The translations under genes were made by a program, and so were the position numbers. DNA of 64,000 bases. It comes from Cymbomonas tetramitiformis. Its lineage: Eukaryota > Chlorophyta > Pyramimonadophyceae > Pyramimonadales > Pyramimonadaceae. Below are positions 1 to 64,000 of the stretch, one piece after another; position 1 is the first letter of the stretch; the number at the start of each line of letters is the position of its first letter. The DNA lies in NCBI GenBank assembly GCA_001247695.2, contig LGRX02027676.1, forward strand, positions 23,074-87,073, read 5' to 3'. The notes under the pieces are model-generated. The model did no database searches and was not told where the DNA came from. It was given only the letters and a program-made list of their open reading frames with translations.

Positions 1-148
1 ATATGTAACATTCGCAATTTGTAACTTGACACCGAAACGCTTTGTGTATGTTTACAACAATGTATTATGCACGGTGCAGCGCGATGCGCCTCGCCGAGAC
101 GTTTCCGGCGGTATCTTTAAAGTTCGAATTGGACCACGGACACGAGAG

Positions 149-1258
149 TTATTCGAAAAAAGGCGGGCAACACCATAATGGCAACATCGACTTACCGGAA
201 GAGGGGTTAAGGAATCTTGCATCGTTGATCTTTCTTGGTTTGGCTGGCTCCACTCCTACCGGCATAACAAGATGCGGGGGAGAGCATTCCCCTTCTTTGC
301 CCCAGACTCTTATCGCTCCCCACTTGAGCTCGTCCTGTATCTTCCCAGAGATCCAGGGCGGGATCAAATGATCCGGTATCGCATGATTCTTGAACTGCAT
401 CTTCGGGGGTGTTCTTGAGTCGAAACGAGCCCCTTCGTAAGTGCCTGAAAAATGTTGGAAGAAATCCGAGATGGAGACTCCATTCTTTGCCCATTCTTTG
501 ACCAGCAATCCCATCTCTGATGATGTCACCACCGTGTCCCAGAACTGGGTACGCTCATGGATAGTTCCCACCCGGAACTCCCCCGGATCCCTAGCTGGTG
601 CGGAAAGGGGGTCCGGGACCAAATTACCAGTGAGGGCATCAATTACTGAAGGGGCCAAGGTGTCCCGCCCTTGGGCTTCACGTGGCCCTAAGGACTGTTG
701 CCTCTCCATCACTTCCCGGGCACTGTCGAATCCTTTTACTGCCATGGTAATAAATGCAAGCGGGTCTCTCACACTTATCGTAGCCGGCATGCCAGAATCC
801 AGTGCGAAGTTGGCCAGGCTGTCAGCCAGTTTATTGTGGTCCCGTGCCACATGCTTGAAATTGAAAACATAATCCGGGCGCAAGGCCATGTGAGCTTTCC
901 CAACGATAAGTAGTCTCTCCAAGTCTTTTGCGATAACGTTACGGGAGCCCGAGAATGCTGACACCACCAGCTCCGAGTCCCCAACAATTGTTGCTGTGGT
1001 CAAGTTCCATTCTATTGCTCTTTGGATTGCAATCACGGCCCCCACGAATTCTGCATAATTATTCGTCTTGGATCCAAGGCGCCCGTAGTCCCGGGTCCAC
1101 TGTTGACCTTGTTCTGAGCAGAGTGCCACCCCGAACGAGGCTTGCCTCAAATCCGGCGACGCGTTAAAGCGGCATGCACCATCGAAGAAAAGCAATCCCT
1201 TCCGTGGGGCTGAGTTTGGCTCGTGTCCCTGTTCGAGACAACAACCACACCAGAGCAC
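149..1258 (-). CDS. RNase H - reverse transcriptase fragment of a retroelement
   Basis: This is part of a pol-like protein (369 aa) that would copy element RNA to DNA. Residues 24-155 form an RNase H of the RVT_3/archaeal type. The acidic residues are in place: D26 (FFDGAC), E70 (NNYAEF), D94 (GDSELVV) and D146 (HNKLADSLANFALD). Residues 300-352 look like the start of an RT, with a GAI block, then PPHLVMPVGV and KINDARFLN, which match the fingers of DIRS- or LTR-type RTs. RNase H therefore precedes RT, the reverse of the usual LTR order. The frame closes at 149, just where RT motif 1 should continue, so the element is either truncated or frameshifted there. A gag-like ORF lies upstream on the same strand at 2105-2821. 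Element class is inferred; the RNase H call is strong. Confidence 0.72.
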   Translation of the reverse strand: MLWCGCCLEQGHEPNSAPRKGLLFFDGACRFNASPDLRQASFGVALCSEQGQQWTRDYGRLGSKTNNYAEFVGAVIAIQRAIEWNLTTATIVGDSELVVSAFSGSRNVIAKDLERLLIVGKAHMALRPDYVFNFKHVARDHNKLADSLANFALDSGMPATISVRDPLAFITMAVKGFDSAREVMERQQSLGPREAQGRDTLAPSVIDALTGNLVPDPLSAPARDPGEFRVGTIHERTQFWDTVVTSSEMGLLVKEWAKNGVSISDFFQHFSGTYEGARFDSRTPPKMQFKNHAIPDHLIPPWISGKIQDELKWGAIRVWGKEGECSPPHLVMPVGVEPAKPRKINDARFLNPSSGKSMLPLWCCPPFFE

Positions 1259-1568
1259 TCTTCCTTTCAGGAGAAATGCTCCTCGAAAATCGCACCCCGG
1301 TCTCTACCGGGCCCCAATCTTGTGGAAAGGGATGGACGATTTTCGAGCCTGGCCACTTCCGGTGTGCTACTCGTGTAGAGTAACCCACCCGTTGTGGTCA
1401 GTACTCTAACCGTCCAGCATCCCCATGTTAAAGGGAGGCTTCTATGACGGACGGGACCAGGTGGTCCGTGCAGGCAAGATAATTGGCATTAATTGCCTGT
1501 ATCCGCGAAGCACTCCAATTTGAGATATGCATCCCAAAGTCCGAAACCCAGTGTTCCGAAGCTGATCA

Positions 1569-1925
1569 CGAAATCTAACGTAGAGCAAAAAAACAAATCC
1601 AAATTTCGAAATCCAGGATCCCGAAGGCTGAAATCTGAAAATTTAACGTAGAGCAAAATCAGCGAAATCGAAATTTCGAAAATCTAACGTAGATCAAAAA
1701 AACAAATCCAAAATTCGAAAATCCAGCATCCCGAAGACTGAAAACTGAAAATCTAACGTAGAGCAAAATCAGCCAAATCGAAATTTCGAAATCTAACGTA
1801 GAGCAAAAATACCAAATCCAAAATTCGAAAAATCCAGCATCCCGAAGACTGAAATCTGAAAATCTAACGTAGAGCAAAATCAGCCAAATCGACATTTCGA
1901 AAATCTAACGTAGAGCAAATTCACA
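1569..1925. repeat. ~110-bp tandem repeat, three copies plus a partial
   Basis: The block 'aatctaacgtagagcaaaa' recurs near 1572, 1682, 1793 and 1905 (and in a half-phase register). It is followed each time by 'caaatccaaa(a)ttcgaaa' and 'atccagcatcccgaag'. The period is about 110 bp with small indels. It lies between the gag-like and RNase H-RT ORFs of the minus-strand retroelement. Confidence 0.85.
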
Positions 1926-2104
1926 AAAATGCAAAATTAACTTATCAAGCAAATCCATATCACATGCAACAATGCATTTCAATTTGGTATTTAAACCTGG
2001 AATCTGATGTTACAAGGTAAGACAGGCATCCTGGCCCGCTCCCAACTATTGATACACTATATACATATTATACAGACCAGCATTCTGGCAACTTTTGACG
2101 GTTC

Positions 2105-2821
2105 CTAAACAGGCTCCCTCTGAGGAGGTGGTGGCAACTGAGGCAACTGGTTCTGGTTATTCCTATTGTCATTCTTATTTCGTTTGTCCACCCAAGTCAC
2201 ATTGATGGATCCATCCTTGTTCAACGCATAAGGGGACTTGCAGTCCCGCAGCATATGTGACCCCTGGCATTTCGGGCATTTGGCATTACCATCTGCAGGG
2301 GCTCCCGGTTTTGCAGTAACATGCTTAGTGGCTCCTGATAACGAGGCCTTCTTGGATTGAGTTTTAATGAACATCTGCAGTTCTGACTCGTGCGCATCAT
2401 CCTTCTCGCACTCTGGAACTGTAGCCCTTATTTGTTGATGTGCAAACAGGGCAATGTGATTGTCCGGCAAGGACGCATCCCTAGTACCTCCCGCCAACTC
2501 CCTCTCGATGAGAGTGGCAAGGGAATACAAGGACTGAGGAGTCTCCGGCTCCCTCGAACTGGCTCCCGGCAAACCAAAGGCAGCTGCCACCTTTCGCATC
2601 AGCTTCGGTATCTCCGGCACCGATTTCCCCGGGGTCAGGCACCAGTCCAACAGCTCGCTTCTCAATCGGTGGGCTTTCAACCAGTTGGAGACCCCCTTGG
2701 TCTCCCCTTGCATGGATCTTTGGAGCACCGAGTCCACGTACGCCTGAATGTCGAATCCCGGCGTCACCGATGATGCCAATCCCAAGGGAGCCTGCTCCCT
2801 CATGCCACCATCCATCTTCAT
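2105..2821 (-). CDS. gag-like protein with CCHC zinc knuckle
   Basis: This 238-aa ORF probably is the capsid/nucleocapsid protein of the minus-strand retroelement, which would package its RNA. A CCHC knuckle is visible at C182-x2-C185-x3-H189-x4-C194, one residue shorter than the retroviral spacing (x2, x4, x4). It is followed by a basic, Asn/Gln/Pro-rich tail. The upstream part is helical with no domain I recognise. The RNase H-RT ORF lies 850 bp downstream on the same strand, which fits a gag-then-pol order, although the tandem repeat between them shows the unit is not compact. The start ATG at 2821 is the first in the frame. Confidence 0.6.
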   Translation of the reverse strand: MKMDGGMREQAPLGLASSVTPGFDIQAYVDSVLQRSMQGETKGVSNWLKAHRLRSELLDWCLTPGKSVPEIPKLMRKVAAAFGLPGASSREPETPQSLYSLATLIERELAGGTRDASLPDNHIALFAHQQIRATVPECEKDDAHESELQMFIKTQSKKASLSGATKHVTAKPGAPADGNAKCPKCQGSHMLRDCKSPYALNKDGSINVTWVDKRNKNDNRNNQNQLPQLPPPPQREPV

Positions 2822-3428
2822 TTACTTGAGGTTGAGAAAACACTCACATATCGTCCTTTGCCTCGATACAAACATGCATAATAATGTGTTACAACAGTAG
2901 CATCTTCTCGCCCCCACTCTGATAATGCACGTAATGCAATAATCATAAGGGGTCATAATCTGAGGCAATCACATCACCCTCCCTAATCATTATTTCCAGC
3001 ATCAGCTTGTCACGAGCATGCAATCTTTCATCGATCGGATCAAAGAAATTTTCATACCTATCCTCACATCGAACAAAGCAATCATAGTCATCATAAATGC
3101 AGCACTTATTGTCCAACATCACAGCAACTATTTCGTCATAATTAGAGCAACTACATCATCATGATAACAGCATTAATTTCAATCCTATTTTCAGCAATCC
3201 TCACAGCAATTCAAGTTGTAATATAACAAATTCATATTTTCAATATAAACAAATTCATATTTTCAAATAGCATTCATCTCAATTGCAGCAATTATTTTTC
3301 ATCATAATAACAGCAAACAATTTCGATCCTAATCACAACAATTAATGCCAAAATTTTGAAACAATGCCACAATCAGGAAATTACAACTCTCATGCAAGCT
3401 TGCCCTCAGAAAAATAATACACCTATAT
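2822..3428. other. AT-rich spacer, no gene seen
   Basis: Low-complexity AT-rich DNA with many 'catcataa' and 'cagcaat' runs. I see no long ORF, splice pair or repeat structure. Confidence 0.6.
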
Positions 3429-3747
3429 CTACCACAGATATGTGAATCTGTCCTCCCCATATGGGAGTTCGTCCACAATCAGCACAGATCTACACAATGG
3501 ACATCTGACTACTTTTCTATAGGTCATGGTGAAAAACAGCATGGATTGCTGCTGGCTGGACTAAGCTGGTCAAATGGTACATTTCATCCAGGCCATCGAA
3601 ACAGGCTACATGATAGTGGTGATTGCATGCAGTTGAAACACACGGCATTTCTCCTAGCAGGCTGGCTAGGCAAATGGCACAATCATCTCCCACCGTTGGG
3701 GCAGTCAGAGTTCTTGTGAGCACCACTTCATCATCAGCCTCCCGAGC
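3429..3747 (-). CDS. RING-H2 zinc finger exon(s)
   Basis: This encodes a probable E3 ubiquitin-ligase type RING finger. The exon starts after a good acceptor (TTGATATTGCAG, ending at 3748). It reads through CAICL, then a C-x-H-x2-H-x2-C block (ACNHHYHVAC), giving the first six zinc ligands. The last pair, CPLC (in RKVVRCPLCRSVL), lies just downstream in another frame, with a stop near 3429. The two parts therefore need either a very short intron (GTACC...CAG, near 3590-3560) or a 1-nt frameshift. Upstream exons on the minus strand should exist but were not identified. The RING assignment is firm. Whether the gene is intact or decayed is open. Confidence 0.6.
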
Positions 3748-3837
3748 CTGCAATATCAACCAATTTTTGTCAAGAAGGCCCATAACCAGGAGCTTACATC
3801 CGACCAGATTTTTTGGAACCAATTGTCCACATAAACA

Positions 3838-3984
3838 ACCCCCACGGGGTACAATGTCCCTCCAAGAGGAGACACCTCACAGATTGAGGATTTCAAACAA
3901 CAAAACCCCCACGGGGTACATACTCTTCCAAGAAGAGCCTCACTCAGTGTGAGGATAACCAAGTTCTTGTTGTCCCCACGGGAC
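3838..3984. repeat. 67-bp repeat of three covarying hairpins
   Basis: Hairpins with a CAC loop start at 3838, 3905 and 3972, a spacing of exactly 67 bp. Their stems are ACCCC/GGGGT, ACCCC/GGGGT and GTCCC/GGGAC. Within each full unit follow a CAA-loop hairpin (CCTC/GAGG in unit 1, CTCTTC/GAAGAG in unit 2) and a third hairpin (CCTCA/TGAGG, then CCTCAC/GTGAGG). Stem bases change in pairs between units. Confidence 0.7.
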
Positions 3985-4320
3985 ACAAGCAGCATTTTAA
4001 ATTCAAACTTTTTAAAGCAAGTCAAACTTTTTAAATTGGCAGGCTACAAACAGCAGCATAAAAGTTTACAAGAACCAAATTTCACCACCTAGGAAGCGCC
4101 CACAAGCCCAGGCACTGCGCTCCTAGATTACTGCAAGGGCCCTAACTAATTACTCTTTGTGACAAGGACGGGGACCGGACTATTCTAAAAGAGGGGAAGA
4201 ATTCCTAACTAGTGAAACGGGTTGAACAGGCTGATTAAGTTTGTATCAAACTACAGGGAAGGAGAAGGCCCTAGCAAATTTAACCGAAACGAATTCAAAT
4301 TTCTAAAGGAAAAGGAGAGG

Positions 4321-5406
4321 TCAAGCAGGAGCGCTCGGGCTAGCTACCTGGGCTGGTTGCAGAGGTTCTTGTGCTTGGCTTGCGGGGGGGTCGAGGCCAG
4401 AGAAAAGACCTTGCTCCGCATTCGGGTCCGTGTGCGGGCCGAACCCCGGCGGGTACGTCGGGGTCTGCGCGGCTCCCGGCCGGACGTGCAACGGGGACGG
4501 GGGCCGCCGGGGGCCCGTGCCCTCGGTGACAGGGACAACTGGAGGCGTTTGGTGTCCCGATTCCCGGGACACCAAGTCAGTCGGGACGTCCCCCATTGGC
4601 GGGGGGACCGGCCCCCCCGCGTTCAGATCAGTACGCGGGGTCAAAGTCACAGGTGTAGCCATATCCCCCGTCGGGGGCGTACGTGACCTCTTTAGCACCT
4701 CGCGGAAGCTCTCCAAATTCCGAACCATAGTTGCTCTGGACTGGTTGTTCGACACCTCCAGACCGGGGACCTTGGCACAGATCTTCCGAAGGTGCTCGGA
4801 CTTAAAGATCGAGGGGTTCAAAAGTAATTCCTTGCTAGGCAGCACGAAGAAGTTAAGTCCAGTAAAGGCGTTCACCGCCAAGTCGGGAATAGTCAGCCTT
4901 TCCTCCGTCGCGTGGTGGACTTCATCGCGGGACGCCTGCGGACGGAGAGGGAGGCTGGCCCCCCCCGCAACATCCTCCGCCAAGGACGTTCTCTGCAGCA
5001 CATTTCTTGCCGGAGGAGGAGAGTCAGCGCGTCCAGGGGCAGCTTGGTCACCAAACGACAATTCCTGCAACAAGGACGGTCCGGACGGCGACTCCGGCGT
5101 TTCAGCATTCTCTCGGGACCACCTTTCCCCCGCGTCGACCACCTCGTCGCCGTCTTCAGATTCATTAAGACCCAACGAGCGAAAGATTGCGGGCTCCTCC
5201 CGCGGAGGGGAGACCCGCGGAGCCGAGGTCGCTGCATTCAACGCGGACGACACGTTGGGCACGGAATTCTCATCAAGCTGACGGGGCCGTGCGCTGCGGG
5301 AGGCGCGGGTCGCCCTCCGCAAATCAGAACTAGTAGCGAATGCTGCGAAACTCATGATTGTAAGAAGAAAACTTGCGTTAGGAAACGGAGAAGAAAGACG
5401 CAGCAA
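4321..5406 (-). CDS. Hypothetical protein with SAP-like helix pair, Pro-rich tail
   Basis: This is a 361-aa ORF of unknown function. Residues 1-165 are acidic, Ser/Pro-rich and probably disordered. Residues about 170-235 are the only ordered-looking part, with a hydrophobic strand (LNFFVLPSKELLL) and then LRKICAKVPGL...TMVRNLESFREVL. That spacing of Leu, Cys and basic residues resembles a SAP nucleic-acid-binding motif. The rest is Pro/Gly/Thr-rich. The start may be 5406 or the internal ATG at 5355 (MSFAAFATSS). It lies upstream of the RING exon on the same strand and could be a 5' exon of the same transcript or a transposon ORF1. The high GC coding block against AT-rich flanks supports real coding. 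Confidence 0.45.
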   Translation of the reverse strand: MLRLSSPFPNASFLLTIMSFAAFATSSDLRRATRASRSARPRQLDENSVPNVSSALNAATSAPRVSPPREEPAIFRSLGLNESEDGDEVVDAGERWSRENAETPESPSGPSLLQELSFGDQAAPGRADSPPPARNVLQRTSLAEDVAGGASLPLRPQASRDEVHHATEERLTIPDLAVNAFTGLNFFVLPSKELLLNPSIFKSEHLRKICAKVPGLEVSNNQSRATMVRNLESFREVLKRSRTPPTGDMATPVTLTPRTDLNAGGPVPPPMGDVPTDLVSRESGHQTPPVVPVTEGTGPRRPPSPLHVRPGAAQTPTYPPGFGPHTDPNAEQGLFSGLDPPASQAQEPLQPAQVASPSAPA

Positions 5407-5746
5407 TCGTCAGCAGGTAGGAAAAGTGAAGTATTTTCACCAATTTCCGACTTAAGAGCGACACTCTGCGACACTTGGACTTCGAAGCTGGGGGTGAACC
5501 GCCACTTCGCGATTCTCCATTTCCGCGATCCGGGGAGTGAGATCGGACGATCCGTCTCCTGAATGACGGTCATCACTGATGACGGAAGGAAATAAAGTCG
5601 GCGATCAACAGTGTCACTGTATTCGCTTTGAACGCTCGAACTTTCACTCCTCAAGCTCGCGCACACGCCACACGGCATTTGATCGGCACGCGACGGGCAC
5701 GCGACGCGACGTTACACCTGACAGTAACCTTTTTTTAAAAGGGAAG

Positions 5747-6086
5747 GGTTATGTGACACGCCTACACTATGGGACCCCCCTATCTACCCTAGCTAAACCA
5801 TAATCACATTTGAAATCAGCAAGAGCTAATCTGAGAAGGGTATTTTCAGTACACTAAAACGAATCTTATTATTGAACACACTATAATCTGCATTAAAGCT
5901 TGACACTCCACCCTGTACATTCGAAAAGTAACGAAGCACCAAAATCATCAGTGTAACTCAAAAACACAGCACCCCTGAGGGTGGGGGGAGGGAATAAACC
6001 CTTTCTCAAACAGTCAAAAACTTGTGAGGCCGAACTCACACTGGGTTCGAAACCTTATTCCCTCCGCTACGGCCTGTCACATAACC
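5747..6086. mobile_element. Candidate 340-bp MITE with 16-bp terminal inverted repeats
   Basis: The left end GGTTATGTGACACGCC and the right end GGCCTGTCACATAACC are inverted repeats with one mismatch. A further inverted pair (GTTATGTGACACAG / CTGTGACACATAAC) lies immediately to the right at about 6090-6140, suggesting related termini in tandem. There is no coding capacity. I could not define a target-site duplication. Confidence 0.4.
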
Positions 6087-6232
6087 AGAGTTATGTGACA
6101 CAGCACCTCTCGTTCCACTCGTTGCACTGTGACACATAACACCCAGTTATACGCGCTGGAATTCACACGTCGTTTCCGTCTCAATCCCGAAAAAATTCTA
6201 ACAGGCGAACCGTCGGCAGAGGTCAGCATTTG

Positions 6233-6557
6233 CCCCATGCCCCATGCCCCATGCCCCATGCCCCATGCGCCACTACGCATGCCCCATGCCACATGCCCCA
6301 TGCCCCATGCCCCATGCCCTGCATGCCCCATGCCCCATGCCCCATGCCCCATGCCCCATGCCCCATGCCCCATGCCCCATGCTTGCGCATGCCTTATGCC
6401 CCATGCCCCACGGTACACCGTATTCCCCATGCCCCATGCTCCATGCCCCATGCCCCATGCCCCACCGCTGCATGCCCCATGCCCCATGCCCCATGCCCCA
6501 TGCCCCATGCGCCACTGCTTACTGCATGGCCCCATGCCCCATGCCTCATGCCCCATG
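6233..6557. repeat. CCCCATG heptamer minisatellite (array 1)
   Basis: About 45 units of the 7-mer CCCCATG with interruptions such as 'cgccactacg' and 'cttgcgcatgcctt'. Because three units make 21 nt, every frame reads as PMPHAPC-type protein on plus and MGHGAWG-type on minus. It ends 28 bp before a good 3' splice site (TTTTCCTTCACAG, ending at 6585), so it is probably intronic rather than coding. Confidence 0.9.
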
Positions 6558-7839
6558 AATAAACCACTGTCATTTTCCTTCACAGGGGTACCTGCGGATA
6601 GCAAGTTCTGCGACAAGTACAAAACCTTCACCAGCATATGCCTCACAACTGAGCCCCTTGTCACTGTTCCATTCGCTTTGGGTATTATGACCGCTGCGCA
6701 GTTGAGCGAGTTGGTACAAAACCCGCAAACCACTTTCATGGACACTACCTTCGGTGTTAATCGGTATGGCTATGAAGTATGAACTGGCTACGATGAGCTT
6801 GGTCAACGAGTTTGGCAATGGCTTTCCTTTTGCCCATGCTATTTTGCAGCGAACGGACGCCGCTGAACTATCAAAGTTTCTCCGTGCCGTCCAATCCAGA
6901 GTTGCGCCCCGGCTTGGTCGGCCATGGCGACCTACCTTCATAATTGACATGGACGTCGCAGAGGTCAATGCAATCAAAGCAGTGTTTGGTGAAGACTATG
7001 CAAAAAAATGGATAATATACTGTACCTGGCATGTCACTTGCGCCTGGGTGAAGAATGCTTGGGAGAAAATGCCGTCGAATTCCACTCAACGATTCGATCG
7101 ATCCAATTGTCTTACCGAACTCCTGGATGTGTCGTTCACTGTCACTGAGAAGGATGAGCGAGCTATACCATCGCAGTTGCTTACCTCGTGGGTTTTCAAA
7201 TGGACACCCACCTTCCCCGTTTTCGTGAAGTATATCGACGACAACTACCGCCCTACCATTCATCGATGGGCGCATGCCCTGATGGACTTCGCGCATGCTG
7301 ATCAATACACCAACAACTTGCTCGAACGCTGGCACCGTACTTTGAAGGAATACTGTCACTGGAAGTCTAACAGTCGTCTGGATTGGCTCTGTAGCCAACT
7401 TTTGTCCCTCTGTGATAACATGTGGACAAGGGTGACATGTCAAAGGCAAGGAGCTTTTGGTAACGCAAAGCACGCCAAAAAGCTTGAGGTGCTCATATTC
7501 CTTCATATCCGCACCGTGTTATTGTCATTACGTACCACCGTTAGCGTGTTGTTAACTTACATGGCGTCACCGCTCTTGCAGTTTACCATCATCAAAGCTG
7601 CAGAGTTGGCTGGTATTGTGTACGACACGGACTTAACACAAGATCCCGTCCTGTACACCTTTCCCTCAGAAAAAAAGGCGACGCAGGAGACGGACGTGTC
7701 AACAGCACAAACTGTCGTGGAGGTTGGACCGGTTGCCTCGGAGTCCTTGGAGACCATCCCGCCTTCAGGCAAGGGGGGCCGCAAAAAGAAGCCACCGGTC
7801 CCAGCTCCAGCATGCGAGGTGTCCTTGTTCCTAAAACAG

Positions 7840-7920
7840 GTGTTTACTCCTCATTGCTAGATAGAATCTGTATGCCCCATTCATGCCACCCACTAAAGTG
7901 GCACCATTTTGTCCGTGCAG
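7840..7920 (+). other. 81-nt GT-AG intron in the MULE transposase
   Basis: The donor is AAACAG|GTGTTT and the acceptor TTTTGTCCGTGCAG|GTGTCC. Both lie at codon boundaries (phase 0) and the intron contains an in-frame TAG, so removing it joins the transposase core to the SWIM-like exon. Confidence 0.7.
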
Positions 7921-8268
7921 GTGTCCCAACCGCTGCACCTGGGTTTGGGAACATGCCACATTGCCAAGCAAGGCCGGATGTGTAAGCATATCTTCAAGGT
8001 GGCTATTGACAAACAACTGTTCAGTATGAAGGGCACGAGTCCTATTTTCTGCCCGCCGCCTCCAGCGGCAACGCCCGGTTCCGCCCCAACCCAATCAAAT
8101 CTCACTCTGCCCATCGACTTGCTACGGTCTCTTCACCTAGAGCTCGAAAATCTTTCACAAGCAGCCTTGCTCCAACCCCTAGGTGCTGCAGATCGTAAGC
8201 GCCAAGATCTGTTACTCGCGACCTTGGAAACGCTTGAAGATGCTGTGGACCCCCCCAATGTGGCGGGG

Positions 8269-8400
8269 GAGGCGGTCGGTGACCCTACGTCCCTAGAGGG
8301 GGCGCCTGGTGAGGCCGTCGATTCATTGGCAGAGGAGGCAGTCGGTGACCCTACGTCCCTGGAGGGGGCGCCTGGTGAGGCCGTCGATTCATTGGTGGTA
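8269..8400 (+). repeat. 66-bp coding duplication in MULE C-terminal region
   Basis: Two adjacent copies encode EAVGDPTSLEGAPGEAVDSL, keeping the frame. A shorter in-frame duplication (VPASDA) follows at 8571-8620. Confidence 0.85.
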
Positions 8401-9152
8401 GACGGTCGGGCTTCGGATGCCCCGGAGCTTGGCGAGGAGGAATCCTCGTTCCCTCAAGGCCTGGGGGGGGGAAACCCCTGATGTAGCGTTGCGTGTGTCG
8501 GGTGAGGCTGCCGTGCACCCATCTCAGCAAGCGGACGCATGCGTGCAACCTCCCGAGGTCCCGGTGGAGGACGTGCCAGCCTCAGATGCGACCTCTGGTG
8601 ACGTGCCAGCCTCAGATGCGATTGCTCGGTTCCAATCCGCCATTGCAGACTACAGCCCATCGTCCAAGGCGACATCAATACGTTTTTTCGAATATCGTGT
8701 TGGCCTCGCCGCCACCCAAGCGGTGCACCATGCTCATGTCCGCAAGCGTATCAACTTAGCAACTGCTGCTCCTGCTGCTGATGGTACGGCTTTGGTGAGT
8801 AAGGGGGATGGAGGTCATGGCAAGCAAGCAAATAAAAGGAAGCTGGACAAGGTGGACTCCGCTGCACTTCGGAAGAATAACAGAAAGCGCAAGACACCGA
8901 AGACAACCGGAAGATATAACACCATCGCGGGGCTAAAGGAGCAAGAACTGGCCGAGGCCGCCTCGAGCCAGAAGCCGGAAGACTCGCACGTGGAAGACAA
9001 TGTTCATATCGTCAATCAACTGAGGGGGGAGCGGCAGGTGAAGAACACCAAGAGAGGTGGGGTGGTTGCTTCCTACTACACGCAATATCAAACTGGCGTC
9101 TGTGAATGGGCGACCACCGATGAGCTGCTGGCATACAATACGTGCGTTCAAT

Positions 9153-9297
9153 TGCCCATGCCCCACCCATGCCCCATGCCCCATGCCCCACTGCTTCTTG
9201 CATGCCCCATGCCCCATGCCAAGGCCCCATGCCCCCTGCCCATGCCCCATGCCCTGGTCCCGTGCCCCATGCCCCATGCCACAGGCCCCATGCACTA
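9153..9297. repeat. CCCCATG heptamer minisatellite (array 2)
   Basis: A shorter and more degenerate array of the same 7-mer as at 6233-6557, in the same orientation, at the other end of the MULE gene. The final stop of the transposase frame lies inside it. Confidence 0.85.
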
Positions 9298-9365
9298 GGG
9301 GAAAAGTGTAGGTCAATATAGGGAGTAAATCCGGCAGATGGGGGGCTACTTACGATTGAAATTTT

Positions 9366-10380
9366 CAGGCCCTGAAAATTTACTCCCTGAAAACCATTTT
9401 CAGGCCCTGAAAACCATTTTCAGGCCCTGAAAATGACTTTCAGGGTCTGATCTTGTTTTATACTAGGCTAGTTATACACCTTAGAAAAAACCTCATATAA
9501 GTTTTCCACAAAAGTTCAGGGCCTGAAAATTTGGAATTCACACTCTTAAGAACCCCCCTGAACTTTTTTTTCAGGGCCTGAACTTTTTATTCACTTTTCG
9601 TGTTATATAAAGTTTAAAATTATATTCTCATGTCCCCATCTATCCCCCTGAAAAAAAAGTTCAGGGCCTGAACTTTTACAGTGTTCCAAGCCCTGAAAAT
9701 TCACATAAGGCCCCGAAAGGTCGTTTTCAGGCCCTGAAAATGGTTTTCAGGCCCTGAAAATGGTTTTCAGGCCCTGAAAATGACTTATCAGGCCCTGAAA
9801 ATGACTTATCAGGCCCTGAAAATGACTTATCAGGCCCTGAAAATGGTTTTCATGGCCCGAAAATGAGTTTTCAGGCCCTGAAAATGGTTTTCATGGCCCG
9901 AATATGAGTTTTCAGGCCCTGAAAATGGTTTTCATGGCCCGAAAATGAGTTTTCAGGCCCTGAAAATGCTTTCCAGGCCCTGAAAATGAGTTTTCAGGGC
10001 CTGAAAATGAGTTTTCAGGGCCTGAAAATGAGTTTTCAGGCCCTGAAAATGAGTTTTCAGGCCCTGAAAATGAGTTTTCAGGCCCTGAAAATGAGTTTTC
10101 AGGCCCTGAAATTGAGTTTTCAGGCCCTGAAATTGAGTTTTCAGGCCCTGAAAATGAGTTTTCAGGCCCTGAAAATGAGTTTTCAGGCCCTGAAAATGAC
10201 TTCTCAGGGCAGAAAATGTTTTTCAGGCCCTGAAAATGACTTTTCAGGCCCTAAAAATGGTGTTCAGGCCTTGAAAACAAGTTTCCAGGCCCTGAAAATG
10301 GTTTTCAGGCCTTGAAAACGAGTTTTCAGGGCCTACGACTTTTCGGGGCCTGAAAATGCCTTTCGGGCCCGAAAACAGGG
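9366..10380. repeat. Palindromic 21-bp repeat array (CAGGCCCTGAAAA)
   Basis: The motif TTTTCAGGCCCTGAAAA, or its reverse complement TTTTCAGGGCCTGAAAA, recurs dozens of times. Between about 9975 and 10200 it settles into a strict 21-bp period with spacer 'tgag', which opens a frame reading MSFQALK heptads. To the left, copies are spaced irregularly in both orientations, with AT-rich inserts at 9450-9530 and 9600-9650. Every copy is a near-perfect 17-bp palindrome. Confidence 0.9.
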
Positions 10381-11960
10381 CACTTCATTGCAAGTTATGC
10401 ATGCCCCCCCCCCCTATACTCATGTTATCCATTATTAAGTGTGCTCAGGCACGTGACGGGCATTCCTCCCAAGTAGACAACCCTCTGGAAGGGTATTCAA
10501 CCTATAATTGCCGCTTAACACCGCTACCGCAACCCCCCTTGCTTTCCACGGTGTGTGGCTAAGGATTGAATCAAGAAAGTTGCATCCTTGCTTGGAATGC
10601 CCATGGCCCGCCACAAAAAGGGATCCACACAAATTTTGGGCTGCCAACCCGATACCTTTGTGTGGTCGGGGACTTGCCCACACTCTCCTTGCCACGGTCA
10701 CATTTCTGAAACACGTGTTTACGTGTATCACCAACAATCCTACCCCAAAATATTGCATGCCCCACACACCTTTACATTTATATACATGCCTTACTTACAT
10801 TGCCGCCCGCCAACCTAAGCGCATCTCTCTAATCATTTGCAAGAATGCAACCTACGTTCTACCATGGATGAATTTTTCACTTCTTCGTGGCTAATTCCTA
10901 TGGCAACAACATTCTTGTCGGCTACTAATCAGATCATGTGGGTTAACAGCAACGGCGATGTCCACGCTCCCTCGATGGCTTCGCTGGTCATGTCGCGGCA
11001 TGCTCTGTTGCTCCAATCGCTCCTGCTGCTCACCACACACACACCACACCACACCACACATGCGCCCGGCATGTGCGCCCCCTGCTCAGTTCCATGCGCC
11101 CGACAAGGCGCCCCCCAGCTTAGTTTAATGCGCCCGGCAGGCGCGCCCCAAGCTCGGTTACATGCGCCCAACAACGGCATTGTACCATCAAGCGGGACGA
11201 GGACTACACCCACGGCTATCCGTTCCAGCAGCTTAATTCAGCAAAGACGAGTTATGTGGAAGTGCGCATACCCGAACGGCTAGATGGGGAAACCCCGGCG
11301 ATGAGCGTCTGCACGGCGGAGAAGGTAGCGGAGGAGCAGGATCGGTGCGATATTTTTGAGCAGGTCAAGAACTTCATGTTTGAGAGAATCATGGGGCAGA
11401 GCACTGTGAAGCAGACGGTGAAGCCTGGGGAAGGGAGGGACTGGGTTCTGGCTTCTTGGAACTTCTCTTTAGGGAACATGTTCCGTTTAGTGGGAACGGT
11501 GGCACGGACCGAGACGGGAGCGGTCGCACGAGTGAGATAGCCGAAATGCATAATCGATGATATCCATGGAATCGCTATATCGGACTGCGATCGCAGTGGA
11601 ATCGCATGAATTCTAAGGACATTGCGAAAAAAATCAAAAAAATATTTTTCAGGGTGAAATCGCCAAAAAAAACCCCGTTGTTTTTAGCTTGTTTTGGCGT
11701 TCTACACCATTATGCGGGTGAGGAGTGCAGCGTTTCGTGGAATTGAGGGGTTTCACATATCACGTAAATAATCCTGATGGTCACCGCAATTTTTAAATTT
11801 TGAAAAGAAAAAAAAATTGCCCAAATCGGCCGAAAATCGCGTTTTTTTGCCTGTTGTGGTGAGCGCAAGCAAAAAGTGAACAGGGATGCCACTTCTCCGT
11901 GGGCCACCTGAGCGTGCCACCTCAAAGAAGCCGCGGACCTAAAAATAAAATTCAAAAATG
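10381..11960. other. No confident gene; short CA-rich microsatellite
   Basis: I see only short ORFs without recognisable motifs. A (CA)n/(CCACA)n stretch lies at about 11035-11065. A 94-codon plus frame (11256-11540, EVRIPERLDGETPAM...) has protein-like composition and may be an exon, but I found no matching splice partners or domain. AT-rich homopolymer tracts occupy 11620-11850. Confidence 0.5.
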
Positions 11961-12236
11961 TGATTTTACTACTAACTGTGATTGCAGGAGCGGGCGCACA
12001 CCGGGACAACTACAAGGACGACCACGACACCGCAACGGCACCATACAGATGTGGCCCGACCGTACCCTGCGCCCAGCGCCAGCCGAGATGGAGGGCCGTA
12101 CAGAGCTAACGGTTTTTTGGGTGCTACGCAGGTTGAAGAAACGAGAAGATTGACGTTTTACAGCAAGAACACCGCTAACCGAGCTCAGCAGCACACTCTC
12201 ACACACAGCCCCCAACAAAAAGTCCCGACTCCAGAT

Positions 12237-12857
12237 ATGGCCATCACCAAGAACAAACCCCGCAAGACCTGCACCACCGAAACCCCATCACCACGACAGC
12301 CCGACCGCGATCCCGCGGAGCAGGCCTCCAAACGGGCGAGGAGAGCCCCGGAGGAGATAATAGACATGGAGATACTCCAGGACTCTCCGGGGACTACAGC
12401 AATCGGGGACTCCCCCAACCTGCCTATGTACACCCCACCATCCTCTGCAGAAAAGGGGAAACCCCCCTCACCACCCGTACGCCGTAATCCCGCCAGGCCT
12501 CCCAGCCCTGGCGCGGAGGCAAGAACAACAAAAAGTGTCAGCTTGGGGACCGCAAGAACCAAAACGTACAAAAAAAACCACCGATACAACCGGAAAAAAG
12601 GGAGCTACAGTAATACTGCATATTTAAGAGAACAGGGATATGCGGTCAGCCAGCCTCATCGGAAAAAAGTGAACCCCCCCCCGCCCCCCAACACGCCAGC
12701 GGCGCTTAACGAAGCGCGATCCAATAAGGTCAGCGATAGCCAGGTTTGTTCCTTATTTGCGACCATACCATATTTAATACATGGTTTAACATGGTTTCCC
12801 AACCATATTTCCTCATCTAGCCAGCTCCCGTTCTCTTATTTGGACCCATTCTCTTAA
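12237..12857 (+). CDS. LINE A ORF1, N-terminal part
   Basis: A basic, Pro-rich ORF starting at ATG 12237 (MAITKNKPRK) and open upstream to 11982 without an ATG. It shows Arg/Lys clusters (KRARRAP, KTYKKNHRYNRKKG) and Pro-rich linkers, as expected for an RNA-binding LINE ORF1 protein. After about residue 165 the composition changes sharply to AT-rich, non-protein-like sequence (12725-12955), and the frame ends. This looks like a small insertion or an intron separating it from the 12957-15200 ORF, but I could not find a clean splice pair. Function is inferred from position. Confidence 0.45.
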   Translation: MAITKNKPRKTCTTETPSPRQPDRDPAEQASKRARRAPEEIIDMEILQDSPGTTAIGDSPNLPMYTPPSSAEKGKPPSPPVRRNPARPPSPGAEARTTKSVSLGTARTKTYKKNHRYNRKKGSYSNTAYLREQGYAVSQPHRKKVNPPPPPNTPAALNEARSNKVSDSQVCSLFATIPYLIHGLTWFPNHISSSSQLPFSYLDPFS

Positions 12858-12956
12858 CGATTTGAAAAGGCTCAGGGTCATCGTAAAAAACGCGACCCCC
12901 CCCAAAAAAAAAGAAAAAAACCGCTGGCTGGTCTCTTATCGTCGATTCTCTTAAAG

Positions 12957-15200
12957 GTGAGGTATTACTGTACGGGCCCCAGCCACCCACGGGTGGAGGT
13001 CTCCACGGAGCCAAAAGAGGGGCAAGTCCCCGCAAAGACGATAAAATCGGTATTGCAGAAGGCATACCCTTATCGCAGCCATAAATCCTCCACTACGGGG
13101 GAGGCCCCACCGATCCGCAAAACACGCCTGACCCTCTCCCACCTGCCGGAACAAGTTCCGGGGCAGGACAGGGAGGGGGAAATCGAGTACCTGTCGGAAT
13201 CCTGGTGGGGTGACGACAGGGACCTCCAGAGAGCAGACTCCCCAGCAGCGGAGTTCTGCAAACTGGGGGTCCCTGAGCGGACGAAAGCCGACGAACAAGG
13301 AGTCAGGCATCAGCACTTCCACCATCTTCCTGCAGTCACGAACTGTAGCCTACACACAACCGAGACCAACAAGTACGGCTTCCCGGTGGAGGGCCACCCG
13401 CAGATCAAGATAACAGGGCTGAGGGAAACCCAAGGGTATGCCCTCCTCTACCTGCGGTACCTGCAGGACCTCATCCAGCAGTCCGCCCTCTCCAACCAAG
13501 AACGTGTCTTTAACTACGAAGACACCAACATCTTGACCAACGAAGAAGGGGTCGTGTACCAGATCGACCTCGCCTTCAAAACGCGCCTGCTGGCGCCAAT
13601 CTTTATTTTTAATACAAACTTCCTGGTGCCTATGTTCGTGCAGCCGGAGATGTGGGCGGACCCGGGTGCAGAAAGAGTCCTCCCCAACGTCTACGTTTGG
13701 TCCCCGCCCATCTACACTGCGGGGCCTATGAGGCTCCGCACTGTACAAATATCATCCCCACACTTCGCAGGGCTCGCCGCAGGTGACGTCGCTGGGGTGA
13801 TAACTCAGCACTCTACTCACAACTGGGGGGGAGCGGAGGGCATCACCCGCATCAGAAAAGGGGACTGGGGGGAGCCCGAGGAGGACGCGGAGCTCAGGGA
13901 AGTCGTGCTCCTCGAGACAGTCATCCCGGAGCACGCTGACAAAATAACACACGACAAGGACCTGGACTTCGGGTTCCCCACTACCAGAGGGCTCCTCCCA
14001 GCCACGGAGCTCAAACGGGAGGCTGGTAGGCGGGAGGTGGCGGTGATCGACTACAGCGAGCGGGCCTGGCTGGAGCACCGTGGGGCTCTTGTACGGGCCA
14101 TCACGGACAAGCTGTCGAAGCTGGCAGTCAGTGCGGGACTGAAGTCGGGCTATGGCCGGGACAGCAGCCTGGTGTTCCAGAAGCACCTTAGTACGCCCAA
14201 GTGGGCCCCATCCGACTCCAGGCAGGAGTCGCTCCTGCAGTGGAAACGCAACACGAACGTCACTTTCAACTTCTACGCGGTCTTCACCCAGGAGGCGTAT
14301 GACATCCTGGCAGACGCTGGCACCCAGACAGTCAAGATAGTGGTGGGCAAGGACCCGCAGACCGAGGAGGACATCATCACCCCCGTGACCGTAGAGGTCG
14401 GGCAGTGGAGCGAGAGAGGGGCGAAGAGCCAGCAGCGGAATCCTCGGCAGCCACGAGCACGTGACGAGGCGACCAGGGCCGCTGAGGCAGCAGTCGAGCT
14501 AGCCCAGGACAAGTCCACTGAGCAGCAGGCGGCGGCCATACAGCAGGCTCTGGTCAACGCCAGACCCTCTGCATCCTCCACCCCCGAAACCAAGTCCATC
14601 TTGAAGGACGTCCGTACCGAACTGGAGCTCCTGAACTCCAAGGCGGTGACGGCAGCGGCCAGAACAGAGACACTTGAGGCGGCGGCCGAGCAGCGCCACA
14701 CCGAGGTCACAGCAGGCATCAACAGCTTCCACACGACCTACAAGAGCACAGGCGAGGCTATGGTCACCACCCTCACGGCCCTAACGGACCGCATCACGGG
14801 CCCCATGGGGACAGTTCCCCAGGCCCAAGCCGCCGAAGCAGGCGGCCAAAACCACCACCAGGCACAACCGGCATCCGGAGGTGCCACCGGCAAGCCGAGC
14901 CCTCCGGACTCCCCGTACAGGGGAATCCCGTACACAGGCCCAAAGCCCAGGTACACGATCCCGAAGAGGCAGAAGAAAGCCGAGGGTGGGCCGGAGAAGA
15001 AGAAAAAGAAATCGGCCACTGAGGAAGAGTTCCACTCACCCCAGCTGACAATCGTCACGAGGCAGGCGTGCAGGACCAAAAGACAGGTAACCAGCCAAAC
15101 CAACAGCAACACTTCCCTGCTGACATCTACCGTAGCAAGCCTCGGCTGTCAAAAACTTACTGGGGGGTGGGGGAAACACTGCGGGTGCAGCACGACTTGA
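12957..15200 (+). CDS. LINE A ORF1, main part (gag-like, coiled coil)
   Basis: A 747-codon open frame without an early ATG (it opens with GTG), so it must be joined to upstream coding sequence. Residues about 120-480 are a globular region with hydrophobic strands (LLAPIFIFNTNFLVPMFVQ, FNFYAVFTQEAYDIL). I recognise no family. Residues 500-640 are Ala/Glu/Gln-rich with heptad spacing, a probable coiled coil (RDEATRAAEAAVELAQ...). The tail is Pro/Lys-rich (PKRQKKAEGGPEKKKKKS). This layout fits an ORF1p that multimerises and binds RNA. It lies upstream of the endonuclease-RT frame on the same strand. Confidence 0.5.
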   Translation: MRYYCTGPSHPRVEVSTEPKEGQVPAKTIKSVLQKAYPYRSHKSSTTGEAPPIRKTRLTLSHLPEQVPGQDREGEIEYLSESWWGDDRDLQRADSPAAEFCKLGVPERTKADEQGVRHQHFHHLPAVTNCSLHTTETNKYGFPVEGHPQIKITGLRETQGYALLYLRYLQDLIQQSALSNQERVFNYEDTNILTNEEGVVYQIDLAFKTRLLAPIFIFNTNFLVPMFVQPEMWADPGAERVLPNVYVWSPPIYTAGPMRLRTVQISSPHFAGLAAGDVAGVITQHSTHNWGGAEGITRIRKGDWGEPEEDAELREVVLLETVIPEHADKITHDKDLDFGFPTTRGLLPATELKREAGRREVAVIDYSERAWLEHRGALVRAITDKLSKLAVSAGLKSGYGRDSSLVFQKHLSTPKWAPSDSRQESLLQWKRNTNVTFNFYAVFTQEAYDILADAGTQTVKIVVGKDPQTEEDIITPVTVEVGQWSERGAKSQQRNPRQPRARDEATRAAEAAVELAQDKSTEQQAAAIQQALVNARPSASSTPETKSILKDVRTELELLNSKAVTAAARTETLEAAAEQRHTEVTAGINSFHTTYKSTGEAMVTTLTALTDRITGPMGTVPQAQAAEAGGQNHHQAQPASGGATGKPSPPDSPYRGIPYTGPKPRYTIPKRQKKAEGGPEKKKKKSATEEEFHSPQLTIVTRQACRTKRQVTSQTNSNTSLLTSTVASLGCQKLTGGWGKHCGCSTT

Positions 15201-17583
15201 ACTTGGACTTGGACTGAACACCATCCCGCACAGGAGGCCCGGCACCCCACACCAGGTGACACATCACCAACCCCCGAGGCAACTTACTCAATCCAAAGTG
15301 GCCACACCACACAGTTCTGACAGGGGTAAGGGGAACCACCGTCTGCCAGGGGACCCAGGAATATGCCAGGCCAAGAGCCAGCCAGGGCACTGGAGTGAAC
15401 TGACAAAAAAAGGCAAAGCGTGTCTGCAAGCGAGCCAGCCAAGAACTGAGCAAAAAGGGGGGCTGCGATCGAACAGGGAGGCAGCACACCCCCCGGGACT
15501 GGAGAGGCAACTAGACATCTTTGGCAAGGGCCCCAGCCAGGGGAGGTAGTGACATAAGAAATAGCAGAACCAAGCTTGCTTGTTTAACACTGCAAATTAT
15601 GGCAATATTTGTAACTGCTAGCAGCTACCCACCTGCAGTGACCCACTATGCCACCCTGAGACATGACCTTGCCACACCAATTAATACCTGCAACTATTAC
15701 ATTAACCATACTGGGATGACGAGCATACACCCCGCGCTGAGTGCACGAAACCAACGGACGCGCCGTAATAACTTACCAACAACTAACCGAGTACTGACAA
15801 CAGAAATACGACTGGTAATACATGCACAATGTCAATCAAGTGGCCCACCCTGGTAACTCACAAGACACTAAACTAAATACCCAGTGTGAAACCGATGAAC
15901 ACAAACCGATACTACACTATGAACACAGTAAACAACAACTAAATTCCTATAGTAATTGCGGGCAACACAAAAGGTATAAAGTAAAGAGCCGATACGGATG
16001 TACGCCTGAGCATGCAGCAACGGCCCAAAGTGAACACCCCAGCCAGCTGAGAGCAATGTTACCACCCACCCGGTTAAAACAAAATTACCACGATACCACG
16101 GTGAACCCTATAGTAACCCTAAAAATAAAAGACACAAATGACGGCACACAGCCCAACATACTGAAAGAGATGTTAAAAAACCTTGGGGAATGGCTCGGGA
16201 GGGCATGGAGACAAGATACACAAAATATAGGGGCGAACTGCCAACATTCGACCACAAGCGAATTCCCAAAAATGCTCTACGTAAAAATGGAAAAAAACCG
16301 AAAAACATAATGGAATACTACAAAACTTCTACACAATAGAGGGACAACATGCCAAAAACAAAACCCACCCAGGAAATAATATTAGGGGCGTTACAGCAGA
16401 TGGTTTAGGGCAATGTAACGCTGTAACCATAAACCCAGTAAAGAGCCGATACGGATGTACGCCTGAACATGCAGCAACAGCCCAAAGTGAACACCCCAGC
16501 CAGATGAGAGCAACATTGCCACCCACCCGGTTAAAACAAAATTGCCACGATACCACAGTGAACCCTATAGGAATCCTAAAAATAAAAGACACAAATGACG
16601 GCACACAGCCCAATATACCGAAAGGGACGTTAAAAAACTTTGGGGAATGGCTCGGGAGGGCATGGAGGCAAGATACACAAAATATAGGGGCAAACTGCCA
16701 ACATTCCACCACAAGCGAATTCCCAAAAATGCTCTACGTAAAAATGGGGAAAAAACCCCGAAAATATATACTGAAATACTACAAAACTTCTACACAATAG
16801 CGGGACAACATGCCAAAAACAAAACCCACCCAGGAAAGAATATTAGGGGCGTTATAGCAGATGGTTTAGGGCAATGTAACGCTGTAACCATAAACCCAAC
16901 ACCAGTGCAAGCTGAACTACGCTGCCCACGATGGGCACAACGCGACATAACCAGGCCATTACAGAATGCTACACTCACCATAACCCCAATGCTCATTATG
17001 CTGGTTGCTACATTAAAACCAAGAGGAACAACACGAGGTCGTACAGGGAAAACAAACTGTAGTAAACACAACAGAAGAACGCATAGTCGCAGAAGCAGGA
17101 GAAAAAGGACCACAGCGAAAAATGCAGCAAAGTGGAGCACACAGCCACCCTACGGCTACAAGCTGCTCAGACTAATTCACCGTAATGGTAGACCCATGTT
17201 CATTAGAACAAGGAAGCCAGAGCATGCAGTAACCGCGATAAAGGAAGGCACTCCAATAAGGGGCAGGTCGCTGATGCAAAAGATTGAGCAAAGGGTGGAG
17301 AAGCGAACCCGGAGCTGGAAGTCAAACATGACAGGAGGGGGAAACCAGGACCAAGCAGGAACGTACCCATACAACACCACCACGAAGGGGCTATTCGAGA
17401 TGAAGGGCCGACTAAACATGTTCCAGATACAGCACGCCCACTCACTGTATGAGGACAACCCAATGCCTCCCCTGGTGGTGGCCACAATGAGAGAAGCACT
17501 AAAACCCGAAGACAACAATAAGCCACACACCGCAAAGGCACTACAACTGCTCGGGAACTCCCGAAGCAAGCTTTTGCATACAG
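15201..17583 (+). other. LINE A inter-ORF region, including a basic 333-codon frame
   Basis: An AT-rich stretch dense in 'aac', 'ata' and 'cac', with short ORFs. A frame at 16647-17648 (333 codons) is highly basic (KHNRRTHSRRSRRKRTTAK). It becomes protein-like after about 17150 (LIHRNGRPMFIRTRKPEHAVTA) and runs into the Ulp1-like remnant. The corresponding segment of the 33-36.7 kb element (34261-35763) has the same Asn/Thr/Arg-rich character, so both are probably the poorly conserved N-terminal part of an ORF2-type polyprotein. Confidence 0.4.
15981..16898. repeat. 457-bp tandem duplication
   Basis: Two adjacent copies, 15981-16437 and 16438-16898. Both begin 'gtaaagagccgatacggatg' and end in 'gctgtaaccataaaccca'. 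They differ by scattered substitutions and a few 1-3 nt indels, so the duplication is not very recent. It lies inside the LINE A inter-ORF region. Confidence 0.9.
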
Positions 17584-17748
17584 GTGTGCGATGGCAAACA
17601 CTGGAGGGTAGTGCTAGCCGGACCAGACAAAAGAAACGACAAACTTAAGCTCTGGATATATGACTCCTCGAATGGGAAAACCAACGCAACTCTACGCAAC
17701 ACCAAACGGCTGACGACGGAAATGACCAACTGGGGGAGGGGGAGGTGA
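17584..17748 (+). pseudogene. Ulp1/C48-like cysteine protease remnant in LINE A
   Basis: The frame VCDGKHWRVVLAG...KLKLWIYDSSNGK shows the His-Trp and the Asp of the C48 (Ulp1/adenain) catalytic set: His in KHW, Asp in IYDS. The Gln and Cys halves are missing, because the frame stops at 17748 and the sequence moves into an acidic linker before the endonuclease. It aligns by motif with the more complete protease at 36441-36680. The domain appears to have lost its C-terminal half by deletion in this copy. Confidence 0.55.
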
Positions 17749-18034
17749 GAGACGAACCAACCGCACAATGGGAGAAATTCGAAGACACACAACTGGACGC
17801 ACCGGAGGCAAGTCAGGATTCCCAAGAATACCAGCCCCCCCTCACAGAACCGAAAAAGACAGACATAGGGGAAGACCGCCTACACATGCTCACATGGAAT
17901 GTAGCAGGACAAAGTGATGCCTGCCTCGACCTGGCAGAAGTCGTCATGAAAAGAAACCAAAACCAACTGGGTCTCAGGGCTCGTCATGAATACACTCGTA
18001 ATCATGATTACTTTCATGATTAGACCTTTTTTGG

Positions 18035-18120
18035 TACTAATCAAGTCTTGATTAGACCCGGCAGGGTACTAATCAAGTCTTGATTAGCCACGGCAGGGTA
18101 CTAATCGAGTCGCGATTTTT
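18035..18120. repeat. hAT subterminal palindromes, left set
   Basis: The 19-bp palindrome CTAATCAAGTCTTGATTAG occurs twice about 33 bp apart, with a third degenerate copy (CTAATCGAGTCGCGATT). Copies are separated by 'acccggcagggta' or 'ccacggcagggta'. These are probable transposase-binding sites. Confidence 0.8.
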
Positions 18121-18370
18121 TAATCATGACAAAAGTGGCGATATGACATATGTGGCCTCTGACAGTCGAGAGACAGTCTGACGCGACGGCCGGGTGCGTG
18201 GCCGTCGTCGGGTGGCCGTCGGTCGGGTGACTAATATCACTTTGTCTATTTTGTGGCTTCGTTGCACATGAGCGCACGTTCGTTCAGGCTCCACAATCGC
18301 CCGTGTGTTTTCTCAGATTTCTAGGACAGTTCGTCACGCATACTGTACTTAAGCAAGCACACACCGCAGA

Positions 18371-19125
18371 ATGGGTCGGAGCAAGAAAAATCCCGTTTCT
18401 AACAGGCAACAAACGCTAGACATGAAGCAGTATCCGGCTTTGAAAAAGCCGCTTGAGCACATAGGGAAACAGATCCAGATCCCGGGGTCCTTTTGGACGC
18501 TTGCTTCCGGGCGCATGTCAGAGAGCGAGAAGGAAACATTTTTTTGTGTACTATACGCGAGTTCTCGCTTTCGCAAAAAGTCTCAGGCGAGGCAGCTCCT
18601 TCGCAGGCTTTTCAATTGCAGGAGATGGGTCCGACTGGGACCGGCAGCCTTGAGGAAGGCGATGCTAGTGGCAAAATATTTTGGATTGAATATCCACTGC
18701 CATTTCTACAGTATTTCTATGCCACATTCCCTCTTTCTACTGAAGAGCAAGCACCACGTGTGGAATCCGCTTTGGTACCCCTCACACCGCAGGATGAGAA
18801 ACGTCCCCCTCGCCATCCCGACTTTCCGAACCTGGCATTTCCGTTTGCTGAAGTGTGCAAGTTTTATTCAGTTACTTCTGGCGATCTGGTTGAGATGGGG
18901 CCTAAGTCTGGACAATTTGCGACTCAGTTTGTGTGCACGGTTAAGAACAGTGATGGCACCGCCTGCGGCACGATACGCAACATCTCACCGCGTTATTACA
19001 TCTCACCGCGTTATTACATCTCACCGCGCTTTCACACGCCTCCGCGATATCACATGTCTCCGCGCTATGCACATGCTATACACATGCCTCCAAGCAATGA
19101 GCTAAAATTTACCCCACTCAGATGA
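18371..19125 (+). pseudogene. hAT internal ORF, probable transposase N-terminal remnant
   Basis: Coding sequence starts at ATG 18371 (MGRSKKNPVSNRQQTLDMKQ) and switches frame around 18555-18600. It continues as SLSQKVSGEAAPSQAFQLQ... to 19125. The late part contains FVCTVKNSDGTACG, which could be the Cys half of a BED-type zinc finger, the usual N-terminal domain of hAT transposases. The sequence then degenerates into repeats of ISPRYY. No catalytic DDE core is present, so the element is best read as an internal deletion derivative. The BED assignment is tentative. Confidence 0.4.
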
Positions 19126-19179
19126 GCAAAGAATGACTAAATGATCCAACAACCGAAAATATTCGAAAATCATGATTAA

Positions 19180-19290
19180 ACTAATCAAGTCTTGATTAGA
19201 CCCGACAGGGTGCTAATCAAGTCTTGATTAGCCACGGCAGGGTACTAATCAAGTCTTGATTAATCACAGGACCCCACTAATCAAGTGTAA
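19180..19290. repeat. hAT subterminal palindromes, right set
   Basis: Three further copies of the CTAATCAAGTCTTGATTAG palindrome at the same 32-33 bp spacing, with the same 'acccgacagggtg' and 'ccacggcagggta' linkers as the left set. Confidence 0.8.
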
Positions 19291-22200
19291 TCATAGTATT
19301 CATGACGAGCCCTGCTGGGTCTGCAAGTAATTGTGCTTACGGAAGTGAAGCACGCACACGACAGTGTGATGAGGAGATTCAGAGACATGCAATACACCGC
19401 GATAGGCACCAAAACAGAAGTGCAAAAGGCAGAGGGCACTGCAGAACAAGCAGTGAAAGGGGGAGTAGCAATACTCCTCAGCAACCCCTACAGCCACGCA
19501 CACAACCACCACGTTGTCCCTGCGAGGCACCTCGAGGGGTACCTCCTACATGTTGTGCTGCACCTGCCCGGGGACGTGATGTACCACATACTAGGCATTT
19601 ACAACCCGCCAGGGGCAGAGGAATGGAAAACCAGAAGCAAAATACTCAAGTACACAACCAACCTGCTCCGGAGAACAGCGGAGAAACCGAACGAGCATGT
19701 GGTTGTAGGGGGAGACCTCAATGCGAGCAACACCAGCACAGGTAAGGGGGTGACAAAAACCGACAAGCAATGGACGAAACTTGCGGAGGAGCTGGACCTC
19801 CACAATGTAGGCCCGCCAGTCAATACCACACTGAACTGGGCGAGAAACAGATACATTGACAGATGGCTAGCACCGAGGAACAAACGAGTGCAATACGAGA
19901 CGGGGAGCACCACGCACCTCACTCAACACCACACGAGTGACCACGAGATGGTGAGCCTAGCGACCCTTCGGTTGGACAGCATAGACACCCACGAACCGTA
20001 CGTGGACCGCGACCCCCAACCAGGGTACGTGAAGCTGGACACGCCCCTGAACAAACCCCACAGGGAAACACTCCAAAGCGTCCTCCTCAGGACACACGAC
20101 TACGCCAGGACTGCTGAGCTGAAACGCATAACAGAGATAGCCACCCAATGCAGAGAAGAGGGCAACAGGCAGGTAGCGCATGCCACCATAGACAGAGCAG
20201 GCGAAGCCGTGCTGAACATACTCACCAGGGCGAACAAATGCGCGCTGAAGGACGAAGAACTACCAACTGCGATAGTGGGAGGCACCTCCAACCGAGTGGC
20301 AACAGACCTGCTAATGAGCAAAAAGGACAGAAAAGCAAGAGACGCCGCACTACTCACAATGCGGACGCACAAGAAGGCCAAACAACACTTACGAAACCCG
20401 CACACGGAACACTCAACCCTCCGGGACCTGAAAGAAGGCGAAATGAAGGGCCCAACAAACAGAGACAATGCGGATGCAAAGGAATGGGTGACGTGGCTTA
20501 CCGCAGAGGCCAAGAAAGAAAGGTCGGCAGCACACAAAGTGGTCAAACAGCACTGGAAACGAGCCAAGCAAAGGCACAATGACAAAACGGTAAAAGAATA
20601 CTGGAACAACCAAAAAAGATACCACAAGAGGATATACGCCAAGGCGCAGGAAACAGGCCACGCCCCCATGGTGAACATACAGGCACTACAGGACAAGGAG
20701 GGCAACCTGGCTGTAGGCCATATGGACATTGCAAACGCACTCGCGGACCACATGGCTCACTCGGCGCCATACAAGATGGAACACCGCAGTCCGCCTGACC
20801 CGAACCCCCCACCATGGGAAGACCCAGTCCAAAAAGAGCGCCTCACGAAGGCACCAAGGCCGGACTCCACGGGACTGGACCTCACAATAAGTAGACAGGG
20901 CTACAGCAAAGCGGTGCACACCTTAAACAACAACAAAGCACCGGGCCCCACCAGAACCCCAAATGAAATTCTCAAGTACATGCCGGAGGATTTCCACGAC
21001 GCTCTACATGCCCTCATGCTGGAAATGTGGAACAGCAAACACGTCCCCCTCACCTGGAAAAAGGGGACATTCTGCTTCCACCACAAGAAGGGGGATGTCA
21101 CCCTACAGCAAAACTACCGACCCATAGCCCTACTTGAGGGGGTATTCAAGCTATACACCTCACAAATAGCGAACATGCTCTCCACGTTCTGCGAGACGCA
21201 GGGAATACTAGCTCAGGCGCAGGAGGGCTCGAGAGAGAAAAGGAACACACTCCGACAACTCACTAGAGTGACCAATGCGATAGAGGATGCAAACGTCTCA
21301 GGACGAGAATTGCATGGCCTGTATATAGACTTCGAGAATGCGTACGGCTCGGTGGACCACAACAAGCTACTGCACACAATGCAATGCCTCGGGATACCCG
21401 AAGAACTCACACAGGTGGTGCGAGATGTCCTGGGTACACAAAGCCACGACACCATGTCAATGAACACCAGGGTAGGGGGAGAAACCTCTCTCAAAACGGT
21501 GCAGGTGCAAAGAGGACTCCTCCAAGGGGACAGCATGAGCCCCCTCCTCTTCATAATATACCAAGAACCGTTGCTAAGATGGCTAGAGGTGGGGGAGCAT
21601 GGATACCAACACAAGTACGCAGCAGAACAGGAAAGACTGGGCCCCCTCAGGACAACAGCAGGGGCGTTCGTCGATGACCTACTCATACTGTGCCCCACAA
21701 TTTTCCACATGAGAGCACAGTTGCACAAACTGCAGGCATTCTCACAATGGAGTGAACTCAAGATTAACCTTACCAAGTCAGCCATAACCGGCATAAAGAA
21801 TGGGGTTTCCATACCTGAGCAACTCCATAAGGACCTCAAAACGATTGGAGCGGACGGTAAGCTAAGCCACTTCAAAATACTCAAACCAGACGACACATAC
21901 AAATACCTGGGGGTACTACTGGCATTCTCAGGCAAATGGGACAAGGAGAAAGAAGCCGCCAGGGAGGAGATGAACCACAGAATACAGGCACTACTGCGCT
22001 CCCCACTAACGCCGGACCAAAAAGAATACTCCCTGCATTCCGCAATACTGGGGAAGTTCAGATATGGACTGCACCTGGGGCTCTACACAGCGGGTGAAAT
22101 AGACGACTTCAACAAAGTAATAGGCGGGGCCACAAAGAACATACAGGGCCTGCCCCGCAACGGAACGCCAAACATCTTTACCACACAGGAAAAGGAAAGG

Positions 22201-24738
22201 TTCGGCCTGGGCATGGTGCCACTCCAGGCAGTCTACGCCCAGTCGATTTGGAGCGGACTACTGGAGGCCATGCACAGTGAAGAGGACAGAGGAGCAGTAC
22301 GGGGCCCGGCGTGGAGACAAATAAACCTGAAGGTCAAGACTCAGAATGTCCCACGTCAGCAGGTCCACCAGAGGACTGGTAGAATACCACTGCACCACAC
22401 GCATGAATTGCACAGACCTTGACAAACTCTGGGGGGGACACCAGACAAAACACAACACACTAAGAAAACTCAATGCCCTACTCAGATACAACATTACGCC
22501 TCAGGGGACGGAGGGGATGCTCAGGCAGCTCCAAACCCCCGTACCAAAGATAATGGAACAGTTGAAGGGGGCGACCAGAAGAAAGTCTGACAAAGAAATG
22601 GAAGGGACAACGAGAAAAACGAAAGCAGGCAAAATAATGGATGGGGACCTACCGGCACCTCCAGACTGGCAGGCGATGTGCACAGACCAAACCGCCAAGC
22701 TCACGGTACCCAAGGACACGCCAACCGCGATAAACTTCACGACGTGCCTTAAACTATTTACACACTTCCCAGACCTGGCGTTCCTTATTACCCAGGATGG
22801 CCAGCAGGCGATTAGCCAGGTGAACATTAGGGAACAGTGCACGGACGCAGCCCTCAAGGCAGACCGCAATGCCATAGCAAAAGGCCTGGCACACCTATAC
22901 CCGTACCTGTGTGAAGCCCAACCGAGGGACATAGCGAAGCCGGGAGACTTCTATGATAGCAGCACGAACCGGCGGCTGAAGCAACAATACAGGAGCATTC
23001 CCAGCGTGGGACCGCTGGACCCCCACGCAATGCGAACCAACCTCCCGCGCCTCAACTAACCCGGAACAACTAGGGCTAAAATGACGGAGTGGGAAGCAAG
23101 GCTGGTTCTCAAAGAGGAAATCCACAGGCAACTCTCCCTACACCCGCTCACAAGGATTAATGAGACGGAAACCACCGGCCAAACGCAGGGGGAGGAGGGG
23201 GAAGAGCTACAAGGCCTCCACAAACGCCCACAAACCAAGTGGATAGACGAAATAGACCCCATGGCTGAAAAAATGGAGACATGCCGTTTCGAAAAAGGCC
23301 AAACAATAGACAAGCCAAAGGAAATTTTGGTAATGAGGACCCTACTCATTGACCCAACGGACCCCCACTCCCTGGTAACGCAGTACAGAACTCAGTGGCG
23401 GCACTCAGATGGGAACGACTCCTACTCATGGAGTACACGGGAAACCATAACTGACTACCTAAAACTGGCCAAGCGAAGGAGCCAAAGTGCGACCACCTTC
23501 TCAACCCTGAAAAGAAGGCTGCAAGCAAAAGGCTCCCAGGTGACCCACCCCACAGGACTCAGAGAAATATTGGCTGCTGGAAGGCCACACCTGGGGCAGG
23601 CCTGGCCCATGCACTACATGCGGGAAACCTCACCCTAGACCTGACCGAAACCAACCCAGAGCAAGACATTGCGGACAACAGAGAACACCCCTGCCAGATA
23701 CGGCTGGAAGGGGAGCTTGCCCACAGCTACCATAGAAATGGGAAGTACATAGGTACCCTCACGAAAGAAAAGCTCATCAGACTACACGAAAGGTGCACCC
23801 AAGCAGTGGGTACCACACACAACTAAACCCCGCACCAACGCACACTGCGCACGGAAATGTGGGAGGACCATAGGATACAGGTCTCCACGTTCGAAGAGGA
23901 AATAGGGCACCTCCTCATTAGGTACTCAAGCAAAGAAGAAAAGGAGGAGCGCAAAAAGAACCTACAAAACTACTGGACATTTCCTGCCCAGATGCAAAGC
24001 GCACTACAACAGGCATTCGGAATTACCACTGAACTCTTTGCCTCACCCCTCAATGTTCACCACAACACCACGACGTACTACGCCAAGTATGACAGAGACA
24101 AGGTGTTCGGGGCCGGAGGCTCAGCCTGGACGACAAACTGGATGAAATTGGGGGCCTACCAATTCAACCCAGAATACACGCCACAGGACCTCAAAAAAGC
24201 ACTGGACTTTGCTATTGCGGCCGCAACCACCCAAGACCCGGTGTTCGGGGTCGGAGTATGCCCGACATATGAGAAAACTCCGTACAGGAAACTATACAAC
24301 GCACACGCGGGGCACCGAATACACGAACTGTTTGAAATACCACAAGGCAAATTCACCTTCCTGCCCCCTGACCACTGGATGGGTACCACCCACCAACAAG
24401 CGAAACAGTGCAACTGGAACCTCAGGGTACTGATAGTTGCCAACAAAGCAGGGTGGCAGGCCCACTGTGGTGACCCAGATGCCGCCGCGGATTACATAAG
24501 GGGGGCACTCACGACGTGTCCGCAAAGCAAGGTCCGCACGACCACAGCCGTCAATTACGGCCGTGCTACGGCCATGCTACTGCCGTGCTACAGGCGTGCT
24601 ACAGGCGTGTAACGAGCGTGTTACCGGCGTGCTACGAGACAGTTTAGCATGCTACAAGCATGCTAAACTCGGAAATTATGACACATCTGAAGAAGATTCC
24701 TCAAAAGAATTTATTCCGTAGCATGTCGTTAGCATGTT

Positions 24739-25212
24739 ATGCTCATCCTAATGACGTGCTACCTAACGAAGGTCTTTCGGACCTCCTGTACTCCAATTAC
24801 TATGAATGTAGGGGGAGGGGGTGCTAACCGCATATTAAGGGCATTTGGACCAGCAATGGTGGTTTTCACAATCGTGGGCTTGGCGAAATGCAGGCACGGC
24901 CGCATTACCAAAATACTACGAGTGGAGATTGCTGGAGAGTTGTACACCTTACTCAAGTGCGATTGGCTTGCAAAGCCGACCTAGAAACAGATCAAGGCCT
25001 ACCGTCTACGAAACTCCATTCTCGGCCCGGATGATTTGACTAGGACGGTCTACACCCGTTCAACCCGCACGTTGACCCAGCAGCCTTTGAGCACAAGGAG
25101 CCATTCATATTACCCAATCGAGTAGAACAACAAGTTGTTATTGTGCCACATCCGTGCATGGAGACCGCCGTTATTCTCGACCCAACGGCCGACTTCTTTG
25201 AGTGCATAGGAT
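24739..25212 (+). pseudogene. Possible DUF4216-like transposase fragment
   Basis: One plus frame (24739-24984) contains KCRHGRITKILRVEIAGELYTLLKCDWLAK. A second frame further on (to about 25212) reads FEHKEPFILPNRVEQQVVIVPHP...DPTADFFECIG. The 'G-x-I-x2-I...Y-x-LLKCDW' block followed by 'PFIL...QVV.V' resembles the DUF4216 region of En/Spm (CACTA) transposases. The two halves are in different frames with stops between, so it is a remnant at best. The match is from memory of the family pattern and is weak. Confidence 0.3.
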
Positions 25213-25230
25213 GACATTAGAATGTTAAAT

Positions 25231-25790
25231 GTGTGATGATGACATGCTAACGCTGACGTGCTATCGGCGTCCTAAGGACATGCTAGCGACATACTAACGT
25301 TCCTACCTTTCCGAGGAATTCCGCTCGCTTACCACCTGACCCGAATCGCATCATACTCCGTGGCATATCCTTCCCCTGCCCTTCTAATCACCATATAACA
25401 TGTTCCTGGTGATCTACGCACCCCCACATGCCTCACCACTCACTACCCCTCAAGTTGGCGCGAACACATGCTTAAGGCGCAGTGGCGTTAGCATGCCTTT
25501 AGCATGTCTGATGTGTGATAATGACATGCTAACGCTGACGTGCTATCGGCGTCCTAAGGACATGCTAGCGACATACTAACGTTCCTACCTTTCCGAGGAA
25601 TTCCGCTCGCTTACCACCTGACCCGAATCGCATCATACTCCGTGGCATATCCTTCCCCTGCCCTTCTAATCACCATATAACATGTTCCTGGTGATCTACG
25701 CACCCCCACATGCCTCACCACTCACTATCCCTCCAGTTGGCGCGAACACATGCTTAAGTGGCGGCAGTGGCGTTAGCATGCCTTTAGCAT
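25231..25790. repeat. ~280-bp direct tandem repeat
   Basis: Two copies start at 25231 and 25513 (period 282), both reading 'gtgtgat.atgacatgctaacgc' and ending in 'gttggcgcgaacacatgcttaag'. They are nearly identical except for a 6-nt insertion ('tggcgg') near the end of the second. Confidence 0.9.
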
Positions 25791-25924
25791 GGACATGCTA
25801 ACAGGCCTATGGGGCTTTAGCATGCCGTTAGCACGCATGCTAACACCTATCTGGCGTTAGCATGTCATAGCATGTCCATGGCACGCGTTTAGCATGTCGT
25901 TAGCAGCATACTAACCTTTTCCAG

Positions 25925-27306
25925 GACCGTAGGGGGAACTGCGAGTTCCGCACGAGTTGCAGGGGCAGCGAGGTCTGCGCGAGCTGCCGGGGCAGCGGGG
26001 TCTGCGCGAGCTTGCATTGTGGGCTGCGTCTTAGTGCTGCTGATAGGGCAGCATGCTTGCGCCATGGGCTGCAGCTCAGCGCTGCTGATGGGGCAGCGTG
26101 CTTCCGTCGTGGGCTGCAGCTCGGTGGTGCATGCGCAGCACGCCGCTGTGGGCTGCAGCTCAGCGCTTTTGGGGCAGCGAGCCACCAAGGGCTGCAGCTC
26201 AGCGCTGACGGGACAGCACATCGCCAAGGGCTGTAGCTCAGCACTGCATGGGCAGTAAGCCGCCAAGGGCCGCAGCTCTGCGAAGGGCTGCAGCGCAACG
26301 TGGCATGCACCGCACGCCGCCAAAGGTTGCAGCTCAGTGCTGTCTGCGCGAGCTGCCGGGGCAGCAAGGTCTGTACGAGCCGCAGGAGCAACAAGGTATG
26401 CGCGAGCTGTCGGCGGGGCAGCGAGGCAGCACGCCGCTGTGGGCTGCAGCTCAGCGCTGACAGGGCAGCGAGCCACCAAGGGCCGCAGCTCAGCGCTGAC
26501 GGGACAGCACATCGCCAAGGGCTGCAGCTCAGCGCTGCATGGGCAGCAAGCCGCCAAGGGCTGCAGCTCTGCGCTACCAGGGCTACATGCTTGCGCCGTG
26601 GGTTGCAGCTCTGCACTGCTGGTGGGACAGCGCGCTTGCGCCGTGGGCTGCAGCTCAGCTCTGCGGGTAGGGCAGCGCGTTTGCGCCGTGGGCCGCAAGG
26701 CCTTCCCAGCGCTGCTGATGGGGCAGCACGCTTTTGCCAAAGGCTGCAGCTCTGCGCTGTTGGGGCAGTGCGCAACCGAGGGCTGCAGCGCAGCGTTGCA
26801 TGCGCAGCACGCCGCCAAAGGTAGCAGCTCAGCGCTGCATGAGCAGCACACCGCCAAGGGCTGCAGCTTAGCGCTACCAGTGCAGCACGCCGCCAAAAGT
26901 AGCAGCTCAGCGCTGTATGGGCAGCACACCGCCAAGGGCTGCAGCGCAACGTGGTATGCACCGCACACCACCAAGGGTTGCAGCTCAGTGCTGTCTGCGC
27001 AAGCTGCCGGGGCAGCAAGGTCTGCGCGAGCTGCAGGGGCTGCGAGGTGTGCGCGAGCTGTTGGCGCAGCGAGGTGTGCGCGAGCTGCTTGTGCAGCGAA
27101 GTCCGCTCGAACTGCCGGGACAGCGAGGTTGCTGCGAGTTGCTGGGGCAGCGAGGTCTGCGCGAGCTGCCGGAGCAACAAGGTATGCGCGAGCTGTCGGC
27201 GGGGCAGCGAGGCAGCACGCCGCTGTGGGCTGCAGCTCAGCGCTTTTGGGGCAGCGAGCCACCAAGGGCCGCAGCTCAGCGCTGGCGGGACAGCACATCG
27301 CCAACG
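25925..27306. repeat. Minisatellite, GGGCTGCAGCTCAGCGCTG family (39-45 bp units)
   Basis: Repeats of 'gggctgcagctcagcgctg' plus a variable 'gggcagcacgcc...' half, with unit lengths mainly 39 and 45 bp. GC-rich blocks of 'gcgagctgccggggcagc' type with shorter units lie at 26340-26420 and 26985-27210. Unit lengths are multiples of three, so several frames stay open for over 1 kb on both strands. I treat these as repeat-driven, not genes. Confidence 0.85.
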
Positions 27307-27321
27307 TCGTTATATCATCCA

Positions 27322-28892
27322 TGCATTCAGCCCTTGATATCGTGCACCTCATCGACCAGTTGGCATTCCGGAACTACTCCATCCTTAAAGCAATTCCTAG
27401 CCACCTCCATCAAATGCTCGATGTCCCAAACGTTCAGCCTCCTCAAAGCCACAGAAAACCTTGAAAACATCTGATCGATATTTTCGTGTGTAGGTCCCAC
27501 GATCAAATAGTTGATCTTCGCCTTGCGGAATACCCCACGTTTGACCAGCATGGCACAATAAGCAATCAAGAAGTGGCTCTTATTGCTGCTTACATTGTCC
27601 AGTTGTAGATACAATACTTCCGGTAACGGATGCCCACCCGATCGTCGATGCTGATGAAGTCGCGCTGCTGCCCGCTGTATGACGTTCGCAAGATAGTTCG
27701 AGTTGTCAGAGTAGTTATGACTGAAATTGAATTCCATAAAACGGCCGATGCCTTCGATGAGTATCCCTATGCAGTGGGTATCTATCAATGCCTTATCGTC
27801 TTTGACCCAAGAGGGAATTCGACGAAAGTGAGGCAATTGTGTGGTACGTTGTGTCATGCCATCGATGGTCATGGTAGTATATTTCCACCACTTCGGGTTG
27901 CCTTTTGCTGCGCTGGATTTCTGAATGTGTATGTAGTACTTCTCCCGTTCAGCCCTTGCATCCATTCGATGAGCTTGCAATAGATTTTCGATTCGTACTG
28001 CAACGCAAACACATTCAGGTAAGTGGTCACGTGTATGAACAAGCAGTATTTATCTACACGGCAAGATTGGGTTTTCTTTTTAACACACCTCTCATTTCGG
28101 CCGGGGCGACTTGCTTGTGAAGCTCTGCGGTCGAGCAGATCTTGCACTCTGAGAACTTGCAAATCTTCGGACACTTAAGCCACTTGAAGTGTTTTCTCCA
28201 GATCGTATACCAGTATGGCTCGCTGACCTTGAATCTGTCAGAACCAAAGGCTGGAATCTCTTCGATAAACTTTTCGTAGACGTCAAGCTTTGTCATTCCT
28301 TGAGGCAGATGTGTTTCTTTCTTGTCCGGTTGATGTTGACCTTGCTTGCTCTTTGACAATTTTCTGCAGAAAGGTTTTCGCTGCTGAAACCTTTAGAGAG
28401 TTTTTTGGAATATATGACAAGCCCTGTACTTGCACTTGTTCGCTGTTTCCGTGCAGCCTGAAAATGAAAAAAGGTATATTATTATAATGAAGCTGTTGTA
28501 AAGAATGCTGGGCGCATATATGAAAACTTTAAATCGGTTTACCTGTTAAGTTTTCTTCCGGCAAATAAATCCTTTATTAGCTTCGTCAGCCGTTCATGAG
28601 ATATCGGCAAACATTTCTCATAGAACTTGCGACACACACGCTGAGAGCCAATGGCAAATTTGAGAACTGGTGCATCTTGATCTGAAAAGTCGGACGAGTT
28701 TTTAAGGGTAGATATGATCCATTGTCTCTGCATTCCTTGAAGACTGTTCTCTTTAGGATATGCCGCGTTCAAGGTCCAGAATTCAGAGCGAAGATCCTTG
28801 ACGTCTTGTTTAGAAATATTCGACGAACATAACCTCTTACAGCGACATGAGAAATTGAACACGTCATTCAATGAAGGCGGTACAAGTAAGTC
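27322..28892 (-). pseudogene. DUF7869-type transposase-like gene, three exons
   Basis: Exon A (28892-28543) follows an acceptor TTTCGATTGCAG and encodes DLLVPPSLNDVFNFSCRCKRLC...GSQRVCRKFYEKCLPIS. The next exon begins at 28457 after TTTTCATTTTCAG, with HGN near its start, and continues in a shifted frame as HLPQGMTKLDVYEKF...WRKHFKWLKC. A 91-nt intron (28088-27998) joins in phase to the last exon, which carries TMTIDGM, LYLQLDNVSSNKSH and VGPTHENIDQMFSRFS. The LDN and THENID blocks are hallmarks of the DUF7869 RNase H-fold family common in algal and oomycete transposons. One apparent 1-nt shift near 28345 suggests decay. It lies between two minisatellites. Confidence 0.65.
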
Positions 28893-28924
28893 CTGCAATC
28901 GAAATGCATGCAAATTAGTTTTTT

Positions 28925-29125
28925 GCTGGAGTCGTCGAGCTGAAGGGCGACTCATCCGCAGATGAGCCGCCCGCTGGAGTCGCCGATCTGAAGGGCGAGT
29001 CTTTCGCGGATGAGTCGCCCGCTGGAGTCGCCGGGCTGAAGGGCGAGTCTTCCGCGGATGAGTCGCCCGCTGGAGTCGCCGAGCTGAAGGGCGACTCATC
29101 CGCGGATGAGTCGCCCGCTATATAT
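28925..29125. repeat. 48-bp minisatellite, four copies
   Basis: Units of 48 bp built on 'gagtcgccgagctgaagggcga' and 'tccgcggatgagtcgcccgctg'. All frames stay open. It lies immediately upstream (minus strand) of the DUF7869-type exon A. Confidence 0.88.
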
Positions 29126-29214
29126 TGCCCTCCCCGTCCGTCGAATCGTGCGGGGCGCGCGACCATACTGATGGTGATGACGCTGCGACGATGGTGGGAA
29201 TATCATCTGCTTGC

Positions 29215-29865
29215 AATGTGGGCTGTAGCTTAGTGCTGCTGGTGGGGCAGCGCGTTTGCGCCGAAGGCTGCAGCTCAGCACTGCTGATAGGGCAGCACGC
29301 CTGCACCGTGGGCTGCAGCTTAGCGCTGCTGATAGGACAGCACGCCTGCGCCGTGAACTGCAACTCAGCACTGCTGATAGGGCAGCGCGCCTGCGCCGTG
29401 GACTGCAGCTCAGCACTGCGGATAGGGCAGCGCGTTTGCGCCGAAGGCCGCAGCTCATCACTGCTGATAGGGCAGCACGCCTGCGCCGTGGGCTGCAGCT
29501 CAACACTGCGGGTTGGGCAGCGCGTTTGCGCCGAAGGCTGCAGCTCAGCGCTGCTGATAGGGCAGCACGTCTGCGCCGTGGGCTGCGGCTCAGCGCTGCT
29601 GATAGGGCAGCACGCATGCGCCGTGGGCTGCAGCTCAGCACTGCTGATAGGGCAGCACGCCTGCGCCGTGGACTGCAGCTCAGCACTGCGAATAGGGCAG
29701 CGCGTTTGCGCCGAAGGCCGCAGCTCAGCTCTGCTGATAGGGCAGCACGCTTGCGCCGTGGGCTGCAGCTCAGCACTGCTTATAGGGCAGCACACCTGCG
29801 CCGTGGGCTGCAGCTCAGCATTGCTGATAGGGCAGCACGCCTGCGCTGTGGACTGCAGCTCAGCC
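29215..29865. repeat. 45-bp minisatellite, about 14 copies
   Basis: Units of 45 bp, 'gggctgcagctcagcactgctgatagggcagcacgcctgcgccgt', written here as its parts GGGCTGCAGCTCAGCACTG and CTGATAGGGCAGCACGCCTG. In plus frame it reads VGCSSALLIGQHACA. It is closely related to the arrays at 25925-27306 and 32735-32985. Confidence 0.9.
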
Positions 29866-29938
29866 GGTGTGCCAACTTCCGCTCTCCGTGCGTCTCGTAA
29901 TTGCGACGAAAACCGGGAGGCCAACTCATGGGCCGTAC

Positions 29939-30880
29939 TCACCCCCCTTTCCGTCGCATGAAGTCAGGGTGTGCTGCTAATCCTCGAGACATACCCTGTT
30001 GCGACATAGCTGACTCCCCATAACAGGTCTTGCTGCGCATCTCCGAACCCTGTGGCCGTTGTAGCGACCGCTGCTGCCGCGGGAGTCTTTGCCCATTAGA
30101 GGCTAGATTGTGGGATTGCTGCCGTTGCTCCTGCCGCCAAGGCCGTTGCGCCGCCTCTCGTTGTTGTTGCAGCAGGGACACTACCGACGAGAATAGTACC
30201 TTGCACACCATCGAGCTGGTCCGCGAACGGCTGTGCAGCCTGCGTGTGCCATCCACCTTGGCAGCTGCCAGTGCCCACATGTTGTCGGAGGTCTGGTTGG
30301 GGACCCTGCCTTTTTGCAGTACCTCGCCTTTTCCCGACGATGCAGCCATCAAATCAATCGTCACCATACGGTGGCATATATCTCCTCTCTTCATTAGCCA
30401 TAGAGTTGTGCTGCATGTACTGGGCAGACTCCACAACTGCGCGTGCTGCACCCCACTTCCCGAGAGGTGCACAAATGCTCTGGCAGGCGGTGGCCATGGC
30501 GGTGGCATGCTGCGACTCTGCACCGGCTTGCAGTTTATCGGCCTCGTATCTATATTGGCACTTATATTACTTAGAGAAGACATTCCCAGTACCTCATCCA
30601 CAGTCCCCAACGTCAGGTGCTGCTGCGCGTCCATGAGCTCCGTCTCCGATGGCAACAATCGTATATGCAAGCGGTCAAACATATCCGTATCCGCCAAAAT
30701 CCCACCGGGCGTGCACATGTGGGCTACTACCGTTTCTCCAAGCATGTGCAAGTGCTGAGCCACTGCTGCCTCACCTTGCTTAGTCTCGATTGACGGTTCT
30801 TCATTACATTGAACCAACTCTGGCGTTAAATGTCGAAGTAGTACCGCCACCGGTTGTTGAGGTAACAAGGCCGTGGTCTG
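29939..30880 (-). CDS. Unique segment of a repeat-rich ORF, unknown product
   Basis: A minus-strand frame enters here from the 48-bp array on its right (31111) and runs to a stop at 29939. The roughly 310 residues in this segment are not repetitive (LVQCNEEPSIETKQGEAAVAQHLHMLGETVV..., then Gln/Arg-rich QQQREAAQRPWRQEQRQQS). I recognise no domain. The frame may be real low-complexity coding sequence attached to the repeats or a chance open frame in GC-rich DNA. Codon-position bias would decide. Confidence 0.25.
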   Translation of the reverse strand, partial: QTTALLPQQPVAVLLRHLTPELVQCNEEPSIETKQGEAAVAQHLHMLGETVVAHMCTPGGILADTDMFDRLHIRLLPSETELMDAQQHLTLGTVDEVLGMSSLSNISANIDTRPINCKPVQSRSMPPPWPPPARAFVHLSGSGVQHAQLWSLPSTCSTTLWLMKRGDICHRMVTIDLMAASSGKGEVLQKGRVPNQTSDNMWALAAAKVDGTRRLHSRSRTSSMVCKVLFSSVVSLLQQQREAAQRPWRQEQRQQSHNLASNGQRLPRQQRSLQRPQGSEMRSKTCYGESAMSQQGMSRGLAAHPDFMRRKGG

Positions 30881-30884
30881 CATT

Positions 30885-32735
30885 AGAAGCACTGCTGCAG
30901 ATTGTTGGGACGACAAGGCCGTGAGCAGTGGAGGTAGCGCCTCGGCCGTACAGCCGTTGGGCGCCGCGCCAGGCTGAGGAGACTGTGCCTTAGTCGTGCA
31001 GCTGCCGGACGTCGCGCTAGGCTGCTGAGAAAGCGCCTCGGACGTGCAGCCGCCGGGTAACGTGCCAGGCTGCGGAGGCAGCGCCTCAACCGTGCAGCCG
31101 CTGGATGTCATACTAGGCTACAGATGTAGCGTCTCGGTCATGCAGCCACTGGGTGCCGTGCCAAGCTGCGGAGGCTGTGCCTCGGCCGTGCAACCACTGG
31201 GCGCCGTGCCAGGCTGCGCAGGCAGTTCCTCAACCGTGCAGCCGCTGGGTAACACGCCAGGCTGCAGAGGCAGCGCTATTGCCGTGCAGCCGCTGGACGT
31301 CGCGCTAGGCTGCTGAGACAGCGCCATGACCATGCGGCCGTTGGGCATTGCGCCAGGCTGTGGAGGCAGCGCCTTGGCCGTGCAGCCGCTGGCCATCCTG
31401 CCGAGCTGCGAAGGCTGTACCTCGGCCGTGCAGCCGCTGGTCATCATGCCGGGCTGTGGAGGTTGCGCCTTTGTCGTGCAGCCGCTGGCCATCCTGCCGG
31501 ACTGCGGAAGCTGCGCCTTGGTCGTGCCGCCGTTGGGCAACGTGCCAACCTGCGCAAGTCGCGCCTTGGTCGTGCAGCCGCTGTGCGCCATGCCAGGCTG
31601 CGGAGGCAGCGTCTTGGTTGTGCAACCGCTGGGCATCATGCAAGGCTGCAGAGGTTGCGCCATGGTTGTATAGCTGTTGGGCGTCGCGCCGAGCTGCAGA
31701 GGCAGCACCATGGTCGTGTAGCCGCAGGGTATTGCGCCACATTGCTGAGGCAGCGCCTCGGCTGTGCAGCCGTTGGGCGTCGCGCAAGGCTGCGGAGGCT
31801 GAGCCCCGGCCGTGCAGCGGATGTGTATTGCGCATGGCTGCAGACGATGTGCCTTGGACGTGCGGCCGATGGGCATTGCGCATGGCTGCAGAGGCAACGC
31901 CTGCGTGGGCTGCTGGGACAGCGCTTGCGTGGGCTGCTGGGGCAGTGCCGGTGTTAGCTGCTGGGGTAGTGCCAGTGTTAGCTGCTGGTGCGTGGGCTGC
32001 TTGGGCAGCGCCTGCGTGGGTTGCTGGGGCAGCATCTGCGTGGGCTGCTGGGGCAGCGCCTGCGTGGGCAGCTGAGGCAGCACTGGCGTCGGCTGCTGAG
32101 ATGGCGCCTGTGTGAGCTGATGAGGCAACGTCTGCGTAGTCCGCTGAGGGAGTGCCTGTGTGGCCTGCTGAGGCAGCACGTCTGTGGAAAGCTGCACCTC
32201 GGTCGTGCAACTGCTGGGCACCGCGCCAGATTGCGGAGGTTGCACCTTGATTGACCATGCAGCCGTTGGGCATCGCGCCGGGCTGCAAGGGCTGGGCCTC
32301 AACCGTGCAGCCGCTGGGCTCCGCGCCAGACTGTGGAGGCTGCGCCTTGACCATGCAGCCGCTGAGAACCACGCCGGGCTGCGGAGGCTGCGCCTCGGCC
32401 ATGCAATCGCTGGGCACCACGCCAGACTGCGGGGGCTGCGCCTCGGCCGTGCAGTCACTGGGCATCGCGCCGGCCTGCAGAGACTGCACCTCGGCCATGC
32501 TGCCGCTGAGCACCACGCCGGGCTGCGGAGGCTGCGCCTCGACCGTGCAGCCGCCGGGCACCACGCCAGACTGCGGGGGCTTCGCCTCAACCATGCAGTC
32601 ACTGGGCACCGCGCCGGGCTGCAGATACTGCGCCTCGGCCGTGCTACCCCTGAGCACCACGCCAGGCTGCGAAGGCTGCGCCTCGACCGTGCAGCCGCTG
32701 GGCACCACGCTAGACTGCGGAGGCTGCGTCGTGGG
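30885..32735. repeat. 48-bp minisatellite, about 38 copies
   Basis: Units of 48 bp combining GTGCAGCCGCTGGGC, CGCCAGGCTGCGGAGGC and TGCGCCTCGGCC. On the minus strand it reads as a 16-residue repeat, SGCTTKAQPPQPGAMP-like, continuously for over 600 codons. Units diverge by 5-20%, with a degenerate GCTGCTGGG-rich subregion at 31900-32180. Confidence 0.9.
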
Positions 32736-32985
32736 CTGTAGCTCAGCACTGCTGATAGGGCAGCACGCCTGCGCTGTGGGCTGCAGCTCAGCACTGCGGG
32801 TTGGGGAGCGCGTTTGCGCCGAAGGCTGCAGCTCAGCGCTGCTGATAGGGCAGCACGCATGCGTCGTGGGCTGCAGCTCAGCACTGCTGATAGGGCAGCA
32901 CGCCTGCGTTGTGGGCTGCAGCTCAGCACTGCTGATAGGGCAGCACGCATGCGTCGTGGGCTGCATCTTAGCGCTGCTTGTGGCT
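32735..32985. repeat. 45-bp minisatellite, about 5.5 copies
   Basis: Same unit family as 29215-29865 (GGGCTGCAGCTCAGCACTG / CTGATAGGGCAGCACGC), directly abutting the 48-bp array and the start of the gag-like ORF at about 33005. Confidence 0.9.
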
Positions 32986-33004
32986 GTCCATCCCCCCTTC
33001 TCTA

Positions 33005-34189
33005 CAAACGGCAGTGGACTACTCTGAGACGGTGAAGAACGCCGAAACCGAAATCGAAGGCCACGAAGGTGACTTGGAGAACGAGGACTTTCTCCAGACA
33101 CTGAAGATCACGAGACACAACGTCCAGAACATCGCGCGCTTCACTGGACGCGAGCTGAGTGAAGTCAGAAGGCAGTGCGAGGAGACCCTGACCAGGAAGC
33201 GTCTCGACGTTGGCTCACTGGCAGTTGACGGTTTGTCGCGTAAGGTGGACGCATCGGGTGTCGCTAAGGTAAAAACCGCCCTCTCACTTCACGTAAAAAA
33301 GCATTCTCATAACTACTGCTCTTGCATTAAGCGCCATTGGCCATTCAAAGTCTTCATTTCTATAAACATTACGACAACGTGCATTCTAACTAGTGCAAAA
33401 GCGCAGACTCCCTTCATCAAAGTTCAGCTAAAGAGCGAGGACGAAGCTGCCGCAATTCTCGAGCTGGGAATCCTTTTGGTGGACGGGCAGCGTTTTAACA
33501 TCACCCCCAAGTCTTCAAGGCTGACTCGATTCTACCTGTTCCTGCGTGCTTCCGCTCCCAATCTCCAAGTCTCAATGGAAAACATCACTTCATTCCTGCT
33601 CACGACTCCATTTTCAAGCTCTGTAAAGCGGGTTGTTTTCCAACAGACATTCACAGAGCAACCAGGCAAGGGCAGAGGATCACGGTTGGTCAGAAGGATT
33701 TACGCAGTTCTTAGGCCCCCAGTAGCAGCAGCACCGGAACCGGCAGTACTTGACATCCAAAACCCGGATCACGCAGTTTACTTCATTCCCCTTCAATACA
33801 TCTACAACCCTGTAGGAGTAGTCCTGATTACCCAGTGCAGTGCCCACGAGTGTTTCAAGTGTGCCCCATCTCCTAAAAGGTTCGGTCATTGCTCCAAAAA
33901 CTGTATGGACAGCGGAAAAGGGAAGGGAAAGGGGAAAGGATCTGGTAAAGGAAAAGGATCCGGAGGAGGAGGCCCACCAGGATTCCCACCAGGAGGCCCA
34001 CCGGGACCGCCGAGTACCCCCACAAAAAACTCAGCCAAGTGGGAAGCAGCTAAAGCTAAAGCATTGAAGAGAAAGCTCACCCCCTCAGCTCTCAGCCCTG
34101 CTCACAAGATCCCCGCAGGAGGCAGCCAGAGACCACCCCTGACACAGGAAGGTGACGAAGGAATTAATCTTGCTGAAGGTAGATACTGA
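33005..34189 (+). CDS. gag-like / LINE ORF1-like protein with extended CCHC knuckle
   Basis: A nucleic-acid-binding structural protein of a retroelement. The N-terminal part (TEIEGHEGDLENEDFLQTLK...) is helical. A middle region (IKVQLKSEDEAAAILELGILLVDGQRFNI) looks RRM-like. A zinc knuckle lies at 33849-33905 with spacing C-x2-C-x8-H-x4-C (CFKC...HCSKNC), followed by Gly/Lys/Pro-rich basic repeats. A segment at 33269-33406 has a good donor (CTAAG|GTAAAAAC) and acceptor (AAAGCGCAG). It is 138 nt with no in-frame stop, so it can be spliced or read through. The 5' side merges into minisatellite, so the true start is unknown. The overlapping ORFs downstream suggest a polycistronic element. Confidence 0.55.
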   Translation, partial: QTAVDYSETVKNAETEIEGHEGDLENEDFLQTLKITRHNVQNIARFTGRELSEVRRQCEETLTRKRLDVGSLAVDGLSRKVDASGVAKVKTALSLHVKKHSHNYCSCIKRHWPFKVFISINITTTCILTSAKAQTPFIKVQLKSEDEAAAILELGILLVDGQRFNITPKSSRLTRFYLFLRASAPNLQVSMENITSFLLTTPFSSSVKRVVFQQTFTEQPGKGRGSRLVRRIYAVLRPPVAAAPEPAVLDIQNPDHAVYFIPLQYIYNPVGVVLITQCSAHECFKCAPSPKRFGHCSKNCMDSGKGKGKGKGSGKGKGSGGGGPPGFPPGGPPGPPSTPTKNSAKWEAAKAKALKRKLTPSALSPAHKIPAGGSQRPPLTQEGDEGINLAEGRY

Positions 34190-34260
34190 GAAATTAGCCT
34201 GCTCAATCCGTCTCTTCTCTCTGAACACTTTCTCAGACTTTGTGATCCCGTGCATCTGAT

Positions 34261-35763
34261 ATGCAAGTGACCCACACTAGCATTCCTGCAACCAGAAAAG
34301 CCAATCTCTTCCTGGCTCTGCTCATTGTAACCCATCGGCCAGCAGTAAATTTAAGTATGCACAGCAAATATTTAAACCCCTGCTCTTGCACCGCATTTTC
34401 TTTTGTAACTGCTGTACACTCCCCACAGTTTGTCTCACCACACAATGCATATTTTTACCAACTCCAAAAGCTCACCCCAGAAGCAGAGCACGGACATATA
34501 TATGGCCCAAAATTCACTCTCAAACTTGCATTATATAGTCACCTTCATCATATGGACCCTTCTGTGAACGGCACACTGTCACTAAACAAATGCAAAGCAC
34601 CCAACTGGCATAATAATAACCTGCCACTTGATAAACACTTATGCAATGAATACAGTTCCTCACATAGCTCACCTCCCGAGGCACCCGAACCAACAAACTT
34701 ACAAGATAACCTGCACCGGTTACTCAACACTACAATATTAATAAATAGCCACACACGGTGCCTAGCTAACTTAAGAGGACGGGAAAACAAAGCAGGAAAC
34801 ACTACACAATATGCAGGTAACTTAACACGGCATACTGATAACTCAATGCATTATACAGAAAGTTTGATAACATTTACACGGTGCTTAGAAAACAACATGC
34901 GGTCAACAAATAACACAAATAACACAAATAAACCCATATACTTTCCGAAGCGGTTTGCTGCTAACCTGAAGCGGGTCACGGCAAACTTAGCTTGGTGTTT
35001 ACACAACTTAGAACTGAATGCAATACACCGTAATAGTACTGATAAAATAATTTTACGAGAGGCCCGGGGGCACGAACACATGATTTTAGGGGAAAAGGCG
35101 GCTATAAGCACCAAAATAATGGGAAACCCTAACCTCTTGAGTCGATACCTAGTGAATATGGGACGGGTAGAGGTGCGTAGGAGTAAAATTGGGCGAAAAT
35201 ATTTCACACAATGCTTATATATGACAATAAGGGATAGTAAGGAAAAAATAAAGGCAAACGGACAACCTTGGACCGGAAGCGAATTGCATGAGGCACAATT
35301 CGTTAAAAATCGAAATTTTGCAAAAAAGAGCCTAGAACCAAAAAATTTCAGGGAAGGGACCCGAGGACATATACGAAGCCATGTGCGAAAGAGGAATGCC
35401 CAAATAAACGATATGGTAGCTGAGGGGAGGCAACAAGTGGGTGTAACGCGTAACACGGAGAGCACAATAATGCTCAGAAGCCACGGGAATGGGGGAAGCA
35501 AGGTGCGCACTGGTCTTGCAAAAGACACACGGGATGTAGTCAAGCGGGCTACAGATAAACTAATACGGAGCTCGGAAATAATGCGGCGATATATTGCAAA
35601 TCTGACACGGTGGACGGAAAACTTAAAAAAGTATACTTTCAATCTGATATGGACCGAAAATAAATCAATACCTTCTGTCGGTAAAACTACAAGTCACCCT
35701 GAGAACTTAAGACTGTACTTAGTAAACCCAGCACGGACCGAGACATATTTTAAATGGAGATAA
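34261..35763 (+). CDS. Asn/Thr-rich ORF upstream of Ulp1-like protease ORF
   Basis: A 500-aa frame from ATG 34261 with no recognised domain, rich in Asn, Thr, Arg and His. It contains repeats of the type 'NLTRWTENLKKYT' and 'RCLANLRG' that recall degenerate helical repeats. It ends TAA at 35761-35763, 8 nt after the ATG of the next ORF at 35754. The equivalent part of LINE A (15.2-17.5 kb) has similar composition, so it is probably the variable N-terminal region of an ORF2-type product. Confidence 0.4.
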   Translation: MQVTHTSIPATRKANLFLALLIVTHRPAVNLSMHSKYLNPCSCTAFSFVTAVHSPQFVSPHNAYFYQLQKLTPEAEHGHIYGPKFTLKLALYSHLHHMDPSVNGTLSLNKCKAPNWHNNNLPLDKHLCNEYSSSHSSPPEAPEPTNLQDNLHRLLNTTILINSHTRCLANLRGRENKAGNTTQYAGNLTRHTDNSMHYTESLITFTRCLENNMRSTNNTNNTNKPIYFPKRFAANLKRVTANLAWCLHNLELNAIHRNSTDKIILREARGHEHMILGEKAAISTKIMGNPNLLSRYLVNMGRVEVRRSKIGRKYFTQCLYMTIRDSKEKIKANGQPWTGSELHEAQFVKNRNFAKKSLEPKNFREGTRGHIRSHVRKRNAQINDMVAEGRQQVGVTRNTESTIMLRSHGNGGSKVRTGLAKDTRDVVKRATDKLIRSSEIMRRYIANLTRWTENLKKYTFNLIWTENKSIPSVGKTTSHPENLRLYLVNPARTETYFKWR

Positions 35764-36725
35764 TACTTGATAAAGACATAAGCGGCAGCATAATTATGAC
35801 ATATTACATAATGCGACACCTCTTGAGATGTGAGGAGAATATTAAGACACGAGCAGAACTGCAAAAAATCATCTACGGGCCCGCTATCATGCTTTTTCAT
35901 TTAATGGCGGGACTCAGCAAAATGAAGTTGAACTCTAAACAATATTTTCCAGGGCCTAGAGTCATAATACACTTAGCTCACAAGAGACCTAAGGCATGCA
36001 AAAGGATCAGCAAGGGCGCCTTGAAATACATGATACAAAACCCCCAAATGGCATGGCTATGGGAGAGGGCACGGACCCAAAATATAAAGAAATCTAAAAT
36101 GAAATCACCCCTAAAAATAACGAAACGTAAAATCCACCGCAAGAAGGGCAATGACACCGAACAACATAATATGCCTAAACCTGATCAGATGTTAAGCGGT
36201 GGTGCAAGCACCGAAGATAATGCAATAGATGGAAATAGGATGGCCACGGAATCACTGTACTCAGAAAAGGGGTGGTTAAATGCAACCCATGTCGGTGACG
36301 TAATGAAAATCCGGGACCCGAGTACCATTGCCCCCATGGACCTCACAGACATGATGCTAAAAATGACATTGGAGGATCAAAAATTCACACAACTCATTAT
36401 CAGTAGACTCAAGAAATATGGCCACACACAAATAGGCGTGTGTGACAATATACACTGGCGCCTCATAATGATCCGCTTGTCATCACCTGGGAAAATAGAA
36501 GCTTACATATATGACCCTTTTGGAGATAGAGCCGAAAGAGAAACCATCAATACGATTGTGGTAGCACTCAGAACTTGGCTGGAAAATCTCAAAGCCACCA
36601 CAGAACATAAGGTATTCACAATTACCATTAGCAAAGATACATTCCAAACAGATACATACAACTGTGGCACATGGGTAGCAAAAACTGCTTTCAGATGGGC
36701 CCAATGGAACAGAGAAGTGGTACAG
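35754..36725 (+). CDS. ORF ending in a Ulp1/C48-like cysteine protease, 3' truncated
   Basis: This encodes a protein whose C-terminal 130 residues match the Ulp1/adenain (C48) fold. The catalytic His is in CDNIHWRL (about 36441-36464), the Asp in YIYDPFG (about 36508), the Gln in TFQTD (about 36645) and the Cys in YNCGTWVAKTA (about 36658-36690). All four are in the usual order and spacing, so the domain looks intact. Such proteases could process the element polyprotein or remove SUMO/ubiquitin-like tags. The homology ends at about 36725, where an unrelated minus-strand gag-like gene begins. The open frame runs on to 36974 only by chance. A remnant of the same domain precedes the endonuclease of LINE A. 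Confidence 0.65.
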
Positions 36726-36739
36726 CGCCTTACCGGATT

Positions 36740-38330
36740 TCTTGGAGCGGGTACAAAGCGGCTTCGCCCGCTGCTCGTCACGATCGTAGCCCACTGCCGG
36801 TGGGGATTGGACCCCCATGCGGAAGAAGCCCCGCTGCGACTGCCCGCGCTGCTGCTGCTGCCGGCGCTGGCCGTGCTGCCGCTGCGGCGGGTCCTGCTGC
36901 CGCTGCACCACCGGCGTAGCTGCCTCGTACCTTTGCTGAACCAGCGCGGTCAGCTCGTAGATTTTGTCCAGTAGCACCTGGTGCTCGCTGCTGGTGAGCA
37001 TGGCCGACGTGCCACCACCTGCGGGCTTAGCCAGCAAGGCCTTCCCGACGTCCGTCTGCGCCCATGCCTGGTAAATCTCCACAACCAGAGAGCGCAGAGC
37101 ACCGAGGGAAACCGCCGCGAGATCGGCTACCATGGGGTACAGTAACGCACCTTGACCGCGGCGTAGAACACCGGGTCAAGCCGGCTGTACAGGCTGAGCT
37201 TCCTGGTGGCCTCGGTGGGTGTCCAGTCGGCTGCCTTGTTATCCCGCACCAAACGTTGTTTTTCGAGCCAAGATCGGCTGCGGGTCAACTTTTGCGGGAT
37301 AACTCAGCGCGGCGTGCTCCTGCTGGAAGGACTCCCTCAGCGCCACAGGTACGCTGCGCTTGACGATGTTCACCAGCGCTCGTCGCCCATCTCGGTCGGC
37401 AGACGCGTCCGTACCCGTAAGCCAGACGTGCGCGTTGCTGTGCTTCTCGATGATGAGGCCAAGCACGTCGTACAGCAACGCATTCACCTTGCCCACCACC
37501 AGAGCCTGGGGGTCGTCAAGGTCGAACGAGACGAGGTCCAACCCAGCGGACTCGAACTCCGTACGCAGCTGAACCACCACATCGGAGAGGAGGCCCGCGT
37601 CAGTCGTACCGCTGAAATAATGCTTCTTGTCGCCAAGGATATCCTCACGGATACCCTTGGCCCATGTTCGATGCAGCCGCCCCTTGTAGACCTCGTCCAC
37701 AAGCTTGGACTGCTCCTGCAGATCAAGGTATGTCTTACGCGAGGTCGACTTTACACAAAACTTCTGATTTTCTAGGTCGTGAGATATAAGCGATTTAAGT
37801 TTCCGCTTATGTATGGTTAAGTATGGGAGATAACTGAGCGGTATCGACCATAACTTTTCAATGCCTGGGTCAATTGCATACCCGGAGTACGCAATATGTT
37901 TAGATTGCTTTGAGCGACATGTTTATCGAATAAAAGTATTTTCGGAAGTTTTGTGTAAAGTCGACCTTGCGTAAGACATACCTTGAGATACTTCCTCGTC
38001 GCAACGTCGGCGTCGGTGTTGGAAGCAGGGTCGGGGTTCGTAACAGTCGGTGACCTAGCCGTCGGCGTGTTGCTTGCGAACCGCGTCAGTGAGCCTCAGC
38101 GAGGCGTCGATGTCGGAGTCCCTCGTGAGGGACCGTTTTGCTCTAGTGTGAACTACCATAACTCTGAAAGCCTGATGGGAGATGGTACGCTGGGGCGCGT
38201 CCGGGTAATGTCGTGGGGAAAATGCGACGCCACAGTCACGGAAAGAGCGGTAGAGCCATGCGAGCGAGGGGCACTGGAAGACGTCGTCGAGGTCGAAGGT
38301 GCTTAAGCCACCAGCCCAAAAATCGGTAGC
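36740..38330 (-). pseudogene. gag-like gene, frameshifted and interrupted by a MITE
   Basis: Minus-strand coding pieces run from about 38330 leftwards. NPDPASNTDADVATRKYL (left of the MITE on the coding strand) continues after it as QEQSKLVDEVYKGRLHRTWAKG to about 37239. It then passes a 1-nt shift to MVADLAAVSLGALRSLVVEIYQAW and a Gln/Arg-rich tail (QRQQDPPQRQHGQRRQQQQRGQ) ending near 36740. Composition and order (globular region, then basic Q/R tail) fit a gag/capsid protein. I see no zinc knuckle. At least one frameshift plus the insertion make it nonfunctional. Confidence 0.5.
37724..37985. mobile_element. 262-bp MITE with ~38-bp inverted repeats and ATCT duplication
   Basis: Both ends start CAAGGTATGTCTTACGC and continue as near-perfect inverted repeats (one A/G difference) to GACTTTACACAAAACTTC. 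A 4-bp direct duplication, AGAT on the plus strand, flanks it (37720-37723 and 37986-37989). The interior has no coding capacity. Removing it with one duplication gives a continuous gag-like frame (KYL-QEQ). The superfamily is not certain. Confidence 0.85.
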
Positions 38331-38931
38331 AAGCGGGATCAGGGCAAGCGTAATACCGTAAATGAACATTGCGCCAACGAAGCCCGGTCCAGGTCGAATC
38401 CCCATAGCGGCGGCTCAAAGACGCACTTACAAACTGCTCATCTCAAATTTCCCACTCGTACCCAAACGCGCCGTTGCGCACCACCTCTCAAAGCGGCTGT
38501 TTTAGCCAATCATGGCCAAATTAGCTGTGGAATATAGCGTGGAATGGGTCCACGACCTACTGGAATATCCCGGTTCAAGATATCAGACAGTCAGTGAACC
38601 AATATAGATAAACTCTCATAAGAAATAAACCCTAAGCTAGATATACCCGGAACGGTCACGGAGTCGGAACGGTCTCGAGTCTAGCTACCTGTGACACTCG
38701 GTGTGTCACAGCACAGGCTTACGGATCAGTCACGGTCCAGTGTTGGCTACCTAGGAATCTGTCATAGGGGCCTGCACCGGGACTCCCGGTCAGGGCTGCC
38801 TATACAGATTTCAGCAAAACTTGCGGGACGACTTACGTGTCGCTTACGTGCCGCTTACATGGCACATTTCAGATGACGTGGCGATAATTTTTAGACGACG
38901 AAAATTGTGTCAAAATGAAGGTTTTTAGACG
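38331..38931. other. Spacer with one hairpin, no gene seen
   Basis: Mixed-composition DNA. A 9-bp stem hairpin (CTGTGACAC / GTGTCACAG) lies at about 38689-38711 and short 'cttacgtg' repeats at 38830-38860. No supported coding sequence. Confidence 0.5.
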
Positions 38932-39360
38932 ATGATCGAGATTCATTTATTCCCAATAGTATGTTATTTTGATACTGAGATGTGGCACGTCGATTCGAAT
39001 ATCGACTTGGGCCTCCAGCGACTGATGGCTCCTCGAATGGACTTGAATACACTGACAGTGCATATGATTTCCCAGAGCCAGGACGATGAGTGGACAATAT
39101 TGCGAACACGTAGCTTCGACTTCACCCGCTTCGGACCTCTCACCGACGAATCCACGGCAGCCGCGGATCTGTGGAATTTGGTGAAGGACGACCTTCAGCT
39201 CCCGAACGCGCTGGAGCCAGTGCTTTACACTGGAGCGACCACAGACGCCTCCCGTATTTTTTTGGCGTCTCTTCTTAGGCTAGATAAGCCCCTTGCTTAC
39301 ATTCGGCAGAGTGAGTTTTATGGGGACACTGTCTGTGCGCATACAGTAATCACTCAGTAA
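38932..39360 (+). CDS. Hypothetical 142-aa ORF
   Basis: A single open frame from ATG 38932 to TAA 39358 with protein-like composition (MWHVDSNIDLGLQRLMAPRMDLNTLTVHMISQSQDDEWTILRTRSF...). It has no recognisable domain and no membrane segment. It may be a whole small gene or an exon. Length alone gives only modest support. Confidence 0.25.
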   Translation: MIEIHLFPIVCYFDTEMWHVDSNIDLGLQRLMAPRMDLNTLTVHMISQSQDDEWTILRTRSFDFTRFGPLTDESTAAADLWNLVKDDLQLPNALEPVLYTGATTDASRIFLASLLRLDKPLAYIRQSEFYGDTVCAHTVITQ

Positions 39361-39592
39361 TACAGAAAACCCGCCAATAAGAAAATAGCCAGTTTTGTTG
39401 GGGGCGGGGAGGGGGGTGCCCGATTTGGTGAATATTGCTGGCTGGTTTCCTCTTGGCGGTGTTAAGAAATAAGTGAATACAGTGTTAAGCTAAGAAAATG
39501 GTGGTGCTGGCGGGGGGTACCAGATTTGGCGAATATCGCTGGCTGGCCCCAAATCTCCGGCTTTCTTAACACTGGCTGGGTGATTACTGTAG

Positions 39593-41310
39593 GAAGGCGA
39601 TGTCCCACTCGTGGCATTGGTCGAAACGGGGGCCCACGCGCTGGGTTGGCCGTGAAATCGGCAATCAGGAAGAAGCATCCGGCGATGACTCCGAATCAGC
39701 AAGGCCTTTGCCTTATTGTCATGCAGCCGAACCTGGTTTTGACTCCGGAAATAGGTGGGTGCGTGGTGACCTGGCTTGTATTCTTTGATGTTGCGCTTTT
39801 TTTTGTGTGTGTGTTCATCCATGCCAACCTACAGACCTGTACATGCTACAGTCTGATTTTCGGTTTTTCGTTCAAGTCTATTTTTGTCGATGTTTCGATT
39901 ATTTGGTGGCCTTCTCCGTCCCATGTTGTGTGTTGTGTAGGTCATCATCCCGAGCCTTTGGTGAAACAGGCGCCGGAGAGGATGAAGAACTACGTGGATG
40001 GCCGCCACGCCACCCAGACGTTGGCTAAGGTCGACGAAATTTCCTTGTTTCGTCGAGTGACTGTTGTGGCGTCCAAGAACCGCCACTACAAAACGTCTAA
40101 AGTGAAGAAAATGCGTTTGAGTTCAGGTGGTGAGTGCGTGATTTCTTGTGCTTTATATCTGCCTTGATACTACCATGTTTCCCCCTGTGGAATCACGTAT
40201 CTGTATCTGAATCACTGTATCGATATGTCACATTTGTATGTGTTATTGTGGTACCTCTTGTGTTTTCGTCTACTAACCTTTTTTACTTGTGTCTTGCGCA
40301 GCATCCAGCAGCGGTTCAAGTCTGGGTGATGCTCTTGGTGTTCCTGGTGCTCCAGTCCCGTGCGAGCCCATGGAGTCCGATTTCTCTAAGTGTACCCCGC
40401 AGTTTCCGGATATTCCTTCCGTTCTGGCTCCTGCGGTTATCACCACGTGTGCTCCCCAAAACCTGGCGCCGATCACCAGTAACCTGCCACAACCGGCTGC
40501 ACCGGCATTCGCAGCCCCAGTTGCCCCGACGTTTCTGGCACACGCTGTCCTAGCCCCACAGCAACCGGCTGCACCGACCGTCCTGGCTCCAGCAAACCCT
40601 GTCCCGCAGCAACCATCTGCACCGGCATTCGCAGCCCCAGTCGCCCCGGCGCAGCAACCGGCTGCATCGACCGTCCTGGCACCGGCAGCCTCAGCCCCTG
40701 CTATCGCCCCGCAGCAGCAATCGGCTGCACCGACCGTCCTCGCACCGGCAGTCTCAGCCCCGATCGTCCCGCAACAACCAGCTGCGCCCACCGTCGTCGT
40801 TCCGACAAACCCTAACCCGCAACCAACGGCTGCACCGTCATTCGCAGCCCCTATTGCCCCGTAGCAGCAACCGGCTGCACCGACCGTCCTCGCACACGCA
40901 GTCTCAGCTCCGATTGCCCCGCCCGCAGTTGTTTCGTAGTGGGCCAAGGAAGGGCCTTGGAGATCTGTTTAAGGCTATTGCCTTTCCTGCCCAGTCTGGA
41001 CCTACGGCGCCCAAGAGGATGAAGATCCCTGATGTGGTCAAGGAGAGCAATATGCGTTCGGGCAAGCAACGAATTAAGACGGGTCCCGTTGTAAGCCCTA
41101 CCTGCCCCATTTGTTTACATTCTTGCTGTGATGTGTTTTTAATATCTACACGTGTGCAGTGACTTATCAGTGATTAGTTTGCAGTGTGCTAACTTTTACT
41201 GTGGTACTTTACAGGTGAGCACGATAATCAAGGCGCACCGTGTGGGAAAGGGCAAGACGGAGTTGCTGAAGTCTGTACAGGCATCTATGTACAATAAATA
41301 TGGAGAGTGA
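39593..41310 (+). CDS. Spliced gene of unknown function with Pro/Ala repeats
   Basis: At least four exons with phase-consistent GT-AG introns are visible: 39593-39754, 39941-40129, 40302-(40860), and ...41090 joined to 41215-41310. Introns are 39755-39940 (phase 1), 40130-40301 (donor GTG|GTGAGTGCG, phase 1) and 41091-41214 (phase 0). Exon 2 encodes HHPEPLVKQAPERMKNYVDGRHATQT. Exon 3 starts with Ser/Pro sequence and becomes a repeat of APQQPAAPTVLAPA type. The last exons encode basic KGLGDLFKAIAFPAQ and VSTIIKAHRVGKGKTELL. Between 40861 and 40930 the frame has a TAG and then changes, so another intron or a lesion lies there. No domain is recognised. The first exon is not identified. Confidence 0.5.
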
Positions 41311-41680
41311 CGAGGCTCGCTATGCAAGCGATATGTATGGCACGGCTATTATTGAACGAGAATAGCACGCGCAGAGTATTGTGGGTATGAGTGCAGTCTC
41401 TTCTCCAGAAGTGCTGCTCGAGCTCAATGCTCTCTCATTTACGCCGATGCCCCCACGCCTCTCAGGCGTTACCACAATTGGGTTGTGAACCCGAAGGCAT
41501 TGGGTGAACAACAGTATCGGCTGATCGAATAAGCCATGTGATACCCGCATGGTGTTCAATTCATGCTAGAAGCGAAGATGAGTCCCTTCAGAACAGTTTG
41601 TTCTTCAAGAACTGTCTTGCTTCATCATCGAGATGCTGTGATCAGCCTCTCGATGACAGATGTCACTCATGGTGAGTGGA
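41311..41680. other. Spacer between spliced gene and LINE B, no gene seen
   Basis: No long ORF with a recognisable motif. A short hairpin (GTTCTT-C-AAGAAC) lies near 41605. The LINE B 3' end begins at about 41684. Confidence 0.5.
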
Positions 41681-41689
41681 TGAAAAAGA

Positions 41690-41781
41690 AAAAACCACGC
41701 CCGTCGGGCGTATGAGTAAATTAATTTCCCCGGCCCTACTCTGGGCCGGACCGCCACGATTGGCGGCCTTGATGGGACAAT
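41690..41781 (-). promoter_or_regulatory. LINE B 3'UTR with three hairpins
   Basis: Three stem-loops follow the stop: CCGCCA/TGGCGG, CGGCCC/GGGCCG and ACGCCC/GGGCGT (written on plus). The same three occur after copy C's stop. Such conserved 3' structures are the usual RT recognition site for target-primed reverse transcription. Confidence 0.7.
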
Positions 41782-44700
41782 TTATACTGGGTGGTTCTTA
41801 TCTTTCTCCTCCTCTTGTTTTTCTTGTCTGAGTTTTCTGTATAGCTGGTAGGTGCTGTGTGCATAGTTTACTGTCAGGTCGTGTATTCTCTGTAGTGCCT
41901 GTGTGGCCTCTTTTCTGTTGAGTCCAAGTTGCTCGAGTATGTCTTGGTTGTGTTTGTACACCGTGCCTGTTCTGCCCACTGCGAACACATGAAGTTTGGC
42001 ACGGAATCCGTGCCTGCGTAGCAATTGTAGCAGCGGTCCGTATTTCATGTATTTTTCCAGGAGTTTGGGTCCCCATTTTTCGTCATCGGTGTGGGCCACC
42101 TCTATGAGGTGTAGGTTTTTTACCCTTGCTGGTGCTTCCTGTTGTGTGCATTCCCATCCGTCCTCCAGGTCTTCTAGGCCCTCTATCATGACTATGTCTA
42201 CAAAACTTGGTATTGTGTCGGGCCCATCGTTTCTGCCTGGGTTGTCCTTCCCGTCGTGTCTGCATTGCCCCCTGGTGAGTATGTAATTTGGGAGTACCCT
42301 TGGCTTAACCCCTGGGTCCCTCTTTTTTTCAGTGTAGGCGAGTACTTTGCATCCCCCTTTCCTATGGTGGTCAAGTATGTGTTTTAGCTCATCTGCGTGG
42401 GCATCTGCCCTGTCCGAGAACATCCCTCGCATTTGTGGGTTGTTGCATCCACCTAGGGCGTGGCCTACCCTCATGAGGAAGCCCTTTGCGTAGTCCACCC
42501 CTTTGTGTCCACATCCTTCCAGGGTGCACTTCCCGCCCCCTCCGGCTGAGTTTTTCGCCGTCTCATAGTCTTGTGCTGGCAGTATTCTCAGTCTGCATTT
42601 GAGTATTGTTTTTCGTACCGCAAATGTGGCTCGTTTCCAGAAGCCGTTCACTACTTTGTGTAGTGGCGTGTCTCCTTTGAGGTGCTTCATTGTTTCGTTT
42701 AGCCAGCTGTCTGTGGTCCTGCCCTCTCGAACCGAGGGGGCGTTTCTTTTTTCCGTTCTGCTGTGTGCCATATCGTGTTTTCGCTGTTTCCATCTTGTTC
42801 TGGGCATCGGGTCCTCCATCACTGCATGGACTCTGGACTCCTCTGTGACACGGTCATGGTGAGCTTGTCTTTCATTTGTCGGCTTCCCTTGTGGCTTTTC
42901 CCGCTGCTCAATGAGTTCATTTAGCATGTCAAAAATTTCCTCGTCATTGTGTTCCTCTTGGGTCACTTCTAGTCTCTCCGCGAGCTCGTTGAGTTCCTTA
43001 AATATTTCCTCCCCTTCGGAGGGTGGGGGTGGTGTCCCTGCGGGTTCGGGTTCGTTTCCTCGGGTGGGGTCCCCTCTGCCCTCTGTTTCTTGGTATTCTT
43101 GGTGCTCCTGCACCTCTCGCATAAGGAGCATCTCCTCTTCCTCCGTTTGTTCCATCATGGCTTTTATTTGCCTGTCTTCTTCGTCTCGGGTCTGGTTGGC
43201 TTGCTGCTGCTGGTTGGGTACCAGGTCCCGTATTGTCGTTTGTTCCTCTTCAGTTTGTTGCGCTTGGTCATGGTGCGCCTCCCATCTGAAGTTGCGCTCA
43301 GTTTTCAGTTGGTGGGTCCAGGTTGAGGGTTCTCCCTGGAGGTCGGTCATTTTTGCTGAGAGTCTACTGTTTCCTTGGGCTTGCCGTTCACGGAGTAGTG
43401 TGGTTACGTATTTTTGTACCGCGAGTTTTCCTTTTAGCTCTCTGCTGTTCGAGTCCTCGTCTGGTATCATGGGTTTGACTTTTATTGTCTCGTTATTATC
43501 CCACGCTTCCGTGAGGGTTCCCGTAGTACAGGCTTGTTTGGCTGCCTCGTCGGCTTTTTCGTTCCCCACAATTCCCGTGTGTGCCTTGACTTTTAGCAGT
43601 GAGACAGTGTGCCCTGCTGCTACTAATGCCTCAATGTTGACCAGTATGGCATACAGGAGGTCCCTTTGCTGGTGGTGTTCCATGTTGTGGGGTTTCGTTC
43701 TCATGCTCTCCAGTTGTCTAATGGAGTTGGCACTGTCCGTGCAAATGGTGAGTCCGTTGCCACTTGGTGGTGGCGGGAGCGTCACCGCTTTTTGTATGGC
43801 GAGAAGTTCGGCTCTGTTCACCTCTTGGTCCTCGCCTTCCCATCGAATCATGTGGGCCTCCCCTTCCCCGGTCCTGGGGTCCCATACCGCAGCTCCTGAG
43901 GCCCATTCTTTGCCTCCTTCTTCTGTTTCTATCTCTCTTTTGCTCCCGTCCGTGTAAAGGTACGAGGTTGCCTTGTGTGCCCTTTGAGGGGAGGGGTACG
44001 TCAATTGGGTTGGTGTGTCCCTCGGGGCTCGGTTCCTGGGGTCCTCTGTTTGGTCTCTTGTCAATTCCCATCTCCTTCCTTGGGCTCCCGGTTCGTGTTC
44101 GGGCCAGAAGTCAGTGGGGTATCTGACAACTTTTGACCTCGCTACTTTGTCCCATATCGTTTGGGCGTCATTCTGTCTTGTAAGCCTGGTGTGTAAAGTG
44201 TTCGCTTCCACCACCTGTTGTACGGTGGGGGGGTGTATGTTCCATTTGCCTCCTCTGCTTCCGGGGAGGAGTTCCCATTTGGCTGGTCCTTCTTCCACGT
44301 GGAGGTGGCTGTCCTCCCACCAAGTTTCCACTTCCGCTTGTACGTTGCAGCACTGGGGGCAGAGGTCGTTCCGCAAGTGTGGCCCTGTGCTGCACATTCT
44401 TCCCATTGCATTCGTCATGTCCTTTGTCTTAATTTCCGGGAGTTCGTATCGCTGCCATGGTCTTGTGTCCACCACACAGTCTACACTGGGGGTGCGTCCT
44501 TCTTGGTTTGGTTCATTCGCATCGTGTAGGTTTGCCTCCCTCATCGGCTGTTTGACAGCTGAGGTGGTGCGGACCTTGCTTTGCGGGCAGGTTGTGAGTG
44601 CCCTCCTTATACAGTCTGCGGCAGTGTCTGGGTCCCCGCAGTGTGCTTGCCATCCTTCTTTGTTGGCCACTATCAGCACCCGGAGGTTCCAGTTGCATTG

Positions 44701-44826
44701 TTTCGCTTGTTGGTGGGTGGCACCCATCCAGTGGTCAGGGGGTAGAAACGTGAACTTGCCTTGTGGTATTTCTAATAGTTCGTGTATTAGGTGCCCTGCA
44801 TGTGCATTGTATAGCTTTCTGTACGG
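41782..44826 (-). pseudogene. LINE B ORF2 C-terminal part: Zn motif, RNase H, RLE-like
   Basis: This is the C-terminal half of the LINE polyprotein, separated from its N-terminal half by the 7-kb insertion. In order it has the end of the PCIF1-like domain (WNLRVLIVANK), a Cys-rich CPQCC motif, and RNase H with all four acidic residues (YTDGSK, NRAELLAI, CTDSANS, GNEKADEAAK). An acidic linker follows, then a C-terminal restriction-like-endonuclease candidate. That candidate has CTLEGCGHKG...HALGGC (CCHC-like), then FVDIVMIEG, LIEVAHTDD and EKYMKYGPLL. The frame is intact to the stop at 41782, so the break is only the insertion. Confidence 0.8.
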
Positions 44827-44859
44827 GGTTTTCTCATATGTCTGGTTTTCTCATATGTC
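44827..44859. repeat. 16-bp duplicated LINE sequence at the left insertion junction
   Basis: GGTTTTCTCATATGTC occurs twice, 44827-44842 and 44844-44859, separated by T, directly before the 7-kb element. Copy C has it once at the matching site. At the right junction the bases 'gggt', present in copy C between this sequence and 'acaccccg', are missing. Confidence 0.85.
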
Positions 44860-45567
44860 CACTGGGGTTGGCTGCCAACCCAGTTGCTTTTCTGAGATGC
44901 GTGAGTTACTTGGCTACAACTTCATGACGGCCCTCTTGGGCCTGAGATCTTCTTTGCAGCCAAGAAATGACCCCTTTGGGATGTATGCTTTCTTTGCTCT
45001 CTATGCGCAATTAATTTTCCGGTGTTGTATTACGAATGCGTCAGACTTTTTGACAGATTTTTACGTAAGACAGTCAGCAGTTTGTATGCCAGCTTTTCTC
45101 GGTTGGCCGGCTCCTGCGGCCTTGTATTACGAAAGCGTCAGGTTTTTTGACAGATTTTTACGTGAGACAGTGCATATCTTACTTATCACAGCCGTCCCAC
45201 TTGGGGCTGCTGACTGTTTCTGCATATCCGACTACCATATTGCACTAGTGACTGGTGAGTTTTCCGTGACTTATTCATCTTTGAAGCCGAACTATTTTAG
45301 TTTTTGCAAAGCCTACTGAGGAAGACCTGTTGGCACGGGTCGAAAAGCTTCTAGGTAGCCAAGCTAAAGCTCCGGTATATTTTCAGTATCGTTATTTGTA
45401 CAGAAGTATTTTTTATACATTATTACTTTGGTGCTATTCTTGGAAAACAGTTTATTATCACCTGCTTTTTCGAGCCGCGCGACCGGTCGTACTGTGTTGA
45501 CTTACCTACGTGCTTATTACTTTACCGCACATACCGTTTCTTACAGCGAAAGTTTTATTATATTAAC
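44860..45567 (+). repeat. Left terminal direct repeat (pLTR), 708 bp
   Basis: Starts CACTGGGGTTGGCTGCC and ends GTTTTATTATATTAAC. It is the same length as 51170-51877 and no differences were seen by eye. It contains an internal duplication of about 55 bp (TGTATTACGAA.GCGTCAG / TTTTTGACAGATTTTTACGT) at about 45026 and 45123. It also has a candidate hammerhead ribozyme at 45311-45360. A 140-codon frame inside (44899-45319) is present in both repeats, but its composition does not suggest a protein. Confidence 0.93.
45311..45360 (+). ncRNA. Candidate minimal type I hammerhead ribozyme, left repeat
   Basis: The order of core elements is right: stem I strand GCCTA, core CTGAGGA (CUGANGA, 45316-45322), an extra A, stem II GACC/GGTC with a 10-nt loop, core GAAA (45342-45345), then AGCTTC. 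A second stem I strand TAGG (45352-45355) pairs with CCTA. The predicted cleavage is after UUC at 45351. Stem III would be only two base pairs, as in the minimal hammerheads known from Penelope-like elements. An extra A after A9 is known from one viroid hammerhead. Confidence 0.55.
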
Positions 45568-45758
45568 TTTTACTTGCAGCAGTTTTTGGGACGTGTTTCG
45601 CACGATCTCCCTCGACACTGACTATTCAGATCCAGCGGGCTAGTTCTCTAGGTACCGGATCGACGTTTGATCTCACATAAACGTTCAGGAGAAAACAGAA
45701 AAAAGAACACAAAAAAAGAAACATATTCAAACTCAAATTTACCATACTAAGTTCTCTA

Positions 45759-47006
45759 ATGGCATCACAACAGCAACCACAGCAGGAAGGGACTCAAGTT
45801 GGAGTCCCAGCCGCCACGGGATTTATGGCGGCGCCCCAACAAAGTCAGCAGGCTCCAGTTACTCCAGTTCCACAACCCCAACACGCGATTGGACAGTATA
45901 CTCCGAATGCTTTTTCTGCATACAACCCAGCCTTCACCACACCAACACCGTCAACCCCCAGTACTGGTGGATTGCAGTACCAACTTCCTCTCCAGCAACC
46001 AGTGGCGCCGCAGCAGAATGCGGCAGGTTTTCAAGTTAACAATGGACCACCAATTGACCCGCGCACCGGTGGCCCTTATGTCTCCCGATTTAAGAAAGAT
46101 TTTGAGGACGAGAAACAAAAAACTGCAAACCTGGAAGCTCAGATTCAAAAAATGGCAGCTGAGCGGGCAGAACTCCAGGCTCAACTACTTCGCGCGGAAA
46201 ATGCAGTGTCCGAGGCAGAACGGACCGTCCTTTTCGAGAAAAGACTGGCAGAGGCACTTCAGGCACAGAAGGCGGATGGCAACCTCGCAGCAATGGGAGG
46301 GGCACTGGCGGATGCGGCGGGAATTACTCGCGCGAAAAAAGCGGTTCACTTTGAACCACTGGCAGAGGAGGTGGTGGTGGTTGACGATGAAGGTGTGAAG
46401 AAACGGAAGAAGTCGAAGGGCAAGAAGAAGAAGAAGAGGTACAGCAGTTCTGATTCCTCCTCGGACAGTGACAGCAGCGCTGACAGGAAGGCACGTCAGC
46501 GCCGGAAACGGAAGCAAGGCGCAGAGTTGACCCGCGCCGCCAAATCAATGAGCGCTGGCAGTGGCGGCGTACGAGGAGGCGGCGGCGGCAGCACTGGTGA
46601 CAGCCCGGATCCGAAGAACGCCGCTCTTCGTGCGATGCTCAACGCACAGGAGGCGGTTCTCACCGCCCAGCGAGAACAAGCCAGACTGGAGGCCGAGGCC
46701 CACGCAGCAGCGCTTCACACGGCTGCGGCCTCAGGCGCAGCAGTTCTACCTGCAGTGACAACCCCGACCGTCCGTACAGGGATCCCACCCCCACCCTCAG
46801 TTACTGCGAAGAAGGTGAGCGTGATCGAAGCGAAGGAGATGTCGAGACTTTTCAGGCTGAAACCGAGCTGGGAGGCACTGCGCCTAGAACTTGTGAAATT
46901 TCAGGTGGTCGACCCCAGAGCTGCAATGGAGATGACAAAGACTGAGATCCTATTGGCAGCAACCGAAGCCCACAATGGGGGCTTCCTCGATCTCCGCAAT
47001 TTATAG
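45759..47006 (+). CDS. ORF1 of the 7-kb element (gag-like, coiled coil, basic)
   Basis: A 415-aa protein from ATG 45759. Residues 1-105 are Gln/Pro-rich and probably disordered. Residues about 108-175 are a clear coiled coil (RFKKDFEDEKQKTANLEAQI...). A lysine-rich, probable nuclear-localisation stretch follows (KKRKKSKGKKKKKR), then Ser/Asp repeats, a second Ala-rich helix, and a C-terminal block (MSRLFRLKPSWEALRL). No zinc knuckle is present. Coiled-coil ORF1 proteins occur in some Penelope-like elements. The frame ends at a single TAG (47004-47006), and the same frame continues without another stop into ORF2, so readthrough could make a fusion. Confidence 0.75.
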   Translation: MASQQQPQQEGTQVGVPAATGFMAAPQQSQQAPVTPVPQPQHAIGQYTPNAFSAYNPAFTTPTPSTPSTGGLQYQLPLQQPVAPQQNAAGFQVNNGPPIDPRTGGPYVSRFKKDFEDEKQKTANLEAQIQKMAAERAELQAQLLRAENAVSEAERTVLFEKRLAEALQAQKADGNLAAMGGALADAAGITRAKKAVHFEPLAEEVVVVDDEGVKKRKKSKGKKKKKRYSSSDSSSDSDSSADRKARQRRKRKQGAELTRAAKSMSAGSGGVRGGGGGSTGDSPDPKNAALRAMLNAQEAVLTAQREQARLEAEAHAAALHTAAASGAAVLPAVTTPTVRTGIPPPPSVTAKKVSVIEAKEMSRLFRLKPSWEALRLELVKFQVVDPRAAMEMTKTEILLAATEAHNGGFLDLRNL

Positions 47007-50000
47007 CGGGGACGCACCCAGCGACAACGGCTGAAAAAAGTGCAGGGGATCCTGCGCTTAGTGGAGGAGGCTGTCGAGGAAGTTGTCGCTGGATGTGAAG
47101 GGGAGGGGAGGGAAGGGAAGGTGGAGACGGCTGTTACCTTATCGATGTTTGGTTCGCTGATGTTCTTGGAGTGGGCCGGAATGCAGCCAAGGTGGTGGCT
47201 GCGAAGATTTATACCGTGGTGGGATGCACTGACGGTGGAGGATTTACGTAGCTGGTTTTCAGGGGGGGCGCGCTACGGGACTTATGTCCTAGCGTCAATG
47301 GGATCGCGGAAGACTTATGTTGGGAAGTTTTGGTCGGGACCTAGGGCGAGATTGCTGGCGCACTTCAACACTGCGCTGGACCCTGCGAGAAAGGGAGGGA
47401 AGAGGCTGTATGGTGGGCTGAGGGCGAGGGGACTGCATACTTATTTTATGTTGCCACTGAGAACGTACAGGGGGCAGTCTGACTGCAACGCGGACGAGAA
47501 GCTTATTATTGCGAGGACACAGAAGCTTGGGGACACTTTGAACACGGTGGGCGTGCGAAACCGTAGAGTGTCGGCGGGCCGCACACATTATCGCATGACG
47601 TGTCGACGTCGACGCCGAGCCGCCGCTCGACTTGGTTCTCGCAGGAACATGTGGCACAGAGCCGCGGGTGACGGTCGCTGGAGGGCAAAGTACGGAAGCA
47701 CAGAAACTCAGGGCTACTCGGGTGGTGCGCTGCACCTTGCACTTCGTCGATTGTCGAAGGGCGAGGCGCTCTGCGAGGGAGAGTGGGACCTGCAGAGCAC
47801 AGCTGGGGTCTGGAACTTCACGGACTGGGCAGCAGTGAAGCTGAAGTATGGCCAGTCGCAGGCAGTGCTTTTGGACGAGACAGGAGAGACAGCACTGCAG
47901 CAGACTCTCAGCCAGCTCCTCCCAGTACTTAGGAGGGACAATGCCAGGCTTCGACTGCTGTCGATCGTGGTTACAGACTCAGACCTATGGGCTCAGCGAG
48001 AGGTAAAGCAGCTGGTGAGACGCCCGAAACAGGCATGGAGGAGAGTCCCCAAGTACACCCTTGACAGACTCGTGCGATTATGGCAGTCAGCGCCCTCAGT
48101 CACAGACAAGAAGCAGCTTGCCAGGATCAGAACTTCCTTAGCGGCCACCGCGAAGAAGTCCCATGATTTTATTTTCAGACACTCTTTTATCTGCAGAGTT
48201 CGTTTTCCAGAGGCTCTTAACACGTCAGTAATGAAAGGGTTTCTTCTCCAGTGCGTCGATGCGAAGTTTGCCGAGGGAGCTACGAGAAATTTCGTTCGCA
48301 GAAGAGTGCGGGTGGTAAGAACGGCCAAACGCAAGATCTCTGATGTGTTCTGCAACCTTAGCAAAGTTTCTTTATGTACTGACAATGCTTACTGCCGATG
48401 TGACAGACTGAGTGCGGATCTGCCCCGCCGGAATGGGCACGTGTGCTTTCGCACTACCGAACTTTCGGGGGAATTCCTGCCACTTAACAGGAGCTTGCGC
48501 GACACTCCAGCGCAGATCGAAGAGACGGCTGATTTTTTGCTCGCGAGTACTACCGATTTTCTTAGTCAACTCACCTTCTTTGAAACGGTTTCAACTGCAG
48601 CGATTCGGAGGCTTCTCCCCTGGCAATGCTCTGTGGACGGCGGTGCTCGAGTTACTGTGATTGAAAACTTTTCTGACGAGACCTTTTTTGTAGCAGTTTG
48701 CGGTGCTGAGGGACTGAAGGTCCAAGTGACCTGGCACAGATTTATTTTTCTGCTTAAGCGACTCGATGCCTGCGGTGTTGCTCGGGGTCGGACAAAGACA
48801 GCAGTGACAGAGCTTATCCGCGAGCTGGTGCGGAGACTGTGTGCCTGGTCGCAGCTTGTTACGCAGGATTACTGGATTACACCTTACTTTGTTCAGGACG
48901 CGATTCGCTTCTGTTTTTCACTGCTTGATGAGCTTTTTGCCTCGCCGCTAGACGTCAACCTGAACAGCGCAATGTTTTGCACCCCATATAGCGAGGACAC
49001 TATTTTCGGAGCTGTTGACAATGCTTACAGAATTTTATGGCACGTTCTTGCCCTCGGGAATCCTATCTATACAGTGTCACATATTCGCAGGTGTATTGCC
49101 CACGCGATTCTTTCCGCACGCACGACACGAAAACCCGTTCGAATTGTGCTCGTGGTTCCATACTGGGAGCGGTGGGATGAGTGTGATGGGGTTGAACTGG
49201 TGTGCTTGTTGCAAAAGAAGAAGTTCAAATTCTTGGCTCCGCAGAGCGCTCTAGGCTTCACTGATCGGTCGACAGGAGCAAAGTTCGACGTGGGTATTCT
49301 CTTGATCCAGAACAGAGCCGCGGCGAAGCTGAAACCAGTTACTGATCAGGGACTTTCCAGACTTTCTAGAGTAGTGGCGAGTTCGGTCGATGACCGGGGC
49401 GTGATGTATTCGGCTGAGTGGGGTTTGGACTTCTGCTGGAGGTTGGCTATGCAGGTCCGTCCACAGGCTCGTGGATTTGCGGAGGAGGGCCGGGTCTTGG
49501 ATCGTTTTCGAAAGCTAATGAAGGGAGGTGTGGCGGCGGGACTCCTCCTGCAATCTTTTGGCGGGGACGTTGCTGCGGCGGTGATGAAAGTGGCGGGTAA
49601 TGAGAAGCAAGCTGCTACCGAAACCGGCGGGATCCCGGCCCTGACAGACGTTTGGCAACTGGCGACGAAGATGTCTGGCTTGGCTCGGGGACCACTTGAC
49701 AGGAACGTCGCGGTGGGATTTGGCGTGTGCTGCCAGGTCTACCAAGGCTGGCTCCGTGAGGAACGTGACGGCGGAGGCTATGAGAGGGTGACAATGGAGA
49801 GTGTGGAAGTTGTGAGGAAGATGCGGCTGAGTTTCAGAGCGGCGGGACTTGATCAGGTGGCAACGTTTTTCACTGATGGCGCTTTCGGTACGCTCTATCT
49901 GCTGCTGAAGCACAAGGATTCCTCGTTGTGGGAGAAGAGGCGCCCGGTGGTTCCTTGCTTTGCCTCACCGGACAGAATGCTTCAAAACCGGGTTGGCAGA

Positions 50001-51032
50001 GCACTGTGCTTCCTGATTGGCGGGCTGACGGGACACTTCAACGTGGCGGCTACGCAGGAAATTGTTGGACGGCTCTCTTTGTTTAACTCGGCGATCGAGG
50101 CTGGGGACACAGTGATGGCGGCCGGGTTCGATGTGAAAGAGATGTATGTGAGACTGAGGCCGTCTGTGATGCTCTCAGCGGCTGAGCTAGTTGTGACCAC
50201 GGCGATGAAGGAGTGTGCAGGAATTTTGGTGAACACAAGAGGCAGGAAGGGAGTGTCTTGGTACGAGGCAGGCACCCCGAGGCGAGTGGCTGTGAGAATG
50301 ACGGCGGCTCATATTCTGGCCGGAGTGAGGTTTATCCTTGACAACGGCTTTCTATTTGTCGGCGGACACCTGGTGAGGCAGACTTGTGGCATAGGAATTG
50401 GTGGCGGCGCCAGCCCGGGATTGGCACAGTGTGTGTGTGTCTACGGCGAGCGGCAATGGACACAATCACTCGGGGCGGATCGGAGACTGACGGGCGTGAA
50501 AATCGTGGGCACGCGGCTGATGGACGATTGCCTTCTTTTGGTCACGGGCAACGGCGATGCGGACAGCGGGGCACTGGATGAGATGCGACGAGTGTTTGGC
50601 GGGTATCTTCAGGATTGTTACCCGGAAGGCGTGACAGTGGAGCAAACCTCCGAGGGTCTTAGTTGGGTGTTCTGCGGAATGTTGCTTTCGGTGGACACGT
50701 GCGGGGTCCGGGCAAAGTCGATCACTAAGAATGTCCAGGCGGGAGCGAGCTCGGGACAGTTGACCTTCTTCCCGTTTGTGGCTTTTGACTCTGACAGTGG
50801 CCGGGTGCAAAAAATGGCGAGTACTCTTAATGCCCTCTACAGGATTGAGAGGCACTGCACGGAGGACCACTTGAAGGCTGCGGCGATCGTGGATGTGCTT
50901 CGGGAGCTGAGATGGCAGGGCTACCCAAAAGGCTGGCTCTTCGAGGCGATCGAGAAAATGGTGGCTAGGTCCCCTCTCGGCTTCTGGAATCGGCTGCACA
51001 AAAGGCTTGAGTTGGCTGGGATGAGGCTTTGA
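47007..51032 (+). CDS. ORF2: GIY-YIG endonuclease - PCIF1-like MTase - reverse transcriptase
   Basis: This is the replication protein of the 7-kb element. It is open from the codon after TAG 47004, but the first ATG is about 140 nt in, at MFGSLMFLEW. Numbering here is from GTG 47040. GIY-YIG domain 78-170: YGTYVL, KTYVGKF, R102, H108, E153 and N168, the expected nicking-endonuclease set. A long middle region has Cys residues near 440-460 (CRCDRL). PCIF1-like domain about 610-770: DELFASPLDV (S635), GNPIY (N674), RIVLVVPYW, then VGILLIQNR. RT about 960-1240: motif A FDVKEMY (D1031), motif B QTCGIGIGGGASPGLAQ (from 1114), motif C LMDD (D1162-D1163). No RNase H or integrase is seen. The frame is intact. 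Confidence 0.82.
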   Translation, partial: RGRTQRQRLKKVQGILRLVEEAVEEVVAGCEGEGREGKVETAVTLSMFGSLMFLEWAGMQPRWWLRRFIPWWDALTVEDLRSWFSGGARYGTYVLASMGSRKTYVGKFWSGPRARLLAHFNTALDPARKGGKRLYGGLRARGLHTYFMLPLRTYRGQSDCNADEKLIIARTQKLGDTLNTVGVRNRRVSAGRTHYRMTCRRRRRAAARLGSRRNMWHRAAGDGRWRAKYGSTETQGYSGGALHLALRRLSKGEALCEGEWDLQSTAGVWNFTDWAAVKLKYGQSQAVLLDETGETALQQTLSQLLPVLRRDNARLRLLSIVVTDSDLWAQREVKQLVRRPKQAWRRVPKYTLDRLVRLWQSAPSVTDKKQLARIRTSLAATAKKSHDFIFRHSFICRVRFPEALNTSVMKGFLLQCVDAKFAEGATRNFVRRRVRVVRTAKRKISDVFCNLSKVSLCTDNAYCRCDRLSADLPRRNGHVCFRTTELSGEFLPLNRSLRDTPAQIEETADFLLASTTDFLSQLTFFETVSTAAIRRLLPWQCSVDGGARVTVIENFSDETFFVAVCGAEGLKVQVTWHRFIFLLKRLDACGVARGRTKTAVTELIRELVRRLCAWSQLVTQDYWITPYFVQDAIRFCFSLLDELFASPLDVNLNSAMFCTPYSEDTIFGAVDNAYRILWHVLALGNPIYTVSHIRRCIAHAILSARTTRKPVRIVLVVPYWERWDECDGVELVCLLQKKKFKFLAPQSALGFTDRSTGAKFDVGILLIQNRAAAKLKPVTDQGLSRLSRVVASSVDDRGVMYSAEWGLDFCWRLAMQVRPQARGFAEEGRVLDRFRKLMKGGVAAGLLLQSFGGDVAAAVMKVAGNEKQAATETGGIPALTDVWQLATKMSGLARGPLDRNVAVGFGVCCQVYQGWLREERDGGGYERVTMESVEVVRKMRLSFRAAGLDQVATFFTDGAFGTLYLLLKHKDSSLWEKRRPVVPCFASPDRMLQNRVGRALCFLIGGLTGHFNVAATQEIVGRLSLFNSAIEAGDTVMAAGFDVKEMYVRLRPSVMLSAAELVVTTAMKECAGILVNTRGRKGVSWYEAGTPRRVAVRMTAAHILAGVRFILDNGFLFVGGHLVRQTCGIGIGGGASPGLAQCVCVYGERQWTQSLGADRRLTGVKIVGTRLMDDCLLLVTGNGDADSGALDEMRRVFGGYLQDCYPEGVTVEQTSEGLSWVFCGMLLSVDTCGVRAKSITKNVQAGASSGQLTFFPFVAFDSDSGRVQKMASTLNALYRIERHCTEDHLKAAAIVDVLRELRWQGYPKGWLFEAIEKMVARSPLGFWNRLHKRLELAGMRL

Positions 51033-51169
51033 GAACCCTTCAGCAGACGTGGTAATTTGAGTGCCCCCTCACGGGGGTAATGGAGCAGACTACAGGGTGG
51101 TGAGTGGTGTGATCCAGCTGATGGTGGTAGCTGGACCGGGTCTGCGGGTGGTTGGCCCTCGGGCCAGTG
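51033..51169 (+). promoter_or_regulatory. Short 3' region of the 7-kb element with three hairpins
   Basis: Between the ORF2 stop and the right repeat lie three perfect stems: CCCCC/GGGGG (tcac loop), CCAGCT/AGCTGG and TGGCCC/GGGCCA. They may serve RT binding or 3' end formation; function is inferred. Confidence 0.55.
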
Positions 51170-51877
51170 CACTGGGGTTGGCTGCCAACCCAGTTGCTTT
51201 TCTGAGATGCGTGAGTTACTTGGCTACAACTTCATGACGGCCCTCTTGGGCCTGAGATCTTCTTTGCAGCCAAGAAATGACCCCTTTGGGATGTATGCTT
51301 TCTTTGCTCTCTATGCGCAATTAATTTTCCGGTGTTGTATTACGAATGCGTCAGACTTTTTGACAGATTTTTACGTAAGACAGTCAGCAGTTTGTATGCC
51401 AGCTTTTCTCGGTTGGCCGGCTCCTGCGGCCTTGTATTACGAAAGCGTCAGGTTTTTTGACAGATTTTTACGTGAGACAGTGCATATCTTACTTATCACA
51501 GCCGTCCCACTTGGGGCTGCTGACTGTTTCTGCATATCCGACTACCATATTGCACTAGTGACTGGTGAGTTTTCCGTGACTTATTCATCTTTGAAGCCGA
51601 ACTATTTTAGTTTTTGCAAAGCCTACTGAGGAAGACCTGTTGGCACGGGTCGAAAAGCTTCTAGGTAGCCAAGCTAAAGCTCCGGTATATTTTCAGTATC
51701 GTTATTTGTACAGAAGTATTTTTTATACATTATTACTTTGGTGCTATTCTTGGAAAACAGTTTATTATCACCTGCTTTTTCGAGCCGCGCGACCGGTCGT
51801 ACTGTGTTGACTTACCTACGTGCTTATTACTTTACCGCACATACCGTTTCTTACAGCGAAAGTTTTATTATATTAAC
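51170..51877 (+). repeat. Right terminal direct repeat (pLTR), 708 bp
   Basis: Copy of 44860-45567 at an offset of 6,310 bp. It ends GTTTTATTATATTAAC directly against LINE B sequence (ACCCCGACCCCG). No differences from the left repeat were seen by eye. Confidence 0.93.
51621..51670 (+). ncRNA. Candidate minimal type I hammerhead ribozyme, right repeat
   Basis: Identical to the left candidate: CTGAGGA, GACC/GGTC stem II, GAAA, and CCTA/TAGG stem I. Cleavage at both copies would release a unit of 6,310 nt, one repeat plus the interior, with defined ends. Confidence 0.55.
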
Positions 51878-54800
51878 ACCCCGACCCCGAACACCGGTTC
51901 TTGTGTGGTGGTGGCCGCTATGGCAAAGTCCAGTGCCTTTTTGAGGTCCTGTGGCGTGTATTCTGGGTTGAACTGGTAGGCTCCCAGTTTCATCCAGTTT
52001 GCTGTCCAGGCTGAGCCTCTGGCCCCGAACACCTTGTCTCTGTCATACTTGGCGTAGTACGTTGTGGTGTTGTGGTGGACATTGAGGGGTGAGGCGAACA
52101 GTTCGGTGGTAATTCCGAATGCCTGTTGTAGTGCCCTTTGCATCTGGGCAGGGAATGTCCAATGGTTTTGCAAGTTCTTTTTTCGTTCCTCCTTTTCTTC
52201 TTTGCTTGAGTACCTAATGAGGAGGTGACCTATTTCCTCCTCGAACGTGGAGACCTGTATTTTGTGGTCCTCCCACATTTCAGTGCGTAGTGTGCGCTGG
52301 TGTGGGGTTTGGTGTTCTGTGGTACCCACTGCCTGGGTGTACCTTTCGTGTAGTCTGAGAAGCTTTTCTTTCGTGAGGGTGCCTATGTATTTCCCATTCC
52401 TGTGGTAGCTGTGGGCGAGTTCCCCCTCCAGCCGTATCTGGCAGTGGTGCCCTCTGTTGTCCACAATGTCTTGTTCTGGGTTGGTTTCTGTCGGGTCCAG
52501 TGTTAGGTTCTCTGCATGTAGTGTGGGCCAGGCCTGTCCCAGGTGCGGCCTCCCGGCCAGTACTTCTCTGAGGCCTGTGGGGTGGGTCACCTGGGAGCCC
52601 CTTGCTCGCAGTCTTCTATTCAGGGTTAGGAAGGTGGTCGCGCTTTGGCCCCTTCGTTTGGCTAGTTTCAGGTAGTCAGTTATGGTTTCCCTTGTACTCC
52701 ACGAGTAGGAGTCATCCCCCTCTGAGTGTCTCCACTGGGTTCTGTACTGCGTCACCAGGGAGTGTGGGTCTGTTGGGTCAACGAGTAGGGTCCTCATTGC
52801 CACAATCTCTTTCGGCTTGTCTATCGTTCGGCCTTTCTCGAAGCCTGTCTCAAGTTTTTCGGCCATGGGGTCTATTTCATCTATCCATTTAGTTTGTGAG
52901 CGTGTGTGGAGGGGCTGAGGTTCTTCCTCTTCCTCCCCCGGTACTGGGCCGGTATTCTCCGTTTCGTTAATCCTTGTAAGCGGGTGCAGGGAGAGTTGCC
53001 TGTGAATCTCTTCCCTGGGGACCAGCCTCGCCTCCCATTCCGTCATTTTTGCCCTCAGCTGCTCCGAGTTGAGGCGTGGGAGGTTAGTTCGTATTGCGTG
53101 GGAGTCCAGCGGCCCCTCCCTGGGCATGCTCCTGTATTGTTGCTTCAGTCGTCTGTTTGTGAGACTGTCGTAGAAGTCCCCCGGCTTCGCTATGTCCCTC
53201 GGTTGGGCTTCACATAGGTATGGGTATAGGTGTGCCAGGCCTTTTGCTATGGCACTGCGGTCTGTGTTGAGGGTTGCATCTGTGCATTGTTCCCTGACGT
53301 TCACCTGGCTAATCGCATGTTGGCCATCTCGGGTAGTAAGGAGCGCTAGGTCTGGGAAGTGTGTAAAAAGTTTGAGGCACGTTGTGAAATTTATCGCAGT
53401 TGGCGTGTCCTTGGGTATTGTGAGCCTGGCAGTTTGGTCTGTGCACATTGCCTGCCAGTCTGGAGGCATCGGTATATCCCCATCAATTATTTTGCCTGCT
53501 TTCGTTTTTCTTGTTGTTCCCTCCATTTCTTTGTCGGACTTCTTTCTGGTTGCCCCTTTTAGCTGTTCCATTATCTTTGGTATTGGGGTTTGGAGTTGTC
53601 TGAGCATCCCCTCCGTCCCCTGGGGCGTAATGTTGTATCTGAGTAGGGCATTGAGTTTCCTCAGTGTGTTGTGTTTTGTTTGGTGCCCCCCCCAGAGTTT
53701 GTCGAGGTCTGTACAGTTCCTGCGTGTGGTGCTGTGGTATTCTACCAGTCCTCTGGTGGACCTGCTGACGTGGGACATTCTGAGTCTCGACTTTAGGTTT
53801 ATTTGCCTCCACGCCGGGCCTCGTACCGTTCCCTTGTCCTCTTCGCTGTGCATGGCCTCCAGTAGTCCGCTCCAAATCGACTGGGCGTAGACTGCTTGGA
53901 GTGGCACCATTCCCAAGCCGAACTTTTCCTTTTCCTGTGTGGTAAAAATGTTTGGCGTTCCGTTGCGGGGCAGACCCTGTATGTTCTTTGTGGCCCCCCC
54001 TATTATTTTGTTGAAGTCGTCTATTTCGCCCGCTGTGTATAGCCCTAGGTGCAATCCATATCTGAATTTCCCCAGTATTGCGGAGTGAAGGGAGTATTCC
54101 TTTTGGTCAGGTGTTAGAGGGGAGCGTAGTAGGGCTTGTATTCTGTGGTTCATCTCTTCCTTAGCGGCCTCTTTCTCTTTGTCCCACCTGCCTGTGAATG
54201 CAAGTAGTACTCCCAGGTATTTGTACGTGTCGTCTGGCTTGAGTACCTTGAAGTGGCTTAGCTTACCGTCCAGTCCCAGCATTTTGAGGTCTTTATGGAG
54301 TTGTTCGGGTATGGAGACCCCATTTTTTATGCCGGTTATGGCTGACTTGGTGAGGTTAATTTTGAGTTCACTCCACTGTGAGAATGCCTGTAGTTTGTGT
54401 AGCTGAGCCCTCATGTGGCAAATCGTAGGGCATAGTATGAGCAGGTCGTCAACGAACGCCCCTGCTGTCGTCCTGAGGGGGCCTAGCCTTTCTTGTTCTG
54501 CTGCATACTTGTGTTGGTACCCATGCTCTCCCACCTCTAGCCATCTTAACAACGGTTCCTGGTATATTATGAAAAGGAGGGGACTCATGCTGTCTCCCTG
54601 GAGGAGTCCTCTTTGCACCTGTACAGTTTTGTGTGAGGTTTCCCCTCCTACTCTGGTGTTCATGGACATTGTGTCATGGCTTTGTGTACCTAGGACATCC
54701 CGCACCACCTGTGTGAGTTCGTCGGGTATTCCAAGGTACTGCATCGTATGGAGTAGTTTGTTGTGGTCCACTGAGCCGTACGCGTTTTCGAAGTCTACAT

Positions 54801-56423
54801 ACAGGCCATGTAGTTCTCGTCCTGAGACGTTTGCATCCTCAATCGCATTGGTTACTCTGGTGAGTTGTCGAAGCGTGTTCCTTTTTTCCCTTGAGCCTTC
54901 CTGCGCCTGGGCTAGTATTCCTTGCGTTTCGCAGAACGTGGAGAGCATGTTTGCTATCTGTGAGGTGTACAGTTTGAATACCCCTTCGAGCAGGGCTATG
55001 GGTCGGTAATTTTGCTGTAAGGTGACATCCCCTTTCTTGTGGTGGAAGCAGAATGTCCCTTTTTTCCAGGTGAGAGGGACATGCTTGCTGTTCCACATTT
55101 CCAGCATGAGTGCGTGTAGTGCATCATGGAAGTCCTCTGGCATGTACTTAAGAATTTCGTTCGGGGTCCTGGTGGGGCCTGGTGCTTTGTTGTTGTTTAG
55201 GGTGTGTACCGCTTTGCTGTAGCCCTGTCGACTTATTGTGAGGTCCAGCCCACTGGGGTCTGGTCTTGGCGTTTTTATGAGGCGCTCCCTGTGAGCTGGG
55301 TCTTCCCATGGCGGAGGTTTCGAGTCGGGTGGACTTCGGTGCTCCATCCTGTATGGTGCCGAGTGAGCCATGTGGTCTGCTAGTGCGTTAGCGATGTTCC
55401 CGTGGCCTACAGCCAGGTTGCCCTCTCTGTCCTGTAGGGCCTGTATGTTCGCCGTGGGGGCATGGCCTGTTTCTTGCGCCTTGGTATATATTCTTTTGTG
55501 GTATCTTTTTGGTTGTTCCAGTATTCCTTTACGGTTTTGTCATTGTGTCTTTGCTTGGCTTGTTTCCAGTGCTGTTTTACTACCTTGTGCGCCACCGACC
55601 TTTCTTTTTTGGCCTCCTCAGTAAGCCACGACACCCATTCTTTTGCATCTGCATTGTCCCTGTCCGTTGGGCCTTTCATTTCTCCCTCTTTCAGGCTTCG
55701 GAGGGTTGAGTGTTCCGTGTGCGGGTTTCGTAGGTGTCGTTTGGTTTGCTTGTGCCTCCGCATCTTGAGTATTGCGGCGTCCCTTTCCTTTCTGTCCTTT
55801 TTGCTCATTAGCAGGTCTTTTCCCACTCGGCTGGGGGTGCCTCCAACTGTAGTAGTTGGCAGTTCGTCGTCCTGTAGCGTACATTTGTTCGCCCTGGTGA
55901 GTATGTTTAGTACTGTTTCCCCTGCTCTGTCTATGGTGGCGTGCGCCACTTGCCTGTTGTCCTCTTCCCTGCATTGTGTGGCTATCTCTGTTATGCGTTT
56001 CAGTTGAGCGGTTCTGGCATAGTCGTGTGTCCTGAGGAGGACGCTTTGGAGTGTTTCCCTGTGTGTTTTGTTCAGGGGCGTGTCCAGCTTTACGTGCCCT
56101 GGTTGGGGGTCGCGGTCCACATATGGTTCGTGGGTGTCTATGCTGTCCAACTGGAGGGTTGCTAGGCTCACCATCTCGTGGTCACTCGTGTGGTGCCGGG
56201 TGAGGTGTGTGGTGTCCCCCATCTCGTATTGCGCCTGCTTGTTCCTTGGTGCAAGCCATCTGTCAATGTTCCTGTGTTTCGCCCAGTTCAGTGTGGTATC
56301 GACTGGCGGGCCTACATTGTGGAGGTCTAGCTCCTCCGCAAGTTTCGTCCATTGCTTGTCGGTTTTTGTCATCCCTTTACCTGTGCTGGTGTTGCTCGCA
56401 TTGAGGTCTCCTCCTATGACCAC
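51878..56423 (-). pseudogene. LINE B ORF2 N-terminal part: endonuclease, RT, part of PCIF1-like domain
   Basis: Reads from VIGGDLNASNTS (end of the EEP endonuclease, with TSDHEMV) to a 1-nt deletion near 55505, where the frame shifts (NNQKDTTKEY instead of NNQKRYHKR). It then runs as a continuous 1,167-codon frame from 55371 through the RT (YVDFENAYGSVDH, QRGLLQGDSMSPLLF, AFVDDLL) and the first part of the PCIF1-like domain (ELFASPLNV, FNPEY). It breaks after VFGVGV, where the 7-kb element begins. With the frameshift, the truncated endonuclease and the insertion, this copy cannot be active. Confidence 0.85.
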
Positions 56424-56485
56424 ATGCTCGTTCGCCTTTCCCGCAGTTTTCCTGAGTAAAGAAAAAAAGAAAAAGAAAAAACCAC

Positions 56486-56568
56486 GCCCGTCGGGCGTAT
56501 GAGTAAATTAATTTCCCCGGCCCTACTCTGGGCCGGACCGCCACGAGTGGCGGCCTTAATGGGACAAT
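56486..56568 (-). promoter_or_regulatory. LINE C 3'UTR with three hairpins
   Basis: Same three stems as LINE B. The middle loop and flanks are identical, and the CCGCCACGAGTGGCGG stem differs from B's by one loop base and stays paired. Confidence 0.7.
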
Positions 56569-59500
56569 TTATACTGGGTGGTTCTTATCTTTCTCCTTCT
56601 CTTGTTTTTCCTGTCTGAGTCTTCTGTATAGCTGGTAGGTGCTGTGTGCATAGTTTACCGTTAGGTCATGTATTCTCTGTAGCGCTTGTGTGGCCTCTTT
56701 TCTGTTGAGTCCAAGTTGCTCGAGTATGTCTTGGTTGTGTTTGTACACCGTGCCTGTTCTGCCCACTGCAAACACATGAAGTTTGGCACGAAATCCGTGT
56801 CTGCGTAGTAGTTGTAGCAGCGGTCCGTATTTCATGTATTTTTCCAGGAGTTTGGGTCCCCACTTTTCGTCATCGGTGTGGGCCACCTCAATGAGGGGTA
56901 GGTTTTTTACCCTTGCTGGTGCTTCCTGTTGTGTGCATTCCCATCCGTCCTCCAGGTCCTCTAGGCCCTCTATCATGACTATGTCTACGAAACTTGGTAT
57001 TGTGTCGGGCCCATCGTTTCTGCCTGGGTTGTCCTTCCCGTCGTGTCTGCATTGTCCCCTGGTGAGTATGTAATTTGGGAGTACCCTTGGCTTAACCCCT
57101 GGGTCCCTCTTTTTTCCAGTGTAGGCGAGTACTTTGCATCCCCCCTTCCTATGGTGGTCAAGTATGTGTTTTAGCTCATCTGCGTGGGCATCTGCCCTGT
57201 CCGAGAACATCCCTCGCATTTGTGGGTTGTTGCATCCACCTAGGGCGTGCCCTACCCTCATGAGGAAGCCCTTTGCGTAGTCCACCCCTTTGTGTCCACA
57301 TCCCTCCAGGGTGCACTTCCCACCCCCTTCGGCTGAGTTTTTCGCTGTCTCATAGTCTTGTGCTGGCAGTATTCTCAGTCTGCATTTGAGTATTGTTTTT
57401 CGTACCGCAAATGTGGCTCGTTTCCAGAAGCCGTTCGCTACTTTGTGTAGTGGCGTGTCTCCTTTGAGGTGCTTCATTGTTTCGTTTAGCCAGCTGTCGG
57501 TGGTCCTGCCCTCTTGTACCGAGGGGGCGTTCCTTTTTTCCGTTCTGCTGTGTGTCATATCGTGTTTTCGCTGTTTCCATCTTGTTCTGGGCATCGGGTC
57601 CTCCATCATTGTATGGACTCTGGACTCCTCTGTGACACGGTCATGGTGAGCTTGTCTTTCATTCGTCTTCCCTTGTGGCTTTTCCCGCTGCTCAATGAGT
57701 TCATTTAGCATGTCAAAAATTTCCTCGTCATTGTGTTCTTCTTGGGTCACCTCTAGTCTCTCCGTGAGCTCGTTGAGTTCCTTAAATATCTCCTCCTCTT
57801 CGGAGGGTGGGGGTGGTGCCTCTGTGGGTTCGGGTTCGTTTCCTCGGGTGGGGTCCCTGCTGCCCTCTGTTTCTTGGTGTTCTTGGTGCTCCTGCACCTC
57901 TCGCATAAGGAGCATCTCCTCTTCCTCCGTTTGTTCCATCATGGCTTTTATCTGCCTGTTTTCTTCGTCTCGGGTCTGGTTGGCCTGCTGCTGCTGGTTG
58001 GGCATCAGGTCCCGTATTGTCGTTTGTTCCTCTTCAGTTTGTTGCGCTTGGTCATGGTGCGCTTCCCATCTGAAGTTGCGCTCAGTTTTCGGTTGGTGGG
58101 TCCAGGTTGAGGGTTCTCCCTGGAGGTCGGTCATTTTTGCTGAGAGTCTACTACTTCCTTGGGCTTGCCGTTCACGGAGTAGTGTGGTTACGTATTTTTG
58201 TACCGCGAGTTTTCCTTTTAGCTCTCTGCTGCCCGAGTCCTCGTCTGGTATCATGGGTTTGACGTTTATTGTCTCGTTATTATCCCACGCTTCCGTGAGG
58301 GTTCCCGTAGTACAGGCTTGTTTGGCTGCCTCGTCGGCTTTTTCATTCCCCACAATTCCCGTGTGTGCCTTGACTTTTAGCAGTGAGACAGTGTGCCCTG
58401 CCGCTACTAATGCCTCAATGTTGACCAGTATGGCATACAGGAGGTCCCTTTGCTGGTGGTGCTCCATGTTGTGGGGTTTCGTTCTCATGCTCTCCAGTTG
58501 TCTAATGGAGTTGGCACTGTCCGTGCAAATGGTGAGTGCGTTGCCACTTGGTGGTGGCGGGAGAGTCACCGCTTTTTGTATGGCGAGAAGTTCGGCTCTG
58601 TTCACCTCTTGGTCTTCGCCTTCCCATCGAATCATGTGGGCCTCCCCTTCCCCGGACCTGGGGTCCCATACCGCGGCCCCTGAGGCCCATTCTTTGCCTC
58701 CTTCTTCTGTTTCTATCTCTCTTTTGCTCCCGTCCGTGTAAAGGTACGAGGTTGCTTTGTGTGCCCTTTGAGGGGAGGGGTACGTCAATTGAGTTGGTGC
58801 GTCCCTCGGGGCTCGGTTCCTGTGGTCCTCTGTTTGGTCTCTTGTCAATTCCCATCTCCTTCCTTGGGCTCCCGGTTCGTGTTCGGGCCAGAAGTCGGTG
58901 GGGTATCTGACAACTTTTGACCTCGCTACTTTGTCCCATATCGTTTGGGCGTCATTTTGTCTTGTAAGCCTGGTGTGTAAAGTGTTCGCTTCCACCACCT
59001 GTTGTACTGTGGGGGGGTGTATGTTCCATTTGCCTCCTCTGCTTCCGGGGAGGAGTTCCCATTTGGCTGGTCCTTCTTCCACGTGGAGGTGGCTGTCCTC
59101 CCACCAAGTTTCCACTTCCGCTTGTACGTTGCAGCACTGGGGGCATAGGTCGTTCCGCAAGTGTGGCCCTGTGCTGCACATTTTTCCCATTGCGTCCGTC
59201 ATGTCCTTTGTCTTAACTTCCGGGAGTTCGTATCGCTGCCATGGTCTTGTGTCCACCACACAGTCCACGCTAGGGGTGCGTCCTTCCTGGTTTGGTTCAT
59301 TCACATCGTGTAGATTTGCCTCCCTCATCGGCTGTTTGACAGCTGAGGTGGTGCGGACCTTGCTTTGCGGGCAGGTTGTGAGTGCCCTCCTTATACAGTC
59401 TGCAGCAGCGTCTGGGTCCCCGCAGTGTGCTTGCCATCCCTGTTTGTTGGCCACTATCAGCACCCTGAGGTTCCAGTTGCATTGTTTCGCTTGTTGGTGG

Positions 59501-62500
59501 GTGGCACCCATCCAGTGGTCAGGGGGTAGAAACGTGAACTTGCCTTGTGGTATTTCTAATAGTTCGTGTATTAGGTGCCCTGCATGTGCATTGTATAGCT
59601 TTCTGTACGGGGTTTTCTCATATGTCGGGTACACCCCGACCCCGAACACCGGTTCTTGTGTGGTGGTGGCCGCTATGGCAAAGTCCAGTGCCTTTTTGAG
59701 GTCCTGTGGCGTGTATTCTGGGTTGAACTGGTAGGCTCCCAGTTTCATCCAGTTTGTAGTCCAGGCCGAGCCTCTGGCCCCGAACACCTTGTCTCTGTCA
59801 TACTTGGCGTAGTACGTTGTGGTGTTGTGGTGGACATTGAGGGGTGAGGCGAATAGTTCGGTGGTAATTCCGAATGCTTGTTGTAGTGCCCTTTGCATCT
59901 GGGCAGGGAATGTCCAATGGTTTTGCAAGTTCTTTTTTCGTTCCTCCTTTTCCTCTTTGCTTGAGTATCTAATGAGGAGGTGCGCTATTTCCTCTTCAAA
60001 CGTGGAGACCTGTATTTTATGGTCCTCCCACATTTCAGTGCGTAGTGTGCGCTGGTGTGGGGTTTGGTGGTCCGTGGTACCCACTGCCTGGGTGTACCTT
60101 TCGTGTAGTCTGAGAAGCTTTTCTTTCGTGAGGGTGCCTATGTATTTCCCATTCCTGTGGTAGCTGTGGGCGAGTTCCCCCTCCAGCCGTATCTGGCAGT
60201 GGTGCCCTCTGTTGTCCACAATGTCTTGTTCTGGGTTGGTTTCTGTCGGGTCCAGTGTTAGGTTCTCCGCATGTAGTGTGGGCCAGGCCTGTCCCAGGTG
60301 CGGCCTCCCGGCCAGTATTTCTCTGAGGCCTGTGGGGTGGGTCACCTGGGAGCCCCTTGCTCGCAGTCTTCTTTTCAGGGTTAGGAAGGTGGTCGCGCTT
60401 TGGCCCCTTCGTTTGGCTAGTTTCAGGTAGTCCGTTATGGTTTCTCTTGTACTCCACGAGTAGGAGTCATCCCCCTCTGAGTGTCTCCACTGGGTTCTGT
60501 ACTGTGTCACCAGGGAGTGTGGGTCTGTTGGGTCAACGAGTAGGGTCCTCATTGCCACAATCTCTTTCGGCTTGTCTATCGTTCGGCCTTTCTCGAGGCC
60601 TGTCTCAAGTTTTTCGGCCATGGGGTCTATTTCATCTATCCATTTAGTTTGTGAGCGTGCGTGGAGGGGCTGAAGTTCTTCCTCTTCCCCCTCCTGTACT
60701 GGGCCGGTATTCTCCGTTTCGTTAATCCTTGTGAGCGGGTGCAGGGAGAGTTGCCTGTGAATCTCTTCCCTGGGGACCTGTCTCGCCTCCCATTCAGTCA
60801 TTTTTGCCCTCAGCTGTTCCGAGTTGAGGAGTGGGAGGTTAGTTCGTACTGCGTGGGAGTCCAGCGGCCCCTCCCTGGGCATGCTCCTGTATTGTTGCTT
60901 CAGTTGTCTGTTTGTGAGATTGTCGTAGAAGTCCCCCGGCTTCGCTATGTCCCTCGGTTGGGCTTCGCATAGGTATGGGTATAAGTGTGCCAGGCCTTTT
61001 GCTATGGCACTGCGGTCTGTGTTGAGGGTTGCATCTGTGCATTGTTCCCTGACGTTCACCTGGCTAATCGCATGTTGGCCATCTCGAGTAGTGAGGAGCG
61101 CTAGGTCCGGGAAGTGTGCAAAAAGTTTGAGGCACGTTGTGAAGTTTATCGCAGTTGGCGTGTCCTTGGGTATTGTGAGCCTGGCAGTTTGGTCTGTGCA
61201 CATCGCCTGCCAGTCTGGAGGCATCGGTATATCCCCATCAATTATTTTGCCTGCTTTCGTTTTTCTTGTTGTTCCCTCCATTTCTTTGTCGGACTTCCTT
61301 CTGGTCGCCCCTTTTAGCTGTTCCATTATCTTCGGTATTGGGGTTTGGAGTTGTCTGAGCATCCCTTCCGTCCCCTGGGGCGTGATGTTGTATCTGAGTA
61401 GGGCATTGAGTTTCCTCAGTGTGTTGTGTTTTGTCTGGTGCCCCCCCCAGAGTTTGTCGAGGTCTGTACAGTTCCTGCGTGTGGTGCTGTGGTATTCTAC
61501 CAGTCCTCTAGTGGACCTGCTGACGTGGGACATTCTGAGTCTCGACTTTAGGTTTATTTGCCTCCACGCCGGGCCTCGTACCGTCCCCTTGTCTTCTTCG
61601 CTGTGCATGGCCTCCAGTAGTCCGCTCCAAATCGACTGGGCGTAGACTGCCTGGAGTGGCACCATTCCCAAGCCGTACTTTTCCTTTTCCTGTGTGGTGA
61701 AAATGTTTGGCGTTCCGTTGCGGGGCAGGCCTTGTATATTCTTTGTGGCCCCCCCTATTATTTTGTTGAAGTCGTCTATTTCGCCCGCTGTGTACAGCCC
61801 TAGGTGCAATCCATATCTGAATTTCCCCAGTATTGCGGAGTGAAGGGAGTATTCCTTTTGGTCAGGTGTCAGAGGGGAGCGCAGCAGAGCTTGTATTCTG
61901 TGGTTCATCTCTTCCTTAGCGGCCTCTTTCTCTTTGTCCCACCTGCCTGTGAATGCAAGTAGTACTCCCAGGTATTTGTACGTGTCGTCTGGCTTGAGTA
62001 CCTTGAAGTGGCTTAGCTTACCGTCCAGTCCCAGCATTTTGAGGTCTTTATGGAGTTGTTCAGGTATGGAGACCCCATTTTTTATGCCGGTTATGGCTGA
62101 CTTGGCGAGGTTAATTCTGAGTTCGCTCCACTGTGAGAATGCCTGCAGTTTGTGTAGCTGAGCTCTCATGTGGTAAATCGTAGGGCATAGTATGAGTAGG
62201 TCGTCGACGAACGCCCCTGCTGTCGTCCTGAGGGGGCCCAGCCTTTCTTGTTCTGCTGCATACTTGTGTTGGTACCCGTGCTCTCCTACCTCTAGCCATC
62301 TTAGCAACGGTTCCTGGTATATTATGAAAAGGAGGGGGCTCATGCTGTCTCCCTGGAGGAGTCCTCTTTGCACCTGTACAGTTTTGTGTGAGGTTTCCCC
62401 TCCCACTCTGGTGTTCATGGACATTGTGTCATGGCTATGTGTACCTAGGACATCCCGCACCACCTGTGTGAGTTCGTCGGGTATTCCAAGGTACTGCATC

Positions 62501-64000
62501 GTGTGGAGTAGTTTGTTGTGGTCCACTGGGCCGTACGCGTTTTCGAAGTCTACATACAGGCCATGCAGTTCTCTTCCTGAGACATTTGCATCCTCAATCG
62601 CATTGGTCACTCTGGTGAGTTGTCGAAGCGTGTTCCTTTTTTCCCTTGAGCCTTCCTGCGCCTGGGCTAGTATTCCCTGCGTTTCGCAGAACGTGGAGAG
62701 CATGTTTGCTATCTGTGAGGTGTACAGTTTGAATACCCCTTCAAGCAGGGCTATGGGTCGGTAATTTTGCTGTAAGGTGACATCCCCTTTCTTGTGGTGG
62801 AAGCAGAATGTCCCTTTTTTCCAGGTGAGAGGGACATGCTTGCTGTTCCACATTTCCAGCATGAGTGCGTGTAGTGCATCATGGAAGTCCTCTGGCATGT
62901 ACTTAAGAATTTCGTTCGGGGTCCTGGTGGGGCCTGGTGCCTTGTTGTTGTTTAGGGTGTGTACCGCTTTGGTGTAGCCCTGTCGACTTATTGTGAGGTC
63001 CAGCCCACTGGGGTCTGGTCTTGGCATCTTTATGAGGTGCTCCCTGTGAGCTGGGTCTTCCCATGGTGGAGGTTTCGAGTCGGGTGGACTTCGGTGCTCC
63101 ATCCTGTATGGTGCCGAGTGAGCCATGTGGTCTGCTAGTGCGTTAGCGATGTTCCCGTGGCCTACAGCCAGGTTGCCCTCTCTGTCCTGTAGAGCCTGTA
63201 TGTTCGCCGTGGGGGCATGGCCTGTTTCTTGTGCCTTGGTATATATCCTTTTGTGGTATCTTTTTTGGTTGTTCCAGTATTCCTTTACTGTTTTGTTGTT
63301 GTGTCTCTGCTTGGCTTGTTTCCAGTGCTGTTTTACTACCTTGTGCGCTGCCGACCTTTCTTTTTTGGCCTCCTCGGTAAGCCACGACACCCATTCTTTT
63401 GCATCTGCATTGTCCCTGTCCGTTGGGCCTTTCATTTCTCCCTCTTTCAGGCTTCTGAGGGTTGAGTGTTCCGTGTGCGAGTTTCGTAGGTGTCGTTTGG
63501 TTTGCTTGTGCCTCCGCATCTTGAGTATTGCGGCGTCCCTTTCCTTTCTGTCCTTTTTGCTCATTAGCAGGTCTTTTCCCACTCGGCTGGAGGTGCCTCC
63601 AACCGTAGTAGTTGGCAGTTCGTCGTCCTGTAGCGCACATTTGTTCGCCTCGGTGAGTATGTTTAGTACTGTTTCCCCTGCTCTGTCTATGGTGGCGTGT
63701 GCCACTTGCCTGTTGTCCTCTTCCCTGCACTGTGTGGCCATCTCTGTTATGCGTTTCAGTTCAGCGGTTCTGGCATAGTCGTGTGTCCTGAGGAGGACGC
63801 TTTGGAGTGTTTCCCTGTGTGTTTTGTTCAGGGGCGTGTTCAGCTTTACATGCCCTGGTTGGGGGTCGCGGTCCACATATGGTTCGTGGGTGTCTATGCT
63901 GTCCAACTGGAGGGTTGCTAGGCTCACCATCTCGTGGTCACTCGTGTGGTGCCGGGTGAGGTGTGTGGTGTCCCCCATCTCGTATTGCGCCTGCTTGTTC
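56569..64000 (-). CDS. LINE C ORF2: EEP endonuclease end, RT, PCIF1-like MTase, RNase H, RLE-like
   Basis: A multifunctional retrotransposon protein, 5' partial. Residues are numbered from ATG 63978. TSDHEMV at about 13-19 is the SDH end of the EEP endonuclease. RT: motif A YVDFENAYGPVDH (about 475), motif B QRGLLQGDSMSPLLF (about 538), motif C FVDD (590-593). PCIF1-like domain about 1340-1515: ELFASPLNV (S1378), FNPEY (N1419), VFGVGVYP, then WNLRVLIVANKQGW. A Cys cluster (CPQCC) lies near 1610. RNase H begins with D1749 (YTDGSK), followed by NRAELLAI, CTDSANS and GNEKADEAAK. The last 260 residues hold CTLEGCGHKG...HALGGC, FVDIVMIEG, LIEVAHTDD and EKYMKYGPLL, an RLE-like layout. No stop or shift is seen. 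APE plus RLE recalls Dualen/RandI LINEs of green algae. Confidence 0.88.
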   Translation of the reverse strand, partial: NKQAQYEMGDTTHLTRHHTSDHEMVSLATLQLDSIDTHEPYVDRDPQPGHVKLNTPLNKTHRETLQSVLLRTHDYARTAELKRITEMATQCREEDNRQVAHATIDRAGETVLNILTEANKCALQDDELPTTTVGGTSSRVGKDLLMSKKDRKERDAAILKMRRHKQTKRHLRNSHTEHSTLRSLKEGEMKGPTDRDNADAKEWVSWLTEEAKKERSAAHKVVKQHWKQAKQRHNNKTVKEYWNNQKRYHKRIYTKAQETGHAPTANIQALQDREGNLAVGHGNIANALADHMAHSAPYRMEHRSPPDSKPPPWEDPAHREHLIKMPRPDPSGLDLTISRQGYTKAVHTLNNNKAPGPTRTPNEILKYMPEDFHDALHALMLEMWNSKHVPLTWKKGTFCFHHKKGDVTLQQNYRPIALLEGVFKLYTSQIANMLSTFCETQGILAQAQEGSREKRNTLRQLTRVTNAIEDANVSGRELHGLYVDFENAYGPVDHNKLLHTMQYLGIPDELTQVVRDVLGTHSHDTMSMNTRVGGETSHKTVQVQRGLLQGDSMSPLLFIIYQEPLLRWLEVGEHGYQHKYAAEQERLGPLRTTAGAFVDDLLILCPTIYHMRAQLHKLQAFSQWSELRINLAKSAITGIKNGVSIPEQLHKDLKMLGLDGKLSHFKVLKPDDTYKYLGVLLAFTGRWDKEKEAAKEEMNHRIQALLRSPLTPDQKEYSLHSAILGKFRYGLHLGLYTAGEIDDFNKIIGGATKNIQGLPRNGTPNIFTTQEKEKYGLGMVPLQAVYAQSIWSGLLEAMHSEEDKGTVRGPAWRQINLKSRLRMSHVSRSTRGLVEYHSTTRRNCTDLDKLWGGHQTKHNTLRKLNALLRYNITPQGTEGMLRQLQTPIPKIMEQLKGATRRKSDKEMEGTTRKTKAGKIIDGDIPMPPDWQAMCTDQTARLTIPKDTPTAINFTTCLKLFAHFPDLALLTTRDGQHAISQVNVREQCTDATLNTDRSAIAKGLAHLYPYLCEAQPRDIAKPGDFYDNLTNRQLKQQYRSMPREGPLDSHAVRTNLPLLNSEQLRAKMTEWEARQVPREEIHRQLSLHPLTRINETENTGPVQEGEEEELQPLHARSQTKWIDEIDPMAEKLETGLEKGRTIDKPKEIVAMRTLLVDPTDPHSLVTQYRTQWRHSEGDDSYSWSTRETITDYLKLAKRRGQSATTFLTLKRRLRARGSQVTHPTGLREILAGRPHLGQAWPTLHAENLTLDPTETNPEQDIVDNRGHHCQIRLEGELAHSYHRNGKYIGTLTKEKLLRLHERYTQAVGTTDHQTPHQRTLRTEMWEDHKIQVSTFEEEIAHLLIRYSSKEEKEERKKNLQNHWTFPAQMQRALQQAFGITTELFASPLNVHHNTTTYYAKYDRDKVFGARGSAWTTNWMKLGAYQFNPEYTPQDLKKALDFAIAATTTQEPVFGVGVYPTYEKTPYRKLYNAHAGHLIHELLEIPQGKFTFLPPDHWMGATHQQAKQCNWNLRVLIVANKQGWQAHCGDPDAAADCIRRALTTCPQSKVRTTSAVKQPMREANLHDVNEPNQEGRTPSVDCVVDTRPWQRYELPEVKTKDMTDAMGKMCSTGPHLRNDLCPQCCNVQAEVETWWEDSHLHVEEGPAKWELLPGSRGGKWNIHPPTVQQVVEANTLHTRLTRQNDAQTIWDKVARSKVVRYPTDFWPEHEPGAQGRRWELTRDQTEDHRNRAPRDAPTQLTYPSPQRAHKATSYLYTDGSKREIETEEGGKEWASGAAVWDPRSGEGEAHMIRWEGEDQEVNRAELLAIQKAVTLPPPPSGNALTICTDSANSIRQLESMRTKPHNMEHHQQRDLLYAILVNIEALVAAGHTVSLLKVKAHTGIVGNEKADEAAKQACTTGTLTEAWDNNETINVKPMIPDEDSGSRELKGKLAVQKYVTTLLRERQAQGSSRLSAKMTDLQGEPSTWTHQPKTERNFRWEAHHDQAQQTEEEQTTIRDLMPNQQQQANQTRDEENRQIKAMMEQTEEEEMLLMREVQEHQEHQETEGSRDPTRGNEPEPTEAPPPPSEEEEIFKELNELTERLEVTQEEHNDEEIFDMLNELIEQREKPQGKTNERQAHHDRVTEESRVHTMMEDPMPRTRWKQRKHDMTHSRTEKRNAPSVQEGRTTDSWLNETMKHLKGDTPLHKVANGFWKRATFAVRKTILKCRLRILPAQDYETAKNSAEGGGKCTLEGCGHKGVDYAKGFLMRVGHALGGCNNPQMRGMFSDRADAHADELKHILDHHRKGGCKVLAYTGKKRDPGVKPRVLPNYILTRGQCRHDGKDNPGRNDGPDTIPSFVDIVMIEGLEDLEDGWECTQQEAPARVKNLPLIEVAHTDDEKWGPKLLEKYMKYGPLLQLLRRHGFRAKLHVFAVGRTGTVYKHNQDILEQLGLNRKEATQALQRIHDLTVNYAHSTYQLYRRLRQEKQEKEKDKNHPV

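Follow-up and report, generated by a model that had tools for sequence, protein, structure and literature searches.

PCIF1 has been described as an enzyme of the host, and the question raised by the present locus is what a domain resembling it might do inside retroelements. The locus lies in the 851.7-Mb assembly of the green alga Cymbomonas tetramitiformis, where a stretch of 64,000 nucleotides (positions 23074-87073 of its contig; hereafter the window, whose own positions are used throughout) contains a 7-kb element inserted in a LINE. An earlier note on this DNA had proposed that the second open reading frame (ORF2) of the element and the LINE each carry a PCIF1-like domain. Reports on the effect of PCIF1 in mRNA stability and translation have been called conflicting (PMC11506431), and a survey places PCIF1 only in eukaryotes, with no word beginning with "transpos" in its main text (PMC8868631). 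No report of a PCIF1-like domain in Penelope-like elements (PLEs) or LINEs was found among the open-access papers searched, which were covered mostly by title and the start of the abstract. A conserved relative of PCIF1 in a recently mobile retroelement, together with its counterpart in an unrelated LINE, would represent a natural experiment on the value of such a domain to an RNA, with the transcript of the element itself as a well-defined candidate for the substrate.

The 7-kb element (44847-51877, plus strand, ~7.03 kb) is a PLE, and lies within a minus-strand LINE copy (41682-56456), the empty site being provided by a second LINE copy. Its ORF1 (45759-47006, plus strand, 415 aa) ends with TAG at 47004-47006 and had no Pfam match above cut-off; ORF2 (47040-51032, plus strand, 1330 aa, frame open from 47007) encodes, in this order, a GIY-YIG endonuclease, a linker, the PCIF1-like domain and a reverse transcriptase (RT). 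Three features of the PLE class were observed, namely a telomerase-related RT (49665-50909, plus strand), in which FDVKEM at 50127 and RLMDD at 50514 are presumably RT motifs A and C, an N-terminal GIY-YIG endonuclease (47262-47609, plus strand; GTY at 47277 and YVG at 47316), and pseudo-LTRs (pLTRs) formed from a 5'-truncated head-to-tail unit of variable length. Assignment of the endonuclease leans mainly on its motif, because the Pfam GIY-YIG model matched one of the 11 members of the ORF2 protein alignment (0.0033); GTY...YVGK was seen in 20 of 21 genomic copies, and in two deep families (L047 and L048), where the G of GIY is replaced by S or A, the region still aligns with that of the window at 41-43% identity. 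A Zn-finger-like motif, C-x-C...LPR..GHVC.RTT.L (48393-48446, plus strand), precedes the PCIF1-like domain; it is present in all 21 copies, is kept across the aligned PLE families, and is, we believe, reminiscent of one in other PLE proteins.

Repeat comparison placed the upstream pLTR at 44857-45567 (plus strand, 711 bp), with one mismatch to the downstream pLTR at 51167-51877 (plus strand), which is also the 3' end of the element. An upstream pLTR was measured in 11 of 15 copies, window included, and ranged from 143 to 935 bp (700-725 bp in four); of the remaining copies, L029 was cut by a contig end, and none was found in the stretch examined for L031, L035 and L042. An LTR retrotransposon was also considered, and is argued against by repeat lengths that vary from copy to copy. 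No hammerhead ribozyme was detected in the pLTR by Rfam (E ≤ 5), and no clear target-site duplication was found among 11 copies examined; junctions lacking such duplications have been described for PLEs (PMC3846280). At the left junction (44830-44860), a 13-base string (TTTCTCATATGTC) occurs in the LINE sequence and again immediately before the element, and the full unit starts with TTTTACTTGCAG directly 3' of the upstream pLTR (45568 onward), which resembles a 3' splice site. Ten stop-free full-length copies, including that of the window, share 98-100% identity, and the element is recently mobile, since near-identical intact copies occupy different sites. The published long-read Cymbomonas assembly is 914.3 Mb in size, with 43.6% unclassified repeats (PMC10675990).

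ORF1 and ORF2 lie in one frame, and in all 17 copies read only one stop codon stands between them (13 TAG and 4 TGA). All 15 copies from five families have this one stop (13 TAG and 2 TGA), and it is TGA in L047 and L048, in which at least 90 aa are open upstream in the piece read. A shorter upstream frame was seen in L035 and L042 (204 and 342 aa, respectively). Coding similarity extends beyond the stop, the first ATG of ORF2 in the window family being residue 47 of the open frame. The stop codon is followed by a stem with a nested hairpin (47004-47100, plus strand, stop included), a putative readthrough signal. Across the five families, the main stem begins ~11 nt past the stop, has weaker outer pairs before it and encloses the nested hairpin (z -3.2 to -4.5), and seven of its pairs are changed on both sides among five sequences (shuffle mean 3.4, 3/500; slid controls 0-1). 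Of the two deeper families, one has a stop region that folds well (z -4.94) and the other has no unusual fold (z -0.33), which leaves the structure in six of seven families by z-score. The shared frame, the single stop in 17 of 17 copies and the hairpin after it in most families suggest a programmed stop-codon readthrough that may give a minor ORF1-ORF2 fusion. Gag-pol of some retroviruses is such a minor fusion, made by programmed readthrough.

The PCIF1-like domain of ORF2 (aa 608-760; 48861-49319, plus strand) contains ELFASPLD (48930-48953), NPIY (49059-49070), RIVLVVPYW (49140-49166) and LLIQN (49299-49313). These are the motif strings that the earlier note had read here, and their order is that of the LINE domain (minus strand), which has ELFASPLNV at 59833-59859, NPEY at 59713-59724, GVGVYPTY at 59620-59643 and LRVLIVAN at 59446-59469; the spacing of 39 residues given for them was inexact, as the start-to-start distance from ELFASPL to NPxY is 43 residues in ORF2 and 45 in the LINE. 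PF12237 (PCIF1_WW) matched a 186-aa piece of ORF2 with E = 1.7e-5 and 24.9 bits (curated cut-off, 31.1), and the whole of ORF2 with 3.9e-4. It was also detected in eight of 11 members of the ORF2 protein alignment at E ≤ 0.1 (best 9.2e-7), and in all six excised PLE domains at the lax limit of E ≤ 10 (best relative 4e-8; window 1.7e-5). Half of the ten protein relatives of the ORF2 domain, nine of which are from C. tetramitiformis, have a precomputed PF12237 annotation. Gene models of four family members (P0009, P0011, P0028 and P0037) are without parts of the domain.

From the domain alignment, PLE rows shorter than 120 aa (P0009 and P0011) and the LINE rows P0018, P0023, P0024 and P0025 were left out; P0030, P0034 and P0036 were included in addition. 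E, FA, P, D, FG, NP and a few further columns are common to all six aligned sequences from PLE, LINE and PCIF1. The N and P of NPxY are shared by PCIF1 and both retroelements; the NPPF catalytic motif of PCIF1, disruption of which lowers its activity (PMC6318281), is absent, being NPIY in ORF2 and NPEY in the LINE. NPIY was found in 20 of the 21 genomic copies (five families), the exception being KPIY, and also in the deep families L047 and L048, and P0030 has NPVY. No WW domain was found in ORF1 or ORF2 (Pfam, E ≤ 1). AlphaFold2 (ORF2 aa 190-880, 11 sequences) gave no confident methyltransferase (MTase) fold (mean pLDDT 49.1, below 50 at aa 605-769), and Foldseek with that low-confidence model returned no matches at E ≤ 0.001. 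Searches of the PDB with the ORF2 sequence, with the 11-member ORF2 alignment and with the PLE domain profile alone found no PCIF1 chain; the LINE domain profile found PCIF1 there (3.9e-4). No viral or bacterial relatives were confirmed in viral or genome contigs by scans that each used one or two peptide patterns.

The LINE encodes RVT_1 and RNase H, and an APE-type endonuclease is present in P0024 and P0025, which are related to it. Two copies in the window (41682-56456 and 56469-64000) are ~97% identical and stand head to tail, with 12 bp between the alignments, and a third copy (19666-24554) is 88% identical. In copy 2 (ORF 56569-63978), the PF12237 domain lies between RT and RNase H (59404-60006, minus strand; 1.6e-17), and in copy 3 it was located by HMM match at 23884-24486 (plus strand). 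The domain of copy 1 is cut by the PLE, its first part being at 51878-52251 (minus strand) and the rest within 41785-44850. Because LINE copy 2 gives the empty site, the insertion can be placed between 59630 and 59631 by that copy, in the Y codon of GVGVYPTY, and hence inside the LINE's own PCIF1-like domain. Between copies 2 and 3, the LINE domain has a dN/dS of 0.048 (50 synonymous and 12 nonsynonymous changes), and other copy pairs gave 0.041 to 0.057; one short piece of the domain gave 0.17 (3 synonymous and 2 nonsynonymous). PF12237 is abundant in the genome, with at least 151 matches (best 150 of 2094 candidates scored), the listed ones being above the curated cut-off. The four that were read (L043-L046) are LINE-like in domain sequence and form a further LINE-like PF12237 branch (VFASPLNVHSHT, NPEY, PAW); L043 is the best genome match among the matches listed (80 bits).

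How the two domains are related was addressed by searches in both directions among 475 window ORFs and 37 proteins, in which the LINE-domain HMM scored ORF2 at 54 bits and the ORF2-domain HMM gave 67 and 79 bits for the two LINE domains that are complete in the window, with no match outside the two families at E ≤ 10. In the profile-profile alignment that the earlier note had proposed, the PLE-LINE score was 94.7, above 100 of 100 column shuffles (maximum 21.7), and the scores to PCIF1, whose profile consists of two PDB fragments only (6irv and 6irx, which we take to be of vertebrate origin), were 42.7 for the PLE and 52.6 for the LINE (maxima of 100 column shuffles, 26.2 and 20.1, respectively). 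Mean identity was 24.8% for PLE-LINE (21.0-29.6), 20.3% for PLE-PCIF1 (16.2-24.8) and 23.3% for LINE-PCIF1 (20.3-28.9); the PLE and LINE domains are thus somewhat closer to each other than to PCIF1, with overlapping identity ranges and a PCIF1 profile two fragments deep. The ORF2 domain thus has a homolog in the LINE domain and a more distant one in PCIF1. By the reciprocal HMM matches and the shuffle-controlled profile scores, two retroelements of different classes carry related PCIF1-like domains, as the earlier note had claimed; it was also right that their hosts differ in both endonuclease and RT, i.e., GIY-YIG and telomerase-like RT in the PLE, and RVT_1 with RNase H, plus the APE type in relatives, in the LINE.

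It is plausible, if not quite the reading we would favor, that the PLE and LINE domains go back to a single retroelement lineage transferred from one class to the other, for instance by template switching, and not to two separate captures of a host PCIF1. The PLE-LINE profile score and mean identity, both higher than those to PCIF1, point in this direction; however, the identity ranges overlap, PCIF1 is represented by two fragments, the position of the domain differs (before RT in the PLE, behind it in the LINE), and the tree has no root, with neither an outgroup nor an algal host PCIF1. This reading concerns the origin of the domain, and is compatible with the explanation of its function preferred below.

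To assess retention, the genome was searched with ORF2 (best 35 of 2315 candidates scored, all 35 being matches) and with the divergent P0008 (best 45 of 2191 candidates scored). Twenty of the 34 other ORF2 matches were read, which together with the window gave 21 copies in five PLE families with ORF2 identities of 66-86%; the RTs of the two deeper families, L047 and L048, are 37% and 35% identical to that of the window. The GIY-YIG region, C.C...GHVC, the PCIF1-like domain with NPIY and the RT are kept in all seven full-length families read; relatives without the domain could be missed, as the copies came from ORF2-type queries ranked by score. The possibility, raised by the earlier note, that the domain might be a one-off fails because it is retained in these seven families, found with ORF2-type queries, and is constrained. 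A profile search with MTase plus RT yielded 19 proteins, 16 of which were named Cymbomonas; the metagenomic protein P0034 (JGI, 661 aa) shows 33% identity across MTase and RT.

The domain is more conserved than the RT as a whole, and is among the best-kept parts of ORF2. MTase identity exceeded RT identity in all 15 protein pairs (mean +10.8 points), and the window shares 48-50% of MTase residues with L047 and L048, compared with 35-37% in RT and the 41-43% of the GIY-YIG region; between L047 and L048 themselves, the three regions are all alike (GIY-YIG 68%, MTase 66%, RT 64%). Constraint in the PLE was judged by dN and identity, since dS was saturated or undefined in most MTase pairs. MTase dN was lower than RT dN in eight of ten family pairs and above it in two, and lower than GIY-YIG dN in nine of ten and above it in one. 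In several pairs, conservation of the RT core (aa ~950-1150) is equal to that of the domain or higher (92-94% vs 82-86% in L009-L017).

As to function, we hold with moderate confidence that ORF2 carries a divergent SAM-dependent adenine-N6 methyltransferase module of the PCIF1 superfamily (PF12237-like), which would act on the element's own RNA; it is the substrate, the catalysis and the benefit of the module that we infer. Readthrough of the one stop codon would yield ORF2 as part of an ORF1-ORF2 fusion, and in the element's RNP the module would bind SAM and methylate the RNA of the element at an adenosine, most plausibly the cap-adjacent one, which is the first candidate because PCIF1 methylates there. 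The full-length RNA so marked might be stabilized, translated or kept from silencing ahead of reverse transcription at the target, and the unrelated LINE of the same genome may use a related module, placed after its RT. Evasion of decapping, suggested in the earlier note, would be another candidate benefit. Several results speak against this reading, namely NPIY in place of NPPF, the low-confidence AlphaFold2 model with its empty Foldseek result, the PLE domain profile that did not find PCIF1 in the PDB, the negative WW search, and an RT core that matches or surpasses the domain in conservation in several pairs. A more far-reaching version, which we regard as rather unlikely, is that two retroelement classes of one alga each encode an epitranscriptomic writer of the PCIF1 type, which was passed between them as a module and marks their RNA cap-adjacent in cis; in the PLE, programmed readthrough would join it to the ORF1 protein, and every RNP would therefore contain the writer in a small, fixed proportion.

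The foremost alternative is a pseudo-enzyme, in which a PCIF1-like pocket is kept without catalysis and, by binding the cap or RNA, gives the ORF2 protein a preference for its own transcript. The change of the third residue of the motif in both lineages (NPIY and NPEY), with the rest of the domain highly conserved, is consistent with this, but 20 of 21 copies, as well as L047 and L048, retain both the N and the aromatic Y, which would be hard to explain if only binding mattered; we consider the pseudo-enzyme somewhat unlikely. Still less probable is a DNA methyltransferase whose targets would be adenines in the cDNA or the integrated copy. Methylated adenines do occur in the DNA of green algae. 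DIRS1-like retrotransposons have an MT domain (PMC3266345). However, the sole significant family of the ORF2 domain is PCIF1_WW, an RNA enzyme family, and the failure of any DNA adenine methyltransferase family, the Dam type included, to match the domain in Pfam or PHROGs at the E-values used makes DNA the less likely substrate. Chance resemblance, or a captured fragment without function, might be read from the Pfam score that the window copy obtains as a single sequence, below the curated cut-off, and from the incomplete gene models, but is very improbable given the shuffle controls, the reciprocal HMM matches and the high conservation of the domain in the seven full-length families read.

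The RNA-methylating module preferred here has partial parallels in known systems. PCIF1/CAPAM, the cap-specific m6Am methyltransferase, belongs to the Pfam family matched by the ORF2 domain, and the two share, in the same order, an ELFASPLN-like motif, D..FG and the N-P of the catalytic tetrapeptide; unlike PCIF1/CAPAM, the ORF2 domain (~20% identical to the PDB fragments) has NPIY for NPPF, was found without a WW domain, and is a putative module fused to GIY-YIG and RT. An N-terminal GIY-YIG is a feature of Chlamys/Naiad type PLEs, which the present element resembles in having GIY-YIG before a telomerase-like RT and pLTRs of variable length, whereas the extra PCIF1-like domain between GIY-YIG and RT, an ORF1 that shares the frame of ORF2 up to one stop codon, and the lack of a hammerhead ribozyme by Rfam set it apart. 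The LINE of the same genome has the related domain with the same motif order and NPxYT, but differs in NPEY, the RVT_1-type RT, the position of the domain after RT, and the low mean identity (24.8%). DIRS1-like elements likewise have an MT domain of unknown function in a retroelement polyprotein, but are tyrosine recombinase elements with MT after RNase H (PMC3266345), and the ORF2 domain, in contrast, has no match to DNA adenine methyltransferase families. NADAR domains, found in Ectocarpus Gypsy elements and oyster Tx1 LINEs and suggested to process element RNA, are another case of a nucleotide-metabolism domain in unrelated retroelement classes (PMC12477816), although the PCIF1-like domain is of a different family and chemistry.

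A minor observation concerns the history of the PLE families. Between L009 and L012, the MTase segment has a dS of 3.1, compared with 0.8-1.3 in the other five segments, and the MTase dN/dS of 0.024 for this pair was not relied on because of that dS (3.09). Against L017, MTase-segment dS is saturated for both L009 and L012, and RT dS is 1.2-1.3. It is possible that L009, L012 and L017 are mosaic families.
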